The translations under genes were made by a program, and so were the position numbers. Shown piece by piece: positions 1 to 64,000 of a DNA stretch of 64,000 nt (its first letter is position 1; every line of letters begins with the position of its first letter). The notes beneath the pieces are model-generated. The model was not told the origin of the DNA, did not search any database, and saw only the letters and a list, made by a program, of their open reading frames with translations. Source of the DNA: Pseudomonadota bacterium. GTDB taxonomy: Bacteria; Desulfobacterota; Binatia; Binatales; Binataceae. The DNA lies in assembly GCA_021324885.1 (NCBI GenBank), contig JAJPIF010000028.1, positions 124,001 through 188,000 on the forward strand, written 5' to 3'.

Positions 1-2
1 AA

Positions 3-485
3 AAACTGTTGGTTAACATTCAGGATCCGGACAAGGCCTACGATCCGCACTCCTATGTCGGCATCGCCGACTCGAGCGCTGGTGATTTCCCGGATTGGCC
101 CAAAGCCGGGACTGGTCATTGGGAGCTGCACAATGTTGACGTTATTGATCTGGAATGGCTACCGGCACTGGGCAGCTACTGCTTTTCGCATCGGATCTTC
201 TACTTTGACCGCGACGTTATGAACATCTTTACCGCGGAAAACTGGGACAACAACCAGAAGTTGTGGAAGATGCTTTGGGAGAAATATGCGCCCTACAACA
301 TCCACGGCGACTCCACGATAAGCGCTCTCGATCTGATCGCCGCGTCGTCTCAGTTGGACTGGCAAAACGGCCATATCACCGCGGGCTCCGACGAGTTGCC
401 GACAGTGGATGATGATGTGCCGGGCGAGTACAAGGACGCCGCCACCATGACGACGCCGGGCAGCCTTGACCGCATCATGAAGTAG
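3..485 (+). CDS. DUF1329 family envelope protein, C-terminal part (cut by window edge)
   Basis: The frame is open to the left edge, so only about the last 160 residues are present; the TTG at 9 is probably internal. The tail (GEYKDAATMTTPGSLDRIMK) and the block LGSYCFSHRIFYFDRD match the tail of the full-length DUF1329 protein at 43112-44380, which has the same YC-x2-R-x2-Y-x-D pattern and ends in SPGGLAKIMQ. DUF1329 proteins are exported, lipoprotein-sorting-like envelope proteins of unknown exact role, often found near hydrophobic-substrate catabolism genes. A hairpin terminator follows seven bases after the stop. Family assignment is fairly sure; function is not known. Confidence 0.75.
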   Translation, partial: KLLVNIQDPDKAYDPHSYVGIADSSAGDFPDWPKAGTGHWELHNVDVIDLEWLPALGSYCFSHRIFYFDRDVMNIFTAENWDNNQKLWKMLWEKYAPYNIHGDSTISALDLIAASSQLDWQNGHITAGSDELPTVDDDVPGEYKDAATMTTPGSLDRIMK

Positions 486-491
486 CGGCGT

Positions 492-524
492 CCAGGCCCG
501 TTCAAGGCGGGCGTGGTGTTTTTT
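492..524 (+). terminator. Rho-independent terminator after DUF1329 gene
   Basis: A hairpin with arms 492-500 and 508-516 (eight of nine positions pair, loop of seven) is followed by a T-run at 519-524. It sits just behind the stop codon of the first gene and would end its transcript. Confidence 0.6.
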
Positions 525-642
525 CGAGCGCGCTTTGGCGGCGGCCGGCTTGCAGCATGCCCCGCGGCACGTTGTAGCGCGTACCGTATCTGCGCGTCTG
601 TCAATTTTGCCAAAATCGGCAATCTGTGCTGCAATTGGCCTT

Positions 643-1524
643 ATGGACAGGCATATCAGCAAATATGCGCAGACGCGCCATTTGCCCAGGGACGTGGTTC
701 ATTACCGCGAGTACAAGATCCTGCTCCAGCCAGATCGCTTCAGCAGCAAAAGTGGGTTTCTGGACTTCTGGCATGCGGTTGCCCAAACCATCAAGCGCCT
801 CGATATCAAGGTTGACCTCGATCGCCATGCCTTCGACAGCCAGGTGCGGGAGGTGCTGTTTTACGACACGCCCAAGTTCCATCTGTATAACAACCATTTT
901 ATCCTGCGAAAACGGACCTTTTACGATCAGGGATGGCCGCGCCAGGACCACGAACTGACCTTCAAGTATCGCGGCCCCGATCTGGCGAATGCAGCGGCCG
1001 TCGATGTCCGGCCGCAGTTGGGCGGACACGACGTTGTCAAGTTCAAGGAAGAACTGTTACCGGAGCGCGACCGGCTGGGCGGGATGCGCAGCATGTATTC
1101 GCATGGATGCGTGCTTACTTCCCCCAAGATTGTTTTGGATCAGGGCATCGAACATATCCGGCGGGCTTTCCCCACTCTGAATCGAATCGCTATCAGCCCC
1201 GACACCCGGATGGCCCTGGTAAACAATGTGGCGGTGGAGGAAGTGCAGAACACCATTGGCACCATCCATTTCGGCCATCACTTCAGAGGCAAGGCGACCA
1301 TCGCGATCTGGCGCGACCGGGCGATGGAAAAGTCGCTGGCGGGTGAGTTTGCGTTCCAATGTAAGTTCGACGAACTGGAGGAGGTTTCGAGGTCGGCAGT
1401 CCTGCTGTCGGAGGATTTCTACAAGCAGGTTCAGCTTGACTGCGCCGAATGGATCAAACTGGGTACGACCAAAACCGCGATGGTGTATGGACTCGGGTCC
1501 GAGCAGGTCAGCAACCTCGAATAA
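643..1524 (+). CDS. Conserved hypothetical protein, CYTH/triphosphate-tunnel-like
   Basis: About 293 residues from ATG 643; the open frame extends back to 535, but that extension is low-complexity and has no clear ribosome site. The middle of the protein has a pattern of alternating basic and acidic strands (LYNNHFILRKRTFYDQ, then DHELTFKYRGPD, later VVKFKEELL). This is like the beta-barrel of CYTH and VTC-type triphosphate-binding enzymes, where repeated ELxxKxR strands line the tunnel. There is no signal peptide or membrane segment. It is a single gene, convergent with the LLM gene behind it. I do not recognise a named family with confidence, so a catalytic role is only a suggestion. Confidence 0.55.
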   Translation: MDRHISKYAQTRHLPRDVVHYREYKILLQPDRFSSKSGFLDFWHAVAQTIKRLDIKVDLDRHAFDSQVREVLFYDTPKFHLYNNHFILRKRTFYDQGWPRQDHELTFKYRGPDLANAAAVDVRPQLGGHDVVKFKEELLPERDRLGGMRSMYSHGCVLTSPKIVLDQGIEHIRRAFPTLNRIAISPDTRMALVNNVAVEEVQNTIGTIHFGHHFRGKATIAIWRDRAMEKSLAGEFAFQCKFDELEEVSRSAVLLSEDFYKQVQLDCAEWIKLGTTKTAMVYGLGSEQVSNLE

Positions 1525-1698
1525 CCTCGGCACGGCGTCAGGCGGGCTGCGCGGTCAGATAAACCATGGCGTGCCGGGGCGTCCGCCTCAGGGATAGTTT
1601 ACCGCGGGTCCAGCGCAACGGCGTGATCGTGCATGAAGGCTGCTGCACAGCGGAGCCTTTGGGCACGTCGGTGCAGGCGGTCAGTGCTTTGGCGCTGC

Positions 1699-2676
1699 TC
1701 AAGGGACGAAGGGAAAGACCTTCTCTCCCAATGTCCTGACTGTCTTTTCGCTTTTGGTCGTGACGATAAATTGACTGACACCGAAAGCCTTGACCCGGCT
1801 GCGAAGCTCCTTGATGCACGCTTCGGGCGTGCCGACCAGAAGCATCGGGCAATGCCGAACCTGTTCGGCGGTAAAGCCCAGCGCGCGTCCAATGCTGTCG
1901 ATCGTGTTCGCGGTGGAGGCTTCGGAATCGGTTACCACGCAGCTCCCAATCAGATTGCTGATCGCGACCGCCGTGCGCGGGCGGCCGTTGCTTTCGCATT
2001 GGTCACCGAGATACTTGATGCGCTCGCGGAAGCGAGCCTCGTCGAATTGCGCCAGATAGGTGGTGTCGAACCTGCCCGCGCGTCCCAACTCCCAGGTAAT
2101 GTTGGAGATATCAGCGTGGCGAGCCGCCATTCGCAAGATCGGCCGCCCGCCGCCGCCGACTATGATTGGCGGATATGGCTTTTGGATCGGTTTGGGCCAC
2201 AGCACGGCGTCGCGCAGCTTGTAATGCCTGCCGTCGAAGTTGGTGACCTCTTCGGTCCACAGCGAACGGATACAGGTCAACGCCTCATCCAGCATCTCTC
2301 CGCGCGATTTCATGTCCGGAAACGGGATTCCGCTCATCGTGAATTCCACTTCGGTCCAGCCGGCGCCCAAACCCGCGATCAGCCGGCCGCCGCCGATGTG
2401 ATCGAGCGTGGTCAGAGCCTGTGCGGTAATAAACGGATGGCGGAACAGGTTGTTCAGCACCAGGTGGCCGATGCGCAGCGTGCGCGTGGCGGCGAACAGC
2501 GCGGCGGCGCTGGTCAGAGAATCCAGGTTGGGCTCGTGTGCGGCATGCTCGCCCGCTTGCGCCAGCTTGATGTGGTCGCCGAGGTAAAACGTGGTGTAGC
2601 CGGACGCCTCAGCGGTCTGCGCAAGCGCGACCAATTTGGAAAGCTCAAGTCCGGCGGCGTTTACTCCAAAATCCAT
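1699..2676 (-). CDS. LLM-class oxidoreductase, probably F420-dependent
   Basis: 325 residues from ATG 2676. It has the luciferase-like monooxygenase barrel: N-terminal MDFGVNAAGLELSKLVALAQ, then a strand GYTTFYLGDHI, the conserved RIGHLVLNNLFRHP segment, and GGGRLIAGLGAGWTEVEF, which contributes to the flavin or F420 pocket. Length is normal for the F420-dependent branch, and F420 synthesis genes lie in this window, so F420 is the likely cofactor. The substrate cannot be read from sequence. It is the last gene of a minus-strand run, 70 bases downstream of the glucosidase gene, and may be transcribed separately. Confidence 0.85.
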   Translation of the reverse strand: MDFGVNAAGLELSKLVALAQTAEASGYTTFYLGDHIKLAQAGEHAAHEPNLDSLTSAAALFAATRTLRIGHLVLNNLFRHPFITAQALTTLDHIGGGRLIAGLGAGWTEVEFTMSGIPFPDMKSRGEMLDEALTCIRSLWTEEVTNFDGRHYKLRDAVLWPKPIQKPYPPIIVGGGGRPILRMAARHADISNITWELGRAGRFDTTYLAQFDEARFRERIKYLGDQCESNGRPRTAVAISNLIGSCVVTDSEASTANTIDSIGRALGFTAEQVRHCPMLLVGTPEACIKELRSRVKAFGVSQFIVTTKSEKTVRTLGEKVFPFVP

Positions 2677-2746
2677 GGTTGGTTCCCAGTGTTTCTGATG
2701 AAATGGACGTAGCGGATAGGAAAGCCCGTGTTTCCGCGCGCGATCA

Positions 2747-4957
2747 TCACGCCATAAGCCACGGCTCCCATGCTTTTCGTTCGACCTTCAAGGGCCCGCC
2801 ATGAACTTTTGCGTCGTACCTGGTCTTGCCGGCCTCGAGGCGAAATTGAAGGTCGACCGTGGCGGCGCCTACTCTGATCCCGTTGAACCGCAGCTCAGGC
2901 AGCCAGTCGGGCAGCACCGGATCGACATACAGCCTCTGGTGTGGCGCATCCGCCTGTAATCCAAGGATCGCTTGAAGAGCATGGAAGATGCTGCCAGCGG
3001 CCCATGCTTGGGGTACGTTGGCTCCCAAATACTGGACCGGAAAGCCGCCCGGCCGCCGTTGGATTCCGGCATAGAGTTCAGGCAGCCGGTAACTGGCGAA
3101 ACATCGCGCCGCCGCAACGATATCCTGTGCCAGCCGTGCCGCTTGCGCCGCGAAGCCGTAACGCTTGAATCCCAGGGCGATGATTCCATTGTCGTGAGGC
3201 CATACCGAACCGCGCTGATAGGAGTACGGATTGTATGCGGGATGACGCGCCGACAGAGTGCGAATGCCCCAGCCGCTCCACATATCCGGTTGCATCAAGC
3301 GCTCGACCACCTTTGCCGCACGTTCCCGGCTGATGATACCGCTCCACAGCAGATGGCCTGGATTGGATGCTATGCTTGGAACCGGACGTTTGTCCGGATC
3401 AAGCGTGAGCGCGTAAAAGCCCACATCTTCGCACCAGAAGCGCCGCTCGAAACGCTCCCGCATCTCCCCTGCCTTGCGGATTAAATTCCGCGCGCGCTCG
3501 CTCTCGCCCAGATGCTCAAAAATCTCCGCCATCCGCATCCAGGCGTCGAACACGTAGCCTTGCAACTCGCAGACCGCCTTGGGCTGGCGGACCTGCGAGC
3601 CGTCGGGATAAACGATGGCGTCGCCGGAGTCCTTCCAGGCCATGTTCTCATAGCCCTGCGAGGAGCGTGTGCGGTATTCCTGGAAGCCGTCGCCGTCGAG
3701 GTCGCCATAATGGTCGATCCAGGACAGGCATCGCTCGGCAACCCCGCGATGCTCGCGCAACAGATCGTCGTCGCCGGTCCATTTCCAGGTCTCGTGCAGA
3801 GTGATCAGGTAAAGCGGGGTTGCGTCCGCGCTGCCATAATACGGCGTATGAGGAATGCGATGGAAATGGGCGAGTTCCCCGAAGCGGATTTCATGCAGGA
3901 TCTTGCCCGGTTCAGCATCGCGCCAGTTGTCGAACTCGGTGGCCTGAAATTCAGCCAGCTTGGCCAGAGTGCCTCGCGCCAGCGCTGACTGGATGGGCAG
4001 GTTTTGCAGGCTTGCGATCAGGCTGTCGCGGCCAAACAGGGCCACGAACCAAGGCACGCCGGCCGATGGAATCCACATGGCATGTTCCGGATCCTGGTCG
4101 TGCTGCCGTTGCGGTTTGGGACGGTTGCCCTGATGCGGCGAACCCATCGACCGCGGCGGTGAGAACATCCGCAACGCCGCCATGTCTTCCAGGGATCGGC
4201 GGTACAGCCGATAAACATCCTCGTTGGCCGAGGTGAGCACAGGCGTTTGGGCCATCCATGCGTGCTCCAGGCTTTCGATTTCACCTGAATTGAACAGGCA
4301 TGCGCGCGACGGTGCCGGGGGGCGCTCTTCTTCGCCGACCCGATATTCGAAGCATGAATGCCACGCCGCGCCAGGCTCCAGTTCGATCTCGAACGTGATG
4401 CGGCCGTTGGCATAAACCGGCGGCGCCTGCGCCCTGACCCCATAGATGAAGACACGCTGGAAATCGCCGTTGATATAGGACGTGCGCAGTTCACCACGCG
4501 CGCGGTCCCAATGCGTTTGAATGCGTCCGCGGCGGACACAGGAACGCGATTTGACCTCAAAGATATCAGCAAAATCCGAGCGCAGCGCGATTTCGAGATT
4601 GAACCGGACGCGGGTCAGACCGAAATTGGCCAGATCGAAATCTTCGTGGATGCCCTCCGACACGTTGCGGCTGATCACGAGGGCCATCGTGTCCTGGGGT
4701 ATCTCGCCGTCCTCGGTGCGAATGGCCGGATTTACCAGATGGATCAGCGCGCCATAGTAAACCGGGGTCGAAGAGGTCAGCTTCGTCCACGGTACGCCGT
4801 TGGCGAACACCGCATAATAGCTCAGGACGCGGGTATCGTTGTAAAACACGCCCTGCGAACTGCTGTCTGCGATCGATCCGTCGAGCTCGGTGACCATGAA
4901 AGTCTGTCCGTAATTAATCGTGAGCAGCGGGGCGCCAACGTTGATCTCGATGGGCAT
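2747..4957 (-). CDS. Glycogen-debranching-type amylo-alpha-1,6-glucosidase
   Basis: 736 residues. The N-terminal half (about 1-210) is a beta-sandwich of the GDE_N_bis type: INYGQTFMVTELDGSI, then GVFYNDTRVLSYYAVFANG. The C-terminal half is an alpha/alpha toroid like GH63/GH133 glucosidases: WFVALFGRDSLIASLQNL, RTRSSQGYENMAWKDSGDAI, and RGSVWPHDNGIIALGFKRYG near the end. The family hydrolyses alpha-1,6 or related glucosidic links in glycogen or sucrose-type substrates in the cytoplasm. No signal peptide is seen. The gene is alone in function here, with no glycogen synthase or phosphorylase nearby, so the physiological substrate is uncertain. Confidence 0.87.
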   Translation of the reverse strand: MPIEINVGAPLLTINYGQTFMVTELDGSIADSSSQGVFYNDTRVLSYYAVFANGVPWTKLTSSTPVYYGALIHLVNPAIRTEDGEIPQDTMALVISRNVSEGIHEDFDLANFGLTRVRFNLEIALRSDFADIFEVKSRSCVRRGRIQTHWDRARGELRTSYINGDFQRVFIYGVRAQAPPVYANGRITFEIELEPGAAWHSCFEYRVGEEERPPAPSRACLFNSGEIESLEHAWMAQTPVLTSANEDVYRLYRRSLEDMAALRMFSPPRSMGSPHQGNRPKPQRQHDQDPEHAMWIPSAGVPWFVALFGRDSLIASLQNLPIQSALARGTLAKLAEFQATEFDNWRDAEPGKILHEIRFGELAHFHRIPHTPYYGSADATPLYLITLHETWKWTGDDDLLREHRGVAERCLSWIDHYGDLDGDGFQEYRTRSSQGYENMAWKDSGDAIVYPDGSQVRQPKAVCELQGYVFDAWMRMAEIFEHLGESERARNLIRKAGEMRERFERRFWCEDVGFYALTLDPDKRPVPSIASNPGHLLWSGIISRERAAKVVERLMQPDMWSGWGIRTLSARHPAYNPYSYQRGSVWPHDNGIIALGFKRYGFAAQAARLAQDIVAAARCFASYRLPELYAGIQRRPGGFPVQYLGANVPQAWAAGSIFHALQAILGLQADAPHQRLYVDPVLPDWLPELRFNGIRVGAATVDLQFRLEAGKTRYDAKVHGGPLKVERKAWEPWLMA

Positions 4958-5034
4958 GGCACTATGATGTCAGATAGCGAGGTTGCATTGCCAAATGCTA
5001 GCAAAAACGATAGTGGGGTGAGGAGTCGCGGTCC

Positions 5035-5808
5035 TCACTGTGGGCAGGCGAGGCTGATCCCGCCGTCCACCATGATGATCTGACCGGTGACGTAAGCCGC
5101 CTCCGCCGTACACAGAAACCCGGCGACCCCAGCCACATCCGCGGCCTTGCCCATGCGCCTTAGCGCGGATCGCTGGCGCGTCATTTCAACCCGCTGTTCA
5201 TAGCTGTTTTCCAGTCCCAGCGCGTATCGCGACGATTGGGTATCGTACAAGCCCAATCCGAGGCCGTCGACGGTAATGCCGCGTGGTCCCAGGGCGAACG
5301 CCAAAATCCGCACCATGCTTTCCATCGAGGCCTTGGCGACGCCCAGAACCTCGGTGGTGGGGGTTGGATAACGCATCGTGGTGTTGCCGGAAATCAGCAC
5401 GATGCGACCATGGTCGGAAATCAGATCCTTAAGTTCCTGGACCGCAATGAGGAACCCGCCTACATTCATTGCCATCGTGCGCCAGAAACTGTGCGGCTTT
5501 ACCGTCAACAGCGATTTGGTGGTGGTCGAAACCGCGTTCATGATAAAGATGTCGAGGCCGCCCAGATCACGAGCGGCCCGCCGCACCATCGAGCGGGTCT
5601 GCTCTTCATCTTCGAGGTCGGCTTTAAGCAGTACGGATTTCCCAGCGATTGTGCGCACCTGCCGCAAAGCTCGCGCGCCGGCTTCGTCGTCGTGCCCGTA
5701 GTTGAGGGCAAGCGTCGCGCCCATTTTTGCCAGTGTCAGCGCGATTTCCAAACCGACGCCCCTGGTGCCGCCGGCAATCAATGCCGCCTTGTTCTCCAGG
5801 CTAAACAT
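5035..5808 (-). CDS. FabL-like SDR family oxidoreductase lacking the catalytic Tyr
   Basis: 257 residues, Rossmann fold with the nucleotide-binding turn GGTRGVGLEIA near residue 13 and a C-terminal VTGQIIMVDGGISL. The segment VLGVAKASMESMVRILA resembles the FabL-type enoyl-ACP reductases, which use a Tyr-x6-Lys pair. Here the position seven residues before the Lys is Thr (TEVLGVAK), so the usual proton donor is missing. It therefore may be a reductase with altered chemistry or a non-catalytic homologue. It follows the next SDR gene at 18 bases on the same strand, so the two are probably co-transcribed. The SDR fold is certain; the activity is not. Confidence 0.8.
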   Translation of the reverse strand: MFSLENKAALIAGGTRGVGLEIALTLAKMGATLALNYGHDDEAGARALRQVRTIAGKSVLLKADLEDEEQTRSMVRRAARDLGGLDIFIMNAVSTTTKSLLTVKPHSFWRTMAMNVGGFLIAVQELKDLISDHGRIVLISGNTTMRYPTPTTEVLGVAKASMESMVRILAFALGPRGITVDGLGLGLYDTQSSRYALGLENSYEQRVEMTRQRSALRRMGKAADVAGVAGFLCTAEAAYVTGQIIMVDGGISLACPQ

Positions 5809-5826
5809 GCAAGATCCCGGCTGCGG

Positions 5827-6657
5827 TCATGAATCCACGACGCCGGTGGAATCAGGAAAAAGCGTCCAGCTATCAGCCTGCTTGATCCAACCGCTGGCGG
5901 CATAGGTCCCGCCGTCCACGTGAATATTGATTCCGGTAACCCAGGCGCCCAAATCCGAGGCCAGGTAGATCGCAGCTCCAGCCACGTCTTCAGGCCGTCC
6001 CATTTTCCCCAGCGGGACCACGCGCGCAATCGCCGCCTGCGCTTGCGGCGTATGCAAGGGCGCCGTGTGCGGCGTGTCGATCATGTCCGGGGCGATACTG
6101 TTGACGCGGATATTATGGCGGGAAAGCTCCAGCGCCGCCGTTTTGGTGAAGTTCTCCATCGCGGCCTTGCACGCGCTGTACACCGAGTACAGCGGGCCCG
6201 CGCGGCTCGCTTCGATACTTGAGATGTTGATGATTACGCCGCCGCGTCCCCGCGCGACCATCGCATTGACCGCGGCGCGAGTGCAGTTGAACATTCCGAC
6301 CAGATTGAGTTCGATCGAGCGATGCCAACGCTCCTCGTCCATTTCCATGAATTCCTGCGGACGCGCGCCGCCGACATTGTTGACCAGGATATCGACCCTG
6401 CCCAATTCGGCAACCGTGCGCTCGAACAACGCGCGGACCTGATCCCGGTTGCGGATTTCGGTGGTAATCGCCAGCCCTTTGCGCCCGAGCGCGCGCACTT
6501 GCGCGGCGACGGCGTTGCCGGCGGCGCCATTGCGATCGGCAATAACGACATTGGCGCCGAATTTGGCAAAGGTGATGGCGATTCCCTTGCCGATTCCGTC
6601 GCCGCCGCCGGTGACGATGGCGGTCTGGTCGGTCAACAGCACACTTGAAGGGTCCAT
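5827..6657 (-). CDS. SDR family NAD(P)-dependent oxidoreductase
   Basis: 276 residues from ATG 6657, chosen because a GGAGG lies five bases upstream; a GTG two codons earlier would leave no room for it. Classical short-chain dehydrogenase: TGGGDGIGKGIA binds the dinucleotide, NNVGG follows strand four, and the active site has Ser in INISSIEAS and Tyr-x3-Lys in YSACKAAMENF. The C-terminus is VTGINIHVDGGTYAASGW. Such enzymes oxidise hydroxyls or reduce ketones. Substrate is unknown, but the pairing with a FabL-like SDR suggests acyl or alicyclic chemistry. It leads a two-gene minus-strand unit. Confidence 0.88.
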   Translation of the reverse strand: MDPSSVLLTDQTAIVTGGGDGIGKGIAITFAKFGANVVIADRNGAAGNAVAAQVRALGRKGLAITTEIRNRDQVRALFERTVAELGRVDILVNNVGGARPQEFMEMDEERWHRSIELNLVGMFNCTRAAVNAMVARGRGGVIINISSIEASRAGPLYSVYSACKAAMENFTKTAALELSRHNIRVNSIAPDMIDTPHTAPLHTPQAQAAIARVVPLGKMGRPEDVAGAAIYLASDLGAWVTGINIHVDGGTYAASGWIKQADSWTLFPDSTGVVDS

Positions 6658-6899
6658 GAGCACCTCCGATTCGCGTCAGCATCTAACTGCATCATTTGCC
6701 GGCTCTTTTGCAAGCTGGCGTTTCGGCGATTTGCAATCACCTGTTCCAGATGATGCCCCGCAGGACTGCGCATCGGAGCCGGTTGGCGCGGGCGGCCGTC
6801 GGGTAACGGGAAAGCCTCGGGACCTTTCGAGATGCGCGCCTTGACGCGTGCGCCAAAATAGGCGAGCATGCGCGGAATTCTGTCCTGACGGAGGTCACC

Positions 6900-7409
6900 T
6901 TGCCAATGCGAGTCCGGGGGTGTTTTACTGCCTGCTTGTTGTTGTTAGCCGTGGCGATGTGCGGGCTGGTCTCAATTGGAGCGGCGCAGGAAAATCCGCC
7001 GACTCAAAAGCAACTGGATATCAACGCGTTGCGCGCCCAGCGCAAAGCTGTCGTCGGTGCGAACATGAAGCTTACCTCCAAGGAAGCTAAAGTGTTCTGG
7101 CCGCTGTACGAGCAGTACGAGGAGGCGATGGACCGGGTCGACAAGCGGCACGCGCGCGAACTCAAGGACTACGCCAAAAACTACCAGAACCTGACCAATC
7201 AGCAGGCCAATCAGAAACTTGACGAAGTGATCGCGGTGGAGCAGGACCGGGTGAACGTTCAAAAGCAGTTCATCCCTCGCTTTCGGGCGGCGCTGCCGGG
7301 AATCACGGTGACGCGCTTTTTCCAAATCGATAACAAGCTGCACGCGATGGTGCAGTGCCAGATTGCGCAACTGGTGCCGCTTGCCAGCAAACCCGACGAG
7401 AGTCAGTGA
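6900..7409 (+). CDS. Exported hypothetical protein with Spy/CpxP-like helical pattern
   Basis: About 169 residues. GGAGG at 6890-6894 is five bases before TTG 6900 and eleven before ATG 6906, so either start is possible. A cleavable signal peptide is plain: basic start, hydrophobic CLLLLAVAMCGLVSIG, then cleavage near GAAQ. The mature part is helical and charged, with the motif AKVFWPLYEQYEEAMDRVDK and a Gln/Asn-rich middle. This layout recurs in periplasmic Spy/CpxP-like and other small stress proteins, but I do not recognise a named family. It stands alone between divergent and convergent genes. Confidence 0.7.
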   Translation: MPMRVRGCFTACLLLLAVAMCGLVSIGAAQENPPTQKQLDINALRAQRKAVVGANMKLTSKEAKVFWPLYEQYEEAMDRVDKRHARELKDYAKNYQNLTNQQANQKLDEVIAVEQDRVNVQKQFIPRFRAALPGITVTRFFQIDNKLHAMVQCQIAQLVPLASKPDESQ

Positions 7410-7459
7410 ACGGAAAACTTAAGTGCCGCGCTGGTCTGATGGTCGGCGTTTGGTGCCAT

Positions 7460-8944
7460 TCATCCTAAAGCGAAGCGGCCGGCGGCGGCGCCCGCGATGG
7501 CGCCGAAGACCGAACCTGACATCAATCCGGTGCCGCCGGGATAATTGAAATAGAACAGACCGCCGACCAGTTCGCCGGCGGCATACAAGCCCGTTATCGG
7601 GACGCCATCGGTGTTGATCACGCGCGCCTCGTGATCGATGCGCAGGCCGCCGAAGGTGAAGGTAATTCCGCAGGTGACGGCGTAGGCTTCAAACGGCGGC
7701 GTATCGATGGTGTTGGCCCAGTTGCTTTTGTCCACCGCCAGACCGCGCGTGCGCCGGCCATCCTTGATGTTCGGATTGAATGGACGGTCCAGCGTGACGG
7801 CGGCGTTGTAAGCGCGCACCTCGTCGATAAATCCCGCGGCGTCAACGTCTTCGAGTTTGTCGGCCAGCTCCTCGAGCGTATCGGCGCTGACCTTGGTGAC
7901 GCGTTTGATCCGGTATTCGTCGCGCAGAAGATGCGCGACCTTGTGGTCGAACACCTGCCAGGCAAATTGCCCCGGCTGCTCGAGGATTGCGCGCCCGTAT
8001 TTCGCATAGGTGTAATTGCGAAAATCCGCGCCCTCGTCGACAAAGCGGCGGCCGTGCGCGTTGACCATGATCCCGAACGGATAGCTGTGTTTCTGAAAAC
8101 CGTCGCCCACGGAGAGATCACCGAACTCCGGCGCGTTGCGGTCCCATCCCACGGCATGGCATCCGGACCAGTTGCCGTAGGGCATCGCGCCGATATCCAG
8201 GGCCATCCGGATGCCGTCGCCGTTGTTGAAACGGGTGCCGCGCACCTTGGCCAGGTCCCATCCCGGTCCGAGATAGCGAGCGCGTGCTTCGGCGTTGGCC
8301 TCGAAACCGCCGCAGGCGAGCACGACTGCCCGTCCGTAAACGGGGGCGGTGCCGGTGGCGCTCCTGACCATCACGCCGCGCACCGTATTGTTGTCATGGA
8401 TCAGGTTCAGAGCGCGGCTCGCGTACCTGACGTCGATACCGTTGCGGATCGCGGCTGAGTAAAGCGCATCGATCAGTCCCGGCCCGCCGCCCCACGCTTC
8501 CACCGTCAGGCCGCCCCAGAATTGGAAACGGCCCTCGACTTTGAAGGCCTGGCGGCCGTAAATCGGAGCGAAGCGGATTCCCTTCCCGCGCATCCACTTG
8601 AGGGTCTGGAAGCTGCGGGTAACCAGGGTTTCGGCCAGCTGGGGATTGGTGCGGTATTGGGTGATGCGGCAGAGGTCGTCGTAGAACTGTCCCTCGGGAT
8701 AGGCGCCGAAATCGGTGATGGCCTTTTCTTCCTCGGTCAAATCGGGGATCAGGCGCATCAGATCTTCAACTCCGCGATAAGCGACGCGCATTCCGCCGGC
8801 GGTGAAACGGCTGTTGCCGCCGCGCTCCGCTTCGGGCGCGCACTCGATTACCAGTATGCGGGCGCCGCTTTCGCGCGCCGCCAAAGCGGCGCACAAAGCC
8901 GCATTGCCGCCTCCTATCACAATTACGTCGAAATCAAGCGTCAT
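7460..8944 (-). CDS. TcuA-like FAD-dependent dehydrogenase (fumarate reductase flavoprotein family)
   Basis: 494 residues. The N-terminus DVIVIGGGNAALCAALAA is the FAD-binding GxGxxG fold, followed by an Arg/Asn-rich GGNSRFTAGGMRVAY, as in tricarballylate dehydrogenase TcuA and 3-ketosteroid dehydrogenase relatives. The C-terminal segment GLYAAGELVGGLFYFNYPGG closes the FAD domain, and ITFTFGGLRID is the usual substrate-side loop. These enzymes desaturate or reduce C-C bonds next to carboxyl or keto groups. TcuA itself makes cis-aconitate from tricarballylate, but no TcuB or TcuC lies nearby, so another substrate is possible. Confidence 0.85.
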   Translation of the reverse strand: MTLDFDVIVIGGGNAALCAALAARESGARILVIECAPEAERGGNSRFTAGGMRVAYRGVEDLMRLIPDLTEEEKAITDFGAYPEGQFYDDLCRITQYRTNPQLAETLVTRSFQTLKWMRGKGIRFAPIYGRQAFKVEGRFQFWGGLTVEAWGGGPGLIDALYSAAIRNGIDVRYASRALNLIHDNNTVRGVMVRSATGTAPVYGRAVVLACGGFEANAEARARYLGPGWDLAKVRGTRFNNGDGIRMALDIGAMPYGNWSGCHAVGWDRNAPEFGDLSVGDGFQKHSYPFGIMVNAHGRRFVDEGADFRNYTYAKYGRAILEQPGQFAWQVFDHKVAHLLRDEYRIKRVTKVSADTLEELADKLEDVDAAGFIDEVRAYNAAVTLDRPFNPNIKDGRRTRGLAVDKSNWANTIDTPPFEAYAVTCGITFTFGGLRIDHEARVINTDGVPITGLYAAGELVGGLFYFNYPGGTGLMSGSVFGAIAGAAAGRFALG

Positions 8945-9057
8945 TTGCGCAAAGCTCCTGATCCGCCCTCTTGCGGACGGTACTGCATGAGCGAGCTTAA
9001 TTTAGAGCGACGCGATCAAGGAAGGAGCACGCGCGATTTGAGAAGGGCGTAGCCGGT

Positions 9058-9834
9058 TCAAACGGCGACGCGGCGCGCCACGATAATGAACGCCGAATGG
9101 GCGACCATCCGATGCAGCGGGCGCACGCTGAGTCCCTTGACCTGCCAATGGCGCAGCAGCGTCTCGAAGCTGTCGACCTCGCCGAAATGGGGACTGGCTT
9201 CGAGCGCGTCGACCGTGTCCTTGAGCTGCAGCGCCGTCGGCACATAGCAGACCAGAACGCCGCCGAACCTCAAGGCGCGAGCGGCTGAGGTCAGGGCGCG
9301 GCCGGGTTCGGCGACGTCGAGGAACATCCGATCGACGCCGGTTTCCTCGAAGCCATCATAAATGTCGGCGATCCTGAGCGTCCATTGCGGGGCCGGGCCG
9401 AAGTAGGCGGCGACGTTGTCGCGCGCCATGCGGGCGAAATCCTCGCGCACTTCGTAGGAAATCACGCGGCCGGCGGGACCGACGGCGCGCAGCAGCGCAA
9501 TCGTGAAGGCGCCGGCGCCGATGCCGCCTTCAATTACACTGGCGCCGGGAAAGACGTCGCCCCACAGCAGCATCGGACCCGTATCCTTGGGATAGATGAC
9601 CTGGGCCTGACGCGGCAGATTGGGAACCAGATCGGCATAGGTGGGGCGCAGCACCAGGAAAAATTCGCCCGAGCTCAAGCGCACCCGCGATCCTTCGGGC
9701 AGACCAATCAATTCGTCGGCCGGGATATCGCCGCGAATCGTGATCCTGCGTCCGCGGCGCAGCCGCTTCAAATAACGGCGCCGCTTGCGATCGATGAAGA
9801 GGACGGCGTCATCTTCTTTAAGTGAGGAGTCCAA
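9058..9834 (-). CDS. trmI: tRNA (adenine-N1-)-methyltransferase TrmI
   Basis: 258 residues, starting at TTG 9834. Methylates A58 (and A57 in some lineages) in the T-loop of tRNA using SAM. The N-terminal beta domain has the RGRRITIRGDIPADELIGLPEG pattern of the family. The methyltransferase domain then has YPKDTGPMLLWGDVFPG and the SAM loop VIEGGIGAGAFTIALLRAVG, with EVREDFARMARDN as the acidic loop after strand two. The C-terminal FLDVAEPGRAL matches the D-x-P active-site region. The length is normal. It is divergent from the small zinc-ribbon gene. Confidence 0.93.
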   Translation of the reverse strand: MDSSLKEDDAVLFIDRKRRRYLKRLRRGRRITIRGDIPADELIGLPEGSRVRLSSGEFFLVLRPTYADLVPNLPRQAQVIYPKDTGPMLLWGDVFPGASVIEGGIGAGAFTIALLRAVGPAGRVISYEVREDFARMARDNVAAYFGPAPQWTLRIADIYDGFEETGVDRMFLDVAEPGRALTSAARALRFGGVLVCYVPTALQLKDTVDALEASPHFGEVDSFETLLRHWQVKGLSVRPLHRMVAHSAFIIVARRVAV

Positions 9835-9982
9835 GTGTCAAAGGCTTAGAACGCCGCGGCAATCCAGGCAATAATCCCCCTTGAAGTATTGACTAAATCG
9901 GCTCGCGCCGTTTAGGTTTTAGACCACCCCGGCTTCTATCATCGATGGACTCGCCGGGTTATTTTATTAATGAGGATTATAG

Positions 9983-10153
9983 ATGGCGGAGAAAAAGGCC
10001 AAGACCGCGGAAAGCAGGGGAGCGGAAACGCGCAAGCACCTGTGTCCGAGCTGCAGCGCCGAGACCAAGGTCATTTTCTACACCGGTTTCGGCAAAAAGG
10101 GATTCTTTTGGGTGTGCGAGAAAAACTGCGGTTACACCGCGCGCACGCGTTAG
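9983..10153 (+). CDS. Small four-cysteine zinc-ribbon protein (56 aa)
   Basis: ATG 9983 to TAG 10151-10153. The basic N-terminus (about 20 residues of Lys, Ala and Glu) is followed by CPSC at 21-24 and C-x3-C at 45-49 (FWVCEKNCGYT), a classic zinc-ribbon knuckle pair. It ends in a basic tail. The size and fold recall ribosomal L33-like or RNA-binding ribbon proteins, but the sequence between the knuckles does not let me name it. It lies 24 bases ahead of a second Cys-rich small protein, and both are upstream of secF, so they probably share a transcript. Confidence 0.7.
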   Translation: MAEKKAKTAESRGAETRKHLCPSCSAETKVIFYTGFGKKGFFWVCEKNCGYTARTR

Positions 10154-10177
10154 GAAAATTTTTTCGGGGCGACTTAA

Positions 10178-10516
10178 GTGGCGAGATCACGCAAGTCATC
10201 AAAGTCGAAGGTAGACCTCTACGTCGGCATCACCGAGGCTGATGAACATGAGGAGGAAGCCGATCTTCCCAAGGATGAGGCCGGTCGGCGCAAGATCAAG
10301 CGCCAGTACGAAGAATTGCTCGGCATCCGGATCGAGAAGCTCAAAGGCCGCATCCTCAACCGCGAGCGCATCAACAAAACCATCGAGGGCATTTACTTCA
10401 TTTGCGACAAGTGCCTCAAGGTCTGCCATTCGCTCGACGAGGGGATCGTGGAGGATCCAGCCAACCTTCACAATCTATGCGGTAAGTGCGGCAAGCCGTC
10501 GCGCACGGCAGCCTAG
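10178..10516 (+). CDS. Hypothetical protein with C-terminal zinc ribbon
   Basis: 112 residues from GTG 10178. An acidic/basic N-terminal half (Lys/Ser-rich start, then DEHEEEAD) leads into a helix and a C-terminal pair of knuckles: C-x2-C at 76-79 (CDKCLKVC) and C-x2-C at 101-104 (CGKCGK). It is likely a small nucleic-acid or protein-binding factor. It follows the 56-residue zinc-ribbon gene closely. The product is not recognised; a zinc-binding role is inferred from the cysteines only. Confidence 0.65.
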   Translation: MARSRKSSKSKVDLYVGITEADEHEEEADLPKDEAGRRKIKRQYEELLGIRIEKLKGRILNRERINKTIEGIYFICDKCLKVCHSLDEGIVEDPANLHNLCGKCGKPSRTAA

Positions 10517-10724
10517 CCGGCTGCCCGGATCTCGTGTGTGCCTGAGCCCGGCGGTTGGGACCGCAGCCGGTCGCCGCAAGACCTTTTCTTTTTGCCTGTA
10601 ACCCGATAATGATCATGACCAGATTATCCCCGGCCGATGTGCAGGCGGCATTACAGGCTGCGCGGGGAGCTCAAGCCTCACAGCTTGACCAACTAAAGTA
10701 CCCGCTTGGACGCAGTGAGGTGCG

Positions 10725-11651
10725 ATGTCATTACAACTGATCCCGCCCGACGTTAATATCGATTTTGTCGGCCGGCGGAAGTTTTTCGTTATGCTCTCGA
10801 CCGCGATCAACATCGCGGCAATCCTTCTGCTCATCTTCAAGGGCCTCAACTATGGTGTCGATTTCGCCGGCGGGACCCTGGTTCAACTGCGGGTTAATCA
10901 CCAGACCACCAGCAACGACCTGCGCCATGCCCTGGGTCCGCTCGATTTGGGCGAAATCACGATTCAGGACTTCGGCCAGAAGAATCAGTATCTGCTCCGA
11001 TTCGAAAAGCTCAGCAGTCTCAAAGGCTTTACCCCGCGGCTCAACGGAGCCCTGGAGAAATACTATGGCCAGGGGAATGTCGAAGTCCTTCGCGTCGAGA
11101 GCGTAGGTGCCAAGGTCGGCCGGGATTTGCGCCGCGACGCGATCGGCGCCGTCATTGTTGCCACCATCTTCATGGGCTGTTTTATTGCCTGGCAATTCCG
11201 CAACGTCAGTTGGAGCTTCGGCGCCGGCGCGGTAATCGCCCTGGTCCACGATATTCTCGTGGTGGTTGGAGCCCTTGTCATCTCACAGTTGCAGTTTGAC
11301 CTGACCACCCTCGCCGCCCTGCTGACGGTGATCGGCTATTCCGTCCACGACACCATCATTGTGTCGGACCGCATCCGCGAGGACGCGCTCAAGCGCAGGC
11401 GTGAATCGTTGCCCCAGATCATGAATCGGGCCATCAATGAGACCCTGTCGCGTACAATCCTGACCTCCGGCGTCGCGATTTTCGTCCTGATCGCGTTGCT
11501 TGCACTGGGTGGTCCGATCCTGCGACCCTCCGCCTTTACCCTGCTCATTGGATTCATCACCGGGACCTACTCGTCGATCTATATTGCGGGCCCGGTCGTG
11601 CTGTTCTGGGAGCGGCGGGTCAAAATCAAAGCCCTGCCCCGCGCCGCATGA
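10725..11651 (+). CDS. secF: Protein translocase subunit SecF
   Basis: 308 residues; ATG 10725 has a GAGG about seven bases upstream. SecF, with SecD, uses the proton gradient to pull exported proteins across the inner membrane. The first membrane helix follows IDFVGRRKFFVMLS, the periplasmic start has the signature YGVDFAGGTLVQLRV, and the C-terminal half has five more helices including the conserved VIGYSVHDTIIVSDRIRED. The length is normal for SecF. Unusually no secD or yajC lies upstream: the gene before it is a zinc-ribbon protein. It overlaps the next gene by four bases (ATGA), showing translational coupling. Confidence 0.95.
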   Translation: MSLQLIPPDVNIDFVGRRKFFVMLSTAINIAAILLLIFKGLNYGVDFAGGTLVQLRVNHQTTSNDLRHALGPLDLGEITIQDFGQKNQYLLRFEKLSSLKGFTPRLNGALEKYYGQGNVEVLRVESVGAKVGRDLRRDAIGAVIVATIFMGCFIAWQFRNVSWSFGAGAVIALVHDILVVVGALVISQLQFDLTTLAALLTVIGYSVHDTIIVSDRIREDALKRRRESLPQIMNRAINETLSRTILTSGVAIFVLIALLALGGPILRPSAFTLLIGFITGTYSSIYIAGPVVLFWERRVKIKALPRAA

Positions 11652-11968
11652 CAGCCGGGTCGGTCCTGCTACAGACTTCGCGGGGAAGCTATTGCTTAAG
11701 TCTCGTCGAACACAGCGGGCCGCCGTCCGGACCGTGGATTCTGACGCTTTCAATGGAGCATGCCGGCGGATTGGAGAAATTCGCTTTTCGCTGTCTGCTT
11801 GGTCAGCCCTTAATTCGGACGGCCGGACTCAACGCGCCCTCCGCAGCTTGCGCGCGGCTGGCGAGCTGGCTTGAGCGGGATTTCGAAGCTGTCCGCGAAG
11901 CCGCCCTCAAATCGATCCGGTCCGAGCGGCGCCTGGCCGAGTTCAACCTGGACGAGTCGATTCCCTGA
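11648..11968 (+). CDS. Hypothetical protein coupled to secF
   Basis: 106 residues, ATG 11648 overlapping the secF stop. The N-terminal half is beta-rich (SVLLQTSRGSYCLSLVEHSG, PWILTLSMEHAGG) and the C-terminal half helical (ARLASWLERDFEAVREAALK). No signal peptide, membrane helix or known motif is seen. The tight overlap argues that it is a real gene made together with SecF. Confidence 0.6.
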   Translation: MTAGSVLLQTSRGSYCLSLVEHSGPPSGPWILTLSMEHAGGLEKFAFRCLLGQPLIRTAGLNAPSAACARLASWLERDFEAVREAALKSIRSERRLAEFNLDESIP

Positions 11969-12183
11969 GCGTGAGGCAGTTCCGGTCCCGCTATCGCTTG
12001 CCATTACCGCAGCTGCTTTTGCGCAAGCTCAAGGCTTAGCGTATCTAATCAGGTCGGGATCCGGCTGGTGTAGGAACCGGTTTTGACTGGATGGTCAGGG
12101 CGCTCTGTGAGAAGCGGGTGGTGGTCGAGGATTTACCTTTAGTCTCAATGGAAAAAGTCAGCGTTTGGGAAGGTCGATTCCGT

Positions 12184-12211
12184 TTGACTCGGAGACGGAT
12201 GGCTCTATAAT
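12184..12211 (+). promoter_or_regulatory. Sigma70-type promoter of the isc operon
   Basis: TTGACT at 12184-12189 and a perfect TATAAT at 12206-12211 are separated by 16 bases. This lies 72 bases upstream of the iscS start, in a roughly 315-base region (11969-12283) that otherwise holds no gene I can support. Confidence 0.65.
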
Positions 12212-12213
12212 AT

Positions 12214-12224
12214 ACCTACTAGGT
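12214..12224 (+). promoter_or_regulatory. Palindromic candidate operator at the isc start site
   Basis: ACCTA-C-TAGGT is a perfect 11-base palindrome beginning three bases after the -10 box, where transcription should start. A repressor bound here would block the isc promoter. An Rrf2-type (IscR-like) regulator is the natural candidate, but no such gene is in the window. Confidence 0.45.
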
Positions 12225-12283
12225 CCACTAATGCGTGATTGATCCGCCCAGCGGACCGAGGTAAACGGACCGAAGGTAAGATG

Positions 12284-13504
12284 ATGGTCAAGCTGCCGAT
12301 TTACATGGACAATCATGCGACGACTCCGATGGATCCTCGGGTGGTCGACGCGATGCTGCCGTATTTCACGGAGAAATTTGGCAATGCCGCCAGCCGCAAC
12401 CACAGTTTCGGATGGGTGGCGGAGGAAGGCGTGGACAAGGCGCGCAATCAGATCGCGTCACTGATCAACGCCAAATCCAAGGAGATTATCTTCACCAGCG
12501 GGGCCACCGAATCGGACAACCTCGCGATTAAGGGTGTGGTCGAATTTTACAAAGACAAGGGTAATCACGTCATTACCTGCGTGACCGAGCACAAGGCGGT
12601 GCTGGACAGTTGCAAGGCGCTGGAAAGGGCGGGGAAGGCTGCTGTCACCTATCTGCCGGTGGATAAGTACGGGATGGTTGATCCCGACGACGTGCGCAAG
12701 GCGATCACGGACAAGACCGTGCTGATCACGATCATGGCGGCCAACAACGAGATCGGCACAATTCATCCGATCGCCGAGATAGGCCGCATTGCCAAGGAAA
12801 AGGGTGTGCTGTTTCACTGCGACGCGACCCAGGGGGTGGGCAAGATTCCGGTGGACGTGGAGAAGATGGGGATCGACCTGCTTTCGGCCAGCGCGCACAA
12901 AATTTATGGACCCAAGGGCGTTGGGATCCTGTATGTACGTTCCAAGGGACCGCGCGTGCGGCTGACGCCGATTATCGACGGCGGCGGGCATGAGCGGGGC
13001 CTGCGCTCGGGAACCCTCAACGTGCCGGGCATCGTCGGGTTTGGCGCGGCCTGCGAGATCGCGGGCCGGGAAATGGAACAGGAGGCCCAACGCCTGCGCG
13101 GCTTGCGCGACCAGTTGCAGGCGAACCTTTTCGAGCGGCTGGACGAGGTTTTCCTCAACGGCCATCCGGTGCAGCGCTTGCCCGGAAATCTCAACGTCAG
13201 CTTTGCGTATGTCGAAGGCGAGTCGCTGCTGATGGGCATCAAGGACGTGGCCGTCAGTTCCGGTTCGGCCTGCACTTCGGCGACCCTGGAGCCGTCCTAT
13301 GTGATACGGGCGCTGGGGACGGACGAGGAGTTGGCGCACAGTTCGATTCGTTTCGGGCTGGGGCGCTTCAATACTGCGGAGGAAGTGGATTTCGTGGCGC
13401 AGCGGGTAACCGATGAAGTCAGACGCTTGCGCGACATGTCGCCGCTTTATGAGATGGCGAAAGAGGGAATCGACCTGAAATCGGTTGAATGGAAGCGCGA
13501 CTAG
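12284..13504 (+). CDS. iscS: Cysteine desulfurase IscS
   Basis: 406 residues from ATG 12284; AAGG lies seven bases upstream, and ATG 12281 is an alternative. A PLP enzyme that takes sulfur from cysteine for cluster assembly on IscU and for tRNA thiolation. It begins [17 protein letters not shown] as in the family. The PLP lysine is K206 in [14 protein letters not shown], and the sulfur-carrying cysteine is about residue 330 in [16 protein letters not shown] on the mobile loop. First gene of iscS-iscU-iscA-hscB-hscA-iscX, probably controlled by the promoter and palindrome just upstream. Confidence 0.96.
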
Positions 13505-13555
13505 CGGGCGCAACAAACGCGACGCAGCAACGTCTTAGTTTGAGGATTAGGGATC

Positions 13556-13978
13556 ATGGCTTACTCCACCAAGGTTTTGGACCACTACAATAATCCACGC
13601 AACGTCGGCAGCTTTCCCAAGGACGCCGTCGATGTGGGCACCGGCGTGGTGGGCGCGCCGGAGTGTGGCGACGTAATGAAGTTGCAGCTCAAGATCAACC
13701 AGGAAGGCGTGATCGAGGACGCCCGCTTCAAGACCTTTGGCTGCGGCAGCGCCATCGCCAGTTCCAGCTACGTGACGGAACTGGTCAAGGGCAAGCGCAT
13801 CGAGGAGGCGATGGCGATCAAGAACAGCGCGATCGTCCAGGAACTCAATCTGCCGCCGGTCAAGATTCATTGTTCGGTCCTGGCCGAGGACGCCATCAAG
13901 GCCGCGATCAACGACTGGAAAACCAAGCACGAGGGGCGGCAGCCGCAGTCGGATCAGGGCAAGGCGGCGCAGGGATAG
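13556..13978 (+). CDS. iscU: Iron-sulfur cluster scaffold IscU
   Basis: 140 residues. The scaffold on which IscS builds the 2Fe-2S cluster before HscA/HscB release it. All three cluster cysteines are in the canonical places: C37 in GAPECGDV, C63 in TFGCGSAI and C106 in VKIHCSVLAEDA. The HscA-recognition motif LPPVK precedes C106. The C-terminal tail of about 15 residues (Gln/Lys-rich) is slightly longer than in E. coli. It lies 51 bases behind iscS. Confidence 0.96.
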   Translation: MAYSTKVLDHYNNPRNVGSFPKDAVDVGTGVVGAPECGDVMKLQLKINQEGVIEDARFKTFGCGSAIASSSYVTELVKGKRIEEAMAIKNSAIVQELNLPPVKIHCSVLAEDAIKAAINDWKTKHEGRQPQSDQGKAAQG

Positions 13979-13991
13979 GGAGGCGAAGCGA

Positions 13992-14306
13992 ATGATCTCG
14001 CTGTCCGAGAACGCGGCGAGCAAAATCAAACAACTGGTAGTGGAGAAACCCGGCGCCGGTTTGCGCGTTAAGGTGGTTGGGGGCGGATGTTCGGGGCTGC
14101 AGTACCGGATGGAAATCGATTGCGCTAAGGAGCGGGACAAGGTCTTCGAACGCGACGGCGCGCAATTGATCGTGGACAAAAAGAGCTTCCTTTATCTGAA
14201 CGGGTCCGAACTGGACTACGCCGAAGAACTCATGTCCTCGGGATTCAGACTGGTTAATCCCAACGTCAAACGCTCCTGCGGTTGCGGAGAGTCCTTCACG
14301 GTATGA
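13992..14306 (+). CDS. iscA: A-type iron-sulfur carrier IscA
   Basis: 104 residues, 13 bases behind iscU. A-type carrier that accepts or delivers Fe-S clusters, particularly 4Fe-4S. The three cluster ligands are C33 (GGGCSGLQY) and C96/C98 in RSCGCGESFTV at the very C-terminus. Its position in the operon supports IscA rather than ErpA or SufA. Confidence 0.92.
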   Translation: MISLSENAASKIKQLVVEKPGAGLRVKVVGGGCSGLQYRMEIDCAKERDKVFERDGAQLIVDKKSFLYLNGSELDYAEELMSSGFRLVNPNVKRSCGCGESFTV

Positions 14307-14327
14307 GCGGCAGCTCAACCTTGCGCA

Positions 14328-14984
14328 TTGAGCAAGATGCAGGCGCGATGTCCATCATGCGCGCGGCTTCAACAGCCGCGGCTTTTTTGTTCAGATTGCG
14401 GCGCGCCGCTTGCGGTCGAGCTTGACTATTTCGATGTTCTCGGCATTCCCAGACAACTGACGCTCGATCCCGCCCAACTCGAAGCGCTCTATCACGACCT
14501 GGGGCGGCGGGTTCACCCCGACCGTTTCGCCAACCAGCCCGCTCCGGTCCGCAACGCCAGTCTGGCGGCGACGGCGCTGCTGACGCGGGCGTTTCGGACT
14601 TTGCGCGATCCTTTCAGCCGGGGACTTTATTGGCTGGAATTGCACGGCGAAAAGTTGGCGCGGGACAATAAAGAGGTGCCGCCTGAACTCGCCGAATTCA
14701 TTTTCGAGGTACAGGAAAGCCTGGCGGAATTGCAGGCTGGTCAAGTTGACGGAAACGATAGCGACCACGTTAAAAAGCGTGTTTTGTCCGCTAAATCTGA
14801 CATTCAAAGCCTGTTGAAAAATGCTTTTGCCCAACTTGACCAGAATTACGCAGATTGGGACAATCGCGTAAACCATCAAGCTGACCTGATTGTCAAACTT
14901 AAAAGCGTCCTTTCCCGTATCGCCTATCTCCGGACCTTGGAGAGGGACGTCGGTCGGGTATTGGAGCAACACGATTTGAGATAG
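14328..14984 (+). CDS. hscB: Co-chaperone HscB with N-terminal zinc ribbon
   Basis: Up to 218 residues (TTG 14328; ATG 14337 is an alternative that keeps all the cysteines). J-domain co-chaperone that brings IscU to HscA and stimulates its ATPase. HPD is at 63-65 (RRVHPDRF), preceded by YFDVLGI as in HscB, and the C-terminal helical domain binds IscU. The odd part is the extension at 8-24 with two C-x2-C knuckles (CPSC and CSDC), absent from E. coli HscB but like the tetracysteine ribbon of mitochondrial HSCB. It lies between iscA and hscA. Confidence 0.9.
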
Positions 14985-15016
14985 TTTTGGGGCTTTTCAC
15001 CCCAAATGGAACATTT

Positions 15017-16879
15017 ATGGCAGTCATTTTCGGAATCGACCTGGGAACTACCAACAGCTTGATCGCGGTGATGGAGGAAGGGCGGCCGCGAATCATCGCG
15101 GATCCGAAATCCGGCGATACCATGCTGCCCTCGGTCGTGGCATTGCTTGCCAACGGCAGGGTCGAAGTGGGGAAGAGCGCGATTGAACTGGAACCGCATC
15201 TTAACGTCGAGCGCGGCGGCACAATCGTCCCTGCCGGCTTGGGACGCGATGACGAGGGCGTGGTGGTACGCTCGGTCAAGCGTTACATGGGCCTGGGCGG
15301 CGATGAGGTCGCGCAAGAGGACCGTCATCGTTATGCTTTTGCGGATTTCGGCGGGCCGGTAGTGCGCTTCAAAGTTGGGCAGCGGACGTTTACACCGCCC
15401 CAAATTTCGGCAGAAATTCTCCGCACTCTCAAAGGCTGGGGCGAGGCCGCCACTGGCGAGAAGGTCGAGCGAGTGGTCATCACGGTGCCGGCTTATTTCA
15501 ATGATGGACAGCGTCAGGCGACCAAGGACGCAGGCCGTTTGGCGGGTCTGGAGGTCGTCCGGCTGGTCAACGAGCCCACCGCGGCGTCGCTGGCATATGG
15601 GTTGCATTCGATGGCGAGTGGTCGGGTGGCGGTGTATGACTTCGGTGGCGGCACCTTCGACATCTCCATCCTTAACGTTAAGGAAGGCATTTTTGAAGTT
15701 CTGGCAACCAGTGGTGACACCCATCTGGGTGGCGACGATATCGATTTGGCAGTGGCGAACCTGATGTTAAACCAGTTGCCCGAAGAACTCAGGCGCAACC
15801 GCCAGGTATGGAACACGGCGCGGCAGGTCGCCGAGGCGGCCAAAAAGCGCCTGAGCGCCGAAGTCGAGACCGGGATGGAACTGAGGCTGCCGCATCTCAC
15901 GGTATCGCGCCTCCTCAGCCGTCAGGAACTGGAGGAACTGGCACAGCCGTTGGTCACCCGCACCATTGATTGCTGTGCCCGCGCTCTCAAGGACGCCAAC
16001 TTGACCCCTGCCGAAATCGACGCTGTCGTGCTGGTGGGAGGATCGACGCGGATGCCGTTGGTGCGCCGGCGCGTGCAGTCGTTTTTCGACCGCGAGCCGC
16101 TGTGTTCGCTCGACCCTGACGAAGTTGTGGCGCTGGGGGCGAGTGTTCAAGCTGGCGTGCTGATGGGCAAAAGCGGGGATATGCTTTTGCTCGACGTGGT
16201 CCCGCTGTCGCTGGGTATTGAAAGTATGGGCGGAGTCATGGAACGGATTATCCATCGCAACACCACCATTCCGACCAGCGCCTGTGAGCGCTTTACCAAT
16301 GCAGTGGACAATCAGACGCATGTGGATATCCATGTGCTCCAGGGCGAGCGCGAACTAGCCAAAGACTGCCGGAGTCTGGCACGTTTCAAACTGGGTCCGA
16401 TTGAGCCGCAGCCGGCGGGGATGGCGCGGATCGAAGTCACGTTTCTGATTGATGCCAATGGTATTCTCAACGTTACGGCGCGCGACGAGCGCACCGGGCG
16501 CGAGCATTCCATTGATGTCAAGCCGAGCTACGGCCTTACGGACGAGGAAATCGAGCGGATGCTGGAGGAAGCAATCGATTTGGGTGAAGAGGATCTCACG
16601 CAGCGCTTGCTGATCCAGGCGCGCAATGATGCGGCCGCGATTCTCGCCGCCCTTAGCAAACAGTTGAACGAATATGGAGCCCTTCTGGATCAAGCGGAGC
16701 GTGACGCAATCCAGGCGTTGGCCGCGCGGCTTGAAACCGCGCGCCAGAGCAATGACCGCGAACTGATTGCGTCGCTGGTCGAACAACTCAACGAGATGAC
16801 GACCCCGTTTGCCCATCGCATTATGGATGAGGCGATCAAGGCGGCGTTGGAAAAAAGAACCGTTGAAGAGGTCTCCTGA
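15017..16879 (+). CDS. hscA: Hsp70-type chaperone HscA
   Basis: 620 residues from ATG 15017, close to the 616 of E. coli HscA; the frame is open ten codons further but the family starts here ([19 protein letters not shown]). ATP-dependent chaperone specialised for IscU. Nucleotide domain motifs: [22 protein letters not shown] and [14 protein letters not shown]. The substrate domain follows from about residue 385 ([20 protein letters not shown]), ending in a helical lid. Operon position next to hscB separates it from DnaK. Confidence 0.95.
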
Positions 16880-16926
16880 ACGCTTCGTCTAAAGCGCGAG
16901 AGGTTTACGAAGAGAAAGGACGAACG

Positions 16927-17142
16927 ATGGGTCTTAGATGGGATCAGGCCGAAGAGATCGCTGAAGTCCTGGCTGAGAATCATCCTGGTATCAATCCGCT
17001 GGACGTGCGGTTCACCGATCTGCGCCAGTGGGTGATTGACTGCGATGAGTTCGACGACGATCCTGCCGCGTCCAGCGAAAGCAAGCTGGAGGCGATTCAA
17101 ATGGCCTGGCACGAGATTTACAAGGAGCAAAACGAGGACTGA
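16927..17142 (+). CDS. iscX: IscX (YfhJ) iron-sulfur assembly accessory protein
   Basis: 71 residues. Small acidic protein that binds IscS and iron and tunes the rate of cluster assembly. Family signature is clear: MGLRWDQAEEIAEVLAE, then VRFTDLRQWV, then DEFDDDPAASSESKLEAIQ. In E. coli, fdx sits between hscA and iscX; here ferredoxin is absent. Confidence 0.94.
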   Translation: MGLRWDQAEEIAEVLAENHPGINPLDVRFTDLRQWVIDCDEFDDDPAASSESKLEAIQMAWHEIYKEQNED

Positions 17143-17185
17143 AGACCGGGTGAGTCACTCGGAGGCAGCGGGGGTTGAATAGGAG

Positions 17186-17734
17186 ATGACTGCGAAGCGT
17201 CTAAAAGAGGAAGTTGAAGTGGTGGAGAACTCGAGTCAGCCCGTGAGAAGTCATAAGGAAGCAACCATGCAAGAAAAGGAAACTCTGGATGAAAGGCTGC
17301 CGAGCCTGTTCGAGCCGGATACGCTCCTGCCCGTTCAGTACTTCGAGGCGATGCGCCGCAAGCACCTGCTCGAAGGTGAGAAGCGGCTCATCCTCAGTGT
17401 ATTGGAGGACGGGATTGAGTGCTTCATGAAGTACGTCGACGCGAGCACCAATAAGGGGCAGCGGCTTTTTCGCGACGCCGAGGAGTGGATTAATCTGCGC
17501 GACAAGCAGTGGATTTTTTCCTTCGATAACGTTTGCGACATGCTTGACATCGATCCCGACTACATGAGGCGCGGCCTGCGCGAGTGGAAGGAAAACAAGC
17601 TCGCGCAACTGGCGCAGCTCAAAGCTCAGCATGGCAACGAAGTCAAAACTTATCACAACGACCGCCCGGGCCAGCGCAAACCTCAAGCCGCGCCCCACCA
17701 GCGCCATCTGCATCTGCACAAGGTGCACGCCTGA
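17186..17734 (+). CDS. Conserved hypothetical protein at the end of the isc operon
   Basis: 182 residues from ATG 17186; M28 (17267) is a possible later start after a poorly conserved leader. The core is helical: LLEGEKRLILSVLEDGIECF, then RLFRDAEEWINLRDKQWIFS, then FDNVCDMLDIDPDYMRRGL, which looks like a helix-turn-helix-like bundle. The C-terminus is His/Gln-rich. It lies 43 bases behind iscX and just before the operon terminator, so it is probably made with the Isc proteins. I do not know its function; a regulatory role is a guess from the fold pattern. Confidence 0.6.
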   Translation: MTAKRLKEEVEVVENSSQPVRSHKEATMQEKETLDERLPSLFEPDTLLPVQYFEAMRRKHLLEGEKRLILSVLEDGIECFMKYVDASTNKGQRLFRDAEEWINLRDKQWIFSFDNVCDMLDIDPDYMRRGLREWKENKLAQLAQLKAQHGNEVKTYHNDRPGQRKPQAAPHQRHLHLHKVHA

Positions 17735-17776
17735 TCCGCCGAGCGGGTCTCTGCCTGCCATTAAGATTGAAGCCGA

Positions 17777-17808
17777 GGGCGGTCCGACGATTGGGCCGCC
17801 CTTTTTTT
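17777..17808 (+). terminator. Rho-independent terminator of the isc operon
   Basis: A 9-bp GC stem (17777-17785 with 17793-17801, one G-U pair), a loop of seven and seven Ts at 17802-17808. It is the strongest terminator seen in the window and marks the end of the isc transcription unit. Confidence 0.85.
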
Positions 17809-18089
17809 AACAATTAACGCCCGTTTCAAGCTCTGACCTGCCAAATTCCGGCCCTCCCGGGCCGCTTCCAGGGGAGCGAAGGGGGAGTTTTGGCAGGACA
17901 GCGGAGCGAGCAATTTCGCCCTCCACTTTGCGGTAAGGGGCAAAAATTAGGTTATCCACCTGGACTCAGAAGGAGTTGTGAAAACTTTTTCTAACCCAGC
18001 TTCGGCCCGGTAAACGTTTGGTGCGAATTGCGCGTCAAAGGAACAAATGGCGGCAGTCGGTGACCTGCCAACCTTAAGGAGAGCTGGCG

Positions 18090-18770
18090 ATGAAGACGCG
18101 GATTCATGGATTGTTGGCGGCAGTGGCGTTTGCCTCGGCGATTTTGGTCATGCCGCTGAAGGCCCGGGCTCATGATTTCGGCGGATGGCATCACGATCAC
18201 GGTAATCATTGGGGCTGGTACAAACATCACGGTTATGGTTGTGGAGTGGGTTATGCGAACCCCGGCTATGGTTATGGCGGCTATCCGGGCTGGCATCATC
18301 ATCATGATTGGGACGACGATGACCAAGGGTACGGCGGCTTCGGCTATGGGGGCCCAGGCTACGGTTACCCCAACGCGTACTACGGTTATGGCGGGTACCC
18401 TTACAGCGGAACTCCAATGATTGCTCCTCCGACTTTGGGGGTCTATCAGCCCAACTACGCGCCGATGGGCAACCTCGGAAACATGGGAAGGCTGATGCGC
18501 CGCCAGCAGTTGGCCAGTCAGAGGTTGAGCGCGAATCAAGCGCTGTACCAGGCTGCGGTGTCGCAGGGCAATTATAGGCTGGCCAACAAGGCCGCTGCTC
18601 ATATCCAGAAACAAGCTAATATCCTGAACGGAACCAACGCGATTCTGGGCGGTGCCGGGCCTTATTCCAACTATGGTGTACCGGCCTATGGCGCGCCCGC
18701 TTACTACGGTCAGCCCGGCTACGGGCCAGCCGCTTCTCCGCTCGGCGCAATCCTCCAGATGTTGCCGTGA
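18090..18770 (+). CDS. Exported His/Gly/Tyr-rich protein
   Basis: 226 residues with a signal peptide (MKTRIHGLLAAVAFASAILV, cleavage near ARAHD). The first part of the mature protein is extremely rich in His, Gly, Tyr and Trp: repeated GYG and HHH runs, then PGYGYGGYPGWHHHHDWDDD. A short helical segment (MRRQQLASQRLSANQALYQA) follows, then a second Gly/Tyr/Pro tail. Such composition suggests a low-complexity surface or periplasmic protein that could bind metal through the His clusters. No named family is recognised. An AGGAGAG about ten bases upstream supports the start. Confidence 0.65.
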   Translation: MKTRIHGLLAAVAFASAILVMPLKARAHDFGGWHHDHGNHWGWYKHHGYGCGVGYANPGYGYGGYPGWHHHHDWDDDDQGYGGFGYGGPGYGYPNAYYGYGGYPYSGTPMIAPPTLGVYQPNYAPMGNLGNMGRLMRRQQLASQRLSANQALYQAAVSQGNYRLANKAAAHIQKQANILNGTNAILGGAGPYSNYGVPAYGAPAYYGQPGYGPAASPLGAILQMLP

Positions 18771-18790
18771 CCAGCGCTGCCAGGCGCTGA

Positions 18791-18827
18791 CAACAGGGGC
18801 GGACGTGGCCGGCGTCCGTCCCTGTTG
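18791..18827 (+). terminator. Strong hairpin after the His/Gly/Tyr-rich gene
   Basis: Arms 18791-18805 and 18813-18827 form a 15-bp stem with one wobble pair and a loop of seven. Only a short T-stretch follows, so it may act as a terminator, a transcript-stabilising hairpin or both. Confidence 0.55.
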
Positions 18828-18879
18828 ATTTGGGTGCAGAAAGTCAGCTTTACTCGCGGCAAACCGCCATTGATGGAGC

Positions 18880-19590
18880 ATGAAGAAATCAATTGCGCTG
18901 CTTGCCGTTTTGATTATACGCTGTATCGGTCTCGCGCCTGTGTTTGCGCAGACCGAAGACTTCCAACTGCTGTGCAAGCCCAACCTGGGCGAATACAAAA
19001 TCGAACTGACGAGGTACGAGGAATCGGGTCGTTACCAGCAGGATATCGCCGCGGCGGTTGCTCCGGCTGCAGCTTACCTGGCACAGCGGGTCCGGCAGTC
19101 AGGCAAGCTCGCGATCGTTTTGGACATCGACGAGACCTCGCTTTCCAACTGGCCGGTGATCAAGGCCGACGATTTTGGTTTCATTCCCCAAGGTCCCTGC
19201 GACCTTGCTGCCGACGGCCTTCCGGCGGGGGCCTGCGGCTGGATCGACTGGATTAGTCAGGCGCGCGACAAAGCTATTGCGCCGACATTGGAACTCTACC
19301 GTGAGGCGCGACACTACAAAGCCGCGGTCTTTTTCGTCAGCGGGCGTCCCGAGTTCCTGCGCCAGGCCACACAACGTAATTTGCGCAATGCCGGATACGA
19401 GAATTGGAACGGCCTAGTGCTGAAGACCGGCAAGGAGTCCGTGAGCGCTTTCAAAACCTCTGCCCGCCGTAAGCTTGCCGCGCAGGGCTACGATATCGTG
19501 CTGAACGTGGGCGATCAGGACAGCGACCTGGTCGGCGGCTACGCCGATCGGACCTTCAAAATCCCCAATCCTTTCTACTATATTCCCTGA
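18880..19590 (+). CDS. HAD-family acid phosphatase (class B/IIIB type), exported
   Basis: 236 residues with a signal peptide (ALLAVLIIRCIGLAPVFAQ). The HAD nucleophile motif is D82-x-D84 in VLDIDETSLSNW. Motif II is VFFVSGRPEF, and motif IV is NVGDQDSDLVGG, where the two Asp hold Mg. This is the acid phosphatase subfamily IIIB that removes phosphate from nucleotides or phosphoesters outside the cytoplasm. The length is normal. It lies behind a hairpin, so it probably has its own promoter. Confidence 0.88.
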   Translation: MKKSIALLAVLIIRCIGLAPVFAQTEDFQLLCKPNLGEYKIELTRYEESGRYQQDIAAAVAPAAAYLAQRVRQSGKLAIVLDIDETSLSNWPVIKADDFGFIPQGPCDLAADGLPAGACGWIDWISQARDKAIAPTLELYREARHYKAAVFFVSGRPEFLRQATQRNLRNAGYENWNGLVLKTGKESVSAFKTSARRKLAAQGYDIVLNVGDQDSDLVGGYADRTFKIPNPFYYIP

Positions 19591-19675
19591 AGTGCGCTCG
19601 GGGGTGGTCGATTGGACAAAACGCCATGATGACATGGAAATCGAAGGCACTTTGGCCAGGTTGTGTTGAGTCCTG

Positions 19676-20434
19676 ATGTCCGGCTTGGATAACCGTGTGC
19701 TGGTTGAAATCCACGGTTTGACAAAAACCTACGGCAGCTTCGAGGCGGTCAAGCAGCTTGACCTGACGGTTGCGTCGGCGCAAATCTTTGCGCTTCTTGG
19801 CCCCAATGGCGCGGGAAAGACCACCACGATCAGAATCCTGATGGGCATCCTGGCGCCGACCTCCGGCTGGGCTCGAATCGCGGGACTGGACTGTTTCAAG
19901 GATCGCGTAGAGGTTAAACGGCGGGTCGGATACCTGCCCGATGAGCCGGTTTTCTACGATTATCTGCGCGGCAGCGAGATCATCCGCTTTGCCGGCGAAA
20001 TGCACGGGCTGAGCGCGCCTGAGATAAAACGGCGCGCGCGGCCGCTGGTGGAACAGCTGGAATTTGCCGACGCGTTGGATGAGTTCGCGGCCAATTACTC
20101 GCGCGGCATGAAGAAGAAACTCGCCCTGACCTGCGCGATGCTCCATGATCCGGTCCTGCTCATTCTCGACGAGCCGACCAGCGGCCTCGACCCGTTTGCT
20201 ACACGCGTACTCCACGGGATCCTGCGCGACAAAGCGGCTCAGGGCAGGACGATCTTTTTCAGCACGCATCTACTGGATCAGGCGGAAAGGCTCTGTACCC
20301 AATTGGCAATTATGGCCCGCGGCAGCCTGGTGGCCAACGGCACGCTGGCGGAGTTGCGCGGCCGGGTCTCCCATGACAGCTCGCTTGAAGAGATCTTTTT
20401 TTCTCTGGCGGGCAACTCCGAGTCCGCGGATTAA
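19676..20434 (+). CDS. ABC transporter ATP-binding protein
   Basis: 252 residues from ATG 19676. Walker A GPNGAGKTTT, signature YSRGMKKKLALTCAML (an unusual YSRGM in place of LSGGQ, common in ABC-2 exporters), Walker B LLILDEPTSGLDP and the H-loop STHLLDQ. It belongs to the ABC-2/CcmA-like export group and partners the permease-protease fusion two bases downstream. Substrate unknown; drug, peptide or lipid export are all possible. Confidence 0.93.
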   Translation: MSGLDNRVLVEIHGLTKTYGSFEAVKQLDLTVASAQIFALLGPNGAGKTTTIRILMGILAPTSGWARIAGLDCFKDRVEVKRRVGYLPDEPVFYDYLRGSEIIRFAGEMHGLSAPEIKRRARPLVEQLEFADALDEFAANYSRGMKKKLALTCAMLHDPVLLILDEPTSGLDPFATRVLHGILRDKAAQGRTIFFSTHLLDQAERLCTQLAIMARGSLVANGTLAELRGRVSHDSSLEEIFFSLAGNSESAD

Positions 20435-20436
20435 CC

Positions 20437-23058
20437 GTGAATAACAGCCAACCCCCGGGTAGTGTGCGCGCGATTTGGATTGTCGGCCGCCTGGCGCTGC
20501 GGCGCCAGATCAACCGATGGCTGACCTACCGCTTTGGGCGCCGGACTCAGCCATTCGGTGCCAAACGTTCGGGGACCCGCACCAAGTCGGGACGCGGTTC
20601 GCTTTTCGGCGCTGTGCTGTTCCTGCTGATGGTGGTTTCCGGCGTGGTGGTCACTTCGGCCGGAATCGTCAGAATTTCTCAGATAACCCAGCATATCCGC
20701 CAGCCTCGCGACAAATTCGTCGTCACGCCCTACACCTACGCCAGCCTCAATCAGGTCGACAAGGCGCTGCGCCAATTGAAAGGCCTTAAGGATCCGCGCC
20801 AGCGCAAAAGGCTGCAGGCCATGTGGGAGCGGGACGTGGAAGGCCTATTGGCTGGCGAGGTTCGCTGGGGCGCCTACACCGACGCCGAGCAGAGCGTCCG
20901 CATCCGTCAAATGGAGGAGATCTTCCGCTACCAGGGCGTGTCGGGCTTCGCCCCGGCGCAAACCGACGCGTTTCACGTCTCGGCGGCGACATTGCCGCGT
21001 GCGCCCGCAGCACGGGCCGTTTTCATCGGGATCCTCAGCCTTCTCTTTGTCCTGTGGATTCCGCTGAGCGTTTCGCTGGCGCTGGGCTTCAACAACAAGG
21101 ATTTGAGTCAGGTGGAGTGGAGTCTGGAATGGCTCTACATTTTTCCGGTGCCGGCGCGCGCGTTGTTCCTGTCCAGGCTGCTGGTTTACTCAATTTTCGA
21201 CCAGATGGTCTGGTGGTTGTTGCTGCCTTTTTCGCTGTTTGCGTTTATCGCGGCCGGTTACGGCTGGGCCGCGATGCCGCTGGGGGTCGCCGCAACGATT
21301 TACCTGGCCCTGCTGGCGGGATCGATTAGCACGGTTGCCGAAGTGATTTTGCGCAAATATCTGAGTCTGCATCGGCTGAAAAACGCCCAGGCTCTGTTCA
21401 CCGTGCTCGGCACCCTGTGCCTGCTGATTTTCTATGCCGCGATGTTCTCCACTCCCATCGTGGACCTGCTGGCACGTATAGCCGGCTCCAATCCGGTGCT
21501 GCTCGCCTGCAATCCCATCGCTTTGGCGCTCGGTTCGGGCAGCGCCGGACTGCCATCATGGCGGTGGCTTGGATTGATCCTGGCGCTGACGGGAGGAGTT
21601 TTGGCTGCGATGCTGCTTGCGACGGCCGCCAGCGAATGGGTTACGGCCGACGGACTGGTCAGGGCGGGCGGACCTTATCAAGGGAGCAGGCAGGGCGGCG
21701 AAGGGCGCATTTACGACGGCTGGTTGCGAGGAATCGCCGGGCGGGAGCTGCTTTTGCTGCGGCGCGATCGAAACCTGCTGGTCCAGGTCCTGATTGTTCC
21801 GCTACTTATCCCCGCCTACTACCTGTTCGTTGATCCCCATTTGCGCTGGGTTCTGACCGGAAATTTCCGGCGCGCCGCGATGGTGTCATTCCTGGTCGGC
21901 GCATACTCCTTTGTCAGCAGCGCGATCCCGCTTTTGACCCGCGAGAACAAAACCTTGTGGTTCCTGTATTCGCTGCCGCGCAGCCTGATTTCGATCCTGA
22001 TCGATAAGACGCTCTTCTGGGCGGCCTTCGGCGTCCTTTACGGCGCGATCGTGCTGACGTTGTTGTTCCATTTCAGCCCAAACCTGCATGTGACCTCGTG
22101 GATAAGCCTGCTGCTGGTCTTTTACGGCATCGCGCTGTACGCCTTTATCGCCTCGGGAATCGGTATCCTGGCCGCCGACGTATTTGAAACCGAACCGCGC
22201 ACGCAACTGAAAGTAAGTCTGCTCTACCTGTACTTCGCGCTGACAGGGATGTACGCCGCCATCTTCTATTCGATTTCCCTGTGGACGACGATGGCCCAGC
22301 TGGTCCTTTCCACGCTGCTGGCTTTCGCTTTGTGGCAGAAGGTCAGGGACAGTGCTCCCTATCTGCTGGACCCGACTCAATGGCCGCCGCGCATCATAAG
22401 CCTGGCGGATGGACTGGTTGCGGCTCTGGCTTTTTTCGTGGCGCAACCCCTGTTTCAGGCGCTGTTCCAGGCCGCTACCACGCTGCCTGTCACGGTGCAG
22501 ATCACCGCCTCGTACCTGATGGCGGGGCTAAGTGTCGGCGCCGCTGTTCTGATTGTCTTGTGGATACAAAACGTTCCCGATCTTTGGCGACAGCTCGGGC
22601 TTATGATCGCCGATAAAAGGCGCACCGTGCGGGCCGCGATGCGGGGCGTGCTTTGGGGAGGACTCGCCGCGCTCGGAGCGCTCGCCTACCTTCAGATCCT
22701 CGACCGGTTTCCGCAGTGGCATGTTTGGAAGCAGGACGCTGAGTTCACCTCATTCCTGACGCCTGGCGCGCAACCCCTGTGGGTCTGGCTGCTGCTGGTG
22801 GTGGCGGCTCCAGTGATTGAAGAATTCCTGTTCCGCGGCCTGATTTTCAATGGTTTGCGCCGCACCACCGGGCCAATACCGGCGATTATTGGCAGCGCTG
22901 CTTTGTTCGCGCTGGTTCATCCGCCGATCTCCGTAATCGCGGTCTTCGGTTTGGGGATCGCCGCCGCGATCAGCCTTGAACAGTCGGGCCTGCTGCTGGC
23001 GCCGATCCTGGCGCATGCCGTTTACAACAGCTGTATGCTTTTGCTTAACCGGCTCTGA
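20437..23058 (+). CDS. ABC-2-type permease fused to CPBP intramembrane protease domain
   Basis: 873 residues from GTG 20437, two bases behind the ATPase gene. The N-terminal about 730 residues are a multi-helix membrane domain with a long extra-membrane loop after the first helix, of the ABC-2 permease kind. From about residue 760 the chain becomes a CPBP (Abi, CAAX-protease-like) domain: EEFLFRG near residue 795, a His in FALVHPP near 828 and HAVYNS near 861, the expected Glu-Glu, His and His-x3-Asn catalytic residues. The family includes prenyl-protein and bacteriocin-processing proteases. A permease and a protease in one chain suggests coupled processing and export. Confidence 0.8.
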   Translation: MNNSQPPGSVRAIWIVGRLALRRQINRWLTYRFGRRTQPFGAKRSGTRTKSGRGSLFGAVLFLLMVVSGVVVTSAGIVRISQITQHIRQPRDKFVVTPYTYASLNQVDKALRQLKGLKDPRQRKRLQAMWERDVEGLLAGEVRWGAYTDAEQSVRIRQMEEIFRYQGVSGFAPAQTDAFHVSAATLPRAPAARAVFIGILSLLFVLWIPLSVSLALGFNNKDLSQVEWSLEWLYIFPVPARALFLSRLLVYSIFDQMVWWLLLPFSLFAFIAAGYGWAAMPLGVAATIYLALLAGSISTVAEVILRKYLSLHRLKNAQALFTVLGTLCLLIFYAAMFSTPIVDLLARIAGSNPVLLACNPIALALGSGSAGLPSWRWLGLILALTGGVLAAMLLATAASEWVTADGLVRAGGPYQGSRQGGEGRIYDGWLRGIAGRELLLLRRDRNLLVQVLIVPLLIPAYYLFVDPHLRWVLTGNFRRAAMVSFLVGAYSFVSSAIPLLTRENKTLWFLYSLPRSLISILIDKTLFWAAFGVLYGAIVLTLLFHFSPNLHVTSWISLLLVFYGIALYAFIASGIGILAADVFETEPRTQLKVSLLYLYFALTGMYAAIFYSISLWTTMAQLVLSTLLAFALWQKVRDSAPYLLDPTQWPPRIISLADGLVAALAFFVAQPLFQALFQAATTLPVTVQITASYLMAGLSVGAAVLIVLWIQNVPDLWRQLGLMIADKRRTVRAAMRGVLWGGLAALGALAYLQILDRFPQWHVWKQDAEFTSFLTPGAQPLWVWLLLVVAAPVIEEFLFRGLIFNGLRRTTGPIPAIIGSAALFALVHPPISVIAVFGLGIAAAISLEQSGLLLAPILAHAVYNSCMLLLNRL

Positions 23059-23251
23059 ATGGCCGGCCCGGATGACAGAAGTTGTTCGGTCCTAAAAATC
23101 GCGTCTTGCGACAGGCAAAGGAAAAAGGGCAGGATTGTACTGGAGCCGATCCTTTTGCTCCGGGATGGGAAGTTCGTAGCCGGGGCAAAAATCATCACAG
23201 CGAATTGCGTCGCCGCGCGCCGGCCGGCGAAATTTCAGGCAGGGGAAGCAG

Positions 23252-24271
23252 ATGCAGATAGGTATGATCGGACTGGGACGGATGGGGGCCAATATGGTGC
23301 GGCGCCTCATGCGTGGCGGCCATCAATGCGTCGTGCACGACGTTTCAGCTGAAGCGGTGCGCGCTCTGGAACGCGAAGGCGCCAAAGGCTCGACTTCGTT
23401 GGGCGATTTCCTCGCGCAACTGACCAAACCGCGGGTGGTCTGGCTGATGGTTCCGGCGGCGGTTGTCGACTCGCAACTGGACCAACTGATCGGCAAGCTT
23501 TCGCCTGGCGATATCGTCGTGGACGGCGGCAACTCGTACTATCGCGACGATGTCGATCGCGCCAAACGACTGCAGCCTCACGGTATCCATTACGTCGATT
23601 GCGGAACCAGCGGCGGCGTCTGGGGGATGGAACGCGGCTATTGCCTGATGATCGGTGGCGAACCCGACGTGGTGCGCCATCTCGATCCGATTTTTGCCAC
23701 GCTCGCGCCCGGCGCCGGTTCGATCGAACGCACGCCCGGACGCGAGAAACTGGGCGGCACCGCGGAGCAGGGTTATCTCCATTGCGGGCCCAGCGGCGCC
23801 GGTCATTTCGTCAAAATGGTGCACAACGGGATCGAGTACGGTGTGATGGCGGCATACGCGGAGGGGCTTAATGTTTTGAAAAACGCGAACGCTGGAAAAC
23901 GCCAGCGCGCCGCCGACGCTGAAACGACCCCGCTGCGCAACCCCGAGTATTATCAGTATGACCTCAATCTTGCCGATATTGCGGAAGTCTGGAGGCGCGG
24001 CAGCGTGATCGCGTCGTGGCTGCTCGACCTGACGGCAGCCGCTCTTGCCGCAGACCCTGAGCTGGAGCGCTTTGCCGGGCGTGTGTCGGATTCGGGTGAA
24101 GGGCGCTGGACGATCGACGCCGCGATCGATGAAGGAGTGCCGGTCAACGTGCTTGCGATGGCTCTGTTCGAGCGCTTCAGCTCGCGCGGTGACGCCGACT
24201 TCCAGGACAAGCTGCTGTCGGCGATGAGATTCCAGTTCGGCGGCCATGTCGAGAAGGGTGGCAAGTCATGA
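23252..24271 (+). CDS. gnd: 6-phosphogluconate dehydrogenase, decarboxylating
   Basis: 339 residues, the short GndA/YqeC-like form rather than the about 470-residue E. coli type. Oxidises 6-phosphogluconate to ribulose 5-phosphate and CO2. Dinucleotide site [15 protein letters not shown], the signature [12 protein letters not shown], and the active-site block [18 protein letters not shown] with Lys, His and Asn. The short form usually prefers NAD over NADP. It is first in gnd-zwf-HAD-tal-pgi-rpe and overlaps zwf by four bases. Confidence 0.94.
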
Positions 24272-25647
24272 ATGAGGCGCGTTCCGACGCTCTGGCCTTT
24301 TTCGGGGCCACCGGCGATCTGGCCTACAAGAAGATCTTTCCCGCACTCCATGCGATGGCGCGGCGCGGCCATCTGAATTTTCCGGTGATCGGCGTGGCCA
24401 AGTCGGGATGGAATCTGGATCAGCTTCGCGCGCGCGCACGCGACAGCATCAAAAACCACGGCGGGGGCGTCGAGGAGGAGGCCTTCGCGGTTCTGCTCAA
24501 GCATCTGGATTACGTCGACGGCGACTATCGGGACGACGCGACCTACGCCGAATTGCGCAGGAAATTGGGCAAGGCCACCCACCCTGCGCATTACCTGGCG
24601 ATTCCGCCCAGCCTGTTCGCCACCGTGGTTGAAGGCCTGGCCAGGTCGGGTTGCGCCAAAAACGCGAGGCTGATCGTGGAAAAGCCGTTCGGACGCGATC
24701 TCCCTTCGGCCCGGGAATTGAACCGCATCATCCATACGGTTTTTCCAGAGGACGATGTTTATCGGATCGACCATTACCTGGGCAAAGAGCCGGTGCAGAA
24801 TCTGCTGCTGTTTCGCTTTGCCAACACTTTCCTGGAGCCGATCTGGAACCGCAATTATGTTGATAGCGTTCAGATCACTATGGCCGAGAGCTTTGGCGTG
24901 CAGGGCCGCGGCACCTTTTACGAAGAGGCCGGGGCGATTCGCGACGTCGTGCAGAACCATATGCTGCAGGTGGTAGGGTTCCTTGCGATGGAACCGCCGG
25001 TCACCACCTATCATGAATCGATCCGCGACGAACAGGTCAAAGTGTTTCGCGCGATTCGTCCGCTCAATCCCGAGGATTTGGTGCGCGGACAGTTCGAAGG
25101 TTATCGCAAAGAGCATGGGGTGGCGCCGAATTCGACGGTAGAAACCTTTGCTGCCGTCCGGCTGCATATCGATTCCTGGCGATGGGAGGACGTGCCGTTT
25201 TTTATTCGCGCCGGCAAGTGCCTGCCAGTAACTACCACCGAGGTCCTCGTCACGCTCAAGCGCCCGCCCTTGCGCAAGGTTGGCGATACCAACTATTTTC
25301 GCTTCCGCCTCAGCCCCGAGGTGATAATCGCGGTCGGGTCGCAGGTTAAAAGACCCGGCGAGCAGTGGGGAACCGAATCCACTGAACTGAAGGTGGTGCA
25401 GAACGCTCAGGGCGACCAGATGGATCCTTATGAGCGCCTGTTGAGCGACGCGATGGCCGGCGATGGGATGCTGTTCGCGCGCGAGGACGCGGTCGAAGCC
25501 GCATGGGCGGTGGTGCAACCGATTCTCGGCGACGTCACACCCGTCCATGAGTACAAACCCGGAACATGGGGTCCGCCGCAAGCCGAACGGCTCACACAGG
25601 ACGTCGGCGGATGGCACGATCCGGAGCAGCTATCGGACATGATGTGA
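24268..25647 (+). CDS. zwf: Glucose-6-phosphate 1-dehydrogenase
   Basis: 459 residues; ATG 24268 overlaps the gnd stop (ATGA). First enzyme of the oxidative pentose phosphate route, giving 6-phosphogluconolactone and NAD(P)H. N-terminal [17 protein letters not shown] is the dinucleotide site, [15 protein letters not shown] the coenzyme-side motif, and [13 protein letters not shown] holds the catalytic His and the substrate Lys. Slightly short at the C-terminus compared with about 490 residues. No lactonase gene (pgl) is next to it. Confidence 0.96.
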
Positions 25648-25707
25648 GCCGGGGTTATCAAAGATCAAGGCGGCGCGCGGCGCAACCAGGGCAGGAAAGA
25701 TGCGGCG

Positions 25708-26394
25708 ATGAGTGAAACGGCTCCCAAACGCGACCAACTGGTGTTTCTGCTCGACGTGGATAATACGCTGCTGAACAACGATCGTGTCGCAGAGGACCTC
25801 AAGCGGCATCTGACGCGCGCGGTGGGCAAAGAGCGCCAGGAACGTTACTGGGCGCTGTTTGAGCAACTGCGCCAGGAACTTGGATACGCCGACTACCTTG
25901 GGGCGTTGCAGCGCTACCGCGTCGAACATCAGCATGAGCCTCATCTGATCGAAGTTGCGCTTTATCTCACCAACTATCCCTTCGCCAACCGGCTCTATCC
26001 GGGATCGCTCGACGTGATCGAATACCTGTCCGGATTCGGCACGACGGTGATCCTGACCGACGGCGATGCGGTGTTTCAGCCGCGCAAGATCGAGCGTTCG
26101 GGACTGCTCGAAGCGGTGGAGGGCAGGGTGCTGCTCTACATTCATAAGGAGCAGGAGCTGGAATGGGTCGAGCGCAGGTTTCCGGCCGACCATTACGTGC
26201 TGATCGATGACAAGATTCGGATTCTGACGGCGGCCAAGAAAATCTGGGGCGAGCGGCTGACCACGGTTTTTCCGCGCCAAGGCCATTATGCGCTGGCTCC
26301 TGACGTAGCGAACTATCCCAAGGCGGACATCACTGTCGAGCGCATCAGCGACCTGGTCGGATATGACATCAGGAAGCTGCGCGGCGCCCGATGA
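25708..26394 (+). CDS. HAD-family hydrolase
   Basis: 228 residues. The HAD nucleophile motif is FLLDVDNTLLNND, motif II is VILTDGDAVFQ (Thr-Asp), and the last acidic motif is YVLIDDKIRI. A small helical cap lies between motifs I and II. It sits inside the pentose-phosphate operon, between zwf and tal, so it may be a sugar-phosphate phosphatase or repair enzyme for this pathway. The substrate cannot be read from the sequence. Confidence 0.85.
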   Translation: MSETAPKRDQLVFLLDVDNTLLNNDRVAEDLKRHLTRAVGKERQERYWALFEQLRQELGYADYLGALQRYRVEHQHEPHLIEVALYLTNYPFANRLYPGSLDVIEYLSGFGTTVILTDGDAVFQPRKIERSGLLEAVEGRVLLYIHKEQELEWVERRFPADHYVLIDDKIRILTAAKKIWGERLTTVFPRQGHYALAPDVANYPKADITVERISDLVGYDIRKLRGAR

Positions 26395-26403
26395 GGAGGC
26401 ACA

Positions 26404-27489
26404 ATGAAAGCAACGCAAAAGCTTCATGACGCGGGACAGAGCATTTGGCTCGACTTCATTACGCGCAATCTCGTGACCAGCGGCGGCCTGCGCCGTTACA
26501 TCGACGAATACTCAGTTACGGGACTTACCTCCAATCCGACCATTTTCGATAACGCCATTGGCAGCAGCGCCGACTATGACGAGGCAATTCGCAGCAAACA
26601 CGCGGCGGGTAAGAGCGGCGAGGCGCTGTTCTTCGAACTGGCTATAGAAGACTGCGGTGCGGCTGCGGACCTTTTCCGCCCGATCAATGAGCGCACCAAC
26701 CGCGTGGATGGATGGGTTTCGCTGGAGGTTTCGCCCAAGCTTGCCTACGACACTTCCAGCACCGTCGCGGCGGCCCGTGAACTGCACGCGCGGGCCAACC
26801 GGCCCAACCTGTTCATCAAGATTCCCGGCACGCGCGAAGGACTTCCCGCGATCGAGGAATCGATTTTCGCCGGTATTCCGATCAATGTCACTTTGCTGTT
26901 TTCGCGCGAGCAGTACCTGGCCGCGGCCAACGCCTACATGCGCGGAATCGAACGGCGCGTGGCCGCGGGACTCAACCCCTACGTGCCGTCGGTTGCGTCT
27001 GTGTTCATCAGCCGATGGGACGTGTTGGTGAATCGGAAAGTGCCCGAGTCGATGCACGATCGAATCGGAATTGCGATTGCCAAGCGTACGTACAGGGCCT
27101 ATCGCGAGTTGCTCGCCAGCGATCGATGGCTGCGGTTGATCAATTTCGGCGCCCGCTCCCAGCGTCTGCTGTGGGCCAGCACCGGCACCAAGGATCCCAA
27201 GGCGTCTGACGTGCTCTATGTCAGTTCGCTGGCCGCGCCCCATACCATCAACACGATGCCCGAGAAAACGCTCAAGGCGCTGGCCGACCATGGCAACGTC
27301 GGCGCGATGCTGCCGCATGATGGCGGAAACGCTGAGGAGGAACTTGCCGAATTCATCCGGGCCGGCATCGACCTCGACGCGGTGGCAGAGCAGTTGCAGC
27401 GCGAGGGCGCCGAGGCCTTCGTCAAGTCCTGGGACGAGCTGATGTCGCGCATCGAATCAAAAACCGCTCAGCTCAGGAAAGCCGGCTGA
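26404..27489 (+). CDS. tal: Transaldolase
   Basis: 361 residues, the longer type seen in cyanobacteria and actinobacteria. Transfers a dihydroxyacetone unit between sedoheptulose 7-phosphate and glyceraldehyde 3-phosphate. The Schiff-base lysine is in [18 protein letters not shown], preceded by [26 protein letters not shown] is the family N-terminal signature. Nine bases behind the HAD gene and 20 before pgi, so one operon. Confidence 0.93.
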
Positions 27490-27509
27490 TTCCGGCGAGG
27501 ACGGCAGCC

Positions 27510-29147
27510 ATGGCTGACACACTAGCGCTGACGCAGCGTCCGGCGTGGAAGGCGTTGAGCGAGCATTACCGGCAGATCCGCGACGTCCATTTGCGCACCC
27601 TGTTCGATCGAGACCCGCACCGCGGCGAGCGTTTCGCCGTGGAAGGCGCCGGACTGTACCTCGACTACTCCAAGCATCGGGTGACTGAGGACACGATGAG
27701 GCTGCTGTTCGATCTGGCGCGCGATTCGGGCTTGCGCGAGCGCATTGACGCGATGTTTGCGGGCGAGCGGATCAACATCACCGAAAATCGGGCCGTGCTG
27801 CACGTCGCCCTGCGCGCGCCGCGCGGCAGCTCGATCATGGTGGACGGCGAGAATGTCGTTCCCGCGGTGCACGCGGTGCTCGACCGGATGTCGGATTTCT
27901 CGCGGCGCATCCGCGACGGCTCGTGGAAGGGCCATACCGGAAAACGCATCCGCAACATTGTCAACGTCGGGATCGGCGGTTCTGATTTGGGGCCGGTGAT
28001 GGCGTACGAGGCGCTGCGTCATTATGCCGACCCGGCGCTGAATTGCCGCTTCGTATCCAACGTTGATGGGACCGATTTCGTGGTCGCGACTTCCGCCCTG
28101 GACCCGGCCGAGACGCTGTTCATCATCTCGTCCAAGACGTTCACGACGCTGGAAACGATGACCAACGCGCGGACGGCGCGGGAGTGGATACTTGGCGCAC
28201 TGCGCGATGATAACGCTATCGCGAAGCATTTCGTGGCGGTGTCGACCAACCGCGCCGAAGTAGCGAAATTCGGTATCGACACGCGCAACATGTTCGAGTT
28301 CTGGGACTGGGTCGGCGGGCGCTATTCGATGGATTCGGCGATCGGGCTTTCCACCATGATTGCTGTGGGGCCGGAGAATTTTCGCGCGATGCTCGACGGC
28401 TTCCATGCCGTTGACGAACATTTCCGCACCGCCCCGTTCGAGCGCAATCTGCCGGTGATAATGGGTCTGCTGACGGTCTGGTACAACGATTTTTTCGGCG
28501 CTCAAACAGTCGGCGTTTTTCCCTACGATCAGTATCTGAAGCGTTTTCCCGCCTACCTTCAACAGTTGACGATGGAGTCCAACGGCAAGCACGTCACTCT
28601 GCAGGGCCGGCATCTGGACTACCAGAGTGGACCGGTGTTCTGGGGCGAACCGGGTACCAACGGACAGCACTCCTTCTTCCAGTTGATCCATCAGGGTACC
28701 AAGCTGATTCCCGCCGACTTCATCGCGTTCTGCCGTCCGCTCAACCCGCTTGGGCGCCATCATGACCTGCTGATTGCCAATGTTATCGCGCAGGCCGAGG
28801 CGCTCGCTTTCGGCAAGACGCCCGAGCAGGTCAAGGCCGAGGGCACGCCCGAGTGGCTGGTGCCGCATCGCGTCTGCGAGGGAAACCGGCCGTCCTCCGT
28901 GATCATGGCCGATCAGCTCACCCCCGAGACTCTGGGCAAACTGGTGGCACTGTACGAGCACAGCGTTTTCACGCAGGGATGCATCTGGGAAATCGATTCC
29001 TTCGATCAATGGGGCGTGGAGTTGGGCAAAGTGCTCGCCCTCAAGATCATCCCCGAACTGGAAGCAGACACCGAACCCCAGTTGCATCATGACAGTTCGA
29101 CCAACGCCCTGATCAGACGCTACCGCGAACGGAGGAAGCCGAGTTGA
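27510..29147 (+). CDS. pgi: Glucose-6-phosphate isomerase
   Basis: 545 residues, normal for the long bacterial form. Interconverts glucose 6-phosphate and fructose 6-phosphate. Both PGI signatures are visible: a phosphate-binding [15 protein letters not shown] and the later [13 protein letters not shown] with the active-site His, plus [19 protein letters not shown]. Located between tal and rpe. Confidence 0.95.
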
Positions 29148-29207
29148 GTTTTGAATCCCTGCCTGCCGCTCCCCTCCAGGGAAGGAAGCAGAAACTGACG
29201 CCAGCCT

Positions 29208-29909
29208 ATGAACGCTAAGTCGGCGCGCTCAGTTCAGATCGCCCCCTCGATTCTGGCCGCTGATTTCAGCCGCCTGGGCGAGCAGGTTAACGAGTGCCTG
29301 GAGGCGGGTGTGAGGCGCATCCATATCGACGTAATGGACGGCCATTTTGTGCCCAATATCACCATGGGGCCGCTGGTCGTGGAAGCTCTGCGTCCGCTCG
29401 CCCAGCGCTTTAACGCCGTGATGGAGGTTCATCTAATGATCGAGAATCCCGACCTCTACCTGGCGGACTTCTCGCGCGCGGGCGCCAGCGCGATGACGGT
29501 CCATCTCGAAGCCTGCCCCCATCTGCATCGCACGGTGCACAATATCCGCTCGCTCAATGCGCAGCCGGGCGTGGCGCTCAACCCGGCGACGCCGCTGGTA
29601 ATGCTCGACGCGATTTTGCCCGAGATCGACGTCGCTTTGCTGATGTCGGTCGATCCCGGTTTTGGCGGTCAGAAGTTCATCGCTTCGACGATCGACAAGG
29701 TTGCGCGCCTGCGCCAGATCCTGATCGAGCGCAGCCTGGAGCGAATCGAAATCGAACTGGACGGCGGCGTGGGCGAGGAAAACATCGGGGAACTGGCGCG
29801 CGCCGGGATGACGATCGCGGTCGCTGGGACCTCGGTATTCGGCCGCCATCGCTCCATCACGGAAAACATCGCGTTCCTGCAAAGCGCCTGTGTGGCGGCG
29901 TTGGCCTGA
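29208..29909 (+). CDS. rpe: Ribulose-phosphate 3-epimerase
   Basis: 233 residues from ATG 29208. Epimerises ribulose 5-phosphate and xylulose 5-phosphate on a TIM barrel. IAPSILAADFSRLGEQ, HIDVMDGHFVPNITMG and VEVHLMIENP-like MEVHLMIENP carry the metal His/Asp residues; LMSVDPGFGGQKFI and the C-terminal VAGTSVF form the phosphate grip. Last gene of the pentose-phosphate run. Confidence 0.95.
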   Translation: MNAKSARSVQIAPSILAADFSRLGEQVNECLEAGVRRIHIDVMDGHFVPNITMGPLVVEALRPLAQRFNAVMEVHLMIENPDLYLADFSRAGASAMTVHLEACPHLHRTVHNIRSLNAQPGVALNPATPLVMLDAILPEIDVALLMSVDPGFGGQKFIASTIDKVARLRQILIERSLERIEIELDGGVGEENIGELARAGMTIAVAGTSVFGRHRSITENIAFLQSACVAALA

Positions 29910-30020
29910 GAGGCTGCGGATTTCGAACGTGCGGCCGTTTTGCGCTTGCCCATTGGGCGAGTTGGCGAAAAGATGATGGCATGAACCAGCCGCATCAAGG
30001 CGGCCCTTGCTTGCGTCCGG

Positions 30021-31178
30021 ATGCCGCCGTTGCCAGCAGATGAACATCTGAACCAGGACGATCGTCTTGCGCTGCATCGTACAGCCGATAACGCGCTGGT
30101 GGTGGAGTTTTCGGGATCGTGGCGGATGGGTCGGGGGATGCCGTCGCTGACGCCTTTCGAGCGCGAGTTTGCCCTCGGGCCGCCCTCGCGCATCGTTCTC
30201 AGGCCGCGCGATCTGCGTCAATGGGACAGCAGCCTGCTCGTCATCCTTTTCCGCATCGACCAGTTAAGCCTCGAGCACGGAATTGCGGTGGACCGATCGG
30301 AGTTGCCGCAAGGGCTTGCGCGGCTGCTTGAAATGGCGGAGTCGGCTGCGGAAAACCAGGAAGTGCGCGCGGTGCCGCAGCCCCGCTCGTGGCTGGAAGG
30401 GATCGGCGTGGCGGTGATCAACTGGTATAAGGCGGCGGGGGAGTCGCTGGATTTCCTCGGCCGGTTGAGTGCCGCGCTGTTCAATCTGCTGCGCTTGCGG
30501 GCGCGTGTGCGCGGCGTGGACCTGATGGAGGCGGTTCAACAAAGCGGCGCGGACGCATTGCCGATTGTTTCCTTGATTAGCTACCTGGTCGGCATCATTC
30601 TGGCCTTCATGGGCGCCGTGCAGCTCCAACCTTTTGGCGCGGCGATTTACGTCGCGGACCTGGTCGGAATCGGGATGGTGCGCGAGATGGGGGCAACGAT
30701 GACTGCGATCATCATGGCTGGCCGCACCGGCGCCGCCTTCGCTGCGCGGCTGGGCACGATGAAGGTGACCCAGGAGATCGACGCGTTTACCACGATGGGA
30801 ATCTCGCCGATCGAATTTTTGGCGTTGCCGCGAGTGCTGGCGCTGGTTCTCATGATGCCGCTGTTATGCCTGTACTCGGATCTGCTGGGAATCCTCGGCG
30901 GCGCCACCATTGGTGCCGGCATGCTGGGGATTTCGTTCTCCACCTACTGGCGCGAGACGATCCGCGCCGTCACTTTCGGCGACCTTACGGGCGGTCTGAT
31001 CAAGGCGACGGTTTATGGAATGCTGATCGCCTATGCCGGCTGCCTGCGCGGCTTCCAGTGCGGCGACAGTTCATCGGCCGTTGGCGAAGCCGCAACTTCG
31101 GCGGTGGTCAGCGCGATCGTTATGATCGTCGTAGCCAGCGGTATCTTTGCTTTCCTGTTTAATATATTTGGGTTCTGA
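30021..31178 (+). CDS. mlaE: MlaE family lipid ABC transporter permease with N-terminal STAS-like domain
   Basis: 385 residues. Residues about 15-110 look like a STAS (MlaB-like) domain: LVVEFSGSWRMGRG, then IVLRPRDLRQWDSSLLVILF. The rest is the MlaE permease: AVQQSGADALPIVSLISYLV, LVGIGMVREMGATMTAIIMA, GRTGAAFAARLGTMKVTQEI and a C-terminal helix. It moves phospholipid between the inner and outer membranes as part of the Mla system. The gene is followed by mlaD, but no MlaF ATPase is here. Confidence 0.9.
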   Translation: MPPLPADEHLNQDDRLALHRTADNALVVEFSGSWRMGRGMPSLTPFEREFALGPPSRIVLRPRDLRQWDSSLLVILFRIDQLSLEHGIAVDRSELPQGLARLLEMAESAAENQEVRAVPQPRSWLEGIGVAVINWYKAAGESLDFLGRLSAALFNLLRLRARVRGVDLMEAVQQSGADALPIVSLISYLVGIILAFMGAVQLQPFGAAIYVADLVGIGMVREMGATMTAIIMAGRTGAAFAARLGTMKVTQEIDAFTTMGISPIEFLALPRVLALVLMMPLLCLYSDLLGILGGATIGAGMLGISFSTYWRETIRAVTFGDLTGGLIKATVYGMLIAYAGCLRGFQCGDSSSAVGEAATSAVVSAIVMIVVASGIFAFLFNIFGF

Positions 31179-31270
31179 GCCGCCTTCCAAGCGCTCCCCG
31201 CCTGCCTCGCTCGTTGCATTGAACAGCTATAACTGTCCACATCTCGGTAAATTATGCAAAGGATATATTC

Positions 31271-32245
31271 ATGAACCGCTACGATCCTAAAGCCATAGGT
31301 GCCTTTGTAGTCGGAGCCGTCGCTCTTGCCATTGCCGCCGCCGCGGTGCTTGGTTCCGGACGGTTTTTCGGCGCGCACTACGAGTATGTTCTGTGCTTTC
31401 CCGGAGATATCAGCGGCTTGCGGGTCGGTGCTGCGGTCAGGTTTCGCGGAGTTCCTATCGGCAGGGTTGTCTCGATTCGACTCAACCTGGGCGGGGGCGT
31501 CAAGATGCTGACTCCCACTTCGGGGGAGTCACGGCTTCCGGTTACTATTGAATTAAACGAAACGAAAATACTATTGCGCGGCAGCCAGGTCGATATCTCT
31601 AGAACCAGAATGCTGGATGAGGCAATCCGCGACGGCTTGCGGGGGCAATTGCGCCTGGAGAGCTTCGTTACCGGTATTTACTATGTTTCCCTTAACATAG
31701 ACCCCAATTCCAAAGTGGTTCTCTGCCTTCCGCCCAAATCAGGCTACCGCGAGATTCCGACCATCCCCACTGCGCTGGAGCAGGCGCAAAGCACCTTGCA
31801 ACGCCTGATCGCCAAGATGGAAGAGGCTAATGTGGAAGAGATGATGACCAACGCGAGTTCGGCGATGAAGGGTATTGCCGAGTTGGTCAGTTCGCCGGGA
31901 CTTCATGTGGCGATAGATTCCTTGAGCGGTACCGAACAGAACGTGAGCGTGGCCGCCCGGAACCTCGGCCAGACTGCTGCAAGCCTGACGAGGCTTGCCG
32001 GGACGCTTAATTACAATATTCCGCGAATGTCGGCGTCGGTGCGCGCAACGTCCCAAAAGGCCCAAGGTACGATGCAGAACGCCGATAAGACGCTCGATGC
32101 GGTGCGCACTGTGATCGAACCCGGCTCCCCGGTGGTGTATCGGATGAACCGGGCGCTGGACAGTTTGACAGCCGCGGCACAATCGGTGCAGGCCCTCGCC
32201 GATTATTTGCGGCAAAATCCCAGCGCAATAATCCGCGGGAGATGA
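31271..32245 (+). CDS. mlaD: MlaD family (MCE domain) lipid-binding protein
   Basis: 324 residues. One N-terminal membrane anchor (IGAFVVGAVALAIAAAAVLG) is followed by the MCE domain: DISGLRVGAAVRFRGVPIGR and the beta-rich block to about residue 150. The C-terminal half is a long helix-rich region (TALEQAQSTLQRLIAKMEEA onward) as in MCE proteins that form a hydrophobic tunnel. It is a periplasmic partner of the MlaE upstream; there is a 92-base gap between them. Confidence 0.9.
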   Translation: MNRYDPKAIGAFVVGAVALAIAAAAVLGSGRFFGAHYEYVLCFPGDISGLRVGAAVRFRGVPIGRVVSIRLNLGGGVKMLTPTSGESRLPVTIELNETKILLRGSQVDISRTRMLDEAIRDGLRGQLRLESFVTGIYYVSLNIDPNSKVVLCLPPKSGYREIPTIPTALEQAQSTLQRLIAKMEEANVEEMMTNASSAMKGIAELVSSPGLHVAIDSLSGTEQNVSVAARNLGQTAASLTRLAGTLNYNIPRMSASVRATSQKAQGTMQNADKTLDAVRTVIEPGSPVVYRMNRALDSLTAAAQSVQALADYLRQNPSAIIRGR

Positions 32246-32349
32246 GCGTCATCTTACAACCAGCTCAACCTACTCGCGATCGAGTTACAGTCGCGATTGT
32301 CCGGCGCTTAGGGGTTGGGTTGTTGGCGCTTTCCCAACAGTTCCCGTTT

Positions 32350-34122
32350 TCACTCGTACATGCTTTCCACTTCGCGTTTGTAGCGCTCCAGAATTATCTT
32401 GCGCCGCAGTTTCAGGGTCGGTGTGATCTCGCCCGCTTCCTGGGAAAATGGCGTTGGCATCAGACGAAACGCTGTGATTGCCTCGTAGTCGGCCAGGTTG
32501 CGGTTTAGTTCACGCAGATATTTCTGGAAAAGCGCTCTGACCCGCGGGTCCTCGACGATAGCCTGGGGTGAACGGGACTCGATGCCCTCAATTTTAAGCC
32601 GCTCTTGAAGTTGTTCGAAGTTGGGCACGAGCAGGGCGGCGACGTGCTTGCGCCGGTCGCCCACGACGCAAGCTTGCGCGATTAGCGGAATTCGGCCGAG
32701 TTTGTTTTCCAGGGCCGCCGGCGAAACATTCTTGCCGCCGGAAAGCACGATTATCTCTTTTTTGCGATCGCGAATTGAAATGTATCCCTCGGAATCGATC
32801 GCGGCGATGTCGCCCGTATGGAGCCACCCCGCTTCGTCGATCGCCGCTCTGGTATCTTCTTCGAGCTTGTAGTAACCGCGCATCACGTTGGGTCCGCGCA
32901 CCAGCAATTCGCCGTCCGCTGCGAGCTTCACTTCGATTCCATCAAGCGGGCGGCCCACCGTTCCCGGACGGGTCCGTCCTGTGAGGTTGACCGAAACCAC
33001 CGGGGCAGCTTCGGTCAGGCCGTATCCCTCCACGATGGGGACTTCGGCTGCGGCGAAGAATTCGAAAATCTCACGCGGCAAAGGAGCGCCCCCTGAAATC
33101 AGGTAGCGCAGGCGGCTGCCGAACAGCGCCGTAATGCGCGCGAAGGCGACCCTTCGAAACAGCGCCATCGGCGCCGCCAGTTGCGGCGGGACCTCCCGCC
33201 CTCTGAAGCGGTGGTTTGCGGCTCTTTTGCCGATGAGCAAGGCGAGATCGAACAGCCGGCGTCGCCATGGCGGTGATTTTTCGATCGTGCGCAGGATGCG
33301 CCCGTGAATCACTTCCAGCAGACGCGGAACCGTGAGCACGACTGACGGATTGATCTCGACCAGGTTTTGCGCGATCTGTCCCAGTCCTTCGGCATATGAA
33401 ATGGTTCCACCCGCGGTCATCACGGTGTAGTAGCCGGCGGTGCGCTCGAACGAATGGGCCACTGGCAGAATCGACAGGACCTCGTCGCGCTCGCCAAGGT
33501 CAAGGGCGGCCATGGCAGCATTGCAGTTGGCCAGGATGTTGGCGTGAGTCAGAAGCACTCCCTTGGAGTCGCCGGTTGTGCCTGACGTATAGATAATCGT
33601 AGCGACGTCGGACTGCCCCGCTTCGGTCAGGCCGGCTTCAGGTCCGTCACTGAGCTGCTGGATCGACACGACGCGGGGGTGCTGGGCAGTGGACACGGGC
33701 GCGTCCCCGTGCATCGCGATAACCGTTTCAAGGTCGGGGAGGCGGCCTGCAACTGTCATGATTCGGTTGAGATTCGCGCTGCCATTGACGGCGATCGCGC
33801 GCGTCCCTGAATCGTTGAGCACGTGCTCGATTTCCTCCGTCGAACTGGTTGGATAAAGTGGCACCACGATGGCGCCCATGCCCAACACCGCGAGATCGAC
33901 TATCACCCATTGCGGGCAATTTTCGGAAAGAATCGCGACGCGGTCACCCGCCTTGAGTCCGAGCTTGAGCAGGCCGGCGCGCAAGCGGCGGGTCGCGGCA
34001 GAGGCCTCAGCCCACGACAAGTTGCTCCATCCGCCGTTGCGTTTTTCCCTGAGAAAAGGCCTGTCCGCATATTTGGCGCAATTATGCTCGAAAGCGTGCG
34101 CGATCGACGACGCTGAAATCAT
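32350..34122 (-). CDS. Long-chain acyl-CoA ligase (AMP-binding)
   Basis: 590 residues from ATG 34122; a GGTGG lies about seven bases upstream, and the frame stays open to 34185. Activates fatty acids with ATP to acyl-AMP and then acyl-CoA. The P-loop-like motif is IIYTSGTTGDSKGVLLTHAN, followed by YGLTEAAPVVSVN, the TGD in WLHTGDIAAIDSEGYI and the hinge RKKEIIVLSGGKNVSP. The tail matches the about 600-residue FadD15-type group. Convergent with mlaD. Confidence 0.92.
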   Translation of the reverse strand: MISASSIAHAFEHNCAKYADRPFLREKRNGGWSNLSWAEASAATRRLRAGLLKLGLKAGDRVAILSENCPQWVIVDLAVLGMGAIVVPLYPTSSTEEIEHVLNDSGTRAIAVNGSANLNRIMTVAGRLPDLETVIAMHGDAPVSTAQHPRVVSIQQLSDGPEAGLTEAGQSDVATIIYTSGTTGDSKGVLLTHANILANCNAAMAALDLGERDEVLSILPVAHSFERTAGYYTVMTAGGTISYAEGLGQIAQNLVEINPSVVLTVPRLLEVIHGRILRTIEKSPPWRRRLFDLALLIGKRAANHRFRGREVPPQLAAPMALFRRVAFARITALFGSRLRYLISGGAPLPREIFEFFAAAEVPIVEGYGLTEAAPVVSVNLTGRTRPGTVGRPLDGIEVKLAADGELLVRGPNVMRGYYKLEEDTRAAIDEAGWLHTGDIAAIDSEGYISIRDRKKEIIVLSGGKNVSPAALENKLGRIPLIAQACVVGDRRKHVAALLVPNFEQLQERLKIEGIESRSPQAIVEDPRVRALFQKYLRELNRNLADYEAITAFRLMPTPFSQEAGEITPTLKLRRKIILERYKREVESMYE

Positions 34123-34431
34123 CTCGGTTCCACCAGCTCCCGCCTTTTTGCCGCATCTTTTAGCCGGAAACATACAGGATACCAAGGCCGCGGCAACTTG
34201 ATGATGACGGTGGGGTGGAAAGTTTTGCCAGCAGCGACTTACGCGCGCGTGCCGCCGCCTTGCCCGGCGCAGCCGAAGGCTCGTGCGGGCGCTGGATCCG
34301 GCCAGGCAGCCATTAGCCAGGGGATTGCATCAACCGCAAGGTTTTTCATTTCCGATACACGGCGGCATCGCCGCATAATTGTGAGGAGCCGGTCGGCCGG
34401 GAGACGCGCAATAGCCGCATCCGAGCGCTAA
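34123..34431. other. Divergent intergenic region, no gene seen
   Basis: About 310 bases between the acyl-CoA ligase start and coxB. It must hold the promoters of both directions, but I find no convincing -35/-10 pair; a short GC hairpin lies near 34361-34374. Confidence 0.4.
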
Positions 34432-35124
34432 ATGGAAATCGCAAGTTTGTCTGAATTGATCCGCCGTTTCTGGCTGCCACAAGGAATCTCCACATACTCG
34501 CCCCGTATCGATTTCCTCTTCACCCTGATTTTATGCATAACCGCGCTGGTTTGGGTGCTGGTTACGGTCACCATGATAGTGTTCATGATCCGCTATCGCG
34601 CGCGGCCCGGACGCACGGCGGCCTATATCGAGGGCAATCCGCGGTTGGAGGTGCTGTGGACTTCGATCACCGCCGTTATTCTGATCGCTTTGGCCCTGCT
34701 CAGCCGCTCGACCTGGGCCGATATCAAGGAGCAGGGACCGCCGGGAGAGGTCTTCTATAAAGTGACGGCGAAACAGTTTAACTGGGAAATCACCTATCCT
34801 GGCCCCGACGGCAAACTCGGCACGTCCGATGACGTGACGGTCGAAAATGAATTTCACGTGCCGGTCAACAAGGTGGTTCGCTTTGAGCTAACCTCCAAGG
34901 ACGTCATCCACAGCTTTTTCGTGCCCTGGCTCCGGCTCAAGCAGGACGCCGTTCCGGGCCGACACATCCATGTATGGTTTGAGGCGACCAAAGAGGGAGA
35001 ATACGAAATTCCCTGCGCCGAATTGTGCGGGTTTGGCCATTCGGGGATGGACGGTACGTTGTACGTTCAATCGGAAGCAGACTATCAGCGCTGGCTGAAG
35101 AAAAAGTATGCCGAAAGCAGGTAG
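34432..35124 (+). CDS. coxB: Cytochrome c oxidase subunit II
   Basis: 230 residues. Two N-terminal membrane helices (about 25-52 and 75-93), then the CuA cupredoxin domain. All CuA ligands are present: H160 (KDVIHSFFVPW), C195 and C199 with H203 and M206 in PCAELCGFGHSGM; the W-rich FNWEITYPG precedes. No fused cytochrome c domain. It accepts electrons from cytochrome c. First gene of the oxidase cluster. Confidence 0.96.
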   Translation: MEIASLSELIRRFWLPQGISTYSPRIDFLFTLILCITALVWVLVTVTMIVFMIRYRARPGRTAAYIEGNPRLEVLWTSITAVILIALALLSRSTWADIKEQGPPGEVFYKVTAKQFNWEITYPGPDGKLGTSDDVTVENEFHVPVNKVVRFELTSKDVIHSFFVPWLRLKQDAVPGRHIHVWFEATKEGEYEIPCAELCGFGHSGMDGTLYVQSEADYQRWLKKKYAESR

Positions 35125-35164
35125 GGGGTGGACTGATTTCCCTAACATGTCGCAGGATCGGCAT

Positions 35165-36919
35165 ATGAGCACTGCTCGGGCTGAAGTACCTGGCGCAGGA
35201 TCCACCGGCCGGCCGCAACCCGGCTTCGTTCGCAGATGCATCTTCTCCACGGATCATAAAACGATCGGCAAACAATTCCTGTTTATGGCGCTGTTCATGA
35301 TGGCGATCGGGGGCGCGATGGCCATGTTGATGCGCTGGGAACTGGCGTTTCCCGAAACCCCCGTCCCCCTGATGAGCTGGGTGCCCGAACCCTACATGTA
35401 CGGCGGCGCGATCCCGCCCAACACTTACAATTCCATGTTCACGATGCATGCGACCATCATGATCTTTTTCGTGATCATGCCGATCCTGGTTGGATGCTTC
35501 GGTAATTTTTTGATCCCCTTGATGATTGGGGCGCGGGACATGGCGTTCCCGGTGCTCAACATGCTGTCGTTCTGGGTCGGCGCGATTGCTGCCGTGATCC
35601 TGCTGGCGTCGTTCTTTGTGACCGGAGGACCGGCAGCCGCGGGATGGACCTCCTATGCGCCGCTCAGCGCGGTGCCGATATACACCGGCGTCGACTGGGG
35701 GCAAAACCTGTGGTGCATCAGTCTGATCGTGCTCGGGATCTCCTCGCTGATGGGCTCGATCAATTACATCACCACGATTATCAACATGCGCACGCGGGGC
35801 ATGACTTTTTTCCGGCTTCCGCTGATAATCTGGGCGCTGTTCATCACCGCGATTCTGCTGCTCTTTGCCCTGCCGGTCCTGAGCACGGCGCTGGTGCTTC
35901 TGTTGTTCGACCGTCTGGCCGGAACGCATTTTTTTCTACCCCAGGGCGGCGGCGAGCCGTTGTTATGGCAGCATCTGTTCTGGTTCTTTGGCCATCCCGA
36001 GGTTTACATCATGATCCTGCCCGCGATGGGTATCGCGTCAGAGGTCATTTCGACCTTTTCGCGCAAGCCGATTTTCGGCTATCACGCGATGGCCTATGCG
36101 ATGGGCGCAATCGCGTTCCTGTCGTGGATCGTATGGGGGCACCACATGTTCCAGTCGGGGATGAATCCGGCGCTGGGCAGTGGCTTTATGATCACCACGA
36201 TGATCATCGGCGTGCCTTCGGCAATCAAGGTTTTTAATTGGTTGGGCACCATTTACAAGGGAAATATTCATTATACGGCGGCGATGATGAACGCGCTGGC
36301 CTTCGTGGCGATGTTCATCATCGGCGGCCTGTCGGGCATTTTCATGGCCTGCACGCCGGTGGATATGTATATTCACGACACCTACTTTATCGTCGCGCAT
36401 ATCCATTACGTGCTGTTCGGCGGCAGTTTGTTCGCCTTCTTCGCGGGTCTGATTTACTGGTTTCCCAAGATGTTCGGTCGCATGATGAACGAAACCCTGG
36501 CCAAGGTGCATTTCTGGATCACTTTGGTCGCCTTCAACTGCACTTTCTTTCCGATGCATATCCTGGGCATGAACGGTCATATGCGGCGAATTTACAATCC
36601 ACTCCAGTACGATTTCTTAAAGCCGCTTCAACCAATCAATATCTTTATTTCGATCAGCGCATTCGTGCTGGGCGCGGCACAGTTTATCCTGCTGGCGAAT
36701 ATCATCTGGAGTATGGCAAAAGGAAAACGCGCCGGCGCAAATCCATGGCGCGCCAACAGCCTGGAATGGACCACCTCCTCGCCGCCCGTCCATGGCAACT
36801 GGGACGGACCTCTGCCGGTGGTCCATCATGGTCCATATGAGTACAGCTCGCCGTTTGGCGAGGAAGACTACCTGCCGCAGAACGTGGAAACGCCGGCGAA
36901 GGCGGCGGTAGCTGGTTAG
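35165..36919 (+). CDS. coxA: Cytochrome c oxidase subunit I
   Basis: 584 residues from ATG 35165, which has AGGA seven bases upstream; ATG 35108, inside coxB, would add 19 residues. Twelve-helix haem-copper core. Helix II has the haem a His in FTMHATIMIFFVIMP; HLFWFFGHPEVYIMILPAMG gives the CuB His cross-linked to Tyr and the D-channel Glu; VWGHHMFQSG holds the CuB His pair and YFIVAHIHYVLFGG the haem ligands. Type A1 by these motifs. Confidence 0.96.
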   Translation: MSTARAEVPGAGSTGRPQPGFVRRCIFSTDHKTIGKQFLFMALFMMAIGGAMAMLMRWELAFPETPVPLMSWVPEPYMYGGAIPPNTYNSMFTMHATIMIFFVIMPILVGCFGNFLIPLMIGARDMAFPVLNMLSFWVGAIAAVILLASFFVTGGPAAAGWTSYAPLSAVPIYTGVDWGQNLWCISLIVLGISSLMGSINYITTIINMRTRGMTFFRLPLIIWALFITAILLLFALPVLSTALVLLLFDRLAGTHFFLPQGGGEPLLWQHLFWFFGHPEVYIMILPAMGIASEVISTFSRKPIFGYHAMAYAMGAIAFLSWIVWGHHMFQSGMNPALGSGFMITTMIIGVPSAIKVFNWLGTIYKGNIHYTAAMMNALAFVAMFIIGGLSGIFMACTPVDMYIHDTYFIVAHIHYVLFGGSLFAFFAGLIYWFPKMFGRMMNETLAKVHFWITLVAFNCTFFPMHILGMNGHMRRIYNPLQYDFLKPLQPINIFISISAFVLGAAQFILLANIIWSMAKGKRAGANPWRANSLEWTTSSPPVHGNWDGPLPVVHHGPYEYSSPFGEEDYLPQNVETPAKAAVAG

Positions 36920-37017
36920 CGCCGTGCGGCCCGGTCGGTTGCTTCGGGCTGAGCGCGGCTGAAAAATGGTCAGCGGATAAAGTTGATGCCTGCCCTCGAA
37001 AACCTTGGCCTGGATCG

Positions 37018-38040
37018 ATGAAGGGAGTGATGAGCAACAATCGCAAGGTGGCCTCTCAGCCCACTTCCGAGCTGCGAGGCCTCCATCTGTACGCCCGGAT
37101 TCTGGTCGGGGCGACCTTGATCCTGATCTTTGCCGGCGGGCTGGTCACGTCCACCGGTTCGGCGCTCGCGGTACCCGACTGGCCGCTGTCCTTCGGCAGG
37201 TTTTTTCCGAAAATGACGGGCGGCGTCCTTTATGAGCATGGCCATCGGATGATCGCGGGCACCGTCGCCCTGATGACATTGGGCCTCGCGATCTGGGTGT
37301 GGCGCAAAGAGCGGCGGCGGTTCGTGCGCTATCTCGCCCTGGCGGCTTTCCTGCTGGTGATTGTTCAGGCGGTCCTGGGCGGGCTAACGGTTCTGCTGTT
37401 GCTTCCGCTGGCGATCGCCGTCAGCCACGCGGCAACGGCGCAGGCGTTTTTTTGCCTCACAATCGCGCTGGCACTGTTTACCAATCCAATGTGGCAGAAA
37501 TTGCCTGCCGTAAAATCCCCGGGCGAACGCCCGCGGCTCCCGGAACTGGCGCTCGTCACCACGCTGATCATCTATGGGCAGATCCTGATCGGCGCGGTCA
37601 TGCGGCATATGGGCGCGGGCCTTGCCATCCCCGACTTCCCGCTGGCCTTCGGCAAGCTGTTTCCCCCTTTGGAATCCCTGCCCGAGCAGATCAACTATGC
37701 GCATCGGGTCGGGGCGCTGGTCGTTACCGTGTTTGTCTGCTGGACGGCAATCCAGGTGCTGCGGTTTTATGGCGAAAATCGCCTGCTGCGCCGGCCAGCA
37801 TTAGGAATGCTGGCCTTGCTGATGCTGCAAATCACGCTTGGCGCCGTAACCATTTTCAGTGCGCGCGCAGTGCTGCCCACCACCGCGCACGTACTGGTCG
37901 GCGCCGTCCTGCTTGGCACCAGTGTGATGCTTACGCTTCGCGCTTACAGGCTGATCGACGGACGATTTGCGCAACGTACGAGCAAGGTTGCCGATCTTCG
38001 CACTCGCCCAGGCGCTGTGGGAGAGAAGGTGACCGCGTGA
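37018..38040 (+). CDS. ctaA: Haem A synthase (CtaA)
   Basis: 340 residues (ATG 37018; M5 at 37030 is a possible start). Eight-helix membrane enzyme that oxidises the haem O methyl group to haem A. Two pseudo-symmetric halves each carry His pairs: YEHGHRMIAG and VSHAATAQAFF, then INYAHRVGALV and LPTTAHVLVGAVL. GLVTSTGSALAVPDWPLSFG is the family signature. Its stop overlaps the ctaB start (GTGA). Confidence 0.93.
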   Translation: MKGVMSNNRKVASQPTSELRGLHLYARILVGATLILIFAGGLVTSTGSALAVPDWPLSFGRFFPKMTGGVLYEHGHRMIAGTVALMTLGLAIWVWRKERRRFVRYLALAAFLLVIVQAVLGGLTVLLLLPLAIAVSHAATAQAFFCLTIALALFTNPMWQKLPAVKSPGERPRLPELALVTTLIIYGQILIGAVMRHMGAGLAIPDFPLAFGKLFPPLESLPEQINYAHRVGALVVTVFVCWTAIQVLRFYGENRLLRRPALGMLALLMLQITLGAVTIFSARAVLPTTAHVLVGAVLLGTSVMLTLRAYRLIDGRFAQRTSKVADLRTRPGAVGEKVTA

Positions 38041-38933
38041 ACCAGCAGGCTGCAGCCGTAAGCTTGGAGTTGCCGGAGCGGCCGCGCGCGATTCATTATC
38101 TCGCTCTGGTCAAGCCGCGGGTGCTGACGATGGTGCTGGTTGCCACGCTGGCCGGCTTTTACCTCGGATCGGCGGGCCATCTGGACCTGCGCCTGGCCCT
38201 GGCGCTGGTGGCTGGAACCGCGATGGCAGCGGGCGGGACCTTTTCGCTCAACCAATTCATGGAACGCGACATAGACGCGCGCATGAACCGGACCCGCACC
38301 CGCCCGCTTCCCGCAGGCAATCTGTATCCCGCCGAGGCCCTGTGGTTCGGCGTTGCGTTGAGCGCAGCCGGACTGATCTACCTGTGTATGACCGTCAATA
38401 TTCTATGCGCGGCCGTCACCGCGGCGATCGCCGTTATCTACCTGCTGGCCTACACGCCACTGAAAAGAATCTCATCGCTGTGCACCGCGGTCGGCGCGAT
38501 TCCCGGCGCGCTTCCGCCGGTGGCAGGATGGGCGGCGGTCCGCGGCAGTATCAACGCGCCCGCCTGGACCATGTTTGCGATCATGTACCTGTGGCAGTTG
38601 CCGCATACCATAGCTATCGCTCAACTATATCGTGAAGACTATGCCGCGGCCGGCATTCGCCTGTTGGGAATCGAGGACCGCGACGGGCGAACTGCGGCCG
38701 GCCAGGTGATACTTAACACGCTGGCCCTGATGATGGTCGCATCGCTGCCGACGCTGCTTGGCTTTGCCGGAATGACCTATCTTGTCGTGGCGTTGGCGAT
38801 GGGCGGGCTGCTGCTCAGCAGCGGGTTTCAGTTTGCCGCCAAGCCCTGTGCGGCGCGGGCGCGGTGGGTGATGATCGCCTCGCTTATCTACTTGCCGGCC
38901 GTGCTGCTGGTGATGGTCATCGACAAGATTTAG
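38037..38933 (+). CDS. ctaB: Protohaem IX farnesyltransferase (haem O synthase)
   Basis: 298 residues from GTG 38037, with AGAAGG upstream. A UbiA-type prenyltransferase that adds a farnesyl group to haem B. The Asp-rich site is NQFMERDIDARMNRTRTRPL, the second loop YTPLKR follows, and about nine helices span the chain, beginning LVKPRVLTMVLVATLAG. Works just before CtaA in haem A formation for the adjacent oxidase. Confidence 0.95.
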   Translation: MNQQAAAVSLELPERPRAIHYLALVKPRVLTMVLVATLAGFYLGSAGHLDLRLALALVAGTAMAAGGTFSLNQFMERDIDARMNRTRTRPLPAGNLYPAEALWFGVALSAAGLIYLCMTVNILCAAVTAAIAVIYLLAYTPLKRISSLCTAVGAIPGALPPVAGWAAVRGSINAPAWTMFAIMYLWQLPHTIAIAQLYREDYAAAGIRLLGIEDRDGRTAAGQVILNTLALMMVASLPTLLGFAGMTYLVVALAMGGLLLSSGFQFAAKPCAARARWVMIASLIYLPAVLLVMVIDKI

Positions 38934-38946
38934 GGTTGAGAACTCC

Positions 38947-39066
38947 ATGGCTGAAACGAGCATCTCCAGCACGCGGCAAGCCAACCGCACCGTGGGCGGC
39001 ATCCTTGTCGGAATCATCCTGCTGTTGATGGCGATCTCGATAATCGGCGTTTTGGCTCTGAATTAG
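38947..39066 (+). CDS. Tiny single-helix membrane protein in the oxidase cluster (39 aa)
   Basis: ATG 38947 to TAG 39064-39066. The polar start MAETSISSTRQANRTVGG leads into one hydrophobic helix (ILVGIILLLMAISIIGVLAL) and the chain ends. It is tightly packed, 13 bases behind ctaB and one base before the next gene. Size and place fit a small oxidase subunit or assembly peptide; I cannot name it. Confidence 0.55.
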   Translation: MAETSISSTRQANRTVGGILVGIILLLMAISIIGVLALN

Positions 39067-39067
39067 G

Positions 39068-39709
39068 ATGGCATCTTCGACGGCGATCCCGATCAGGCTC
39101 GTGCCCGCATCCAGAGGGCGGCAGTTCGGCGAAGGCCTGCCGAGCGGCGACCTGGAGGCCCCGATCATCAGCAACGGCCGGCTGGCCGTACTGATACTGT
39201 TGGCCGGTGAAACCATGCTGTTTGCCGGGTTTATCGGAGCGTTCCTGGTTTACAAGCTCAGCGCTCCGTTCTGGCCCCCACCAGGATTGCCCCGCCTGCC
39301 GATCGAGATCACGTGGGCCAACACCTTCGTTCTGCTGGCCAGCGGCGTGACGATGAATCTGGCGGTGCGCGCGGTGCGCCGCAACCGGATTGCGCGCCTG
39401 CGTTTGTTGCTTGGAATCACCGCGTTGCTCGGTGCGATTTTTCTTGCGGTCCAGGGCTCCGAATGGATTGGGCTGATCGCGCATGGCCTGCGTTTGTCCA
39501 GCGGGACATACGGCGCGACCTTTTACACGCTAATCGGCCTGCACGGCTTTCATGTGCTGTGCGCGGTTGTCTGGCTGATGGCCGTGTTCGCGGCTGCGTT
39601 ACTGGGCCGATTGAGCGCTTTTCGCCGTTCCGCGGTCGAAATCTGCGCGATCTACTGGTATTTTGTCTGTGCGGTTTGGCCGGTGCTCTTTTATCTGGTT
39701 TATTTTTAG
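39068..39709 (+). CDS. Haem-copper oxidase subunit III family protein (first copy)
   Basis: 213 residues with about five membrane helices. Family blocks: LAGETMLFAGFIGAFLVYKL, then QGSEWIGLIAHGL, GATFYTLIGLHGFHVLCAV and a C-terminal EICAIYWYFVCAVWPVLF. Subunit III stabilises the catalytic subunit and supports proton uptake. It starts one base behind the 39-residue gene. A second subunit III-like gene lies 336 bases on. Confidence 0.86.
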   Translation: MASSTAIPIRLVPASRGRQFGEGLPSGDLEAPIISNGRLAVLILLAGETMLFAGFIGAFLVYKLSAPFWPPPGLPRLPIEITWANTFVLLASGVTMNLAVRAVRRNRIARLRLLLGITALLGAIFLAVQGSEWIGLIAHGLRLSSGTYGATFYTLIGLHGFHVLCAVVWLMAVFAAALLGRLSAFRRSAVEICAIYWYFVCAVWPVLFYLVYF

Positions 39710-39729
39710 GCGCAAGGTGAGAGGGCAAA

Positions 39730-40008
39730 GTGAAGCGAATTCTTCAAACCGGATACCTGGCAATCAGTGCCGTTTTGCCGATCACCTTGATTGCGCGCAA
39801 TGCCGATGCCTGCGCGATGTGCGGTCTGCCGCCGAGTGACAGCGCCTCTCACGCTTTTGCCGTCAGCGTGCTGTTCATGCTCGCCGCCCCTTATACGGTT
39901 TTGATGATTGGAGCGGTGGTGGCGTTTTTTGCCTATCGCAACGGATGCCGGCGCCGGGCGGCGCTCGAGTCGAGCGATCCGGTGCCGCAACCGCTTTCAA
40001 ACCGCTGA
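39730..40008 (+). CDS. Small membrane protein with CAMCG motif
   Basis: 92 residues from GTG 39730. N-terminal signal-like helix (TGYLAISAVLPITLIA), then C28-A-M-C31 in ADACAMCGLPPSD, and a membrane helix SVLFMLAAPYTVLMIGAVVA. The C-x2-C on the outer face could bind a metal or form a disulfide, for example in copper delivery, but no match to a named Cu chaperone is seen. It sits between the two subunit III genes. Confidence 0.6.
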   Translation: MKRILQTGYLAISAVLPITLIARNADACAMCGLPPSDSASHAFAVSVLFMLAAPYTVLMIGAVVAFFAYRNGCRRRAALESSDPVPQPLSNR

Positions 40009-40045
40009 CGTTCATGCGGCGGCTTGTCTGTAACCGAAATAAGCG

Positions 40046-40669
40046 ATGAGCGAGGTCTCAACCGCACAACCGCATTTCGATCAGCCCCTGGCGGTCGAGC
40101 TGCTTGAATCGCCGCTGACGCCAGAGAACACCGGCAAGCTCGGGATGTGGCTGTTCCTGTCCGCCGACGCGACAATCTTCGGCGCCGCGCTCGTTGCATA
40201 CCTCGCCTTGCGCATCGGCAGCACGAAATGGCCGGTTCCGGCGTCGGTTCTGAGCATTCCGTCCACCGCGGTAATGACCCTGATCCTGATTTGCAGCAGC
40301 ATGACGATGACTGAGGCGCTGTCGGCAATCAGGCGGGGCCATCAGGCCCGCTACCGGGGATTTTTGACATTGACGATTGTCGCCGGACTGGTGTTTTTGG
40401 GTTTGCAGGCGCGGGAATGGAACCACCTGATTGCGGCCGAGCACTTGTCTATTGATACCAGCCTGTTCAGCGCGACTTTTTTTATCCTGACCGGGTTTCA
40501 CGGTTGCCATGTGATTGCCGGCGTCGTTTACCTCGGCGTGCTGCTCATTCGCGGATGGTCCGGCAAGGTCAGCGCCGCCAAATCCGCGGCGGTAGAAATC
40601 GCGTCGCTTTACTGGCACTTCCTTGACCTGGTCTGGATCGCGATATTCACGCTGGTCTATCTGATCTAG
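40046..40669 (+). CDS. coxC: Cytochrome c oxidase subunit III (second copy)
   Basis: 207 residues, five membrane helices. TGKLGMWLFLSADATIFGAAL, then GLQAREWNHLIAAE, SATFFILTGFHGCHVIAGVV and EIASLYWHFLDLVWIAIFTLVYL are the standard subunit III blocks. This copy matches the textbook family more closely than the one at 39068. It is followed by the subunit IV gene. Confidence 0.92.
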   Translation: MSEVSTAQPHFDQPLAVELLESPLTPENTGKLGMWLFLSADATIFGAALVAYLALRIGSTKWPVPASVLSIPSTAVMTLILICSSMTMTEALSAIRRGHQARYRGFLTLTIVAGLVFLGLQAREWNHLIAAEHLSIDTSLFSATFFILTGFHGCHVIAGVVYLGVLLIRGWSGKVSAAKSAAVEIASLYWHFLDLVWIAIFTLVYLI

Positions 40670-40693
40670 AATTGTGAGCGGGCGGTTTGGAAA

Positions 40694-41104
40694 ATGAGCG
40701 ATAGGGCAATGGCGGCTTCGTCCGCGACTGCGAGCCAGCGCGTCGAGCCCAACTATATATTTATCTGGATATATTTAATCGTGCTGACCGGACTCGAATT
40801 GGTAGTCGCCTTCGCCCCGATCTCGAAGGCGGAGATAACCGGTCTGCTGGTGGGTGTCGCCGGCGTCGAAATATCGCTGGTGGCGATGTATTTCATGGGC
40901 TTGCAATTCGAGCCGCGAAGTTTGGCGTTGATCGCGCTTATTCCGGTCGCGCTGGTGGGCTTTATGGTTTTGACGGTCCTGCCGGACGCCGCAGTTGCCA
41001 TCTATCCCCGCCGCGGCGGGGGCGAAGTGGCGAGCATGGCGAATGCGCTGGGCCATGAGCTTTCGGGTCCCAATCCCAATTTGAATTACCGCCCGCGATT
41101 GTAG
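40694..41104 (+). CDS. Cytochrome c oxidase subunit IV (prokaryotic type)
   Basis: 136 residues. Three membrane helices: YIFIWIYLIVLTGLELVVAF, then EITGLLVGVAGVEISLVAMY and ALIALIPVALVGFMVLTVLP. The PNYIFIWIYLIVLTGLE start and the middle helix fit the COX4_pro family. Soluble tail about 45 residues, without motif. Part of the oxidase cluster. Confidence 0.8.
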   Translation: MSDRAMAASSATASQRVEPNYIFIWIYLIVLTGLELVVAFAPISKAEITGLLVGVAGVEISLVAMYFMGLQFEPRSLALIALIPVALVGFMVLTVLPDAAVAIYPRRGGGEVASMANALGHELSGPNPNLNYRPRL

Positions 41105-41149
41105 GGAATTCAATTCAACCCGCGCCGCGATAAAACAGGACAGGGTATT

Positions 41150-41587
41150 TTGTCAGCAATCCCTTATTTGGCAACCGTCAACGCGACTCTCAACGCGATT
41201 GCCGCGGTATTCCTCGCCGCCGGCTTTTATTTCATCCGCCAGCGCCGAATCCGGGCGCATCGCTTCTGTATGCTTACTGCGTTCGGCGTCTCCGTCGTTT
41301 TTCTGATCTGCTATATCGCCTATCATTACGAGGTCGGCGATGTCCGCTTCGCGGGACATGGCGCGATTCGCCCGGTTTACTTCAGCATCCTGATTTCCCA
41401 CATCATTTTGGCGGCGGTTACAGTTCCGTTGGCGGTTTTCACGCTGTCATTCGCGCTGCGGGCGCGCTTCGCCGCCCATCGCCAAATCGCCCGCTGGGCC
41501 TGGCCGGTATGGATTTACGTGTCAATAACCGGCGTGATCGTGTACCTGATGGTCTATCACATTTACGGCCCGCCGCTGATCAGATGA
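41150..41587 (+). CDS. DUF420 family protein (CtaM-like oxidase assembly factor)
   Basis: 145 residues from TTG 41150. Four membrane helices with the DUF420 pattern: LNAIAAVFLAAGFYFIRQRR, RAHRFCMLTAFGVSVVFLIC, a His-rich YHYEVGD, and YFSILISHIILAAVTVPLAV. DUF420 members such as CtaM are needed for active cytochrome a3-type oxidases in Gram-positives; the place here agrees with a role in oxidase assembly. The function is inferred by family and context. Confidence 0.8.
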   Translation: MSAIPYLATVNATLNAIAAVFLAAGFYFIRQRRIRAHRFCMLTAFGVSVVFLICYIAYHYEVGDVRFAGHGAIRPVYFSILISHIILAAVTVPLAVFTLSFALRARFAAHRQIARWAWPVWIYVSITGVIVYLMVYHIYGPPLIR

Positions 41588-41824
41588 TAAGGTCGAAATG
41601 TACAAAAGAACAAATAAGATTGCGCTTGCGGAGGCGCTTTTCGACGTCAAGACGATGAACGCCGGAGCGTTGTCCGGGCCATCGTTCGGGATGACGCCCG
41701 ATAATCCCCGTCACCTGGGTTAAGCCGGCAATCACTTCGGGACGATTATGCGGGCATCACGCCCCCGGGCCGGTCCTGGCGCACCGGCGGGGCATTAAGG
41801 CAAAAATTGAGTGGGAATTGCAGC
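41588..41824. other. Intergenic stretch with one weak short ORF
   Basis: About 240 bases between the DUF420 gene and the P450 remnant. A 41-codon frame (41598-41723, AAGG five bases upstream) is the only coding candidate; it has no recognisable motif and I do not call it a gene. Confidence 0.35.
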
Positions 41825-41950
41825 TCACGGCTCCTCGAATACTTTCTTGTCGCGATTGGCCGACGGATAATACAGCGCCAGCGCGTAGCCTTCGCGAATC
41901 TTTTGGCCGCGCAGTTCGGTGTCGGCGGTCGCCACGCGTATGAACTGGCG
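41825..41950 (-). pseudogene. Cytochrome P450 fragment (K-helix to meander region)
   Basis: Forty-one codons and a stop, read on the minus strand directly behind the TAG of the phosphotransferase gene and in the same frame. The residues RQFIRVATADTELRGQKI and YYPSANRDKKVFEEP match the P450 stretch after the ExxR motif (R-x-AT-x-DTELRGQKI, then SANRD-x2-VF-x-P). Both the N-terminal 300 residues and the haem-Cys loop are missing, so it is a relic. It probably marks a deletion junction. Confidence 0.75.
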
Positions 41951-43048
41951 CTACACTTGGTGTGAGGTGCGCCGGCGCACGGCGGCGATGCGCTCCTCGC
42001 GCGCGGTCACTGGTCCCGAGTCCAGTTCCTCATCCACGCCCAGATCGCGAAGCGCGTCGCGCGTAAACGGATGGACGCCGTAACCCATCTCCGCCATCCG
42101 CAAATCGTCGGTGAAGCCGTCATCGAAGAGCATCGCCCCCACCAGCATGATCACCGCGATTTTCAAGCCCTGGAAGGCGCGGTACCAGTGCCGGTGCCGC
42201 ACGCCGATCCCGGTCAGGTCTTCGTAGCGCGCTACCAACTCGTCGGCCGACAGTGACGCCGGCCTGGCGGTGAACGAACTCGGCATCCTCCAGGTGATTT
42301 CAGCCCAGCCGATGTCGGCAAGCGGATCGCCGACGGTCGCCATCTCCCAGTCGAGGACACCGCTGACCCGGTCGCTTTGGAACGCGAAGTTGCCGGGCTT
42401 GGGGTCGCCGTGCACCAATGTGATCTTCGGACATTGTTCGGGCTGCAGGGCGCGCAACGCTTTGAGCAGCCGCTCCAGCGCCGGGAGCGGGCCGCGCTGC
42501 ACGCGGCGGATCTCGCCGGCCCAGTGCTGCAGTTCGCGATCGAGATAGCCGCGGCCGTCGCCGATCGCATCGAGCCCGGTGGCGCGCAGATCGACGGTGT
42601 GGATCGCCGCGATCTGCTCGACCATACTCTCTGACATGCGCCGGATGCGCTGCGGGTCGGCTTCTAGTTCGTGCGGCACCGACCGCTCGTAGACAGTGCC
42701 AGCCAGGCGCTCCATCACGTAGAACTCGCGGCCCAGCACGGCGCCCGTTCCCTCCAACCACAGAGCACGCGGGGAGCGGACGGGCGTTGCTTCAAGCGCG
42801 CGCAGGATCTCGAACTGGCGGCGCAGATTGTAGGGTTCGAGCAGGCCAGGCGGCGGCGGACGCAGCCGCAGTACGACGTCTTGACGGCGGTCGGCTCCGT
42901 GGGCATGCCAGCAGATCGTGAACAGCAGCGTTTCGGCGGAGTGGCCGAACTCAAGACGGTCCAACCCTTCGATGCGTACGTCGTGCGCATCGGGCAACTT
43001 CCCGGCGAACCATGACGCAAGACGCCTTTGGATGTCGTCTGTCTTCAT
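41951..43048 (-). CDS. Phosphotransferase family protein (APH/ACAD10-like kinase)
   Basis: 365 residues from ATG 43048 (an upstream in-frame ATG adds 15). Aminoglycoside-phosphotransferase fold: the catalytic loop is LVHGDPKPGNFAF (HGD-x4-N) and the metal-binding VLDWEMATVGDPLADIGW. This branch (ACAD10/11-type) phosphorylates hydroxyacyl-CoA or related small molecules rather than drugs, and occurs with acyl-CoA dehydrogenases in degradation clusters. It sits behind the DUF1329 gene on the same strand, 63 bases apart, so they may be co-transcribed. Confidence 0.87.
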   Translation of the reverse strand: MKTDDIQRRLASWFAGKLPDAHDVRIEGLDRLEFGHSAETLLFTICWHAHGADRRQDVVLRLRPPPPGLLEPYNLRRQFEILRALEATPVRSPRALWLEGTGAVLGREFYVMERLAGTVYERSVPHELEADPQRIRRMSESMVEQIAAIHTVDLRATGLDAIGDGRGYLDRELQHWAGEIRRVQRGPLPALERLLKALRALQPEQCPKITLVHGDPKPGNFAFQSDRVSGVLDWEMATVGDPLADIGWAEITWRMPSSFTARPASLSADELVARYEDLTGIGVRHRHWYRAFQGLKIAVIMLVGAMLFDDGFTDDLRMAEMGYGVHPFTRDALRDLGVDEELDSGPVTAREERIAAVRRRTSHQV

Positions 43049-43111
43049 ATCGGAATCCGTGGCGCGCCCCGAATTGCGGTTTCTCGGGGACAATCGCCGA
43101 ACCTCCCGCCC

Positions 43112-44380
43112 TTATTGCATGATCTTGGCCAGACCGCCCGGCGAACCATATCGGCTGGCGTCCTGGTATTGCCTGGGCACTTCCTGATTGGCAAGGAAAA
43201 CGTCCTTGCCCTCCACCGCTACCGTGGCGTGCTGGTTCTGAAAGTCGATTATCCAGTTGACACCCTGCTGATTGACGATATAGCCGCCGCCGGGAAGTGG
43301 ATAGGGCGATTCGAAAAACGCCTGCGTTTTCCAGAATTTCATCGACGAATCGAACAGATCGAAGTACAGCGAGGTCCAGGTGTGCGGATCCACATACATG
43401 CGCCGCAAACCATAGCAGTAGCCGTTTTGCAGACCGGGTACGCGCGTGACGTCGATCACCAGGGCGTCCAGCACCTGCCACTTGCCAACCGCCGGCTTGG
43501 GAAACCAGAAGGGCGTATAGTAGTTGCTGGGGTCGAACTGGGCACGATTTTTCGGCGTGGGCCGGAACATCAGCACCTTCTTTCGGCCCTGGAACTTGAC
43601 GTTGAACCAGCCCGCTGGCAGCGGGACAGTGAAACTGTCGTCCCCAGTGTAGTCGGTGCCCAAAAACGGCGAGCAGCGTGCGCCGCCCGAAAGGCGCAGC
43701 GACCGGCGCAAGGAGGGTAGAAAAACGTAGGTCTCCGCGATCGTATCGGGATTGTCGAAGACCAACTCCAATTCGGTGGTGTACTTACTCTGCTCGGGAG
43801 TGAGCAATTCGTCATAGAAGCTGGCATAGTAGCCCGGCATCTCCTTCTCGTGGCTGAAGCCGGGCTCGATGTTATGTGTAAACACCATGGGGACGTTGAT
43901 GCCGGTGATGGTAGTGGTGTTCATATACCGGTCGATCTCGGGTCCGAAGCCGAGATAATAAGCAACATCTCCGCGGTACTGGTAATAAACGTTATAGAAG
44001 ATCTTGTAGCCGGCCAACGGTCCCGAGTAATCGGGAAACGGCGCACCGGCGTGGTAACCTTTGATGGTGTAACCGCCGGTGGGCAACTGGACCAACTGCG
44101 CCTGGCCTTTGTACTTCTCGGTGAGATCCCAATATCGCTTGGGCAGGGGATAATACACGGTGGGCCCGACCTCCATCTCCCAGCCCTGCGGGAGCCGAAA
44201 CGCGGTATCGCCCTGGAGGATTGCCTGCAGGCCCCTGGGCATGAAGTCTTTGTATTGCTGCCAATTTTGCGCGGTGATCACGGTTCCCGGCGCAATCCCC
44301 GCGCCCTTCGCCTCCGCCGTCCATACCGGGGTCGCGATCAGGGTTAGCGCAACTAATCCAACCATGAGTATCCTGGCCAT
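43112..44380 (-). CDS. DUF1329 family exported protein
   Basis: 422 residues, full length, with a signal peptide (ILMVGLVALTLIATPVWTAEA, cleavage near EAKG). The DUF1329 body follows (GTVITAQNWQQYKDFMPRGL, then later DPSNYYTPFWFPKPAVGKWQ and YGLRRMYVDPHTW) and the tail is GSPGGLAKIMQ. This family resembles LolA/LolB-type beta-structures and is thought to bind hydrophobic ligands in the envelope. It is divergent from the AttH-like gene; the two share the intergenic palindrome at 44477. The partial gene at the window start is a paralogue. Confidence 0.87.
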   Translation of the reverse strand: MARILMVGLVALTLIATPVWTAEAKGAGIAPGTVITAQNWQQYKDFMPRGLQAILQGDTAFRLPQGWEMEVGPTVYYPLPKRYWDLTEKYKGQAQLVQLPTGGYTIKGYHAGAPFPDYSGPLAGYKIFYNVYYQYRGDVAYYLGFGPEIDRYMNTTTITGINVPMVFTHNIEPGFSHEKEMPGYYASFYDELLTPEQSKYTTELELVFDNPDTIAETYVFLPSLRRSLRLSGGARCSPFLGTDYTGDDSFTVPLPAGWFNVKFQGRKKVLMFRPTPKNRAQFDPSNYYTPFWFPKPAVGKWQVLDALVIDVTRVPGLQNGYCYGLRRMYVDPHTWTSLYFDLFDSSMKFWKTQAFFESPYPLPGGGYIVNQQGVNWIIDFQNQHATVAVEGKDVFLANQEVPRQYQDASRYGSPGGLAKIMQ

Positions 44381-44476
44381 GGTCCCTCCTGTTTATGGCG
44401 CCCCGTTCATGAATGGAGCGGATGTTCATGGTCAGGTAACACAGGTAGACGAGTAAGTCAACACTATGCCAACTTG

Positions 44477-44493
44477 CAAGACATACTGTCTTG
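44477..44493 (+). promoter_or_regulatory. Candidate operator palindrome between divergent genes
   Basis: CAAGACA-TAC-TGTCTTG is a perfect inverted repeat with 7-base arms. It lies 97 bases upstream of the DUF1329 start and 55 before the AttH-like start. The arm length and spacing fit a TetR-type dimer site, and a TetR gene lies about 1.2 kb away. Confidence 0.55.
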
Positions 44494-44547
44494 TACTAAG
44501 CTCGCGTGTCGTTCCCTTCAGATGCACTAACGCGAAGGAGGTATCAC

Positions 44548-45681
44548 ATGCCCATCCACGATGTCGGGAGGCTGCTCCCTGCCGATGAAATGGTCTGCCA
44601 TCAGATCGCCGACTCGTTCGCCACCGTGCGGGAGTCCGAGCGTCAGTGGACCGAGAAGCTGTGGTGCGCCATGGCCGCCCGGGACGGGTCACTCAGCGTC
44701 GACCTGGGTCTGGGCAAGTACATCAATCGCAACGTGATGGATGGCTTCGGCGGCGTCTCGCGCGGCTATGAGCAGTGGACCGTGCGCGCCAGCCGTGAAC
44801 TGTGGCCCGATCCGGACACGACAGCGGTCGGGCCGGTTCATTACGAGGTCATCGAGCCCCTGAAAAAGGTGCGCCTGCACCTGGCCCGCAACGAGTACCA
44901 GCCGATCGCCTTCGATCTGGTTTTCGAGGGCATCATGCAGCCCTTCTTCGAGGAACGTCACCGCTACCGGGCGCACTTTCGCCTTGCGAGCGACGTCGTC
45001 CGCTACCATCAATCCGGCACGGCGTCGGGCTGGCTGCTGCTGGACGGACAACGAATCGAGGTTTCCGACTGGATAGCAGCCCGCGACCATTCATGGGGGA
45101 TGCGCGACCACGTCGGCACCCCGCTGACCGACATCCAGCCCGCGCAGCGCCCTGCGGGACGCACCTGCTTCCACTGGACGCCCTGGATCTTCACGCGTCC
45201 CGATGGCTCGCACTACGAGATCATGCAGTACATTATCAGCAACGAGACACAACCCCACTACTCGGGCAGCGTCAACTATCCGGACGGTCGCCAGGAGCTC
45301 ATCATCCGCTCCGAAGTCATCCCCGCCTTCGACCCTGGCACGCGCGAGCTCCGCAGCGCCAGATTCAAGCTGTATATGGAATCAGGGGAGGTCCGCACCA
45401 TCGAGTCCGAGTGTCACGGCCTCTCGGGATTCCACCTGAGTACGGCGGGATACGGCGGGTGGGCCAAAGCCTATCATGGCGTCTGGAAGGGCGCGCTCCA
45501 CGTCGAAGGCGATTACGTGGAGAACTGTCTCACGCATCCCGAGATCGGCATGGTGCGCGACCGGCCCACCAGGCTGCGCGAAGGCGATACGGTGGGTTGG
45601 GGTATCCACGAGTACTTCTATACCGGTGCCTGGCCGGAGTTCGGGATCGGCCCGGAGGTCCCGGAGCGGCGCGCCACCTGA
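44548..45681 (+). CDS. AttH/CrtC-like lipocalin-type protein (DUF7064-like)
   Basis: 377 residues from ATG 44548, chosen because AAGGAGG at 44535-44541 is six bases upstream; the frame begins 14 codons earlier. Mostly beta-strands. The segment WIAARDHSWGMRDHVGTP resembles the HxWGxR signature of AttH and hydroxyneurosporene synthase (CrtC)-type double lipocalins, and WTPWIFTRPDGSHYE follows as a strand pair. These proteins hold or modify lipophilic molecules. No signal peptide. Convergent with the TetR gene. Assignment is by motif only. Confidence 0.65.
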   Translation: MPIHDVGRLLPADEMVCHQIADSFATVRESERQWTEKLWCAMAARDGSLSVDLGLGKYINRNVMDGFGGVSRGYEQWTVRASRELWPDPDTTAVGPVHYEVIEPLKKVRLHLARNEYQPIAFDLVFEGIMQPFFEERHRYRAHFRLASDVVRYHQSGTASGWLLLDGQRIEVSDWIAARDHSWGMRDHVGTPLTDIQPAQRPAGRTCFHWTPWIFTRPDGSHYEIMQYIISNETQPHYSGSVNYPDGRQELIIRSEVIPAFDPGTRELRSARFKLYMESGEVRTIESECHGLSGFHLSTAGYGGWAKAYHGVWKGALHVEGDYVENCLTHPEIGMVRDRPTRLREGDTVGWGIHEYFYTGAWPEFGIGPEVPERRAT

Positions 45682-45720
45682 TAGCACTGGGGCCGGCAAG
45701 CGGGCCGTTGGCCGGAGCGG

Positions 45721-46362
45721 TCAACGCGGGGGCTTCGGGTACCGCGTGGCGGCGCCCGGTGGCTTGAGGCCCGCAATCCAGACGTCGGTCATGACCTCAA
45801 CCAACTCCTCGTCGGTGATGGTCCTGCGCACTTCAGGCGCCGCCAGCAGAAAGGCGAAGGCAGCCCGGAACTGGGTCGCCAACAGGGCGATCCTCACCCT
45901 TGCCTGATGCTCCCTGCCCTTGGGCCAGCTGGCCAGATACTTGGGCATCTGATCCACCAGTCTCATCGTCGCCCGATCCGGCATCGGACCCTCCACTACC
46001 TGTGCCGCGATGCTGGCGCTTATCGCAACCCGATTGGCCTCCAGCCATTGGACGGCACGGCGCATCCAGTCTCTGAAGTCGTCGCGCGAGCCACGGTCGA
46101 GTAGGTCGTCGAGCTCGGAATAGAACCGCTGGACTTCGGGTATCATCCGCGCGCCGAGCTCAGCGATGATGTCCTGCTTGTTGCGAAAGTGAAGATAGAA
46201 GGTCGCCCGGCTCGCGCCCGCGGCCGCCGCGATATCGTCGGCCGTGGCCGCAACGTAGCCCTTGTGCGCGAAGACCTTAAGGGCCCCCTGGATGAGCCGC
46301 TCGCGGGTGAATTCGCGCTGCTGCTCGCGGAGCGAAGGCGCGGCGCTTTCGGCCTTTGGCAT
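45721..46362 (-). CDS. TetR family transcriptional regulator
   Basis: 213 residues from ATG 46362 (the frame is open 23 codons upstream). N-terminal helix-turn-helix: RERLIQGALKVFAHKGYVAA, then TADDIAAAAGASRATFYLHF and RNKQDIIAELGARM. The remaining helices form the ligand pocket. It follows the LLM gene by 80 bases on the same strand and is convergent with the AttH-like gene. The 17-base palindrome at 44477 is its best candidate site. Confidence 0.88.
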   Translation of the reverse strand: MPKAESAAPSLREQQREFTRERLIQGALKVFAHKGYVAATADDIAAAAGASRATFYLHFRNKQDIIAELGARMIPEVQRFYSELDDLLDRGSRDDFRDWMRRAVQWLEANRVAISASIAAQVVEGPMPDRATMRLVDQMPKYLASWPKGREHQARVRIALLATQFRAAFAFLLAAPEVRRTITDEELVEVMTDVWIAGLKPPGAATRYPKPPR

Positions 46363-46442
46363 TGATTGCAGTCCCTTTTCGCAACCCTGCCGGGGTGCGG
46401 AGGAACCGAAAGTTGCGGCCCTCCCATCCACCCCGTCAGGTC

Positions 46443-47639
46443 CTAATTGCTCACTGTATCCGGCTGAATGGCGCTAACGTCACCGGCATAGCTGATCGGC
46501 TCCTGAAGCGGGATAGCATGCATGGCCGGCAGCACCTCGCGCGCGAACAGTCGCAGGCTGCTCTGTGCGACGTCAAGCGGCATCGAGCCGTACCTGAACA
46601 CTAGCATGAACTCCTCGGGATGGAAGGCATCGCACAGCGTTTGCAGTTTGCGCAGGCACTGCTCGGGCGTTCCCCACACGTGGTTGTTGAGGTAGGTGCT
46701 GGCCATGTGTTGCTTTAGCACCTCGCGGCTGGGGACGCCCCCGGCCTGTGCGGCATAGTGCTCATAGCCCTTGATCCTGGCGAAGTGGTCGCCGCCGAGT
46801 TCATACTCGCGGGCCGCGCTGTCGACGTACTGCGGGATGTACTTCCTCGCCAACTCCTTCGCCTGGGGTGCCGCCGCCGCGCACATGACGTTGAGATGGA
46901 TGCGCGGACGCGCCGGAGGCAGGCCGATCTGCGCGCGCACGCGGCCGAACGCCTCCAGATCGGCGTGGTAATCCTCGAACGCCTTCTGCGGGATGATCAT
47001 CGGCTTGAGCCCATGGCGCGCACCGATCGGCGCCGACTGCGGGCTGCCCCAGGAGAAGTGGAGATTGTCGAGGAGCTGGCGCGCGTCGCGCGGACGCGGC
47101 CGGACCGTGATGTCGCGCAAGTTGTAGATCTCGCCCTGGTAGGAGAACTGCTCCTGCGTCAACGCCAGCTTCACAATCTCAACGCCTTCGTCGAAACGTT
47201 GCCGCGACTCGTTCATGTCGACGCCCAGCTGGCGGAACTCCCGTCGCGCGGCGCCACGCCCGAAGCCGATGAACGGCGTGCGCCCGCGCATCGCGTACTG
47301 GAGCATGATGATGTCCTCCGCCACCCGGATCGGGTGATGCCAGGGCAGCACCACGACCATCGTCCCGAGATCGATCCGGCTCGTGGCGCCGGCGAAAAAG
47401 GTCAGGAGCTGCAGCGCGTTCGTCACCATCGTGTACGGCGTCACGTGATGCTCGATGGTCCACAGCGAGTCGAAGCCCAGGTCCTCGACCTGCAGACCGA
47501 ATTCGATTTCCTCCTGCCAGATCTTCGCGTCCGTCGCGGGATCGAGCGCGGGAGCGTCCTGCCCGCGTTCCCTGGCTTCGTACCGATCCCAGTCCGCGTA
47601 GTTCTGCACGTACAATGTAACTCCAACCCGCATATTCAT
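46443..47639 (-). CDS. LLM-class flavin-dependent oxidoreductase
   Basis: 398 residues, ATG 47639 with GGGAG six bases upstream. Luciferase-like barrel: LQVEDLGFDSLWTIEHHVTP, then RIDLGTMVVVLPWHHPIRVA and FIGFGRGAARREFRQLGVDM. The length and HP-rich loop fit the flavin (FMN) branch rather than the short F420 branch, but cofactor is not provable from sequence. It probably oxidises a hydrophobic substrate, in line with its TetR, AttH-like and DUF1329 neighbours. Confidence 0.85.
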   Translation of the reverse strand: MNMRVGVTLYVQNYADWDRYEARERGQDAPALDPATDAKIWQEEIEFGLQVEDLGFDSLWTIEHHVTPYTMVTNALQLLTFFAGATSRIDLGTMVVVLPWHHPIRVAEDIIMLQYAMRGRTPFIGFGRGAARREFRQLGVDMNESRQRFDEGVEIVKLALTQEQFSYQGEIYNLRDITVRPRPRDARQLLDNLHFSWGSPQSAPIGARHGLKPMIIPQKAFEDYHADLEAFGRVRAQIGLPPARPRIHLNVMCAAAAPQAKELARKYIPQYVDSAAREYELGGDHFARIKGYEHYAAQAGGVPSREVLKQHMASTYLNNHVWGTPEQCLRKLQTLCDAFHPEEFMLVFRYGSMPLDVAQSSLRLFAREVLPAMHAIPLQEPISYAGDVSAIQPDTVSN

Positions 47640-47902
47640 CTGGTCTCCCGCAATGGTGGTCTTGCTCGCTAGACACTTTGACTACTATTCAGGTATTCTG
47701 TCAAATAATCGGATTGAGGCCAACCCATTGCGCGAGTTTCTGCACCTGCGCGCACCCGGTGCTCGTCGTGTCCGGAAGCGGCTCCATCAAGACCTGCAAA
47801 GACCCTCTGGACCTCCGGGCGACAGCTTTTCAAGTAAAACAGTAAAACAGGCGTCCCTGCCGGTCATCGACGCGCAAGCCGCATGGCTGGCGTCCACCTG
47901 AT

Positions 47903-48415
47903 TTGGTCAACGCTGCGGCGTATGGTTGCTCTCGGTCATGGCTGAAGATCCTCCCGTTAGGTTGGGCTTGCACCGCAACCATCTCAGGAGTGCTAATCGT
48001 CGGCCATGACCGCTTCCCCACGTACTATGGCCCCGAGTTCCGCGGTCGGGTGATGGATGAGTGGGCGTATGCATCCGGCGTGCGGCTGCAGTTCATCGAA
48101 CCCGGCAAGCCCGTTCAGAACGCTTTCGTCGAATCGTTCAACAGCCGGCTGCGAGAGGAGTGTCTCAACGAGCAGGTCTTCGTCTCACTCGACGACGCGC
48201 GGCGGAAGATCGGAACGTGGCGTGAGGAGTACAATCGCGAGCGCCCGCACTCGAGTCTCGGCTACCTGACGCCGGAGGCGTTCGCGGCATTGACAACGAG
48301 CGAGCCCGTCGCGCGCACCGCTTGGCCAGCAGACCAGGAGCCAGCCGGTGCGGTGCAATGCGCTCCGGTCGCGGATCCAAAACCCGATCGTTTTTCGACC
48401 GCCCTCGGATCATGA
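47903..48415 (+). pseudogene. IS3-family transposase fragment (integrase core, C-terminal)
   Basis: Only the last part of an IS3 OrfB remains, from about 48006: [40 protein letters not shown] and [20 protein letters not shown]. The second catalytic Asp, normally in DNGPEF, is replaced (TYYGPEF); the Glu in FVESFN is kept. The N-terminal half, the first Asp and orfA are missing. It is immobile. Confidence 0.85.
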
Positions 48416-48468
48416 AGGGCGGCTCGAAAAACTCGACATGGAAAAATGAACCAAAAACCCGGCCAACG

Positions 48469-48762
48469 CTAAGTTACGAATGGGATACCAAAAGGGGTAA
48501 GGCCAAGACCCGGCCACATCGGCAACACCGGCTGGGTGCGGTCAAGCGCCTGGATCTGCGACTTTTCATCCACACACGACACCAGCGCCCGCTCTGGCGG
48601 GTCCAGATAAAGCCCGACGATGTCGGCCAGTTTGCGGTCAAACTCGGGGTCGGTGCTGAACTTAAAGCTCTCCACCCGGCGCGGTTGCAGCCCGTATTTG
48701 CGCCGGATGCGATGCACGCTGGCCCGCCGCTGATCAGGAACTAGAAAGAGAAGTGGGGACAA
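48469..48762 (-). pseudogene. IS630-family transposase fragment
   Basis: About 72 residues show IS630 transposase: [40 protein letters not shown] and [20 protein letters not shown]. The DEKS-x-IQAL-x-R block carries the first catalytic Asp. The frame then loses the match after VLPM. Both ends of the element are missing. Confidence 0.8.
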
Positions 48763-48855
48763 TCACGAATCGCGCTGAAACTTGGTCTCGTATCTATGTT
48801 TCGGTTTTTATACTTCGAAGACCCGGCTCCAGCCGATTCGAGATAAGGGAGTTTG

Positions 48856-49258
48856 TCAAACCGTCCCAGCCGCACTTCGCAGCCGCTCATCGACCGTAAG
48901 GAACTCAAGACTCTCAACCGATTCTCTGGCCAGAAGAAACGTGGCGAGACGAAAGGCGTCGAGTGTTCGCAGGCAACTTCCAGGTGCGACATTGCGCGCT
49001 CGTTCGCATTACCGACGGCGTTAATTCCCACAGTTTGCACCGAGCCCACATCTGGTTTATTTCACGTTGTGCGTCGGCAAGCTGCGCTTCGCTCGTTCGC
49101 CTAGTTTGTCGCAGCCGGTGACGTGCCCGCGAAGACTCGACTAATGCAAGCCTGGAGGTGATCAAAGCGGACGCGGTTGCGATTCGCGTTTCAATTTGTG
49201 GACTGGTTCCAGTTTCTAGAGCTGCGCGCAATACTGCAGACGTGTCCAGTTAGAGACA
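48856..49258 (-). pseudogene. Broken VapC-type PIN-domain toxin
   Basis: Read on the minus strand across one frameshift near 49010. The first frame gives LDTSAVLRAALETGTSPQIE and SRLALVESSRARHRLRQ, and ends at ELTPSV; the second gives CERARNVAPGSCLRTLDAFR and SLEFLTVDERLRSAAGTV to TGA. All four PIN acidic positions are recognisable (LDTS, LVESS, TLDAF, TVDERL). The start is also lost: a TAA stands two codons before LDTS. It follows the antitoxin remnant. Confidence 0.78.
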
Positions 49259-49274
49259 GGCAGGCATGGAAACA

Positions 49275-49573
49275 TCACCGGTCGCTTCGAATTTCGTCCA
49301 GAATTGCCGCAGACGTACCGGCGGGAAGGCCGAGGCCCTTTACCTTCCATCTCCATCGCCCTTTGGGCAGGCTGGCGCGGGTCAACTCACCGCGCTGACC
49401 AGAGCATCCAGGATGTCATCAAGGGAATCCGCCGTGCGCGCTTGCCGGCGGGCGGGTCTCAGCTCCGTCACCACTTCATCACGATCCGTAACCAGCACCG
49501 TTTCCCCCTGTCGCACGAGTCGGAGATATTCAGAAAACCTCGATTTCAGTTGTTTAACGCCCACGGATTTCAT
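49275..49573 (-). pseudogene. Broken Phd/YefM-type antitoxin
   Basis: The N-terminal frame from ATG 49573 is MKSVGVKQLKSRFSEYLRLV and then RQGETVLVTDRDEVVTELRP, typical of prevent-host-death antitoxins, ending at TGA 49382. The C-terminal toxin-binding tail continues in another frame: ELTRASLPKGRW, then GLGLPAGTSAAILDEIRSDR to TGA 49275. A single base loss near 49395 explains the break. A truncated antitoxin (49382-49573) could still be made and bind DNA. Confidence 0.75.
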
Positions 49574-49703
49574 TCGATAATGGTGACTACGGGTAGTCGC
49601 AAGATCGATCCGAGCCAAAAATGACAGGACCGACATTCGCGGCGATCGGAGAGACTACCCCTTCCTTTATCTCATGTCTCAGTTGTTGTCCCGCAATGCT
49701 CAC

Positions 49704-50642
49704 TCACTTCTGGAGCGCTGCGATCGTGCGCCAGTCGAAGATGCCGGCGATACTGCCGTTCCTGCCGTGGAATGCCACCGGGCCGTATGAATTCGCCAAA
49801 TATACGGTGTCCATCGGATGTGATGTCGCCTCGTGCACGGCGCCCGCTGGTTCATAGACCCAATCGCCTTCGCGCGCCGAGCCGCCCCGATAGTCGAAGC
49901 CTCCGGAGATCACGTAAAAGTCCGCCGGGCCGATATGTGTGTGCGGCTGATTGACCTGTCCCGCCGGCGCTTTGATCAGGATACTGAAGAAGCCGGTCTC
50001 CCTGCTGACCCTCAGCACGATCACCTGGTTGCCGCCTCCCATATCTATCCATGGACGCTCGCTGGTCCGGATCAGGGAGGCGTCTAGAGCGTCAAACGCG
50101 AGGGGCGCGCCGACTCGTGGAGCGCCTTTATTGGCCGCGTTGCTTTCGGCCCGGCGCGAACTTCTTTCTCCACCGTTGGCGCGCGGCTGGCCCGCCCGAT
50201 CCTGCATCGCCTTGATCGCACGCCAATCCGTGATGTGGGAATAACCGCCATCTTTGCCATGGAACGCGATCGGTCCGTACGAATTGGCCAGGTAAACCGT
50301 GTCCATCGGATGGGTGGTGGCGTCGTGGACGGCGCCTGCCGGCTCATACACCCAATCGCCCGCTCTGGCGGAACCGCCGCGATAATCGAACCCGCCGGAA
50401 ATCACGTAGAAGTCAGCCGCGCCGATATGAGTATGCGGCGCGTTTACCTGTCCGGCGGGAGCTTTGATCAGCATGCTGAAGAAGCCGGTTTCCTTGCTGA
50501 CGCGCAAGACGATCGCCTGATTGCCGCCGCCCATATCAGTCCACGGCTGTTCGCGGGTGCGAATCAGGGCCGCGCCGATCGAATCGAATCCCGGCGGCGT
50601 CTGCGCGTCGCGGTTCATGGTGGTCTCCTGCTGCTGTGCCAT
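49704..50642 (-). CDS. Tandem-duplicated cupin protein
   Basis: 312 residues; M9 (50618) is an alternative start. Two near-identical cupin units, residues about 20-146 and 184-311, joined by a Ser/Arg-rich linker. Each unit has MGGGNQ-x-IVLRVS, an AGQVN-x-PHTHIG metal loop (two His), DFYVISGGFDYRGGSAR and GDWVYEPAGAVH, then HPMDTVYLANSYGP. The pattern resembles the ChrR-type or 2,4'-dihydroxyacetophenone dioxygenase-like cupins. A dioxygenase or ligand-binding role is possible. The gene is divergent from the LLM gene. Confidence 0.83.
   Translation of the reverse strand: MAQQQETTMNRDAQTPPGFDSIGAALIRTREQPWTDMGGGNQAIVLRVSKETGFFSMLIKAPAGQVNAPHTHIGAADFYVISGGFDYRGGSARAGDWVYEPAGAVHDATTHPMDTVYLANSYGPIAFHGKDGGYSHITDWRAIKAMQDRAGQPRANGGERSSRRAESNAANKGAPRVGAPLAFDALDASLIRTSERPWIDMGGGNQVIVLRVSRETGFFSILIKAPAGQVNQPHTHIGPADFYVISGGFDYRGGSAREGDWVYEPAGAVHEATSHPMDTVYLANSYGPVAFHGRNGSIAGIFDWRTIAALQK
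49710..50585 (-). repeat. Intragenic tandem duplication in the cupin gene
   Basis: The two cupin units (50585-50205 and 50093-49710) differ at few residues, such as RTREQPWTD and RTSERPWID. This is a recent or homogenised duplication. Confidence 0.75.
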
Positions 50643-50780
50643 AAGGAATCCTCCAGGCGGGCGAATTTCGGCTAAGTTCCTCTTAGGCCCGATGCCGCCC
50701 GGATGTCAAACAAGCGCGTTCGCGCAACTGGACAATCGGCGCTGGGCGCGCAACTGTGTTCCCCATCTGGAGGCAAACCA

Positions 50781-51749
50781 ATGCTGCCGCTTGCATTCGA
50801 GATTACGTCGGCCGGACAGCCGCATCTGATCAAGGCTCCTGGTGAAGTTGTGCGAATCGCGCGCCAAGCCGAGGACGCGGGGTTTAGCGCCGTAATGCTG
50901 CCGGAGGGCGGCAACGACAGCCTGCTCGCGTGTTATGCGATCGCGCTAGGCACCAGCAAAATCCGCATCGGCACTTCGATCGCGATTATCTACAACCGCC
51001 AGCCGACGCTGTGCGCCTCGGCTGCCGTGACGGTGCAGGAAGCGTCGCGCGGGCGGCTGATCCTGGGTCTGGGCGTGGGCCATCGCCCGGTGCTCGAAGC
51101 GATGGGTATCACGCCGGCGGCCAACTCGCGCGAAAAGTTGCGCGAGTACACGTTGGCTCTGAAACAAATCTTCGCCGGCCAATCGGCTGCAATGCGAGTT
51201 CCGCCCCCAACCTGGCCAATTCCGGTCCAACTGGGGGCACTGACGACGGAAACGGCGCGCCTGGCTGGTGAAATAGCCGACGGCGTGCAGCTCTTCATGT
51301 GCACGCCGGAGCGCCTGCGAAAGCTGGTAAAGGCTGTGCGCGAAGGCGCCCGAAGCCGCGGCCGCAACCCCGACGAGGTCGCGATCGCGTTCGGGATGCC
51401 CGTATTTATCCATGACGACTTGCAGCAGGCCTACGCGCGGGCGCGCCGTTTCCTGAAGCTGTACACGATGCTCCCGTTCCATCGCCGGCAGATCATCCGC
51501 AACGGCTTCGGCGCCGAGGCCGAAGCCGCCCGCGCCGCAGGCGAACGCGGCGACAAAGCCGCACAGGAGGCGGCGCTGACCGATCAATTGCTCGATTCGC
51601 TGGCATTTGTAGGTCCGGTCTCCCGCTGTATCGAGCGCATCGAACAATACCGCGACGCCGGCGCCCAAATCCTCAATATCGTACCGGGCACGAACGAAAC
51701 GAGCGACGAACTGTGCCAAACCATCAGGGCATTCGGTAGATATTTGTAA
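50781..51749 (+). CDS. LLM-class F420-dependent oxidoreductase
   Basis: 322 residues from ATG 50781, chosen because GGAGG at 50769-50773 is seven bases upstream. Luciferase-like fold: VVRIARQAEDAGFSAVMLPE, then SKIRIGTSIAIIYNRQPTLC and GRLILGLGVGHRPVLEAMGI; the ADGVQLFMCTPERLRKLVKA block follows the last strands. Length and pattern match the F420-using group (methylene-H4MPT reductase-like). Substrate unknown. Convergent with ispF. Confidence 0.87.
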   Translation: MLPLAFEITSAGQPHLIKAPGEVVRIARQAEDAGFSAVMLPEGGNDSLLACYAIALGTSKIRIGTSIAIIYNRQPTLCASAAVTVQEASRGRLILGLGVGHRPVLEAMGITPAANSREKLREYTLALKQIFAGQSAAMRVPPPTWPIPVQLGALTTETARLAGEIADGVQLFMCTPERLRKLVKAVREGARSRGRNPDEVAIAFGMPVFIHDDLQQAYARARRFLKLYTMLPFHRRQIIRNGFGAEAEAARAAGERGDKAAQEAALTDQLLDSLAFVGPVSRCIERIEQYRDAGAQILNIVPGTNETSDELCQTIRAFGRYL

Positions 51750-51759
51750 GATGGGATCG

Positions 51760-52239
51760 TCATCCCGCGTCGAGCAGTACGGCGGCGAGCGCGATTATGC
51801 CTTCGCTGCGGCCGGTTGCGCCGAGGCCTTCGGGGCTTGAGGCTTTGACGTTGATCAATTCGCGCTCGCTGTCGATCGCAGCGGCCAGGTTGGTGCGAAT
51901 CTGATCGAGGAACTCGGCGAGGCGGGGGCGTTGTGCGATTATGGTCAGGTCGGCGTTGACCAGTCGGAATCCGCGCGCGGAGGCAAGCGTCCAGACGCCG
52001 CGCAAAAGTTCGAGGCTGTTGGCGTCTTTGTATTGGGGATCCCGATCCGAAAAATGGCGGCCGAGGTCGCCTTCGCCCAGAGCGCCCAGGATTGCGTTGG
52101 CCAGCGCGTGCGCGGCCACATCGGCATCCGAATGGCCCCGCAGGCCGCGATCGTGCGGAATTTCGACTCCGCCCAGCATCAGTTTGCGGCCGGCTTCCAG
52201 CGGATGCGCGTCGAATCCCTGGCCAATTCTGAGCTTCAT
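51760..52239 (-). CDS. ispF: 2-C-methyl-D-erythritol 2,4-cyclodiphosphate synthase
   Basis: 159 residues from ATG 52239; the open frame runs 28 codons further but the family begins at MKLRIGQGFDAHPLEAGRKL. Makes the cyclic diphosphate in the MEP isoprenoid route. The metal residues are Asp and His in FDAHPLE and the His in LRGHSDADVAAHAL; the C-terminal NVKASSPEGLGATGRSEGI is the cytidine-side loop. ispD is not adjacent. Supplies isoprenoid precursors, also for the polyprenyl synthase in this window. Confidence 0.95.
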   Translation of the reverse strand: MKLRIGQGFDAHPLEAGRKLMLGGVEIPHDRGLRGHSDADVAAHALANAILGALGEGDLGRHFSDRDPQYKDANSLELLRGVWTLASARGFRLVNADLTIIAQRPRLAEFLDQIRTNLAAAIDSERELINVKASSPEGLGATGRSEGIIALAAVLLDAG

Positions 52240-52325
52240 CCCAGCCTCATCGCGGAATTGTCCCGTCAGGCCCGATTTGACAATGAGGGCCGAACCAGCC
52301 ACGATCAGGTTCCGGAGGCGCAACA

Positions 52326-52607
52326 GTGCCCGCGTTCGTCAAAAGTCCCAAATTTATCATCAGTGCGATCATCACGGCTTGGGTGCTCTACGTGATCTTC
52401 GCGAATTTTCAACTCGAGCCAATTCAGATTAGGCTGCTGCCTTTTGTTGCGACGCTGCAATTCAAGGTATCGGCGGTGATCATAGCCGCCGCGATTTTCG
52501 GGTCGGCGGTCACGCTTGTCGTGCGCTATCAATGGAAGCGATGGAACTCTTCGAAGCCGGCTTCCACTTCCTCAGTCACCGGTGAGAGCAACAGAACGGT
52601 GGCCTGA
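52326..52607 (+). CDS. LapA-like small membrane protein
   Basis: 93 residues from GTG 52326. Two helices: IISAIITAWVLYVIFANFQL and KVSAVIIAAAIFGSAVTLVV, then a basic tail. The layout matches the LapA (DUF1049) family of small envelope proteins. The last 79 bases overlap moeA on the other strand, so the two messages are antisense at their 3' ends. Confidence 0.65.
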   Translation: MPAFVKSPKFIISAIITAWVLYVIFANFQLEPIQIRLLPFVATLQFKVSAVIIAAAIFGSAVTLVVRYQWKRWNSSKPASTSSVTGESNRTVA

Positions 52608-53785
52608 AACCCCGCCTTCAGCAGATTTTCCCGGGCCGGGCCGACTAAAAGCCCGTCCGCACGCGAGAGTCCACTCAGAATGTTCGAGCCCTGGCTGCCA
52701 GCCGGGAGGGCGTGAAATTCGTCGCCTCGGCGCTCCAGCTTGACACGTACAAACTCGGTCAGATTATTGGCGATTTTGATGTCGGCGCCGCATCGCGCAG
52801 TCACGCGTGGCAGCCCCAGGGCGGTATGGCCGCCCATCTTGAGCAGAGCCGGACGCACGTACAGATAGAAGCAAACCATCGTCGAGACCGGATTTCCGGG
52901 CAGCCCGAAGATCGGACGATTGCCGATAAGACCGTATTTCAGCGGGCGGCCCGGCTTTTGCGCCACGCCGTGAAAGAGCGTCCGCATCCCCAGTTCGTCG
53001 AGGATCGCCTTGACGTGGTCGAAATCGCCGGCCGAGACCCCGCCGGTGGAGAGCATCGCGTCCATTGCGGTACCCTCAGCCAGGCGCGCGCGGATTTCCT
53101 CGGGAGTGTCGCGCGCAACCTTTAGAATCACTGCCTCGCCGCCGCATTCCTCCACCGCCGCAGCCAGCGCGTACGCGCTCGAATTGACCACCTGTGCCCC
53201 GGACGGAACCTGGTCGATGTCCACCAGTTCGTCGCCGGTCGAGACGATCGACACGCGCGGACGCCGCCACACGTCAACCATCGCATGGTTGAGCGCTCCG
53301 AGCATCCCGATATCCGACGGAGTCAGCTGCTTGCCGGGCGCGATCACCAGCTCACCGGCGCGCAGGTCCTCGCCGGAAGGACGTACGAACTCGCCGCGGG
53401 CCGGCTCGGCAAGGATTTCCACGACGTTGCCGCTGCAACGCGTGCGCTCCACCGGCACGATCGAATCGGCGCCCTGCGGAAGGGGCGCGCCAGTCATGAT
53501 ACGGACTGCCTCGCCGGCGCCCACCATCACCGTGGGCATGCTGCCGGCGGCGACGGTCTCGGTCACCTTGAGGCGCCGGGGCGCGCGCTCGCTGGCGCCG
53601 ACAACGTCGGCGGCGCGGACCGCGAAACCGTCCATGGCCGAATTGTCGAACCCGGGGATGTCGCGATTAGACCTGATTTCCTCGGCCAGGATCCTGCCGG
53701 TGGCGGCGCGCAGCGGCAGGCGCTCGATACCGAGCCGGCTGACGCTAGCCAAAACCTTTGCCAGAGCTTGATCGGCGCTGATCAT
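52529..53785 (-). CDS. moeA: Molybdopterin molybdenumtransferase
   Basis: 418 residues. Inserts molybdate into adenylated molybdopterin. Domain II blocks (IRSNRDIPGFDNSAMDGFAV and MVGAGEAVRIMTGAPLPQGA) and domain III (VSIVSTGDELVDIDQVPSGA, then MLSTGGVSAGDFDHVKAILD, where Asp is catalytic, and FGLPGNPVSTMVCFYLYVRP) are all present. It follows E2 by 21 bases, so it probably belongs to the same transcript although the functions differ. Confidence 0.95.
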   Translation of the reverse strand: MISADQALAKVLASVSRLGIERLPLRAATGRILAEEIRSNRDIPGFDNSAMDGFAVRAADVVGASERAPRRLKVTETVAAGSMPTVMVGAGEAVRIMTGAPLPQGADSIVPVERTRCSGNVVEILAEPARGEFVRPSGEDLRAGELVIAPGKQLTPSDIGMLGALNHAMVDVWRRPRVSIVSTGDELVDIDQVPSGAQVVNSSAYALAAAVEECGGEAVILKVARDTPEEIRARLAEGTAMDAMLSTGGVSAGDFDHVKAILDELGMRTLFHGVAQKPGRPLKYGLIGNRPIFGLPGNPVSTMVCFYLYVRPALLKMGGHTALGLPRVTARCGADIKIANNLTEFVRVKLERRGDEFHALPAGSQGSNILSGLSRADGLLVGPARENLLKAGFQATVLLLSPVTEEVEAGFEEFHRFH

Positions 53786-53806
53786 GCTTAACCCCGAAGC
53801 AAAGCG

Positions 53807-55189
53807 TTAGAGCGTGAATTGACCTTCTTCCAGGATCCGCGCGACGCGGAACAGAAATCGATTTCCCAGCACCCCGTCGATTACCCGATGGTCGTACGAC
53901 AGCGCCAGGTACATGATATGGCGAATCGCGATGGTATCGCTGCCGTCAACTTCCACCACGACCGGCGTTTTTTTGATTTCACCCATGCGCAGGATTCCGA
54001 CCTGCGGCTGGTTGATAATCGCCAGTCCGAACAGGTTGCCTTCGCGGCCCGGGTTCGACACGGTGAAGCTGCCGCCGGCGAGTTCGTCGGGGCTGATCTG
54101 GCGCGCTGCCGCTTTGCCCGCCAGGGTATTGATCTCGCGCGCGATTCCCAGCAGCGATTTCTGGTCGGCGCCTCTGATCACCGGCACCAGCAATCCCTCC
54201 TCGGTATCCACCGCGATACCGATATTGATGTCCTTGCGCACGACCAGCGCATCGCCGTTGACCGAGGCGTTCATCCGCGGGAATTCGCGCAGCACCCGTG
54301 CAGTCGCAGCCACGACCATTGGCAGAATAGTCAGAGTGAAGCCCTCGCGCTGGCGGAAAGCGTCCTTGTGCTGCTCGCGAAAACGCACGATCCGCGTCAT
54401 GTCAACTTCGGCGACCGTGCCGACATGCGGCGCATGGGTCTTCGAATAGACCATGTGCTCGGCGATAATCTTGCGCCGGCGCGAAAACGGCTCGACCGTA
54501 TCGCCTTCGCGCGGCTCATAGACGGGCGGGCGAAAAGCGCCCGGGGAAGGCGCAGCCGGGGCCGGAGGAGCAGGTTGCGGAGCTAACGGTTTGGTTTCAA
54601 TTGCGGCTTGGGTCGATTCCAGGTACTTCAGCACGTCGCGCTTGGTCACGCGTCCGCCCAGACCGGTGCCGCGGATCTGGCTCAGGTCGATGCCGTGCTC
54701 GCTTGCCATCCGCAGGACCAGCGGCGAATAGCGCGGCGCGGCACCGGCTTCTGCCGCAGTTGATTGGCGGGCTGGCGCGCCACGTCCGCCGCCGTTTTGA
54801 CTCGGGGCGACTGCAGGTCCGAGCGCTGCAGGAGCCGCGGCAGGTTTTGCCGCCGCCGGTGCCGGCGCCTTTTCCGGGGAGGCGGTTTGCACCGCCTCGA
54901 CCTCGGCGGTCGCTTGGGATACCGGCGTGGACGGCGCCGCAGCACGCGTGCCGGGCGCTTCGATTATGGCGAGCAGCGTACCGATCGGCAGCGTCTCGCC
55001 TTCCTTGGCCACAATCCGCGAAATCACGCCTGCAGCGGGGGAGGGGATTTCCGTATCGACTTTGTCGGTTGAGATTGCGACCAGCGGTTGGTCTTCGGTT
55101 ACCTGGTCGCCTTCCTTGACCAGCCAACTGGTGATGGTGCCTTCGACGACACTCTCGCCCATCTGGGGCATTACGACCTCGACCGCCAT
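53807..55189 (-). CDS. 2-oxoacid dehydrogenase E2 (dihydrolipoamide acyltransferase)
   Basis: 460 residues from ATG 55189. One lipoyl domain (VEVVMPQMGESVVEGTITSW with the lipoylated Lys in ISTDKVDTEIPS), an Ala/Pro-rich linker, an E1/E3-binding domain (RYSPLVLRMASEHGIDLSQI) and a catalytic domain with SYDHRVIDGVLGNRFL (His and Asp). Transfers the acyl group from E1 to CoA. Whether pyruvate or a branched-chain oxoacid is the substrate cannot be told. E3 is not in the window. Confidence 0.93.
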   Translation of the reverse strand: MAVEVVMPQMGESVVEGTITSWLVKEGDQVTEDQPLVAISTDKVDTEIPSPAAGVISRIVAKEGETLPIGTLLAIIEAPGTRAAAPSTPVSQATAEVEAVQTASPEKAPAPAAAKPAAAPAALGPAVAPSQNGGGRGAPARQSTAAEAGAAPRYSPLVLRMASEHGIDLSQIRGTGLGGRVTKRDVLKYLESTQAAIETKPLAPQPAPPAPAAPSPGAFRPPVYEPREGDTVEPFSRRRKIIAEHMVYSKTHAPHVGTVAEVDMTRIVRFREQHKDAFRQREGFTLTILPMVVAATARVLREFPRMNASVNGDALVVRKDINIGIAVDTEEGLLVPVIRGADQKSLLGIAREINTLAGKAAARQISPDELAGGSFTVSNPGREGNLFGLAIINQPQVGILRMGEIKKTPVVVEVDGSDTIAIRHIMYLALSYDHRVIDGVLGNRFLFRVARILEEGQFTL

Positions 55190-55197
55190 TACAGACC

Positions 55198-56178
55198 TCA
55201 ATAACTCGCGAGGCGTTTGATCGCCTCGACGATCTTGTTGGTGTTGGGCAGGATTGCTTCTTCCAGGGGGGTCGCAAACGCGTTGTGGGTGTCCCACATC
55301 GCCAGCCGCGCGATCGGTCCGTCCAGGTATTCGAAAGCCTGCTCGGCGATAATCGCGCTGATTTCGCCGCCGATTCCCCCGGTCAGACGGTCCTCGTGTA
55401 CGATCAGCACCTTGCCGGTTTTCTTCGCCGTGGCCAGAATCGCCTCGCGGTCCAGCGGCAGCAGCGTTCGCAGGTCGAGCACCTCGATCGAAAGGCCGTC
55501 GGCTTTTTCGACGATGCGCGCAGCGTCGAGCGACTGCTGCACGGTGCCGCCATAGGTGATGATCGAGAGATCGCGGCCTTCGCGGCGAACCTCGGCCACG
55601 CCAATCGGGACGGTGAAATCGCCTTCGGGAATATCTTCCTTGAGGCTGCGGTACAAACGTTTATGCTCGAAATACAGCACCGGATCGTCGTCGCGGATCG
55701 CGGCTTTGAGCAAGCCCTTGGCGTCGTAGGGCGTCGCGGGGGTCACGACCTTCAGACCGGGCACGCGGGTAAACCACGCCTCGGGGTTTTGCGAATGGAA
55801 AATCGCGCCATGGATGCCGGCGCCCGAAGGCCCGCGAATCACCAGCGGGCACGAGGCGCGTCCACCGTGGCGAAAACGCAGCGTCGCCGCCATGTTGACG
55901 ATCTGGTCGAAGGCGCAGGAGATGAAATCCGCGAACTGCATTTCAACCACCGGCCGCATCCCGAGGACGGCAGCGCCGATGCCGGCGCCCACGATCAGCG
56001 ACTCCGAAATCGGAGTATCGATCACGCGGTCAGGGCCGTAGGCGTCGAGCAATCCTTCGGTGGCCTTGAATGCACCGCCCAGTTCGGCGACGTCCTCGCC
56101 CATGACGAAAACGCTTTCGTCGCGGCCCATTTCCTCGCGCAGCGCATCGTTGATTGCCTTTAAGTAAGTGACCTCCAT
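55198..56178 (-). CDS. 2-oxoacid dehydrogenase E1 beta subunit
   Basis: 326 residues. The transketolase-type pyrimidine domain: EVTYLKAINDALREEMGRDE, VFVMGEDVAELGGAFKATEG, DTPISESLIVGAGIGAAVLG and, at the C-terminus, KTGKVLIVHEDRLTGGIGGE. Pairs with the alpha subunit encoded four bases upstream to decarboxylate the oxoacid with TPP. The length is normal. Confidence 0.94.
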   Translation of the reverse strand: MEVTYLKAINDALREEMGRDESVFVMGEDVAELGGAFKATEGLLDAYGPDRVIDTPISESLIVGAGIGAAVLGMRPVVEMQFADFISCAFDQIVNMAATLRFRHGGRASCPLVIRGPSGAGIHGAIFHSQNPEAWFTRVPGLKVVTPATPYDAKGLLKAAIRDDDPVLYFEHKRLYRSLKEDIPEGDFTVPIGVAEVRREGRDLSIITYGGTVQQSLDAARIVEKADGLSIEVLDLRTLLPLDREAILATAKKTGKVLIVHEDRLTGGIGGEISAIIAEQAFEYLDGPIARLAMWDTHNAFATPLEEAILPNTNKIVEAIKRLASY

Positions 56179-56182
56179 GGTC

Positions 56183-57211
56183 CTAATTCCGCTTTCCGTT
56201 AAGGGTTGCCGGCGTGGGCGTGGCGTAGAGGTCCTCGAATACCGAGTTGACCTCGGGCCAGGGACTGTTTTCGGCGAACTCGACCGCCTGCTGCATAATC
56301 ACGCGGACTTTCTCGTCCATCTGTTCGCGCAGCCGTTTGACGTCCTGCCCCTTCTTTTCCAGGTAAAATTCGAAGCGTTGGATGGGATCGCGGCTTTCCC
56401 ATTTGAGCAGCTCTTCCTTGCTGCGATACAACGCCGGGTCGTGCTCACTGTGGCCGTGATAGCGATAGGTTTTGCATTCGATCAATGCCGGTCCGCCGCC
56501 ATTGCGCGCCCGTGCCAGAACAGGCTCGGCGACATCCAGCACGGCGAGTAAGTCGTTGCCGGAGCAAACATAGCCTTTGAAACCGTAAGCCGCGGCGCGA
56601 TCGGCGACGTCGTCGATTGCCATCTGCTTTTCCAGCGGTGTCGAATAGGCGTAGCGGTTGTTCTCGCATACAAAAACCACCGGTAGCTTCCTGACGCCGG
56701 CAAAATTCATCGCTTCGTGGACGTCACCACGCGAGGCCGCGCCTTCGCCAAAGAACGCGATCGCTATATTTTTTTCCTTCCGAATCTGAAACTTGAGCGC
56801 GGCGCCTACCGCCACCGGTAGCGATGATCCCAGCATCGAAGTCGAGCCGAACACGCCACGGCTAAGGTCGCCGCCGTGCAGGAAGGAATCCTTGCCCCGC
56901 GACAGTCCGGTGTCCTTCCCCATCAACTGCGCCATCAGGACGCCCGGATCGACCCCGCGCATCAGGAAGACGCCCAAATCGCGATGCAGCGGAAAGACGA
57001 CGTCGCCTTCCTGCAGCGGGGCGCAGATTCCCGCCACCAGACCCTCCTGCCCGGCTCCGGAATAGACCCCGCCGACGATCTTGTTCTGCCTGTGCAGCCG
57101 CGAGACGCGATCCTCGAAGCCGCGAATCAGCTTCATCCAATAGTAAAGTTGCAGCTCGTATTCGAGCTGCGTTCCAGCCTCCGAGGAATGCGCCACGTTC
57201 AGTTCTGCCAT
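56183..57211 (-). CDS. 2-oxoacid dehydrogenase E1 alpha subunit
   Basis: 342 residues from ATG 57211. The TPP motif is AIAFFGEGAASRGDVHEAMN to CENN (GEG in place of GDG, about 28 residues before NN). SGAGQEGLVAGICAPLQEGD and YSTPLEKQMAI flank the substrate channel, and the TYRYHGHSEHDP block carries the usual phosphorylation-loop His. First gene of alpha-beta-E2-moeA. It is divergent from cofG across a 188-base region. Confidence 0.93.
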   Translation of the reverse strand: MAELNVAHSSEAGTQLEYELQLYYWMKLIRGFEDRVSRLHRQNKIVGGVYSGAGQEGLVAGICAPLQEGDVVFPLHRDLGVFLMRGVDPGVLMAQLMGKDTGLSRGKDSFLHGGDLSRGVFGSTSMLGSSLPVAVGAALKFQIRKEKNIAIAFFGEGAASRGDVHEAMNFAGVRKLPVVFVCENNRYAYSTPLEKQMAIDDVADRAAAYGFKGYVCSGNDLLAVLDVAEPVLARARNGGGPALIECKTYRYHGHSEHDPALYRSKEELLKWESRDPIQRFEFYLEKKGQDVKRLREQMDEKVRVIMQQAVEFAENSPWPEVNSVFEDLYATPTPATLNGKRN

Positions 57212-57399
57212 ATCCAACAGCTTAACCCAAAGCGGCTTTCGGCCAAAGCAGCCGCGCAGGACTATAAGCGCTTCAGCAGTCCCGCCCTCCAGCTTGACCC
57301 GCGGTGAACATCGAGAAATGGCCAGGGACCTGAGCGATTGCATGAGCGCAGGGGCGTTAGCCGGTCCGTCGTGGCCGGGCGGTTGCGTGTGACCGATCG

Positions 57400-58596
57400 A
57401 TGGCTTATAACGGGGCCGGGATCATGGCGGCGCACAATATCGAACCCGACTCGCACGAGCCCCACCAGCCGCGCTCGATAATCGACCGCGCGCTGGCGGG
57501 CCAGCTTCTGAGTTCAGACGAGGCGGCGGCCCTGATCGAGGCCGACGACCTTGGCCTGCTGCTGGAGGCGGCTAGCGCACTGCGCGATCGGGTCAAGGGA
57601 CGCGACATTACGTACTCCCCCAAGGTTTTTCTGCCGGTCACCAATCTGTGCCGCGACCGCTGCACCTACTGCACCTTCCGCAAGGATCCGTGGGACCCAG
57701 GTGCATGGACGATGATGCCGCACGAGATCATTGACTGGTCGCGCCGGGGGCGGGCGCTGGGATGCACGGAGGCGCTGATGTGCCTGGGCGACAAGCCTGA
57801 AGTCGCATTCAAGCAATATCGCGAGACGCTCAAATCCCTGGGTGTGCGCACCACGATTGAGTATGTCCATCGGGCTTGCGAGCTTGCGCTGACCGAGGGA
57901 CTGCTGCCCCACACCAACGCCGGCCTGATGAGCCTTGAGGAGATGCGGATGCTGCGACCGGTCAACGCCAGCATGGGTTTGATGCTCGAGGATATTTCCA
58001 CCCGCTTGCGCAAGCGCGGCGGACCGCATCAATGGGCGCCCGATAAGGAACCGGTGCGGCGCATGCGGATGCTGGAAGAGGCGGGACAGCTTAGGATTCC
58101 CTTCACCACCGGAATCCTGCTCGGCATCGGCGAGACCCCGGCGGAACGGGCGCAAAGCCTGATCGCGATCCGCGACGTCCATCGGCGCTATGGCCATATC
58201 CAGGAAGTCATTATCCAGAATTTTCGCGCCAAGCCGGAAATCCCGATGGCCAATGCGCCCGAGCCCAGCGAAATCGAGATGGCGCGGGCGATCGCAACGG
58301 CGCGCCTGGTGCTGGGCGGTGAAATGAATATTCAGGCGCCGCCCAACCTTTCACCCAACGACGTCGAGCTGTTCCTGCGCGCCGGCATAAACGACTGGGG
58401 CGGCATTTCGCCGCTGACCAGGGATTACGTCAATCCCGAGGCGCCATGGCCGCACGTCGCGCAGTTGGCCGATCGATGCGCGCGCGCGGGTTTCCGGTTG
58501 CGCGAGCGGCTGCCGGTATACCAGGAATACATCAATGACGTATGGATCGATCCAGACCTGCTTCCGGCCGTTCAACGGCTGGCTGACCGCCTTTAG
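57400..58596 (+). CDS. cofG: FO synthase subunit 1 (CofG)
   Basis: 398 residues. Radical-SAM enzyme that with CofH makes FO, the deazaflavin core of F420, from a tyrosine-derived intermediate. The 4Fe-4S triad is C84, C88, C91 in TNLCRDRCTYCTFRKDP. Barrel strands ALGCTEALMCLGDKPE and ISPLTRDYVNPEAPWPH are CofG hallmarks. It heads the cofG-cofH-cofD-cofE run. Its cluster depends on the Isc system also encoded in this window. Confidence 0.95.
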   Translation: MAYNGAGIMAAHNIEPDSHEPHQPRSIIDRALAGQLLSSDEAAALIEADDLGLLLEAASALRDRVKGRDITYSPKVFLPVTNLCRDRCTYCTFRKDPWDPGAWTMMPHEIIDWSRRGRALGCTEALMCLGDKPEVAFKQYRETLKSLGVRTTIEYVHRACELALTEGLLPHTNAGLMSLEEMRMLRPVNASMGLMLEDISTRLRKRGGPHQWAPDKEPVRRMRMLEEAGQLRIPFTTGILLGIGETPAERAQSLIAIRDVHRRYGHIQEVIIQNFRAKPEIPMANAPEPSEIEMARAIATARLVLGGEMNIQAPPNLSPNDVELFLRAGINDWGGISPLTRDYVNPEAPWPHVAQLADRCARAGFRLRERLPVYQEYINDVWIDPDLLPAVQRLADRL

Positions 58597-58614
58597 AATC
58601 GGCGGAGGTGTACC

Positions 58615-59868
58615 GTGAACCTGACTGAACTGCGCAACTACGTTGATGAAATCGAAGCCACCCCGCTCGACGTGCTTCTGGCCGGCGCGTCGCCCGCGGT
58701 CCGCGCCGCGCTGCTCAAGGTGCTGGATCGCCGCGAATTGACGCGCGAGGAAGGTTTGGTGCTCTACACCTGCCAGGGCCCGGATTTGCGCGCGATGATC
58801 AAGTGCGCGGACCTGGCCCGGGCCGAGGACGTGGGCGAGGAGGTCACTTACGTCGTCAATCGCAACATCAATTTTACCAATATCTGCTTCGTGGGATGCC
58901 AGTTTTGCGGGTTCAAGCGCCAGCGTTGGGAATCCGACGCCTATGACCATTCCGATCAGGCGATTCTGGACAAAGTGGCCGACGCGTGGGCTCGCGGCGC
59001 CACCGAAGTCTGCATGCAGGGCGGCATCAATCCTGATATGCCGCCGTTCAAGTATCGCGACCTGCTCGACCTGATCAAGGCCAGCTTTCCTGCGATGCAT
59101 ATTCACGCGTTCTCGCCGATGGAAATCATGTATGGTGCGCGGCGCGCGCGGATGGGCTATCCCGAGTATATCGCGATGCTGCGCGACCATGGTCTCGGAT
59201 CGATTCCCGGCACGGCGGCGGAAATTCTGGATGACAGCGTGCGCGAAGTCCTTAGCCATAAGAAGGTCGATGTCGCCGCGTGGGTCGAGATCATTACGAC
59301 TGCGCACAGCCTCGGAGTGCGGACCACCTCGACCATCATGTACGGGCACGTCGAAAGCCCCCATCATGTGGTCAACCATCTGAGTCTGATACGCGATATC
59401 CAGAAGCGCACGCACGGATTCACCGAATTTGTGCCGCTGCGCTTTATCCATCAGAACACGCAACTGTTCCGCAAAGGCCTGGTCGCGCCGCCGCCGCCCA
59501 GAGGGGCGGACGACTTTCGCATGTACGCGTTCTCCCGCCTGTTCCTGCGCGGGCAGATCAACAATATCCAGACTTCCTGGGTGAAAATGGGCGTGGAGCT
59601 GGCGGCGTTGACGCTCAAAGCGGGATGCAACGATTTCTCCGGCACCCTGATGGAAGAAAGCATCACGGCGCAGGCCGGTGGCGACGCGGGCGAATTCGTC
59701 CCGGTTGACCTGATCCACCGCCTTGCCACGGAGATGGGCCGCAGCGCCGTCGAACGCGACACCCTCTATCGAAAACTCTACGGAAAGCGGACCCCAAATG
59801 GCGCGCGGCCGATTGTCTCCCTCCACAGCGATAATCACGACACTTGCGGGGGGAGTGGGTGCAGCTAG
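58615..59868 (+). CDS. cofH: FO synthase subunit 2 (CofH)
   Basis: 417 residues from GTG 58615. Radical-SAM enzyme that couples the ribityl-uracil and tyrosine partners. The triad is C91, C95, C98 in NICFVGCQFCGFKR. The block EVCMQGGINPDMPPFKYRDL and IPGTAAEILDDSVREVLSHK are CofH features; the C-terminal about 50 residues include Gly and Asp-rich SDNHDTCGGSGCS. cofD starts inside its 3' end, 71 bases before the stop. Confidence 0.94.
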   Translation: MNLTELRNYVDEIEATPLDVLLAGASPAVRAALLKVLDRRELTREEGLVLYTCQGPDLRAMIKCADLARAEDVGEEVTYVVNRNINFTNICFVGCQFCGFKRQRWESDAYDHSDQAILDKVADAWARGATEVCMQGGINPDMPPFKYRDLLDLIKASFPAMHIHAFSPMEIMYGARRARMGYPEYIAMLRDHGLGSIPGTAAEILDDSVREVLSHKKVDVAAWVEIITTAHSLGVRTTSTIMYGHVESPHHVVNHLSLIRDIQKRTHGFTEFVPLRFIHQNTQLFRKGLVAPPPPRGADDFRMYAFSRLFLRGQINNIQTSWVKMGVELAALTLKAGCNDFSGTLMEESITAQAGGDAGEFVPVDLIHRLATEMGRSAVERDTLYRKLYGKRTPNGARPIVSLHSDNHDTCGGSGCS

Positions 59869-60760
59869 GTTCCTGCGGGGATTGGCGCTACGTGTCGATC
59901 CCCGGCGCCTGAAGGTAATAGTCAACACCGGCGACGACGAGGAGTTCTATGGGCTCCACGTCTCGCCCGATATCGACACGGTAACTTATACGCTGGCCGG
60001 ATTGGCGAATCCCGACACCGGTTGGGGACTCAGCGGGGAGTCATTCAATACCCTGCACGCGCTTGAACGGTTCTACGGCAAAGGATGGTTTGCGCTTGGC
60101 GACCGCGATTTGGCGACGCATCTGTATCGCACCGATCGGCTGCGCCAGGGGTGGCCGCTCAGCCGGATTACCGCTGATATCGCGCTCAGGCTTAAGGTCC
60201 GGGCGCAGATCCTGCCGATGAGCGACGATCGCGTGAGGACCTTCGTCAAAATCCGGGGGCGCGAGCCGATGCCATTTCAGGAATATTTCGTGCGCAACCG
60301 GGCGCGCGGACAGGTGGAGAAAATCGAATTGCGCGGGGCCGGGCGCGCGCGTCCCCTGCCGCAGGCCCTGCAAGCCATCAGATCGTCCAGGGCGGTGATC
60401 CTCGCGCCGTCCAATCCGTTTGTATCGATCGGTCCGATCCTGGCGATGAAAGGGATGCGGTCGGCGCTGGCGTCGATTAAGGATCGCGTGGCCGCAATCA
60501 GCCCGCTGGTCGGCGGCAAGCCGATTAAGGGTCCGGCCGACAAAATGATGCGGGGTCTGGGCCATGAAGTGTCGCCGGCGGGCTGGGCCAAACTGTACCG
60601 CGATTGCGTCGGGACCATGGTAATCGATCAGGTGGACCGCAGTTATCTTGAACCGATTCGTACGCTCGGATTCAAAGCCGTTGCGACCGACACGATTATG
60701 ACCAGTCCGGCACGGGCGGCCGAATTAGCCGACGTAGTGCTGGGCGCTCTGGAAGTGTAA
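59798..60760 (+). CDS. cofD: 2-phospho-L-lactate transferase (CofD)
   Basis: 320 residues from ATG 59798, inside cofH in another frame; an earlier in-frame ATG (59723) would add a poorly conserved leader. Joins the activated phospholactate or phosphoenolpyruvate moiety to FO. Family blocks: IITTLAGGVGAARFLRGLAL, VIVNTGDDEEFYGLHVSPDI and GLANPDTGWGLSGESFNTL, then VILAPSNPFVSIGPILAM. The partner that makes the activated donor (CofC/FbiD) is not in the window. Confidence 0.94.
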   Translation: MARGRLSPSTAIITTLAGGVGAARFLRGLALRVDPRRLKVIVNTGDDEEFYGLHVSPDIDTVTYTLAGLANPDTGWGLSGESFNTLHALERFYGKGWFALGDRDLATHLYRTDRLRQGWPLSRITADIALRLKVRAQILPMSDDRVRTFVKIRGREPMPFQEYFVRNRARGQVEKIELRGAGRARPLPQALQAIRSSRAVILAPSNPFVSIGPILAMKGMRSALASIKDRVAAISPLVGGKPIKGPADKMMRGLGHEVSPAGWAKLYRDCVGTMVIDQVDRSYLEPIRTLGFKAVATDTIMTSPARAAELADVVLGALEV

Positions 60761-60772
60761 TCTCAATAGGTT

Positions 60773-61525
60773 ATGGCTTCAGTCACGATTACGGCGCTTG
60801 AGGGAATCCCGCTCATCAAGGCCGGCGACAACATCGCCCAGTTGATTGTCGCGTCCATGCAAAGGGCGGATCTTCGGCCGGCCGATCACGACATAATTGT
60901 CGTATGTCAAAAGGCCGTTTCGAAATCCGAAGGGCGCGTGTTTGACCTTAAGGACGTGATTCCGTCGGAGCTGGCGAAGAACTTCGCGGCCCGCTGGGAA
61001 AAGGATCCGCGGGTCGTGGAATTGGTGCTGCGCCAGACCAGCCGTATCGTGCGTATGGATCGGGGCGTGTTGATTGTCGAGACCGGACCGGGATGGGTGT
61101 GCGCCAACGCCGGACTGGACGAATCCAACAGCATGGCGGAGGACAAGGCGATCCTGTTGCCGGTTGATCCCGACGCGTCGGCCGCCGCTATCCGCGCCGA
61201 AATCAAGCGGCTGAGCGGCGCGGAAGTCGCGGTGATCATCAGCGACACGTTCGGACGGCCCTGGCGCGACGGTCTGACCGAAGTATGCCTGGGGATTTCC
61301 GGGATGGAGGCGATGCTGGATCTGCGCGGCACACATGATCTGGGTGGACGCGAATTGTCTCACACGGTGGTGGCGGTGGCGGACGAACTGGCCTGCGCGG
61401 CGGGACTTTTGATGGAAAAAGCCAGCGGCATTCCGGCTGTTTTAATTCGCGGCTATGCTTACAAGACGGCTGCGGGAACCGCGAAAAGCTTGATTCGGCC
61501 TGCGGAAGCCGATTTGTTCAGATGA
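60773..61525 (+). CDS. cofE: Coenzyme F420-0:L-glutamate ligase (CofE)
   Basis: 250 residues. Adds glutamates to F420-0 with GTP. The start SVTITALEGIPLIKAGDNIA is followed by DIIVVCQKAVSKSEGRVFDL, ESNSMAEDKAILLPVDPDAS and VAVIISDTFGRPWRDGLTEV, all characteristic of CofE; TPGWVCANAGLDESN-type ligand residues are present as GPGWVCANAGLDESN. Twelve bases behind cofD. A single-domain form, without the FbiB nitroreductase extension. Confidence 0.95.
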   Translation: MASVTITALEGIPLIKAGDNIAQLIVASMQRADLRPADHDIIVVCQKAVSKSEGRVFDLKDVIPSELAKNFAARWEKDPRVVELVLRQTSRIVRMDRGVLIVETGPGWVCANAGLDESNSMAEDKAILLPVDPDASAAAIRAEIKRLSGAEVAVIISDTFGRPWRDGLTEVCLGISGMEAMLDLRGTHDLGGRELSHTVVAVADELACAAGLLMEKASGIPAVLIRGYAYKTAAGTAKSLIRPAEADLFR

Positions 61526-61570
61526 AACTTGTTTGGCACGTTTGCCCGTTACCAGTAACCTGAATCTGAC

Positions 61571-62578
61571 GTGGACCGCGACAAAGCCATCGCTCTTTCC
61601 GCCTCGCCAGCACCGGAATCTCCGGTGCTGGCCGTGGAGACCGAACTGCAAATGATCGAATCGCGGCTGGTCAGCCTGCTCGACTGCCGTGAAAGCCTGA
61701 TTAGCGAAATCTGCCGCTATTTGGTCGCCGGTGGCGGTAAGCGCGTGCGTCCCGCTTTCATGATGCTGGTGTACCGCGCGTGCGGCGGCACCGATGAAGA
61801 CCTGGGCGGCCCCATCGATGCTTCCGTGGCGCTGGAGTTGATCCATTCCGCGACTTTGCTGCACGACGACATCATCGATTCGGGCAAACTGCGTCGCGGC
61901 AAACCCTCCGCGTTCAGCCGCTTCGGCCTGGCTCCGACGCTGGTGGCGGGAGATTTTCTGTTCTCGCGCGCTTTTGAATTGTGCGGCCGCTTCGACGAGC
62001 ACCTGATCAAGATGGCGGCCGAGGCCTGTATCCAGCTCACCGAAGGCGAAGTCAGGGAAGCGCGCCTGCGCCACAACTCGTCGGTGAGCCTGGAAGATTA
62101 CAAAAATTTCATCGAATTGAAGACCGCGTCGCTGTTTCGCTGCGGCGGGCGAATCGCCGCCGATTTGGCCGGGGTGCCGGAGCGGATCATCAATCGAATG
62201 GGCCGCCTGGGAACGGCCATCGGCCTGGCCTTTCAGATGATCGACGACCTGCTCGACGTAGTCGGTCCGGAAAGCAAGATCGGCAAGCCGGTGGGATCGG
62301 ACCTGCGCGCTGGAATCCCGTCCCTACCGGTGGTACTGGGAATCGCCGGGTCGGAAGAACTCCGCCGCTTGTTCCAGGACGGCAGTGCGGCCGCCGGCGG
62401 CCCCGGTTTCAACCGCGCATTGGAACTGGTTCGCGCGCCCCACGTGCTCGCGGCGGGCCGCCAAAAGGCGGCGGAACAGGCAGCACTGGCTCACCACGAA
62501 TTGGCCTGCCTTAAACCGTCGCGCTACCGCGACAGTCTTGCCGCAATGATCAACGATCAGGTCGATCGCGAAGTTTAA
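61571..62578 (+). CDS. Polyprenyl diphosphate synthase
   Basis: 335 residues from GTG 61571. Makes the long isoprenoid tail of quinones from IPP. First Asp-rich motif LLHDDIIDSGKLRRGKPSAF and second MIDDLLDVVGPESKIGKPVG (DDxxD type), with GGGKRVRPAFMMLVYRACGG in helix C as in long-chain enzymes. Chain length cannot be read. It follows cofE by 45 bases and may be in the same unit. Confidence 0.93.
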   Translation: MDRDKAIALSASPAPESPVLAVETELQMIESRLVSLLDCRESLISEICRYLVAGGGKRVRPAFMMLVYRACGGTDEDLGGPIDASVALELIHSATLLHDDIIDSGKLRRGKPSAFSRFGLAPTLVAGDFLFSRAFELCGRFDEHLIKMAAEACIQLTEGEVREARLRHNSSVSLEDYKNFIELKTASLFRCGGRIAADLAGVPERIINRMGRLGTAIGLAFQMIDDLLDVVGPESKIGKPVGSDLRAGIPSLPVVLGIAGSEELRRLFQDGSAAAGGPGFNRALELVRAPHVLAAGRQKAAEQAALAHHELACLKPSRYRDSLAAMINDQVDREV

Positions 62579-62741
62579 GCCGCCGCGGCGCTGTGATACG
62601 AGGCGCTTTGGATTTTGGCTGCGATCAACCTGATCCACTTTGTCCGACCGATGCCCGGCTTGCAGTGCGGCCTGTGCCGCATTCGATCCTCAAGGAGGGC
62701 CTGGATGATGCAAATCAAAGCGCGCCTTTGCGCACGGCGGG

Positions 62742-63161
62742 TCAGTTGCTAATCACAGCTTGCGCCGTGCTCGACATGGTGATGTTTGACGTCAAGAGCA
62801 GGTCAGCCAGGGGCTTGAAAACGTAGGTGACCGCGACGGTGACGGTGCTGCCGGGAGAGTTGTCAGGACTCCAGGTGGTGGTCACGGTCATTGAGCTGGT
62901 GTCGAGCGGAAATGCCAGGCTTTCGACGTAGGCTTGCACGGTGGAGGCGGTGGCGGGGCTTGAGCTGTTGCTGCCATGCACCATCGCGTAGCGCGCGCCG
63001 CATCGTGCGCCGTAGCTGACGAAACTGTAGGCATAGAGGGCGAGCGAGGCCTCGATAATTCCGAAAATCAGCGTGAGCGCGATCAATACGATCAGCGCAA
63101 ACTCGACCATCGACTGGCCCGACTTTGCATCGGATTTGATCGATTTTTCGCAGCATCCCAA
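62742..63161 (-). CDS. TadE-like pilus/secretion protein
   Basis: 139 residues. Short basic leader, then GQSMVEFALIVLIALTLIFG, the TadE signature with the Glu about five residues into the hydrophobic helix (type IV prepilin-like). The rest is exported beta-rich sequence. Works with TadG-like proteins in the Flp/Tad system or in adhesion. Four bases from the upstream TadE-like gene, so one operon. Confidence 0.86.
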   Translation of the reverse strand: MGCCEKSIKSDAKSGQSMVEFALIVLIALTLIFGIIEASLALYAYSFVSYGARCGARYAMVHGSNSSSPATASTVQAYVESLAFPLDTSSMTVTTTWSPDNSPGSTVTVAVTYVFKPLADLLLTSNITMSSTAQAVISN

Positions 63162-63165
63162 GATT

Positions 63166-63657
63166 CTACTGCACCTGCATGGTTACGGAAGCGCTCATTG
63201 GCACCGAGCTGGACAGCCCCGGATAGGGTAGGACGGTACTGAAAGTTGTGCTGGCGGTAACCGTCACGAAGTTTTGCACGTTATTACATCCGCCTGGATT
63301 GGTACATGAGATCGTGCCGGAGGAACCGGCGCACTGACAAAAACTGGACGCCGTGGTATTGCTGCCGGGCGTGCAGGAGTAATCCGCCATGCTGTTGCAT
63401 GCGGCCTGCTCCATCCCAAGCGCGTTGGCCGCATTGGTGCGGTTTTGCGCTCCCCACTGGGCGCCCGCGCGCGCCGCGTCCGTCACCGCCATCGACATGT
63501 TAAACATTCGCGCAAAATCCAGGGCGACAAGCAGCAGCAGAATCAGAACCGGCAGCATCAAGGCCAGTTCCACCAGGCTTTGCCCATACCGATTGTGCCT
63601 GCATGGTCGAGGCCGCCGGCGCGCAAGCGGCCGTCGGACTTCGTCGTGCTCCATCAT
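63166..63657 (-). CDS. TadE-like pilus/secretion protein (second)
   Basis: 163 residues (ATG 63657; 63654 is possible). Arg-rich leader and the TadE helix GQSLVELALMLPVLILLLLV, then a Ser/Thr/Cys-rich exported part with paired cysteines (YSCTPGSN, SFCQCAGSSG, SCTNPGGCNN). It overlaps the upstream TadG-like stop by four bases (ATGA), giving translational coupling. Role as for the neighbouring TadE-like gene. Confidence 0.85.
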   Translation of the reverse strand: MMEHDEVRRPLARRRPRPCRHNRYGQSLVELALMLPVLILLLLVALDFARMFNMSMAVTDAARAGAQWGAQNRTNAANALGMEQAACNSMADYSCTPGSNTTASSFCQCAGSSGTISCTNPGGCNNVQNFVTVTASTTFSTVLPYPGLSSSVPMSASVTMQVQ

Positions 63658-64000
63658 TCGACCATGGCCGCCATCTTAATCGGTGAGCCGTTGGGGAGGC
63701 TCGAGTAGTTGTTGTTGAGATTAATGGTCGAATTGGAGGCGATCGTGATAGTTGAGGCCACCAGGATCGAGTAGACGTTGGCAAAAGCATTGCTGGCAAG
63801 TGTCAGGTTGGAGTCGGGGGCATACACGGCTCCAGTCAGCGCCATTGCGCTGTTCGAGCTAAGTGATAGTGGAGTGCTGTCGCTGCGGTCCTGAAAAATG
63901 ACTATTCCAGCATAGGTACCCGAGGTCGGCGCCGAAAGATTCAAAACGGTATTGCTGCTCATTGAAAGCGACCCGCTTTGGAAATAGAGCGTGACGCCGG
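63654..64000 (-). CDS. TadG-like protein, C-terminal part (cut by window edge)
   Basis: The frame is open to the right edge, so only about the last 115 residues are present. Repeated Ser/Asn/Thr beta-strands (LYFQSGSLSMSSNTVLNLSA, then IVIFQDRSDSTPLSLSSNSA and LTGAVYAPDSNLTLASN) match the C-terminal beta-helix of TadG-like Flp pilus proteins with a von Willebrand-like start. It ends in MAAMVE and overlaps the TadE-like gene. Confidence 0.72.
   Translation of the reverse strand, partial: GVTLYFQSGSLSMSSNTVLNLSAPTSGTYAGIVIFQDRSDSTPLSLSSNSAMALTGAVYAPDSNLTLASNAFANVYSILVASTITIASNSTINLNNNYSSLPNGSPIKMAAMVE

Follow-up and report, generated by a model that had tools for sequence, protein, structure and literature searches.

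CAAX/CPBP proteases have been implicated in the processing of bacteriocins and peptide signals, and in export or immunity (PMC9298176), with the three motifs EExxxR, FxxxH and HxxxN being described as catalytic in papers on the family (PMC11980579, PMC9298176). Among the described examples, MrtX performs C-terminal sorting (PMC11980579), the CPBP-family enzyme MlrA of sphingomonads opens the ring of a cyclic peptide toxin (PMC9505733), and in the skf cluster the protease and the export/resistance genes are separate (PMC8172795). Some CPBP proteins act without catalysis, such as Abx1 and SpdC, which bind histidine kinases, with SpdC having none of the catalytic residues (both as quoted in PMC9298176). 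The joining of an ABC permease with a CPBP protease is also an architecture that has already been catalogued, as the NCBIfam family NF041647; what differs in the locus described here is the permease scaffold. A literature search gave no paper on an ABC permease–CPBP fusion of this kind.

The locus lies within a 64,000-nucleotide stretch of DNA from a soil-type bacterium, here called the window, for which a preliminary description had proposed that an ABC-2 permease is fused to a CAAX-protease-like domain in a single chain of 873 residues, next to its ATPase. The features to which we refer are the following.

18880-19590: acid phosphatase, upstream of the ATPase
19676..20434, + strand: ABC ATPase of the exporter, 252 aa (PF00005, E=9.4e-25)
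20437..23058, + strand: permease–CPBP fusion, 873 aa, with a GTG start 2 nt past the ATPase stop codon (orthologues in independent genomes)
20437..22356, + strand: double-length putative permease part, residues 1-640 (HMM of four fusions and profile-profile link to PF16949, ABC_tran_2)
20674..21021, + strand: stretch without hydrophobic character, residues ~80-195, which separates the first hydrophobic segment from the second (hydropathy profile; gap in comparison with unfused permeases)
22357..22401, + strand: conserved junction between permease and protease, residues 641-655, PYLLDP..PP (identity to other fusions)
22402..23055, + strand: CPBP / Rce1-like intramembrane glutamic protease domain, residues 656-873 (PF02517 at 779-865; NF041647 match at 655-871)
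22819..22836, + strand: catalytic motif EExxxR, E795, E796 and R800 (invariant in four fusions)
22906..22920, + strand: catalytic motif FxxxH, F824 and H828 (invariant in four fusions)
23014..23028, + strand: catalytic motif HxxxN, H860 and N864 (invariant in four fusions)

The fusion was found to be a single, genuine and conserved gene. Its 873-codon frame is uninterrupted, with no internal stop, bearing out the single chain of the preliminary description, and the opposite strand contains stops throughout the same region. Full-length fusions were also found in a genome of the same genus (G002, 65% identity, with record JAJPHZ010000022.1 having the locus with the same match), in a genome from another family of the same class (G064, 24% identity, together with the ATPase) and on a closed circular plasmid from Sphingomonas parapaucimobilis (WP_347091536.1, 23% identical), where the public annotation mentions a CPBP endopeptidase only and where the ATPase gene lies upstream, overlapping the fusion gene by 4 nt. 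Between the window and G002, dN/dS of the fusion was 0.23 overall, 0.15-0.29 per segment and 0.20 in the protease core, values that are approximate because synonymous change is high, and every segment of the fusion is under purifying selection. Since the fusion recurs in independent data and has low dN/dS, it is a maintained gene and no assembly join. That two genes would have been brought together artificially, by an assembly join, as the preliminary description had considered, or by readthrough of a frameshift, has no point in its favor and, with one open frame, orthologues in independent assemblies that include a complete plasmid and low dN/dS throughout, can be regarded as having a negligible probability.

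Across the genomes of the class and phylum and the plasmid records covered, the pair of ATPase and fusion is rare and patchy, and occurs in lineages that are far apart. The full fusion was present in 3 of 148 genomes of the class and in one of 72,556 plasmid records, while 395 genomes drawn from the phylum gave the window's own genome and, beyond that, solely the copy in G390, a genome of another class or order. That copy (L090:78-1547) is made up of pieces of ATPase and fusion, the permease having internal deletions and the protease being present as a fused remnant; on account of these deletions it was taken to be either decayed or mis-assembled and was rejected as an intact fusion. Five further genomes (G382, G421, G440, G167 and G340) had long frames ending in a CPBP domain, which were rejected as fusions because their upstream sequence reads as non-coding translation; these are probably stand-alone CPBP genes in GC-rich frames.

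The C-terminal part appears to be an intact CPBP protease. PF02517 was the single Pfam domain in the fusion, matching residues 779-865 with E=3.6e-19 and 69.3 bits compared with a curated cut-off of 22.4, and we placed the start of the protease at about residue 656, on the basis of the upstream hydrophobic segments and the NF041647 match, with the domain extending to the C-terminus. All seven catalytic residues (E795, E796, R800, F824, H828, H860 and N864) were present, in agreement with the complete set claimed at the outset and with the required EExxxR/His/His-x3-Asn geometry, and they were identical in all four fusions, at 23% overall identity. When the window protein is compared with the fusions of G064 and Sphingomonas, the protease core (residues 776-873) is 39-40% identical and is the best-conserved long region, with identity being only 16-25% in the loop, in either half of the permease and at the start of the CPBP domain. 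This conservation of the core and of the catalytic residues argues that proteolysis may indeed be used by the protein.

The nature of the remainder of the chain had to be argued indirectly, because no Pfam ABC-2 model matched residues 1-655, nor any of the four fusions, at E<=10; of the two domains that had been expected to be found by HMM, the protease was thus recovered and the ABC-2 permease was not. The PF16949 model likewise gave no match in the four fusions at E<=10, well short of its curated cut-off. An HMM built from the four fusion permease parts did, however, retrieve from the 395 phylum genomes a small number of permeases that are unfused, about 570 residues long and located beside an ATPase, one of them with E=2.6e-5, and these were unambiguous members of PF16949 (E<=1e-100). 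Profile-profile comparison of the fusions with these permeases gave a probability of 89% and E=2.2e-6 over 293 columns, using small alignments, and delimited fusion residues ~229-536 as the region of remote homology; EWL..PV..LF and RD...Q motifs were common to both groups in the alignment. Together with the adjoining ATPase, the remote match suggests that the permease of the fusion is a remote relative, and not a member, of PF16949. The term ABC-2 permease used in the preliminary description is hence supported by ATPase adjacency and by this remote match, but not by any Pfam ABC-2 model. In the fusions, the first hydrophobic segments are separated by a hydrophilic loop of about 115 residues, which is absent in the unfused PF16949 relatives and which, judging from hydropathy only, would be extracytoplasmic. 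The junction was also distinctive, being 87% identical in G002 and 47% identical in each of the distant fusions, where the rest of the permease reaches only 16-25%, and its conservation argues that the joining of permease and protease probably goes back to a common ancestor and did not happen twice. Structure prediction of the fusion, based on an alignment of two sequences, gave a mean pLDDT of 34.9 and a pTM of 0.23, and a sequence search of the PDB with the fusion returned nothing at E<=1.

The ATPase has intact motifs (Walker A at residue 42, signature YSRGM at 141, Walker B at 161 and H-loop at 196) and is 82% identical to that of G002 and 46-47% identical to those of G064 and Sphingomonas. 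Its gene was located immediately upstream of the fusion in all four intact loci, either overlapping it or nearly touching it, which confirmed the ATPase that had been noticed next to the fusion in the window. The locus accordingly has what defines a two-gene ABC exporter, namely a motif-intact cognate ATPase beside the permease, in a pairing that is conserved. The closest match of the ATPase was the drug-efflux type DrrA, with 224 bits and thus below the cut-off of 312.

Comparison of three genomes showed the exporter pair of about 3.5 kb to be precisely present or absent between constant neighbors. In another genome of the same genus, G001, the upstream genes are as in the window up to the acid phosphatase, which is then directly followed by an FAD-dependent oxidase, the gene that in G002 follows the fusion, with the cassette in between; the two stretches compared are L080:4455-8150 in G001 and L050:10610-17900 in G002. 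As G001 cleanly lacks both genes between the same neighbors, ATPase and fusion form a stand-alone unit. The base composition of the cassette is that of its surroundings. The acid phosphatase was rejected as a functional partner and placed outside of the module, because it is retained in G001, where the exporter is missing, and is missing at the distant loci, where the exporter is present. Between the window and the G002 locus, for which downstream coverage was about 2.3 kb, only the phosphatase, ATPase and fusion were common (18967-23054 and 10874-15024, respectively).

No cargo gene had been recognized beside the fusion in the preliminary description, and collecting the same fusion from other genomes, as it had advised, upheld this, with no short open reading frame conserved around the pair, no precursor or modification gene of the kind found in bacteriocin/RiPP export clusters and no co-conserved cargo gene at the four loci. 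The gaps upstream of the pair measured 85 to 142 nt, and scanning the gaps around it gave two unconvincing, non-conserved frames only and no plausible conserved peptide. In G002 the 3' end of the fusion overlaps the end of the oxidase gene, leaving no room for a downstream cargo gene. Any evidence for a prenylated cargo, which had been suggested as one option, was likewise not found. With no conserved cargo gene at four loci and exactly the pair missing from G001, a biosynthetic cluster that also encodes a bacteriocin is disfavored; more likely are a stand-alone module for processing or clearance, or a cargo whose gene lies elsewhere. The cutting of a cargo during export, or self-immunity, as put forward in the preliminary description, may still apply.

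Some other genes were seen near the pair. In the window, positions 18090-18770 encode a protein that looks secreted and has a very high content of Gly, His and Tyr; it is partly conserved in G001 and has no Pfam match. Downstream, at 23252-29909, there is by the look of the sequence a compact run of sugar-phosphate genes (6-phosphogluconate dehydrogenase, glucose-6-phosphate dehydrogenase, HAD hydrolase, transaldolase, glucose-6-phosphate isomerase and ribulose-phosphate epimerase), followed by an MlaE-type permease at 30021. Directly upstream of the Sphingomonas pair (L074:5376-7410) are a TonB-like protein and two hypothetical proteins without Pfam matches, absent at the other loci.

Our preferred reading, which is tentative, is that the two genes may encode a self-contained ABC exporter with a permease that bears an active CPBP protease, cutting a membrane peptide and moving the product on, with the substrate provided in trans. 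An ATPase dimer would drive the double-length permease, the protease would act inside the bilayer on a peptide (or lipopeptide) that is hydrophobic or inserted in the membrane, and through the fusion the cut product would be handed over to the permease, which would move it out of the membrane, presumably in the direction of export. The substrate would come from elsewhere, either from a gene at another locus or by uptake from the outside. Catalytic invariance, conservation of core and junction, low dN/dS, the pairing with the ATPase, the absence from G001 and the copy on a Sphingomonas plasmid all speak for such cutting and export. The lack of a linked cargo gene together with the pattern of presence and absence points to a substrate in trans, and puts 'cut and pump' for clearance or protection slightly ahead of dedicated maturation of a single product. 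A broader proposal, which we consider doubtful, is that the fusion might represent a hitherto undescribed class of ABC machines having ATP-driven transport and intramembrane glutamic proteolysis in one chain, with the cut piece being passed into the translocation path, and serving as a mobile module for peptide clearance or resistance.

A dedicated maturation exporter, with the pair processing and secreting a single endogenous peptide or sorted protein whose gene lies elsewhere in the genome, similar to exporters that cleave leaders or tails, is rather unlikely but would agree with the constraint on the protease core. Maturation and sorting systems usually keep their target nearby, however, and at none of the four loci did a cargo gene co-occur; furthermore, no JDVT-CTERM target above cut-off was found in any of the four genomes. 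Such a role would have precedents among the CAAX proteases, which have been linked to the processing or export of bacteriocins and of signal peptides (PMC9298176) and, in the case of MrtX, to C-terminal sorting (PMC11980579). Unlikely, too, is a housekeeping exporter of a lipid, an ion or a small drug, to which the protease would have been added by chance or to clear misfolded or trapped membrane peptides. The resemblance of the ATPase to DrrA and the finding that unfused PF16949 permeases adjoin ATPases without any protease would fit with this, whereas the maintenance of the fusion over great divergence, with a conserved junction, and a module restricted to so few genomes of the class, unlike housekeeping genes, would not.

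Documented roles of CPBP proteins that are independent of catalysis (PMC9298176) count, by analogy, against a cut-and-export reading, and the CPBP part could correspondingly be a partner that regulates or stabilizes the transporter in the manner of Abx1 or SpdC. This we find quite improbable, as all catalytic residues are invariant in a chain that has mostly diverged to 16-25% identity, whereas SpdC is devoid of them (PMC9298176). Involvement in anti-phage defense was also considered and rejected, with the fusion having no PADLOC match and the matches of the ATPase looking generic.

Although CPBP proteases are common in prokaryotes, their function is mostly obscure, and a chain that ties one of them to an exporter makes coupling between cutting and transport directly testable, with the clean absence of the pair in G001 providing a natural comparison.

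With regard to known systems, the stand-alone proteases MrtX and MrtJ (myxosortases), SilX, SagE, MroQ and MlrA belong to the same protease family and have the same catalytic motifs as the fusion (PMC11980579, PMC9298176, PMC9505733), but they have other substrates and the fusion scores far below the family cut-offs. A JDVT-CTERM/MrtJ sorting system was thus rejected, there being no target and the match to the MrtJ model reaching 33 bits against a cut-off of 75. The MlrA, CAAX-protease and sorting precedents are analogies and not evidence about the window protein. The Sphingomonas locus, with the same fusion and ATPase, has different neighbors than the window. The PF16949 permeases at L091, L092 and L093 are likewise double-length and adjoin a similar ATPase (36-41% identical), but they lack both a protease domain and the loop by which the first hydrophobic segments are separated in the fusion, and they have other neighbors. 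All three have, upstream of permease and ATPase, a transglutaminase-like protein carrying a membrane anchor at its N-terminus, and at L091 and L092 (two of three) a PHP-like open reading frame was seen downstream, in what is apparently a recurring cluster. NF041647, finally, has the same order of parts, permease followed by CPBP in one chain, and was the best NCBIfam match for the protease part (fusion residues 655-871 to model positions 422-634 of 636). The fusion, however, scored 68.5 bits compared with the equivalog cut-off of 435, and the permease part of the model was unmatched; that part resembles the single-length PF12698 type, with a protein matching model positions 2-292 being PF12698 at E=1.5e-54, whereas the permease of the window is double-length and PF16949-like. 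As compared with the model itself, the window fusion thus appears to be a second permease/CPBP fusion on a scaffold different from that of NF041647, and the occurrence of the same domain pairing on two permease scaffolds suggests that the pairing has functional value.
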